A stretch of 19,452 bases of DNA, from NCBI GenBank assembly GCA_046727435.1, contig JBKPCR010000252.1, positions 1-19,452 on the forward strand, read 5' to 3'. Under the pieces are notes generated by a model, which was not told the origin of the DNA, did not search any database, and was given only the letters and a program-made list of their open reading frames with translations. The stretch's first letter is position 1, and each line of letters begins with the position of its first letter. Positions 1 to 19,452 of this stretch are shown here, in pieces. Made by a program: the position numbers and the translations under genes. Source of the stretch: CAVPRW01 sp046727435 [NCBI: bacterium] (lineage in GTDB: Bacteria > Tectomicrobia > Entotheonellia > J063).

Positions 1-1
1 C

Positions 2-529
2 CGTGTGGCGATGGGCACGATATTGCGCGGCTGGGCCCTGGCCGCGTTGGGTGAAGGGGAGGAGGGGATGGCGCAGCTCCGGCAGGGGCTAGAGGGCTGG
101 CGGGCGACGGGCGCCGCGATTAGCTGGTCGTACTATCTGGGTTCATTGGCCGACGCGTATGCGCGAGGGGCACACGCGGAGGAAGGGCTGGCCGTGGTGG
201 TCGAGGCGCTGACGTGTGTCGACCAGACGGAGGAACGGTACGCCGAAGCGGAGTTGCATCGGCTCAAGGGCGAGCTGCTGCTCAAGCACACACCGCCAGA
301 CGCGCCACAGGCGGAAGCCTGCTTCCACCAGGCTCTGGCTATTGCCCGGCGCCAAGAGGCCATGACGTGGGAACTCCGTGCTGCCGTGAGTCTAAGCCAA
401 CTGTGGCAGCAGCAGGGCAAACGCGGCGAAGCCCGCGAATTGCTCGCATCGATCTACGGCTGGTTCACCGAGGGCTTCGACACTGTCGACCTGCAGGAGG
501 CCAAGGCGCTGCTTGACGAGTGGTCCTGA
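2..529 (+). CDS. C-terminal TPR tail of a type A cyclase–ATPase–TPR protein (partial, open at left edge)
   Basis: The frame is open to the left edge, so this is the 3' end of a larger gene. The GTG at 5 and ATG at 11 are internal codons, not starts. The translated 175 residues are alpha-helical and TPR-like. The last ~60 residues closely match the end of the complete type A protein at 12345–16067. Both share LWQQQGK, then IYGWFTEGFDT, then DLQEAKALL just before the stop. The missing upstream part should therefore hold the N-terminal repeats, cyclase domain and STAND ATPase, but that is inference because none of it lies in the window. TPR tails of this kind bind protein partners or fold back on the ATPase. 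A decayed ComM fragment follows, as happens downstream of the second type A gene. Confidence 0.85.
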   Translation, partial: RVAMGTILRGWALAALGEGEEGMAQLRQGLEGWRATGAAISWSYYLGSLADAYARGAHAEEGLAVVVEALTCVDQTEERYAEAELHRLKGELLLKHTPPDAPQAEACFHQALAIARRQEAMTWELRAAVSLSQLWQQQGKRGEARELLASIYGWFTEGFDTVDLQEAKALLDEWS

Positions 530-613
530 TATTCCTCTGCGCCGTTGCCTCAACTAGAAGTGCCGGTTAAGTAAGCTATCCGTCGGCATCCTTAGAGGCT
601 GTGGTAAAGCTGA

Positions 614-985
614 ATGCGATGCAGGCGTTCTGACCATAATGTGCTCCTGCTGGGCCCTCCTGGGGCGGGCAAGTCCATGCTGGCACGGCGGCTCACTACC
701 ATGCTGCCGGCGATGACTCTCGCCGAGGCCATTGAGACCACGCGTATCCACCGCGTTGCCGGCCTCACCGGCGACCGTACGGCGTTGGGCACGACCCGCC
801 CGTGTCGCGCGCCCCATCACACCATCTCGGATGCGGGGCTGATCGGCGGGGGCCACGTGCCGATGCCGGGCGACGTGGCGCTGGCCCACCATGGCGTGCT
901 CTTCCTGGATGAATTGCCCGAGTTTCGCCGCCATGTCCTTGAGGTCTTGCGCCAACCACTCGAGGAGAGTCTCAGATACGTATAA
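614..985 (+). pseudogene. ComM/YifB-type Mg-chelatase-like ATPase fragment (copy 1)
   Basis: The translation matches the central AAA+ core of ComM/YifB (Mg-chelatase subunit ChlI family). It has a Walker A GPPGAGKS at 653–676, then the family segments [31 protein letters not shown] and the Walker B region [11 protein letters not shown], ending in [10 protein letters not shown]. Intact family members have about 500 residues, with an N-terminal Lon-protease-like domain and a C-terminal Mg-chelatase lid. Here only about 120 central residues remain. The upstream frame is closed by stops and the downstream end is a stop right after the LRQPLEE motif. I see no ribosome-binding site for the ATG at 614. 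ComM proteins act in DNA branch migration during transformation, but this remnant should be non-functional. A second copy with the same 3' boundary lies at 17630–17992. Confidence 0.8.
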
Positions 986-1159
986 TTTCGCGGGCGTGCT
1001 GAATCTTAATCTTCTTAAGACCTTAGCGGTACGGCTGCTGAGCTTAAGGGAGTCGGGCCGAGTTCAGTAGCCGTCCACCAGCACCGTGATGGTCACCCCG
1101 TCTCATCGGGCAGCCCTTCTTCTCCGCTCCCGCCTCTGCAGCCGTCTCGTGCATTTCAC

Positions 1160-1188
1160 TTGACACCTGGCCCCACCTGGAGTACTGA
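1160..1188 (+). promoter_or_regulatory. Putative sigma70-type promoter of the type B cyclase gene (copy 1)
   Basis: A perfect -35 TTGACA lies at 1160–1165, followed by a 17-nt spacer and a weak -10 candidate TACTGA at 1183–1188. The same TTGACA–17 nt–TACYGA arrangement is kept in the second copy at 18164–18192, where surrounding bases differ. That supports a functional element. The -10 match to consensus is poor, so assignment of the -10 is tentative. Confidence 0.45.
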
Positions 1189-1283
1189 CACCTCATCCCA
1201 TAGACCCATGTCAGTGGCGCGTGTCGAGGCGTCTGGCCGCGCGCGACCCTGCCGTTCGCACGGCCGTGCCGGAGGGCACACTC

Positions 1284-4200
1284 ATGCACTGCCCGAGCTG
1301 TGGCTTTGAGAATCCGGAAGGCATGAAGTTTTGCGGGCAGTGTGCCAGCGCACTCGGCCGGCGCTGCCCGCAATGCGGCTTTGACAATCCGCCGGGATTT
1401 GCCTTTTGTGGTCAATGCGCCACTCCGCTCACGGAACAGCCGCCAGCTCCTCGACCCCAGGTTCCCCTCAGTTACACTCCGAGCCATCTGGCCGAGAAGA
1501 TCCTCCACTCGAAGACTGCCCTCGAAGGCGAGCGCAAGCAGGTCACCGTGCTCTTTGCCGATCTGAAGGGCTCTATGGAATTGCTGGAGGACCGCGACCC
1601 CGAGGAGGCCCGGTCAATCCTCGATCCGATCCTCGAACACATGATGGCGGCCGTGCATCGCTACGAGGGCACCGTCAATCAGGTCATGGGGGATGGCATT
1701 ATGGCATTGTTTGGGGCGCCTATCGCCCACGAGGACCACGCCGTGCGGGCCTGCTATGCCGCCCTCGCGATGCAGGATTCGATTCGCCGCTATGGCGAAG
1801 AGGTGCGCCGCAGGCATGGGGTGACGGTGCAGGTCCGGGTGGGCCTAAATAGCGGCGAGGTGGTCGTCCGAGCGATTGGCAACGACCTGCACATGGATTA
1901 CTCCGCCATCGGGCAGACCACGCACCTGGGCGCCCGCGTGGAGCAGCTCGCGACGCCGGGGAGCACACTGCTGACCGCGGAGACGCTGCGGCTGGCCGAA
2001 GGGTTCATCCAGGTCAACATGCTGGGTCCGGTGCCGGTGAGGGGGCTAGCAGACCCCGTCAACGTATGTGAACTGGTCGGGGCCACCTCGGTCCGTCGGC
2101 GCTTGCAGGCAACAGCTGCGCGTGGGCTCACCCGCTTTGTGGGCAGACAGATGGAGCTGGATGCCCTCCGCCAGGCCCTGGAGCGGGCCCAGGCGGGGCA
2201 TGGGCAGGTCATCGCCGTGGTGGGCGAGCCGGGGATGGGGAAGTCGCGCCTGGCATACGAGTTCGTCCACTCGCACCACACCCAGGACTGGCGGGTGATC
2301 GAGAGCGCCTCGGTCTCCTATGGCAAGGCCAGCCCCTATTTTCCGGTCATTGAGCTGCTCAAACGCTATGTCCATGTTGCTGACGCCGATGATCCGCGAG
2401 CCATCCGGGCGAGGGTCACCGGGCATCTCCTCACGCTCGACGAGACCTTGCAGGACACGATCCCGGCACTGCTGGCCCTCCTGGACATCCTGCCGGATGA
2501 CCACGCGTTTCTGAACCTCGATCCGCTCCAGCGTCGCCAGCGCACTCTCGACGCGCTCAAGCGCATACTGCTGCGGGAAAGTCAGATACAGCCACTGCTC
2601 CTGGTCTTTGAGGACTTGCACTGGATCGACGCCGAAACGCAGACGTTGCTCGACCAGCTGGTCGAAAGCCTGCCGACGGCCCAGCTGCTGCTGCTGGTCA
2701 ACTACCGTCCAGAATATCAGCATGGCTGGGGTAGCAAGACCTATTACACCCAGCTCAGGCTCGATCCCCTGCCCGTGGCAGGTGCCGACGCATTGTTGCA
2801 CGCCCTCCTTGGCGACGACCCCAGTCTGGCGCCGCTCACGGCGCTCTTGATCGCCCGCACCGAGGGCAACCCCTTCTTCCTGGAGGAGAGTGTGCGGACA
2901 CTAGGGGAGACCGGGATCCTGGTGGGCGAGCGCGGCGCGTGCCGGCTGGCCAAGCCGCTGGCCAGCCTACAGGTGCCCGCCACGGTGCACGCGGTGCTGG
3001 CGGCGCGCATCGACCGGCTGCCCTCTGAGGAGAAGCACCTCCTCCAGACCGCAGCGGTGATCGGCACCGAGGTGCCCTTCGCTTTGCTGCAGGCCATCGC
3101 CGAGCGGCCCGAGGCGACGCTGCACCGCGGCCTGGCGCACCTCCAGGCTGCCGAGTTTCTCTACGAGACGCGCCTCTTCCCCGAACAGGCCTACACCTTT
3201 AAGCACGCCCTCACCCATGAGGTGGCCTACAGCAGTCTGCTGCAGGAGCGACGGCGTGCCCTCCATGCCCGCATTGTCGAGGCCCTGGAAGCGGTCGCCG
3301 GGAACCGGGTGGCCGAGCAGGTTGGACGTCTGGCTCATCATGCCTTCCGGGGCGAAGTGTGGGACAAGGTCCTGGCGTACGGCCGGCAGGCGGGAGAGAA
3401 GGCCCTGGCTCGGTCGGCCCACCGTGAGGCCACGGGGTTCTTCGAACACGCGCTTAGTGCCCTTCGCCATCTGCCGGAGACACGCGACACGCGTGAGCAG
3501 GCCATCGATCTCCGACTTGCCATGCGCTCGGCGCTCAGTCCGGCTGGTGAGTTCGGGCGTGTCTTGGCGTATCTGCGCGAAGCCGAGGCCCTCGCGCCAG
3601 CCCTCGACGACCCTCGTCGGCTGGCACGGGTCTCTGGCTTGCTGTCAGCCCATTTCTACTTCAGGGGCGCACATGACCAAGCCATCGCCGTCGCTCAGCG
3701 CGCCGTCGCACTCGCGACAGCTGGCGGGGATGCCATCCTGCACGCCCTGGCGAACCGCTACCTCGGCTTTGCCTATCAGGCCCAGGGCGACTATTGTCGG
3801 GCGATCGACTGCTACATGCAGACCGTGGCGGCCCTCGAGGGGGCGCTGCGCTACGACCGCTTCGGTCAGGTCTTCCTACCCGCTGTGCTCTCCCGTGCCT
3901 TAATCGCCGCGTGCCATGCCGAGCTGGGCTTCTTCCCCGAGGGCAGGGCCGTCGGGGAAGAAGGGCTCCGGATCGCTGAGGTGGTCGATCACCCCGCAAG
4001 CCTGATGTATGCTGCTTGGGGGCTTGGTCTGCTGTTGCTCCGCCATGGCGACCTGCCCAGGGCCCTCCCCCTGCTCGGACGGGCCGCCGCCACGTGTCAG
4101 GACGCAGACCTCCCGATCTATTTTCCTTTGATGGCCGCGGCCTTGGGTGCGGCATACGCCCTGGGTGGACGCGTCGCCGACGCCGTGCCGCTGCTCACGC

Positions 4201-4652
4201 AAGCACTGGAGCAGAGCACGGCGATGGAAACAGTATACTTCGAGACATTCTGTCGTCTCTCTCTGGGGGAAGCGCATCTGCTGGCCGACCGCTTGGAGGA
4301 GGCGCACACACTGGCCGCCGGTACGCTGGCGCATGCCCGTGCGCACCAGGAACGCGGCTACCAGGCATATGCCCTGCGCCTCCTCGGCGAGATTGCGGCG
4401 CAGCGTGATCCCTCGGAGCACGAGCGAGCCCAAGCCCACTACCGCCAGGCCCTAGCCCTGGCCGAGGAACTGGGCATGCGCCCGCTCGTGGCCCACTGCC
4501 ACCTCGGCCTCGGGAAGCTCTATGCCAAGAGCGGACGCCGCGCCGAGGCCCACGCTGAGCTATTCACCGCCATTGAGCTCTACCGCAGCATGGACATGAC
4601 GTTCTGGTTGCCCCAAGCGGAGGCGGCACTGGCGCAGGTGGAGGGGCGCTGA
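1284..4652 (+). CDS. Type B double zinc-ribbon / class III cyclase / STAND ATPase / TPR protein
   Basis: Predicted cytosolic signalling protein of 1122 residues. The start ATG at 1284 has GGAGG at 1271–1275, 8 nt upstream; a longer in-frame start at 1221 lacks such a site. Two zinc ribbons open the protein (Cys 3, 6, 17, 20 and 28, 31, 42, 45). A class III nucleotide cyclase domain follows (about 80–265) with metal-binding Asp93 (VLFADLKGS) and Asp137 (VMGDGIMALFG). The transition-state Asn position appears to be His214, while Arg218 is kept. A STAND/AAA_16-type ATPase comes next, with Walker A GEPGMGKS at 314–321 and Walker B-like VFEDLHWID around 441–449. The rest, from about 700, is TPR-like helices. 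This architecture is known from MalT/AfsR-like regulators and mycobacterial cyclase–ATPase proteins. The ligand and cyclase product cannot be read from sequence. It overlaps the next gene by one base (TGATG), so the two are probably translationally coupled. Confidence 0.9.
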   Translation: MHCPSCGFENPEGMKFCGQCASALGRRCPQCGFDNPPGFAFCGQCATPLTEQPPAPRPQVPLSYTPSHLAEKILHSKTALEGERKQVTVLFADLKGSMELLEDRDPEEARSILDPILEHMMAAVHRYEGTVNQVMGDGIMALFGAPIAHEDHAVRACYAALAMQDSIRRYGEEVRRRHGVTVQVRVGLNSGEVVVRAIGNDLHMDYSAIGQTTHLGARVEQLATPGSTLLTAETLRLAEGFIQVNMLGPVPVRGLADPVNVCELVGATSVRRRLQATAARGLTRFVGRQMELDALRQALERAQAGHGQVIAVVGEPGMGKSRLAYEFVHSHHTQDWRVIESASVSYGKASPYFPVIELLKRYVHVADADDPRAIRARVTGHLLTLDETLQDTIPALLALLDILPDDHAFLNLDPLQRRQRTLDALKRILLRESQIQPLLLVFEDLHWIDAETQTLLDQLVESLPTAQLLLLVNYRPEYQHGWGSKTYYTQLRLDPLPVAGADALLHALLGDDPSLAPLTALLIARTEGNPFFLEESVRTLGETGILVGERGACRLAKPLASLQVPATVHAVLAARIDRLPSEEKHLLQTAAVIGTEVPFALLQAIAERPEATLHRGLAHLQAAEFLYETRLFPEQAYTFKHALTHEVAYSSLLQERRRALHARIVEALEAVAGNRVAEQVGRLAHHAFRGEVWDKVLAYGRQAGEKALARSAHREATGFFEHALSALRHLPETRDTREQAIDLRLAMRSALSPAGEFGRVLAYLREAEALAPALDDPRRLARVSGLLSAHFYFRGAHDQAIAVAQRAVALATAGGDAILHALANRYLGFAYQAQGDYCRAIDCYMQTVAALEGALRYDRFGQVFLPAVLSRALIAACHAELGFFPEGRAVGEEGLRIAEVVDHPASLMYAAWGLGLLLLRHGDLPRALPLLGRAAATCQDADLPIYFPLMAAALGAAYALGGRVADAVPLLTQALEQSTAMETVYFETFCRLSLGEAHLLADRLEEAHTLAAGTLAHARAHQERGYQAYALRLLGEIAAQRDPSEHERAQAHYRQALALAEELGMRPLVAHCHLGLGKLYAKSGRRAEAHAELFTAIELYRSMDMTFWLPQAEAALAQVEGR

Positions 4653-5380
4653 TGAATTATCCTGCCATTGTCGCAGAGGCTCTGGCTCTTCTCCAGCAAG
4701 AGAAGCGGCTCTCCTATCGCGTCCTCAAACTCCGCCTGCAGCTCGATGACGACACCCTGGAAGCGCTCAAGGAAGACCTGATCTATGCGAAGCGGCTCGC
4801 GGTGGATGAAGCCGGAAGAGTCCTGGTCTGGGCCGGTGGCGCGGGGGCAGGTGAGACGCCAGCCGCACCGACAAGGGAACCCGCGCGTCTGCCACGGTCG
4901 TACACCCCACCTTATCTCGCCGAGAAAATCCTCACCTCCCGCAGTGCCCTCGAAGGCGAACGCAAGCAGGTCACGGTGCTCTTCGCGGATCTCAAGGGCT
5001 CCATGGAGCTGCTGGCTGACCGCGATCCCGAGGAGGCGCGCGCGATTCTCGACCCGGTGCTGGAGCGTATGATGGAGGCGGTGCATCGCTACGAGGGCAC
5101 CGTCAATCAGGTGATGGGCGATGGGATCATGGCGCTGTTTGGGGCGCTGATCGCCCATGAGGACCCTGCGTTGCGGGCGTGTTATGCGGCGCTGGCGCTA
5201 CAGGCGTCGGTGCAGCAGTATGCCGCGGAGGTGCAGCGGACCGAGCGCCGTGGCGCGGGTCTCGCAAGCCATTCAGCCGCATTGCGAGGCCATTGCGGAG
5301 AGGGCTCGCCAGTGCGCAGGTCAACTCTATTGACGAGACCGTGTAGTACCTCTATGGCATCTTGGCTTGGTTGTGAGTGA
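4652..5380 (+). pseudogene. Truncated hybrid cyclase gene (type A N-terminal domain + type B cyclase domain)
   Basis: The ATG at 4652 overlaps the preceding stop (TGATG), with GGAGG at 4640–4644, 7 nt upstream. Residues 1–65 match the N-terminal helical repeat of the type A protein (pattern RLSYRVLKLRLQLDD, ending LVWAGG). The linker SYTPPYLAEKIL and the cyclase domain are type B, with metal Asp113 and Asp157. Homology stops after residue 196 (EVQR, nt 5239). The remaining 46 residues are out-of-frame read-through into a transposase remnant, ending at 5380. The catalytic Arg half of the cyclase, the ATPase and the TPR domains are all missing, where relatives have about 1100 residues. It may still be transcribed and translated with the upstream gene, but it cannot form a complete class III active site on its own. 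Confidence 0.8.
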
Positions 5381-5600
5381 TGGTCAATGCCACGATCGCC
5401 CTGTTCCTGGGACAAGGTCACCTTCGAAGCGTTAGTCAAGCGCTGGGCTGGGATTCTGATCAGCGATGGCTATCGGGTGTATCAGCCGTGGGTGCATGGC
5501 CGGCAGAGCTGGCTAACGCATTTGATCCGGCGGGAGCAGGGCCTGGGGGATCGCTGGGTGGAGCAAATCCTCTCGCTGTGGAGACCTGCAGACTCCGCGG
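5240..5600 (+). pseudogene. Decayed IS66-like transposase fragment
   Basis: Conceptual translation across frames gives a recognisable transposase core. Residues such as SAVARVSQAIQPHCEAIAER are followed after a frameshift near 5320 by an IDET…YLYGILAWL…VMVNATIALF segment. After another frameshift near 5400 comes VTFEALVKRWAGILISDGYR, then HGRQSWLTHLIRRE. This fits the DDE catalytic region of IS66-family transposases (DET…WLWV, then SDGY, then AHL.R). Two positions expected to be Trp (TGG) read TAG and TGA. The N-terminal part, C-terminal part and terminal inverted repeats were not found, so this is an internal remnant. Its left edge coincides with the break in the cyclase gene at 5239/5240. 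Family assignment is from memory of motifs. Confidence 0.7.
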
Positions 5601-5985
5601 CATCCTCACGTCTCCCGTCTTCGTAAACGCGGTCACTTGTCATTTCAACGGCCAGCATCCAGATGTCTCTGGATCTACCTGCTTTGACCCCATGGACGCT
5701 TACAATCGGAGAGCTATACCGCCCAGGCCTCGCCCTCGCCCTATCCGAGGGATTGCAGAAAGTGGGAATGGCCTCCAGCGATGTCACCAAATCGTCATCC
5801 CAATCGCCGATGTCATCTGAACCAATCTCAAAGGCACGTAAGGCCCCCTGGCGCATGGCGTCGGCTTTGCCAGCATTCCTGGGAAAATTATGGATCGCGA
5901 AGCATTGAGGGGCGGGCGCATAGAGAGATTCCAGCACCTGCCAGGTGTCGTTGGTACAGCCATCATTGACTAGAGAAACCGCAGG
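5600..5985 (-). pseudogene. Fossil family-2 glycosyltransferase fragment
   Basis: On the minus strand, reading from about 5985 downward, the translation shows GT2 landmarks. They are VSLVNDGCTNDTW (normally V.DGSTD.T), then FPRNAGKADAMRQGALRAF (N.GKA.A.R.G), then DIGDWDDDLVTSLEAIPTF, the DxD-like metal-binding region usually seen as WDADLATPL. The beginning of the domain is absent: an in-frame TAA lies just upstream. After about 130 residues similarity fades near the transposase remnant. Intact relatives exceed 230 residues. It should be inactive. It resembles dolichyl-phosphate-sugar synthase-type GT2 enzymes, but the donor and acceptor cannot be inferred. Confidence 0.6.
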
Positions 5986-6176
5986 GTGTGGCGCTTACGG
6001 GTGAAAGCTTAAAAGGTGTGGACCCGCAATCTTTATGCTTCGGTGCAACACGAGACGACAATGATCGCGTACGACATCACATGACAACAGCGTCTTGTGT
6101 ACCCTCGATCTCCCGGTGGCGGAAGGTCGGTATGGAGGGTGAAGTCGTACCTCCCCCCCCTCTCCGTATCTCCCGC
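5986..6176. other. Spacer downstream of the peptide-transporter operon
   Basis: No gene, hairpin with a T-tract or recognisable remnant is seen here. A C8 run occurs near 6153–6160. A terminator for the minus-strand operon would be expected in this stretch, but I could not identify one convincingly. Confidence 0.4.
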
Positions 6177-7829
6177 TTACACCTTATCCAGCCACACTCG
6201 ATGCATATCGATAGAGTTGGCCGGGATCGTCTGGAAGTTTTTGACATATTTGGCGAAGATCTTCTGCTCGTTCTCGTGCAGGATAACCGCAGCTGGTGCC
6301 TCATCGACGATGATTTTCACGGCGGCATCATAGTACTGTTTGCGCTTCTTTTCCTCCGGTTCTACTTGCGCCAGCTCGACGAGACGGTCGAACTCGGGGT
6401 TATTCCAGCGCCCCGCGTTCCAGGTCTCCTGTGAATGCAATTCAGGGAACAACGTCTCATCGGGGTCGAGGTCGGCGTCCCACTGGCCCTGCATGATATC
6501 CCATTGCCGCTCTTCCAACCAGCGCTTGCGGAAGGTGGGGAAGTCGTTGAGGCTGATGTTGACTTTGATCCCCAACTTGGCGAGCTGGGCCTGGAGCACC
6601 TCTGCCTGCCGCGGCGCATACCCGGCATTGTTACTGAGCAGCAGCGCCTCGGTCCCCTTCGCATAGCGCGATTTTTGCAAATACGCCTTCGCCAGCTCAA
6701 AGTCGTAGTATTGCCCTTCTTTATGCTTGCCGAATTCGGGGTCATAGAAGCCGGTCATCGGAGGCGAAATCGGCCCATAGGCGACGATCCCTTCGCCAAA
6801 CTGTACCTGTCTGAGAATCTCCTCCCGATTGATCCCATAGGCCACCGCCCGGCGCAAGTTGATGTCGCTAAAGGGCTCTTTGGCGCAATTGAAGGCGATC
6901 TGCCGCCAGTTGCCGCCCACCAGCGTATACACATTCAGGTTCGGGTTCTTGCGCAGCAGGGCCACAAACTGGGGCGCCGCGTTGTTGATGCCATCGACCT
7001 CACCGCTCTGGACGGCGGCCACCAAAGTGGACGGTTCGACGATGAACTTCAGCTGCACTTTGTCGAGGTAGGGCAGGGGTTGGCCATCATCGCCCCGCTC
7101 GAAGTACTGGGGGTAGCGCTCGAGCTGGATATAGTCCGCCTCCTTCCACTCGACGAACTTGAATGGCCCAGTACCGACTGGGTGTCGCCCGTAGTCCTTG
7201 CCCCACTGCTCGACGGCCTTGCGGCTGACGATGGTACCGGCGCGACCGGTGGAGCCAGTGAACGCCACGCGTAGGAATGGGTAGGGCTTTGCGAACGCGA
7301 GGCGGACGGTATGATCGTCGAGGATGTCGATTTTCTCGAGGAGCTTCAGCTTCCAGGCATGGATGGGCGCTTGCTTAACATCCTTGACCCGTTCGAGATT
7401 CCACTGCACATCCTGCGCGGTGAAGGGGTCGCCGTTGTGGAAGGTGACGCCCTGGTGAAAGCGAAAAACATGCATACGGTCGCCGATGATCTCCCATTCT
7501 TTCGCAAGGTCAGGGACGAAGCGGACTTCCTTCCCGTCGTAAGTGATCTTGAGAATGCCATTGTAGATATTGTTGTGGATCGCTGTAGCAGCGATATTGG
7601 TGGTGTTGTGGGGGTCGAGGGTGTCGATATTGGTGAAAATGCCGATCTTGATCATCCCGCCGCGTTTGGGCTGTTGGGCAAAGGCCAGCGGGACACTGCC
7701 GAACGACACGACCTGCGAGGCGGCTAGGGCGGCGGCGGACCACCCGAGCGTGTTGAGGAATGCCCGCCGGGTCTGGTCCTCACTCAGCATGCTGTTGACG
7801 ACTGCGAATCCATCGCGGCTCGTTGCCAT
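6177..7829 (-). CDS. Peptide/nickel-type ABC transporter substrate-binding protein (SBP_bac_5 family)
   Basis: Extracytoplasmic ligand receptor of 550 residues, the usual family length. The N-terminus carries a twin-arginine signal (TRRAFLN at 20–26, a hydrophobic stretch, then AFA before QQ at about 49–51). Export by the Tat pathway with cleavage near residue 51 is therefore likely. The family-5 signature is clear: a start of the mature part with LDPH, then LAKEWEIIGDRMHVFRFHQG and VTFHNGDPFTAQDV at about 110–145. The later segment RRAVAYGINREEIL is also typical. The ATG at 7829 has GGGAGG 8 nt upstream, which favours it over an internal Met at residue 14. It is the last gene of the transporter operon and is separated from the ATPase gene by a 97-nt spacer holding an inverted repeat. 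The bound ligand is probably a peptide, but the family also takes opines, sugars and metals. Confidence 0.92.
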   Translation of the reverse strand: MATSRDGFAVVNSMLSEDQTRRAFLNTLGWSAAALAASQVVSFGSVPLAFAQQPKRGGMIKIGIFTNIDTLDPHNTTNIAATAIHNNIYNGILKITYDGKEVRFVPDLAKEWEIIGDRMHVFRFHQGVTFHNGDPFTAQDVQWNLERVKDVKQAPIHAWKLKLLEKIDILDDHTVRLAFAKPYPFLRVAFTGSTGRAGTIVSRKAVEQWGKDYGRHPVGTGPFKFVEWKEADYIQLERYPQYFERGDDGQPLPYLDKVQLKFIVEPSTLVAAVQSGEVDGINNAAPQFVALLRKNPNLNVYTLVGGNWRQIAFNCAKEPFSDINLRRAVAYGINREEILRQVQFGEGIVAYGPISPPMTGFYDPEFGKHKEGQYYDFELAKAYLQKSRYAKGTEALLLSNNAGYAPRQAEVLQAQLAKLGIKVNISLNDFPTFRKRWLEERQWDIMQGQWDADLDPDETLFPELHSQETWNAGRWNNPEFDRLVELAQVEPEEKKRKQYYDAAVKIIVDEAPAAVILHENEQKIFAKYVKNFQTIPANSIDMHRVWLDKV

Positions 7830-7858
7830 GCTCGTACCCTCCCTGATAAACGTTCAAC

Positions 7859-7914
7859 GTTCAAAGTTGAGTCCTGTCGCTCCGCACCTGGCTATTCAAC
7901 CTTGAACTTTGAAC
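7859..7914. repeat. Inverted repeat between the ATPase and substrate-binding protein genes
   Basis: GTTCAAAGTT at 7859–7868 is the exact reverse complement of AACTTTGAAC at 7905–7914, with a 36-nt loop. The left arm is preceded by a tandem CGTTCAA CGTTCAA. In the operon mRNA this would fold into a stem just upstream of the ribosome-binding site of the binding-protein gene. Such structures often adjust relative expression of the binding protein. It could also be a dispersed repeat. Confidence 0.5.
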
Positions 7915-7926
7915 CTCGCACCTTCG

Positions 7927-8925
7927 CTATCGCTCATACAAATGACACGCGACCGCGTGCCCCGATTCTATGGTCGTCAACTCGGGCTCAACGGCGCGAC
8001 AACGCTCCATCCGGTAGGGGCAACGATTGTAGAACCGGCACCCAGGGGGCAAATCGATCAGGTTCGACAACTCACCGCTGAGGAGACGCTCAGTCTGGTC
8101 AAACATTGAACTGCTGCCGTCACCGATGGTGGGGATTGAAGCCAGGAGCGCCTGTGAGTATGGGTGCAGCGGCTTGTCGAACAGCGTAGCTGCCGGAGCG
8201 ATCTCCACCAGCTTCCCCAGATACATCACGGCCACGCGATGGCTGATGAACCGCACCACGCCGAGGTCGTGAGAGATGAATAGATACGCCAGACCAAGGC
8301 GCTCGCGCAGTTCCACGAGCAGATTCAGAATTTGGGCACGCACCGAGACGTCCAGCGCCGACACCGCTTCGTCGGCGACGATCAACTTGGGGCGCACCCC
8401 CAGGGCGCGGGCGATGCCAACGCGCTGCCGTTGTCCACCACTCAACTCGTGGGGATAGCGCTCGGCATGTTCCAGGCTGAGCCCCACCAGCTCCAGAATA
8501 GAGTTGACGTCGGCCTGTATCGTATCTTGAGTGGTCAGGCCATGAACCAACATAGGCTCACCGACGATCTGCCACACTGGCAGTCTTGGATTCAAGGAGG
8601 AGTAGGGATCTTGAAAGACGATCTGGGCCTGACGCCGGAAGGGCCGCAATGCTTTGCCGTGCAGAGTGGTGACATCCTGGCCCTCGAAGAGAATACGGCC
8701 AGCCGTAGGAGCAATGGCCCGCAGGATTAAGCGCCCTGTGGTCGTCTTGCCGCAGCCGCTCTCGCCCACCAACCCCAATGTCTCCGTAGGAGCGATGGTA
8801 AAACTCACACCGTCGACAGCGCGCAGCGTCCGTCCAAACCTCCCGGGCAGCAGACGGCTCAACGGCCCATCGTCCACGGCATAATGCTTCGTGAGCTGTT
8901 GGACGTCGAGTAAGAAGCTTCCCAT
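7927..8925 (-). CDS. Peptide ABC transporter ATP-binding protein (DppF/OppF type)
   Basis: Cytoplasmic ATPase subunit of 332 residues. Start chosen at ATG 8925 (MGSFLLDVQQL), which has a purine-rich GGAAGGGGAG upstream. The frame extends to 9081, but the extra residues are encoded by a repeat and the preceding gene's end and look non-coding. Motifs are Walker A GESGCGKT at 54–61, Q-loop Gln105, signature LSGGQRQR at 161–168 and Walker B with D185-E186, then ISHDLGVV with the switch His. The Walker B tail reads DEAVSALD rather than the usual DEPVSALD. The C-terminal region PPGCRFYNRCPYRMERC is the Cys-rich oligopeptide-transporter extension. It should pair with the neighbouring ATPase at 9029–10018. 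Confidence 0.92.
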   Translation of the reverse strand: MGSFLLDVQQLTKHYAVDDGPLSRLLPGRFGRTLRAVDGVSFTIAPTETLGLVGESGCGKTTTGRLILRAIAPTAGRILFEGQDVTTLHGKALRPFRRQAQIVFQDPYSSLNPRLPVWQIVGEPMLVHGLTTQDTIQADVNSILELVGLSLEHAERYPHELSGGQRQRVGIARALGVRPKLIVADEAVSALDVSVRAQILNLLVELRERLGLAYLFISHDLGVVRFISHRVAVMYLGKLVEIAPAATLFDKPLHPYSQALLASIPTIGDGSSSMFDQTERLLSGELSNLIDLPPGCRFYNRCPYRMERCRAVEPELTTIESGHAVACHLYER

Positions 8926-8934
8926 AGCGGCTCC

Positions 8935-9020
8935 CCTTCCTCCCTTGCGGGGGAAGGTTGGCATGGGGGGTAAAATCGGCACTGACCCCCACCTGTATCC
9001 TCCCCTGCAAGGGGGGAGGA
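8935..9020. repeat. Paired REP-like GC hairpins between the two ATPase genes
   Basis: Two hairpins lie in the 103-nt gap. At 8935–8957, CCTTCC-T-CCC pairs across TTGC with GGG-GGAAGG (one bulged T). At 8998–9020, TCCTCCCC pairs across a short loop with GGGG-GG-AGGA. The C-rich/TTGC/G-rich and C-rich/TGCAA/G-rich cores resemble each other, as in dispersed REP-like or MITE-like elements. In the mRNA the pair could stabilise the upstream message or reduce translation of the downstream ATPase. Confidence 0.6.
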
Positions 9021-9028
9021 AAGGTGCA

Positions 9029-10018
9029 TTAGGTTGACCTGGGAAAGCAATTGCTCCCAGCCAGATGACATGCCACCCCATGGCTATTGGTCAGCGGCCG
9101 CCGCTCGGGCTCCTCCACAACACAGCGCGAGTTGGCGATGGGACAGCGCGGATGAAACCGACACCCCGACGGAATATCGCGCAAGCCAGGCATTACGCCC
9201 GCGATGGAGCCCAGGCGTGCGGGCGCATTGTCAAGCCGCGGGATACAGGCCATCAGCCCCCGTGTGTAGGGATGTTCGGGGGCATGGAAGATCGTCGCCA
9301 TGGGCGCCTCCTCGACGATCTTCCCGGCATACATGACGATGACTCGGTGGCACATCTGCGAGATAATACCGAGATCGTGGGAGACGAGGAGCACCGCCAT
9401 GCCCAGCTCCGCCGCCAGCCGCCGGATCAACCCGAGGATCTGCGCCTGGATGGTGACGTCGAGTGCGGTGGTTGGCTCGTCCGCGATGAGCAGACTCGGC
9501 GCACAGGCAATCCCCATGCCGATCATGGCACGCTGGCACATACCGCCGCTAAACTGGTGTGGAAAATCCTGGGCGCGTCGCTCAGCCGATGGGATGCCGA
9601 CGCGGGTCAGAATGTCAATGGCTTTCCGCCGCAGGGTGCGCCGACGGCCTGGGAGGTGCAAGGCCATGGTTTCGCGCAATTGCTCCCCCACCCGGAACAC
9701 GGGGTTCAACGAGGGGATTGGGTTCTGAAAGATCATGGCGATCTCTTTCCCGCGGATGTCAGCCAGCTCTGCCTCGCCAAGCTGCAGCAGATTCCGCCCC
9801 CGATAGAGGATTTCTCCAGTGATGCGGCCTGGTGGGCAGCGGATCAATCGCAGGATGGCCTCGGACGTCAGCGTCTTACCGGCTCCCGACTCCCCGACCA
9901 ATCCCAGGATCTCGCCCCGTTGAATGGTGAAACTCACGTCATCGACGGCCCGCAGCACACCCTCGTCGCCGTGAAAGTCGATGCTCAGGTCACGAATGTC
10001 CAAGATCGTCTCGGTCAT
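9029..10018 (-). CDS. Peptide ABC transporter ATP-binding protein (DppD/OppD type)
   Basis: Cytoplasmic ATPase of 329 residues. Motifs are Walker A GESGAGKT at 42–49, Q-loop Gln98 (IFQNPIPSLNPVF), signature FSGGM at 156–160, Walker B LLIADEPTTALD with D180-E181, and the switch region LLVSHDLGII. The C-terminus has the oligopeptide-transporter Cys motif GCRFHPRCPIANSRC, common to DppD/OppD proteins. The signature continues MCQR where the family usually has MRQR, a small deviation. The start ATG overlaps the stop of the upstream permease by four bases (ATGA), so translation is likely coupled. It should form a heterodimer with the ATPase at 7927–8925 to power import. Confidence 0.93.
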   Translation of the reverse strand: MTETILDIRDLSIDFHGDEGVLRAVDDVSFTIQRGEILGLVGESGAGKTLTSEAILRLIRCPPGRITGEILYRGRNLLQLGEAELADIRGKEIAMIFQNPIPSLNPVFRVGEQLRETMALHLPGRRRTLRRKAIDILTRVGIPSAERRAQDFPHQFSGGMCQRAMIGMGIACAPSLLIADEPTTALDVTIQAQILGLIRRLAAELGMAVLLVSHDLGIISQMCHRVIVMYAGKIVEEAPMATIFHAPEHPYTRGLMACIPRLDNAPARLGSIAGVMPGLRDIPSGCRFHPRCPIANSRCVVEEPERRPLTNSHGVACHLAGSNCFPRST

Positions 10019-10860
10019 ATCTTGAGCTTAGGGTCTAACGTGTCGCGTAACCCGTCGCCGAGAAGATTCAGTCCGACCACGGTGATCATCAGTGCGATGC
10101 CCGGGAACGTCGAGATATGCGGCGCCATCACGATAAAATTGCGGCCCTCCGCGATCATCGAGCCCCATACCGGCGTGGGAGGCGGCGGTCCAAGTCCCAG
10201 GAAGCTCAGCCCCGCTTCGGTGATGATGGCGGCGGACACGCGCAGCGCGCCCTGCACGATGATCGGCGCCAGGACGTTCGGCAGCACATGGCGGAAGATA
10301 ACAGCTGTATTGCGGATGCCCGCCAGCCGTGCGGCCTCGATGTAGGGTTCTTCTCGGACGGCCAGGACGTCCCCTCGGGTAACGCGGGCAAATGGCGCGA
10401 TGGAAACCACCGCCACGGCGATGATCACATTGCGCACACCAAACCCCATGACTGCCATGAGCGCGATGGCCAGGATGAGGATGGGGAAGGCAAACACCCC
10501 ATCCATCACCCGCATGATGACGCTATCGATGATGCCGCCGTAATAGCCGGAGATGAGCCCGAGCGTCACCCCGACTACCATCGCCAGCAGCACGGCCAGA
10601 ATGCCGACGATGAGGGCAATGCGCGCGCCGTAGATGATGCGGCCCAACATGTCACGCCCAAAGCTATCGGTGCCCAGCCAATGATCGACTGAGGGACCCT
10701 CCATGATACGGGCATAGTTCTGTTCCAGCGGGTCGTATGGGGAGATGAAGTCGGCGCCTAAGGCCATGACCACGATGGCGACGAACACTCCAAGGCCGAA
10801 CACCGCGCCCTTGTTGCGGCGAAACCGACGCCAGAGCCGACCGTACTCGGAGGATTTCAT
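10015..10860 (-). CDS. Peptide ABC transporter permease (DppC/OppC type)
   Basis: Inner-membrane permease of 281 residues from ATG 10860. A TTG four codons upstream (10872) would overlap the preceding stop by four bases and is an alternative start. Neither has a strong ribosome-binding site. The N-terminal WRRFRRNKGAVFGLGVF and the following ISPYDPLEQ are typical of DppC. Next comes the family segment HWLGTDSFGRDMLGRIIYGA. There are about six hydrophobic segments. The EAA loop that docks to the ATPases reads EAARLAGIRNTAVIFRHVLP, followed by ITEAGLSFLGLG. The C-terminus GDGLRDTLDPKLKI is the usual family ending. Confidence 0.93.
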   Translation of the reverse strand: MKSSEYGRLWRRFRRNKGAVFGLGVFVAIVVMALGADFISPYDPLEQNYARIMEGPSVDHWLGTDSFGRDMLGRIIYGARIALIVGILAVLLAMVVGVTLGLISGYYGGIIDSVIMRVMDGVFAFPILILAIALMAVMGFGVRNVIIAVAVVSIAPFARVTRGDVLAVREEPYIEAARLAGIRNTAVIFRHVLPNVLAPIIVQGALRVSAAIITEAGLSFLGLGPPPPTPVWGSMIAEGRNFIVMAPHISTFPGIALMITVVGLNLLGDGLRDTLDPKLKI

Positions 10861-10868
10861 AGAATGAT

Positions 10869-11813
10869 TCAATGGACCCGGATCTTGGGGTTCAAAAAGG
10901 CATAGGTCAGGTCGACGATGAGATTGACCATGACCACGAAGACCACGCCCAGCAGGACAGCGCCCTGCACAATCTGATACTCCCGATTGAGGATGGCGGC
11001 GACGGTGAGCCGGCCCATCCCGGGGATCGTGAACACGGTCTCCGTCAACACCGCCCCACCCAACAGCGTGCCAAACTGGAGCCCGATGACGGTCACCACC
11101 GGGATCAGCGCATTTTGCAGCGCATGCTTGTAGACTAACGTGGCCTGTCTAACGCCACGCGCCCGCGCGGCCTTGATAAAATCCTGGTCTAGGACCTCCA
11201 GCAGGCTCGAACGCGTGATGCGGGCCACTAGGCCGGAGAAAAAGGTCCCGAGGGTGATCGAGGGCAGCGTCAGCTTCCAGAGGCTTTCGGCGAGATTGTC
11301 CCAGGGATGGACGTAACCCATGGTCGGGAACCAGCCCAGATAGACCCCGAAGATCCAGATCAGGAGGATGCCCTTCCAGAAGCTCGGCATGGAATAGCCG
11401 ACGATGGCGAACCCCATGGAGCCATAATCCCACGCGGTATCTCTTTTGATAGCCGCAATAATGCCCGAGGGGAGAGCGATCAAGAGGCCGACGATGGTGG
11501 TGCCGATGACGAGGAAGAGGGTGGGCAGGAAAGCGTCCCACAGCAGCACGCTGACGCGCTCGTGGTTGAGATAGGAGTAACCGAACTCGCCTTGCATCAC
11601 CTTGCCGATCCAGATGACATACTGCGCTACGATGGAACGGTCGAGGCCCAGTTGTTTGCGAAGCTGGGCTTCGGCCTCACGAGAGTATTCGCTCCCCATG
11701 ATGATCTGCACTGGGTCGCCCGGAATCATGCGCATTAGAGCGAAGACGATCACCGAAGCGATCATTAGTACGATGACGGTCTGCCCCAAGCGTCGCAGGA
11801 CAAATGCAGCCAT
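10869..11813 (-). CDS. Peptide ABC transporter permease (DppB/OppB type)
   Basis: First gene of the minus-strand operon: an inner-membrane permease of 314 residues. The N-terminus has the family pattern of a first membrane segment followed by MRMIPGDPV. A periplasmic part follows (LGLDRSIVAQYVIWIG, GEFGYSYL), then five further hydrophobic segments. The EAA docking loop reads KAARARGVRQATLVYKHALQ, followed by LGGAVLTETVFTIPGMG. The C-terminus VDLTYAFLNPKIRV is typical. The ATG at 11813 has CGAGG 5 nt upstream. It forms the channel with the DppC-type partner encoded immediately downstream. Expression probably starts in the control region at 11814–12040. Confidence 0.93.
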   Translation of the reverse strand: MAAFVLRRLGQTVIVLMIASVIVFALMRMIPGDPVQIIMGSEYSREAEAQLRKQLGLDRSIVAQYVIWIGKVMQGEFGYSYLNHERVSVLLWDAFLPTLFLVIGTTIVGLLIALPSGIIAAIKRDTAWDYGSMGFAIVGYSMPSFWKGILLIWIFGVYLGWFPTMGYVHPWDNLAESLWKLTLPSITLGTFFSGLVARITRSSLLEVLDQDFIKAARARGVRQATLVYKHALQNALIPVVTVIGLQFGTLLGGAVLTETVFTIPGMGRLTVAAILNREYQIVQGAVLLGVVFVVMVNLIVDLTYAFLNPKIRVH

Positions 11814-12008
11814 CAGAACCTCGTCAAAGACTCAGTGGCGAGTGATAAGTGAGAGAATTAAGGATTGAAACCTCACATGCACGCAGGCGACCATATATAA
11901 TCTATTTGTATCTGGTTTCATCTTCGATTGTCGTCGCCGTTGCCTTACCTATCTTATTTCTGAATTTACTGGATTTGCCTGCCATTCTACACACTTGGTT
12001 TGACCAGT

Positions 12009-12037
12009 CTAGTACATAATCTAGAGAGCTTTGTCAA
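12009..12037 (-). promoter_or_regulatory. Putative sigma70-type promoter of the peptide-transporter operon
   Basis: On the minus strand TTGACA (12037–12032) is followed by a 17-nt spacer and TACTAG (12014–12009) in an AT-rich setting. This would give an untranslated leader of about 190 nt before the permease start at 11813. The -35 is perfect and the -10 is weak. Confidence 0.45.
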
Positions 12038-12253
12038 ATGAATGTACTGTGATGTCATCCCAGGGCATGCAGGTGGACAGCTTCACCGTAATTGACGCGT
12101 AATTGTTCAGGGGGTAGCCCCCTAGTATGACCAAGGCTGCACTCTATTTCCCATGTTCTGGGTTCTGGAATTTTTCCGGCTTCTTCCCGATAGGCGCCCT
12201 GCCAGGGGCACTGCAGCGCTGTGCAATTTCTCCTGCCGCTCCTCCAGATTCCT

Positions 12254-12261
12254 GGTATACT
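12254..12261 (+). promoter_or_regulatory. Putative extended -10 promoter of the type A cyclase gene
   Basis: TGGTATACT (the TATACT hexamer is at 12256–12261) is an extended -10 element with five of six consensus bases. The -35 region is weak, as often with extended -10 promoters. Transcription would start near 12268, about 77 nt before the ATG at 12345. That agrees with the ribosome-binding site and argues against any start at 12153. Confidence 0.5.
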
Positions 12262-12344
12262 CGCGGTGCTCTGTCCTTATCGAACCCGCCTTGACGAACG
12301 ATGCTCTCCCGTGGCATGAGGGCCAGACTGATGGAGGGGCAGCC

Positions 12345-15300
12345 ATGACCTTCGAGGAGATTCTCAATCAAGTGCTGGCGATGCTCCAACGGCGAGGCCG
12401 CGTGACCTATCGGACACTCAAACGGCAGTTCAACCTGGATGAAAACGCCTTCGAGGACCTTAAGGACGAACTTCTGTACGCACAGCCACACGTGGTCGAT
12501 GACGACGGCCATGGCTTGGTCTGGAGGGACGGCGCACCACCACTGCACGCAGACGTACGACACGGCACAGAGGCTGAGAGGCGTTTCTACGCACTGCTCC
12601 CAGGGGTGATGGCACTGCTCCGACAAGAGCGGCGGGTCACGTACCGCACGCTCAAATACGTTTTTGGCCTCGACGATACCTTACTAGAGGACGTGCGGGA
12701 AGAACTCGGGTTCAAACGACTCGCGCGCGATGAGGATGGTGAGGGCCTGGTGTGGACAGGCGAGGGGCCACTTGCGGGCCCATCCGCCACGGCACCCCCA
12801 AGCCCGTCTGCTCTCCCAGACGCCATCGCCGTCACGTCCCTTCCGTCCCCCGCGTTTTCCCTTCCCACCGCGCAGACCGAGCCTCTGCACGTCGTAACAG
12901 TCGTCCCGCCCGCACCGATCCACCACGCCCCCGACGCCGAACGCCGCCAGCTGACCGTGATGTTTTGTGACCTTGTGGGCTCCACGCGGCTCTCTGGTCA
13001 GCTTGACCCCGAAGACCTGCGCGCGGTGGTCCGCGCCTACCAGGAGGCCGCGGCCGAGGTTATCAAGTCCTACGCGGGCCATATCGCCCAATACCTCGGC
13101 GATGGGCTGCTGGTCTATTTTGGCTACCCCGCGGCCCATGAAGACGATGCCCGGCGCGCTGTGCACGCGGGCCTGGGTATTGTTGAGGCCATTGTCACCC
13201 TAAATACCCGTCTGGCGGCACAGTATGGTGCGCAGCTCGCGGTGCGGCTCGGCATCCATACCGGTCCGGTCGTGGTGGGAGTGATGGGAGGGGGCGGGCG
13301 GTACGAGCACCTGGCCCTGGGGGAAACGCCCAACCTCGCTGCGCGGCTCCAAGCCCTCGCCCCGGCCAATGCGGTTGTCATCAGCGCCGTGACGGCACGG
13401 CTGCTCCAAGGCACCTTTGCCCTGGAAGACCTGGGTACCCATGCGCTCCCCGGGGTCGCCGAGCCGATGGCAGTCAGCCATGTGCGTGGCCTGCTGACAT
13501 CGCCCAGCCGCGACGAGGAGTTCTCCACCGCTGGAGTCCCGCTCCTGGTGGGGCGGGAGGAGGAAAGTGGGCTGCTGCGCCGACGCTGGGACCAGAGCAA
13601 AGCCGGGTTGGGGCAGGTCGTCTTCGTCAGCGGCGAGGCCGGCATTGGCAAATCGGTCCTGGTGGAAGCGCTGCGGGCACAGGTGCGCGGCGAGGGGTTG
13701 CCGCGCATCGCCTTGCGTTGTTCGCCCTATCATGCCACCAGCGCTCTCTATCCCGTGATCACTCACCTCGAGCACGTGCTGCAGTTGGAGCCTGAAGACC
13801 CCCCCGCGACCAGGCTGGCCAAATTGGAGGCGGGGCTGTGGCCCTCTGGCCTGCCGCTGGCCGATGTAGTGCCGCTGTTGGCCGGGTTGCTGTCGGTACC
13901 GCTGCCGGCGGAGCGCTCTGCGCCTCTGACGTTGACGCCGCCGCAACAGAAACAGCAGACGCTAGACGCGCTGGTCGCGTGGCTGGCGGCGGAGGCCGAG
14001 CGGCAGCCGGTGCTAGTGGCGTGGGAAGACCTGCACTGGGCCGACCCCACCACCCTGGAACTCCTCGGGGTCGTGATTGACCAGGCACCCACGGTGCCGA
14101 TGTTGCACGTGCTGACCTACCGCCCGGAGTTCAGTCCGCCCTGGCCCGCACGCTCCCACATCACTCCCCTGGTGCTCAACCGCCTGGAGCGCCAGCAGGT
14201 CGAGGCGCTGATCGCCCAGCGGGCGGGAAGGAAAAAACTCCCGGCAGAAGTAGTGCAGCACATCGTGGCCAAAACGGATGGGGTGCCGCTGTATGTCGAA
14301 GAGCTAACCAAGATGCTGCTGGCCTCCCCGCTGCTATGCGAAGAGGCGGACCAGTATGTGCTCAGCGGGCCGCTGCGCATGGTGACGATTCCAGACACCT
14401 TGCAGGACGCGCTCATGGCCCGGCTGGATCAGCTCAATAGGGCCAAGGAGGTGGCCCAGCTCGGGGCGGTGCTGGGGCGGGAGTTTGCCTATGAACTGCT
14501 TCAGGCCATTGCCCCGCAGGATGAGGACACCTTGCAAGCCGGGCTGGCGCAATTGGTGGATGCCGAGCTCCTCTACCAGCGGGGGCGTCCGCCGCGGGCC
14601 AGGTATCTGTTTAAGCACGCCTTGATCCAGGACGCGGCCTATGCATCATTGCTCAAGAGCACCCGGCAGCAGGTGCACCAGCAAGTTGCGCAGGTCTTCG
14701 AAGCCCGCTTCCCCGCACTCGCGGAGACCCAGCCGGAGCTGGTGGCCCAGCACTACACCGCAGCGGGCTACGCTGAGCAGGCGGTGGTCTACTGGCAGCG
14801 GGCGGGTCAACAGGCAAGCGAGCGCTCGGCCCATTTGGAGGCCATCAGCCACTTGACCGCCGGCATCGAGCTGCTGAAGACCCTGCCAGAAACGATCAAG
14901 CGAACCCAGCACGCCTTGACCCTGCACATCGCCCTCGGCGCGGCCCTGCAGGTGACCAAAGGGCAAGCAGCACCCGAGGTGGAGCAGGCCTACATCCGGG
15001 CACGCGCGCTGTGTCAGCAGGTGGGCGAGATACCAGAGCTGGTCCCGGTCCTGTTTGGTTTGTGGCGGTTTTATAATATACAGCAACAGTTCCACACAGC
15101 ACGCGAGCTCGGGGAAACCCTGCTGCGTCTGGCGCAACATACCCACGACCCCGCGCTCGCGGTCCTCGCCCACTATACTCTCGGATGGACGGAGCTCTGC
15201 CTCGGCACGTTGCCGGCTGCCCGCCAGCACCTGGAGGAAGGCAACGCACGCTACACGCCAGACCAGCGCCATGCTCCGGCGTTCCGCATGGGCCAGGACC

Positions 15301-16067
15301 CGGGTGTTGCCTGCCGAGCTTTTGCCGCGATGGCCCTCTGGTTGCTGGGGTACCCAGAGCAAGCCCTGGCTTACCTCCACGAGGCCCTGGCATTGGCCCA
15401 CACGCTGTCACATCCCATTAGTCTGGCGTTTGCGCGGTCGATGGCGGCCTTCGTCTCGCAGTTTCGCCGCGACGTGCCGGCCGTGCACGAGCACGCAGAG
15501 GCCACCGTCGCTCTCTCGACCGAACAAAGGTTTGCCCAGTGGTCGGCTTTAGGCACGACCCTGCGGGGGTGGGCGCTGACCATGCAAGGGCATACAGAGG
15601 AGGGATTTGCCCAGATCCTTCAGGGGATAGCCGCCTGGCAGGCCACTGGAGCACTGTTGCTCATGCCATTTCAGAGCACCTTGCTGGCGGAGGTCTCCGC
15701 CCACCTAGGTCACACGGAAGACAGCCTCCAGGCGCTGGCCAAGGCCCACACCCTGGTGGAGCAGCACGAGGAACGCTGGTGGGAAGCGGAAGTCTGTCGC
15801 TTCCGGGGCATCTTGCTCCTGCGGCAGCTGGTGCCGCAGCCGGAAGAGGCAGAAACTTGGTTGCGGCGCGCCCTGGACGTCGCCCGCCGCCAGGAGGCGA
15901 AGTCGTTGGAGCTGCGGGCCGCCATGAGTCTGGCCCGGCTGTGGCAGCAGCAAGGCAAGTGCCAGGAAGCCTATGACCTACTGGCGCCGATCTATGGCTG
16001 GTTCACCGAGGGCTTTGACACCGCCGACCTGCAGGAGGCCAAGGCACTGCTGGAGGAGTTATCATGA
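12345..16067 (+). CDS. Type A class III cyclase / STAND ATPase / TPR protein with tandem N-terminal repeats
   Basis: Predicted cytosolic signalling protein of 1240 residues. ATG 12345 has GGAGG at 12333–12337, 7 nt upstream. Two copies of a ~60-residue helical domain open the protein (about 1–60 and 80–140; shared core R.VTYRTLK..F.LD followed by GLVW). A Pro-rich linker leads to a class III cyclase domain (197–385). Metal Asp209 (VMFCDLVGST) and Asp253 (YLGDGLLVYFG) are present, as are catalytic Asn330 and Arg334 (GETPNLAARLQ). The usual base-selecting Lys is Gln (IAQYLGD). The ATPase follows, with Walker A GEAGIGKS at 430–437 and WEDLHWAD around 560–567, which is MalT/STAND-like. TPR-like helices fill about 730–1240, ending like the partial protein at the left edge. 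Family members are multi-domain regulators. The product (cAMP or cGMP) and input signal are unknown. A propeller gene follows in the same direction. Confidence 0.92.
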   Translation: MTFEEILNQVLAMLQRRGRVTYRTLKRQFNLDENAFEDLKDELLYAQPHVVDDDGHGLVWRDGAPPLHADVRHGTEAERRFYALLPGVMALLRQERRVTYRTLKYVFGLDDTLLEDVREELGFKRLARDEDGEGLVWTGEGPLAGPSATAPPSPSALPDAIAVTSLPSPAFSLPTAQTEPLHVVTVVPPAPIHHAPDAERRQLTVMFCDLVGSTRLSGQLDPEDLRAVVRAYQEAAAEVIKSYAGHIAQYLGDGLLVYFGYPAAHEDDARRAVHAGLGIVEAIVTLNTRLAAQYGAQLAVRLGIHTGPVVVGVMGGGGRYEHLALGETPNLAARLQALAPANAVVISAVTARLLQGTFALEDLGTHALPGVAEPMAVSHVRGLLTSPSRDEEFSTAGVPLLVGREEESGLLRRRWDQSKAGLGQVVFVSGEAGIGKSVLVEALRAQVRGEGLPRIALRCSPYHATSALYPVITHLEHVLQLEPEDPPATRLAKLEAGLWPSGLPLADVVPLLAGLLSVPLPAERSAPLTLTPPQQKQQTLDALVAWLAAEAERQPVLVAWEDLHWADPTTLELLGVVIDQAPTVPMLHVLTYRPEFSPPWPARSHITPLVLNRLERQQVEALIAQRAGRKKLPAEVVQHIVAKTDGVPLYVEELTKMLLASPLLCEEADQYVLSGPLRMVTIPDTLQDALMARLDQLNRAKEVAQLGAVLGREFAYELLQAIAPQDEDTLQAGLAQLVDAELLYQRGRPPRARYLFKHALIQDAAYASLLKSTRQQVHQQVAQVFEARFPALAETQPELVAQHYTAAGYAEQAVVYWQRAGQQASERSAHLEAISHLTAGIELLKTLPETIKRTQHALTLHIALGAALQVTKGQAAPEVEQAYIRARALCQQVGEIPELVPVLFGLWRFYNIQQQFHTARELGETLLRLAQHTHDPALAVLAHYTLGWTELCLGTLPAARQHLEEGNARYTPDQRHAPAFRMGQDPGVACRAFAAMALWLLGYPEQALAYLHEALALAHTLSHPISLAFARSMAAFVSQFRRDVPAVHEHAEATVALSTEQRFAQWSALGTTLRGWALTMQGHTEEGFAQILQGIAAWQATGALLLMPFQSTLLAEVSAHLGHTEDSLQALAKAHTLVEQHEERWWEAEVCRFRGILLLRQLVPQPEEAETWLRRALDVARRQEAKSLELRAAMSLARLWQQQGKCQEAYDLLAPIYGWFTEGFDTADLQEAKALLEELS

Positions 16068-16117
16068 GACGCTTTGTAAATGGCGTACCCTCAACCTCCT
16101 CATGCATCGTATCGGCC

Positions 16118-16136
16118 GGCGCCGTTCGGCGCCCGG
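16118..16136 (+). other. GC-rich hairpin after the type A cyclase gene
   Basis: GGCGCC (16118–16123) pairs across GTTC with GGCGCC (16128–16133), and the stem extends outward by two G·C pairs around a bulged C. No T-tract follows, so it is not a classical intrinsic terminator. It may attenuate transcription between the cyclase gene and the propeller gene. The rest of 16068–16280 contains no gene I can support. Confidence 0.35.
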
Positions 16137-16280
16137 TGACGTGGCGAGGTGCTGCCCCATGTCCCCATGCTGGGGGAGAGCACGCATGAGCTGCCCGGGG
16201 CAGGAGCTCGTCGAGCGTGAGAGAGCGGGCAGCATAGTGAATGTTGGGCAAGGAACTCGTGTATAGGGAGGGGATAAACG

Positions 16281-17273
16281 ATGGCAGAGAAAACGTATAT
16301 CTATGTCGGGGCTGAGGCCAGTGGGCTGTTTCGGCAAGAGGCCGGTGGCAACCAGTGGCAGGCATTGACTGACGGGATGCCGCCCTCGCCCCAGGCCCGG
16401 GCCGTCGCGATCCATCCTCAGCACCCCGAGGTGGTGTTCGTGGGCACGCAGCGGGGCGTCTATCGGAGCCAGGATGGCGGCGACGGCTGGCAACGGATGC
16501 ACCTGCCTGAAGGACGGATTGTGTGGTCGCTCGCGTTCCACCCGGGCAACCCCCAGGTCATGTTCTTGGGCACCGAGGGGAGCGACGTCTATCACAGCGA
16601 CGATGGTGGCGAGAGTTGGCAATACCTGTCCACCATCGTCAACCCGGACGCGGTGCAGATGGCCTTTGCGACGCGTATCCTGGGGCTGGCCATCGAGCCG
16701 GCCGACCCGAACCGCATGTATGCCGCGCTGGAAGTCGGCGGGGCGGCGCGTAGTGTCGACGGTGGCAAGACCTGGCAGCTCGTCAACCGGCAGTTCGTCG
16801 GCAACGTCGACCTGATGGATCTCCACGGCATCGCGCTCGGCTCGCCGCAGGCGGATACGCTGTTCATCGCCAACCGCGTGGGAGTCTGGCGCAGCCAGGA
16901 TCGTGGCGAGCATTGGGAGAACCTGCACCTGGAAAAGTTCTCGCCCATCTGCTATTCGCGGGGGGTGCAAGTGGCCCCCAGCGATCCCCATAGCCTATAT
17001 GCCTGTGTAGGCCGGAACTTCGGGAGCGAGGAGGGAGGTGTCCTGCGCAGCACGGATCTGGGGGAGACCTGGGAGCGTTTTGACCGGGGGGTGAGCGTGG
17101 GCAGCACCACCTTCGGCGTGGCGATCAATGCCCACCATCCAGAGCAGGTTTACTTCTGCACCCGCCGGGGGCAGGTCTTCGGCACCCACGACGGCGGCGC
17201 CAGCTGGCATGAGCACCGCCTGCCGGAGTCAGCAGGCAACGTGATCAGCGTCGCCTGTGCCTCAAGGTTGTAA
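16281..17273 (+). CDS. BNR/Asp-box beta-propeller protein
   Basis: A 330-residue protein with no signal peptide or membrane segment, so probably cytosolic. ATG 16281 has GGGAGGGG at 16266–16273, 7 nt upstream. Six Asp-box motifs (S.DGG..W) recur: SQDGGDGW 63–70, SDDGGESW 106–113, SVDGGKTW 158–165, SQDRGEHW 205–212, STDLGETW 257–264 and THDGGASW 302–309. Each is followed by a stretch with HP/P.D…Y/VF..T, the pattern of sialidase/sortilin/Ycf48-type propellers. No sialidase catalytic Arg triad or Tyr/Glu pair is evident, so an enzyme activity should not be assumed; a binding or scaffold role is more likely. It lies 213 nt after the type A cyclase gene on the same strand and may share its transcript. 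Confidence 0.88.
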   Translation: MAEKTYIYVGAEASGLFRQEAGGNQWQALTDGMPPSPQARAVAIHPQHPEVVFVGTQRGVYRSQDGGDGWQRMHLPEGRIVWSLAFHPGNPQVMFLGTEGSDVYHSDDGGESWQYLSTIVNPDAVQMAFATRILGLAIEPADPNRMYAALEVGGAARSVDGGKTWQLVNRQFVGNVDLMDLHGIALGSPQADTLFIANRVGVWRSQDRGEHWENLHLEKFSPICYSRGVQVAPSDPHSLYACVGRNFGSEEGGVLRSTDLGETWERFDRGVSVGSTTFGVAINAHHPEQVYFCTRRGQVFGTHDGGASWHEHRLPESAGNVISVACASRL

Positions 17274-17629
17274 GCTTCCTCCGTCGGAGCTCTCTCGGTG
17301 ATGGCCGATGGATGCCTGCAGACCGCGTCGAGTCGCACAGCGGGGCGGAGTATCCACCGGCCAGGACGCAGGGTCTACCCGGAAGATGACGGTGAAGAGT
17401 GGTCTGAAGGTGCTCGCTGGGAACGCCGGCTGTCCCCGGTAGGGACGGTTCTCGCCGCGCTCGTCGAGGGCTTCCTCTCGCCATTTAGCTAGTGTCATCG
17501 CCTCGCGACAGAGCGAACGCACTTGGACAGCTTACATCGACTCCTATAGCACCAATCCCAAGCCGAGACAAGGTCAAACAAGAGGGTTGCCAGCGGGGGT
17601 GGAGGCAACAGTGTGGTGAAAAGCCATGC
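17274..17629. other. Spacer between the propeller gene and ComM fragment copy 2
   Basis: No recognised gene. A minus-strand frame (17522 to 17262, 86 codons) is open but lacks a clear ribosome-binding site and matches nothing I know. A plus-strand frame at 17298–17492 is a similarly unsupported reading. Recognisable similarity to the first copy of the ComM fragment begins only at about 17610–17630. Confidence 0.5.
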
Positions 17630-17992
17630 AAGCGTTCTACTCATAATGTCCTTATGCTCAGCCCTCCCGGGGCGGACACGTCCATGCCGGCCCGCCGCCT
17701 CACCACCATCCTGCCGGCGATGACCCTCGCCGAGGCGATTGAGACCACGCGGATTCATAGCGTCGCCGGCCTCACCGGCGACCGTACGGCGTGGGTCACG
17801 ACCCGCCCGTGTCGCGCGCCCCCCCATACCCTCTCGGATGCGGGGCTGATCGGCGGGGGCCACGTGCCGATGCCGGGTGAGATGTCGCTGGCCCACCATG
17901 GCGTGCTCTTCCTGGATGAATTGCCCGAGTTTCGCCGCCATGTCCTTGAGGTCTTGCGCCAACCACTCGAGGAGGGTCTCATCTACATATAA
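17630..17992 (+). pseudogene. ComM/YifB-type Mg-chelatase-like ATPase fragment (copy 2)
   Basis: Same central slice of the ComM/YifB AAA+ core as copy 1 at 614–985, in the same orientation and ending at the same point ([10 protein letters not shown] plus three residues, then TAA). The Walker A motif is destroyed here: copy 1 GPPGAGKS reads SPPGADTS, losing the essential Lys. The Walker B stretch [11 protein letters not shown] remains. The N- and C-terminal family domains are absent. Because both copies share identical truncation, the gene was already broken before it was duplicated. No function is expected. Confidence 0.8.
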
Positions 17993-18128
17993 TTTCGTGG
18001 GCGTCCTGGATCTCAACCTTCTTGCTACTTTAGCGGTACGGCTGCTGAGCTTAAGGGGGTAGGGCCGAGTTCAGTAGCCATCCACCAGCACCGTGACGGT
18101 CACGACGCCTCATCGCTCCACGCTCCTC

Positions 18129-18160
18129 CGCTCCGGCTTCTGGAGCCGGAGCGTGCTTTT
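18129..18160 (+). terminator. Probable intrinsic terminator upstream of the right-hand type B cyclase gene
   Basis: GCTCCGGCT at 18130–18138 pairs perfectly across the loop TCTGG with AGCCGGAGC at 18144–18152, plus an outer C·G pair. GTGCTTTT follows at 18153–18160, a short T-tract. It would isolate the following promoter from upstream transcription. The equivalent stretch in copy 1 (1126–1148) has substitutions that break the stem. Confidence 0.5.
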
Positions 18161-18163
18161 CGC

Positions 18164-18192
18164 TTGACACATCGCCACACCTGGAGTACCGA
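18164..18192 (+). promoter_or_regulatory. Putative sigma70-type promoter of the right-hand type B cyclase gene
   Basis: TTGACA at 18164–18169, a 17-nt spacer, then TACCGA at 18187–18192. This is the equivalent of the element at 1160–1188 and sits just after the hairpin terminator. The -35 is perfect and the -10 weak. Confidence 0.45.
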
Positions 18193-18286
18193 CATACCAT
18201 CCCATATGCCCATGTCCGTGGCGCGCGCCGAGATTCCTGCCCACGCCTGACCCAGCCGCTCCACGGCCGTGCCGGAGGGTGTACCC

Positions 18287-19452
18287 ATGTATTGCCCGAG
18301 CTGTGGCTTTGAGAATCCTGAAGGCCTGAAGTTTTGTAACGATTGCGGCGCTCCCCTTCGAATGCCCTGTGCCCAGTGTGGGTTTGTCAATCAGCCACAG
18401 GCCAAGTTCTGTGGCGAATGCGGGACAGCTCTTCCCCCACGCCCTCATGCACCTGTGAGCTACACCCCTGGCTACCTCGCTGAGAAAATCCTCCACTCCA
18501 AGACCGCCCTCGAAGGCGAGCGCAAACAGATCACCGTGCTGTTTGCCGACCTGAAGGGCTCGATGGAGTTGCTGGCCCACCGCGATCCGGAAGAGGCGCG
18601 GGCGATTCTCGACCCGGTCCTCGAACGCATGATGGACGCGGTGCACCGCTATGAGGGGACCGTCAACCAGGTCATGGGCGACGGCATCATGGCCCTGTTT
18701 GGGGCGCCGATTGCGCACGAGGATCATGCGGTGCGGGCCTGCTATGCGGCGCTGCGAATGCAGGAGACCGTCACCCAGTACGGGAACGAGGTGCAGCGCT
18801 CCCACGGCATCCCCATTCAGATGCGGGTCGGGTTGAACTCCGGCGAAGTGGTGGTGCGGGCGGTCAGCAACGATCTGCACATGGACTACTCGGCGATCGG
18901 CCAGACCACCCACCTGGCCGCCCGTATGGAACAACTCGCACCTCCCGGAACCATTCGACTGACAGCCGAGACCCTACGGCTGGTGGAGGGGTGGGTCCAG
19001 GTCACCCCCTTGGGCCTGGTGCCCGTCAAGGGGTTGCCCGCTCCCATAGACGTGTGCGAGCTGGTGGGCGCCGGCCCGGTTCGGATGCGCCTGCAGACGT
19101 TGGCAGCGCGAGGGTTGACTCCTTTCGTGGGGCGGCAGACGGAGCTCGCGGCCCTGCACCAGGCTTTGGAACAGGCTGGGGCTGGGCACGGCCAGGTGGT
19201 GGCGGTCATCGGGGAACCTGGGGTCGGCAAGACCCGTCTCTTCCACGAGTTCACCCAGGCTTCTCGCCCTCGGGGCTGGCTCCTGCTGGAGAGCTCTTCG
19301 ACCTCCTATGACCAGGCCACCCCCTATCTGCCGGTCGTCGACCTGCTCAAGGACTACTTCCAGATTGACGACCGTGATGAGGAGCGGAAGATCCGCGACA
19401 AAGTCGCCGGCAAACTGGTCACGCTGGAGACGGCCCTTGGGCCAACCCTGCC
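18287..19452 (+). CDS. Second type B zinc-ribbon / class III cyclase / STAND ATPase protein (partial, runs off right edge)
   Basis: The frame is open from ATG 18287 to the window end with no stop: 388 complete codons. GGAGG at 18274–18278 lies 8 nt upstream, exactly as in the paralogue at 1284. Two zinc ribbons have identical Cys spacing (3, 6, 17, 20 and 28, 31, 42, 45). The linker VSYTPGYLAEKILHSKTALE leads to the class III cyclase domain with VLFADLKGS and VMGDGIMALFG metal Asp motifs. As in the paralogue, His replaces the transition-state Asn (GQTTHLAARMEQLA) while Arg is kept. The ATPase begins with Walker A GEPGVGKT near residues 314–321. The Walker B region and TPR tail should lie beyond the window. 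It shares its upstream spacer, promoter and ComM fragment with the left-hand copy. Confidence 0.9.
   Translation, partial: MYCPSCGFENPEGLKFCNDCGAPLRMPCAQCGFVNQPQAKFCGECGTALPPRPHAPVSYTPGYLAEKILHSKTALEGERKQITVLFADLKGSMELLAHRDPEEARAILDPVLERMMDAVHRYEGTVNQVMGDGIMALFGAPIAHEDHAVRACYAALRMQETVTQYGNEVQRSHGIPIQMRVGLNSGEVVVRAVSNDLHMDYSAIGQTTHLAARMEQLAPPGTIRLTAETLRLVEGWVQVTPLGLVPVKGLPAPIDVCELVGAGPVRMRLQTLAARGLTPFVGRQTELAALHQALEQAGAGHGQVVAVIGEPGVGKTRLFHEFTQASRPRGWLLLESSSTSYDQATPYLPVVDLLKDYFQIDDRDEERKIRDKVAGKLVTLETALGPTL

Follow-up and report, generated by a model that had tools for sequence, protein, structure and literature searches.

Two copies of a comM-cyclase arrangement

The window analyzed here, the whole 19,452-nucleotide stretch of contig JBKPCR010000252.1 from a bacterium of the Tectomicrobia, carries a truncated piece of comM ahead of a zinc-ribbon cyclase gene at two places, which raises the question of whether the piece and the gene were duplicated together or have separate histories. 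An earlier note on this DNA described two cassettes in the same orientation and order, with the same spacing, some 17 kb apart. This was borne out by a blastn alignment of 613-2440 with 17620-19428, a direct repeat in the same orientation with 76% identity (1390 of 1835 aligned columns identical, E 0.0) and a distance of about 17.0 kb between the copies. In both copies, a comM slice is followed by a TAA stop, a spacer containing the 20-mer GCGGTACGGCTGCTGAGCTT, a GGAGG and the ATG of the zinc-ribbon gene, denoted here as type B, at 1284 on the left and 18287 on the right. While the note let the similarity end at the start of the type B gene, it instead continues at a much lower level across the cyclase and ends only shortly before the edge of the window.

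The comM slice, the spacer with its ribosome-site-like GGAGG and the first 16 cyclase codons together form a leader block, which was delimited at 613..1331 (plus strand) by alignment and changepoint on the left and at 17620..18334 (plus strand) by alignment to the left copy on the right. The two copies differ or are gapped at 105 of 721 columns when 613-1333 is compared with 17620-18336. The common sequence begins at about 613, roughly 20 nt ahead of the comM homology. Left of this edge, 530-612 has no significant match in 16068-16280 or 17274-17620 (best E 0.74), so the homology beyond the edge that a gene conversion tract should have is absent between 530-612 and the right flanks; it was possibly lost via a later rearrangement.

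Both spacers lie on the plus strand. The left one (968..1283) has the 20-mer at 1026-1045, TTGACA at 1160 and GGAGGG at 1271, and the right one (17975..18286) has the 20-mer at 18033-18052 and TTGACA at 18164. Nucleotide similarity in this non-coding part had been set by the note as a check on common origin, and it was found, with 60 differences in 312 ungapped columns; the spacers are thus homologous, and the lack of significant similarity that would have spoken against a duplication was not observed. The hexamer that the note read as a promoter is present in both copies, but a consensus scan of the plus strand did not recover a sigma-70-type promoter in either. The scans gave neither a consensus promoter nor a terminator in the left spacer, and the spacer had no Rfam match at gathering thresholds. 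The right spacer contains a GC-rich hairpin of 11 pairs at 18129-18153 followed by a short T-rich stretch, which the left copy does not form. The left spacer has two copies of the motif TGACAC and the right spacer one; an insertion-sequence end within the spacer was considered and dropped, as the plasmid and viral-contig searches returned no match.

Neighboring genes

The note placed a type A gene ahead of both cassettes with a propeller gene intervening on the right, and this arrangement was confirmed. On the left, the C-terminal tail of a type A cyclase/AAA gene (5..529, plus strand), cut by the window edge and without a Pfam match alone, matches the end of the 1304-aa type A cyclase/AAA gene at 12153..16067 (plus strand; PF00211, PF13191 and weak TPR matches). 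A sortilin/BNR-type propeller gene (16281..17273, plus strand; PF15902, 1.6e-25) stands between the latter gene and the right leader, and its best match is 46%, in G015 (5 genomes). The type A tail and the end of 12153-16067 share 78% DNA identity over 344-529, and the tails have diverged to an amino acid identity of 0.55 over 174 codons with a dS of 1.19.

Following the left type B gene, a broken third cyclase-like gene (4652..5380, plus strand) overlaps the type B stop (ATGA...) and matches the PF00211 profile only at positions 6-95 of 183. Its DNA is 80-83% identical to both type B cyclase domains, with the similarity ending at 5194-5234. By eye, it joins a type A-like N-terminus to a partial type B-like cyclase domain. 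Between the cassettes, the minus strand of 6177-11813 encodes an oligopeptide/dipeptide ABC transporter (a binding protein, two ATPases and two permeases), the solute-binding protein of which has its best match, at 65% identity, in G006 (26 genomes).

The leader is less diverged than the genes around it

To compare the leader with the gene behind it, we estimated their divergence separately. The slice had a dS of 0.22 (bootstrap 0.12-0.33) and the spacer a JC distance of 0.22, in contrast with a dS of 1.52 (bootstrap 1.20-2.52), near saturation, for the cyclase body after codon 16; the bootstrap ranges of slice and body, from 120 draws with undefined draws counted as high, do not overlap. This comparison of synonymous divergence had also been set as a check by the note, and its outcome does not support duplication of the whole cassette, from which slice and cyclase of equal synonymous age were expected. 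As such, the leader seems to differ in age from the gene that follows it. Considering that the type A tails are diverged as well as the cyclase bodies, the leader appears as a young segment between old genes.

The transition lies within the coding sequence. Third positions differed at 2 of 16 sites in codons 1-16 and at 192 of 364 afterwards (Fisher p 0.0016, with the boundary chosen after the fact), and a changepoint analysis, whose permutation allows for that choice, placed the break after codon 16, inside the first zinc ribbon (p 0.034). A sharp fall of identity within homologous sequence, as expected at the edge of a gene conversion tract, is therefore present after codon 16. Among 1393 other homologue pairs of similar body divergence, which have genes in common and are not independent, only 3 showed so high a similarity in codons 1-16, where third positions differed by 0.52 on average. 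Of 1864 pairs whose divergence was at least that of the window pair minus 0.03, 2 were as alike. Type B gene starts in general therefore do not have the low difference seen in codons 1-16.

The leader itself is uneven: differences affect 9.3% of sites in the slice, 14.3% in 968-1100 and 22.9% in 1101-1283, and the leader includes an identical run of 89 nt, longer than a single uniform rate would allow (shuffle p 0.0001). On account of this unevenness and the identical run, more than one homogenizing event, or local constraint, is likely to have acted in the leader.

A truncated comM slice in both leaders

The slice belongs to comM (YifB, Mg-chelatase-like) and was identified on the plus strand at 635..967 on the left (PF01078, 1.2e-47, profile positions 22-132 of 207) and at 17642..17974 on the right (PF01078, 1.1e-43). 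It comprises 111 codons from the middle of comM and aligns without gaps between the copies; the open reading frame that holds the left slice (614-985, plus strand) ends at an in-frame TAA shared by both copies, which finishes at 985 on the left and 17992 (17990-17992) on the right. When comM frames of more than 480 aa were searched using tblastn (E < 1e-10), 20 of 20 matched the left slice with 61-75% identity and 20 of 20 matched the right with 51-68%, and their best match elsewhere in the window had an E of 0.007. In the 526-residue comM frame of locus L104, the slice corresponds to approximately residues 235-346; about a fifth of ComM is represented. A functional ComM is expected to be a full-length protein with Walker A; these slices have 111 codons, and Walker A is kept in the left slice, while the right one reads GADTS, without the lysine and with a changed glycine.

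The note held that both slices have the same broken ends, and their break points do roughly coincide. Of 51 positions that do not vary in 24 comM frames, 42 are kept by both slices, 2 carry the same change in both, 2 are changed only on the left and 5 only on the right. Based on the same truncation points, the same stop and the same change at 2 of 51 positions, both slices look like descendants of one slice that was already truncated and degenerate. The note's description of the slice as a dead gene agrees with the lost Walker A lysine of the right copy. Of its claim that the cassette was duplicated as a unit after comM had been truncated, the order of events is supported by the shared breaks, stop and changes, but the single unit is not supported, given the dS of the slice and of the cyclase body.

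Differences between the slices are skewed to third positions (19 of 31, p 0.0013), the first half contributing most of the skew (15 of 23, compared with 4 of 8 in the second). When changes were polarized against other comM genes, 10 fell on the left and 10 on the right, with 5 of 10 and 2 of 10, respectively, at third positions; only sites with at least 70% consensus could be used, so third positions are under-represented in these counts. Part of the slice divergence could predate the truncation or stem from exchange with an intact comM.

Kinship of the two type B cyclases

The left type B gene (1284..4652, plus strand) encodes 1122 aa with a double zinc ribbon (PF12773), a class III cyclase domain (PF00211), AAA_16 (PF13191) and TPR (PF13424), and the right one (18287..19452, plus strand) has PF12773, PF00211 and PF13191; the TPR part is found only on the left since the window cuts the right gene. 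The left cyclase has the FADLKG and GDG motifs, and its TTHLGAR has His in place of Asn. Both type B cyclases carry TTHL.AR (1917-1937 and 18905-18925) where the type A gene has TPNLAAR, a replacement that we presume may affect catalysis.

The two cyclases are 68.6% identical and score 551 bits with each other. Within the best 25 of 85 places, the left cyclase scored higher with L001, from a Methylomirabilota MAG, and with L005 and L002 (565, 558 and 555 bits), and the best score of the right cyclase was a tie at 551 bits between the left cyclase and L019. Judged by these scores, either window cyclase seems to be roughly as similar to homologues from other genomes as to its counterpart in the window. 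In a tree of 26 rows, for which the window proteins were used without their first 20 residues, the left cyclase grouped with L017 and L066 (99/94) and the right one was placed elsewhere with weak support (84/61); none of 200 bootstrap trees united the two. An AU test did not reject the cyclases as a sister pair (p 0.16). The best reading of these sequence comparisons is that the two type B cyclases are old paralogs.

Searches for the leader elsewhere

Out of 80 homologous loci fetched, 79 were hit by a query of the first 300 residues. The N-terminus was present in 66, and in 61 of these the upstream DNA was longer than 700 nt. Upstream of these 61 type B homologues, neither comM nor the leader was matched at E 0.01. 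The exact spacer 20-mer had no match in genome_contigs or viral_contigs, and a spacer piece searched in plasmids and a spacer pattern searched in viral contigs also gave no match. Leader DNA (600-1300) matched five plasmid records, covering 18-47% of the query each and lying entirely within the comM part. In the phyla of G009, G006, G015 and G016, the same query matched 8 of 18, 78 of 95, 2 of 5 and 0 of 4 genomes, respectively, and the long matches in these 122 genomes were confined to the comM part, with a few short and weak others (e.g., query 470-521 and 636-670); we took none of these matches for the leader. A spacer query (960-1335) gave short matches in 11 of 400 and 6 of 395 genomes, none of which we read as the leader; with at most two candidates scored per genome, misses in this search are weak evidence. 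The best of these matches, 62 nt long (E 1.3e-9), covers query 313-374, which is the gene start.

To see whether other type B genes share upstream DNA, we compared up to 1000 nt before each of 71 gene starts and the two window genes, and 15 pairs besides that of the window matched at E 1e-6. Eight of the 15, analyzed bin by bin, did not show a long non-coding match adjoining the start before diverged bodies, and the other seven were judged from match coordinates and the tree only. The longest candidate, a match of about 255 nt between L037 and L029, L044 and L067, was considered as a second case of a shared leader and dropped, as the similarity is that of an upstream reading frame. In L029 and L037, a small conserved reading frame (LYLD.H.KIEGLT...) lies directly 5' of the type B gene, and L044 and L067 match it by DNA. 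Two paralogs of one genome, L011 (6001) and L031 (2546), are alike over about 96 nt adjoining the start (76%) before diverged bodies; judging by these alignments, they may be a shorter example of what is seen in the window leader. L015 and L024, also from a single genome, are alike over 79 nt adjoining the start. The type B genes L016 (882) and L072 (3803) of one MAG have an upstream match of 448 nt at 83%, which is out of register, near the start in L016 and more than 550 nt away in L072.

A probable young leader before old paralogs and its alternatives

Taken together, the leader of about 720 nt is probably far younger than the genes behind it and was copied between, or homogenized across, two old paralogs. 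It would consist of a dead slice from the middle of comM, the spacer and a gene start of about 16 codons before both type B genes. Either one paralog would have received it as a copy from the other, or gene conversion would have evened out an older common leader. Recombination would be the likely route, with its right end in the similar zinc-ribbon start codons and its left end at the border of the comM relic; the slice would presumably be a passenger. In consequence, the same upstream region would drive expression of both type B genes. Several observations count against a young leader, namely the AU p of 0.16 for sister cyclases, the 551-bit tie of the right cyclase with the left one and L019 (within the best 25 of 85 places), the uneven leader, the third-position skew (19 of 31), which would not be expected of a simple dead relic, and the left edge without flanking homology. 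Neither a donor nor a third copy of the leader was seen in the sequences searched.

One form of this explanation, the weight of which is contained in that given to the whole, is that an ancient type A-type B segment was duplicated entire, the propeller gene arrived afterwards on the right, and later gene conversion evened the leader only. We consider this form possible, though clearly short of even. The A-then-B order occurs twice in the window, while a type A tail match within 3 kb upstream, as far as the sequence reached, was found for only 1 of 61 other type B genes (L057), and synonymous divergence is similar for the type A tails (1.2) and the type B bodies (1.5); on the other hand, the left type B gene groups with L017 and L066 rather than with the right one (99/94), and no similarity is left over to the left of 613. 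Duplication of the whole cassette, as the earlier note proposed, with the leader changing slowly as a constrained regulatory element, would account for the same order and orientation, the type A gene ahead of both copies, the identical 20-mer core within 968-1100 (14.3% different) and an AU test compatible with sister cyclases. However, such constraint would have to cover even the silent sites of a slice whose right copy is without the Walker lysine, the hairpin of the right copy is absent from the left, the spacer has no Rfam match at gathering thresholds, and no leader match was obtained upstream of the 61 homologues, so that we regard this explanation as improbable.

A short ComM-like protein that is still made from the slice and kept by selection is less probable still. 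Both copies of the slice have an open frame ending at the same stop, third-position changes are in excess (19 of 31) and the NG86 omega is 0.27, but the frame stays open after 31 random changes in 68% of simulations and most of the excess stems from the first half (15 of 23, versus 4 of 8 in the second). Furthermore, third positions account for just 5 of 10 polarized changes on the left and 2 of 10 on the right (at sites with at least 70% consensus only), the right copy is without the Walker A lysine, and about a fifth of ComM is present. We give the least credence to the leader being a remnant of a mobile element that targets comM, as the AbaR islands do in Acinetobacter. Islands are known to use comM as their site (PMC7253598), and TGACAC is present in both spacers, with two copies on the left and one on the right; the 19 reading frames of the window that were compared with Pfam, however, contain no transposase family, the spacer piece matched nothing in plasmids and the spacer pattern nothing in viral contigs, and the right edge falls within a homologous gene.

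A young leader copied or homogenized between old paralogs shows how a repeat can pass for the duplication of a gene with its leader although only the leader is recent, and how copying or homogenizing events can be traced by what remains of an unrelated gene. An extension that we find doubtful is that the comM-relic leader is a portable cassette, which would spread among the paralogous cyclases of this lineage via their near-uniform zinc-ribbon start; if so, one regulatory region would have been set repeatedly before different receptor bodies. If more copies exist in the genome, they would offer a countable case of regulatory regions moving within a large signaling family of uncultured bacteria.

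Comparison with known systems

Gene conversion between bacterial paralogs leaves a local tract far more alike than its flanks. The window leader is likewise far more alike than its flanks, but differs in that its left edge is now without flanking homology. In comparison with comM/YifB (PF01078), the slice matches 20 of 20 comM frames but covers only about residues 235-346 of 526 and sits before a signaling gene. A broken comM beside other genes recalls the AbaR islands in comM (PMC7253598), whereas the scanned parts of the window contain no transposase family or element ends.

Among the titles and abstract openings listed, we found no published account of a comM-relic leader before paralogous cyclases. 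Intergenic region switching, or horizontal regulatory transfer, in which an upstream region and its gene differ in history, is described in the Piggy paper (PMC5890482). As there, the history of the upstream region in the window is unlike that of the gene, as indicated by the dS of 0.22 and 1.52, alongside the tree grouping (99/94) and the AU p of 0.16. The cases described there concern one locus across isolates, whereas here two paralogs on one contig have a common leader, which, unlike those cases, carries a comM relic and has a tract that enters the first codons. Intergenic region switching by recombination (PMC5890482) is the closest published idea that we found.
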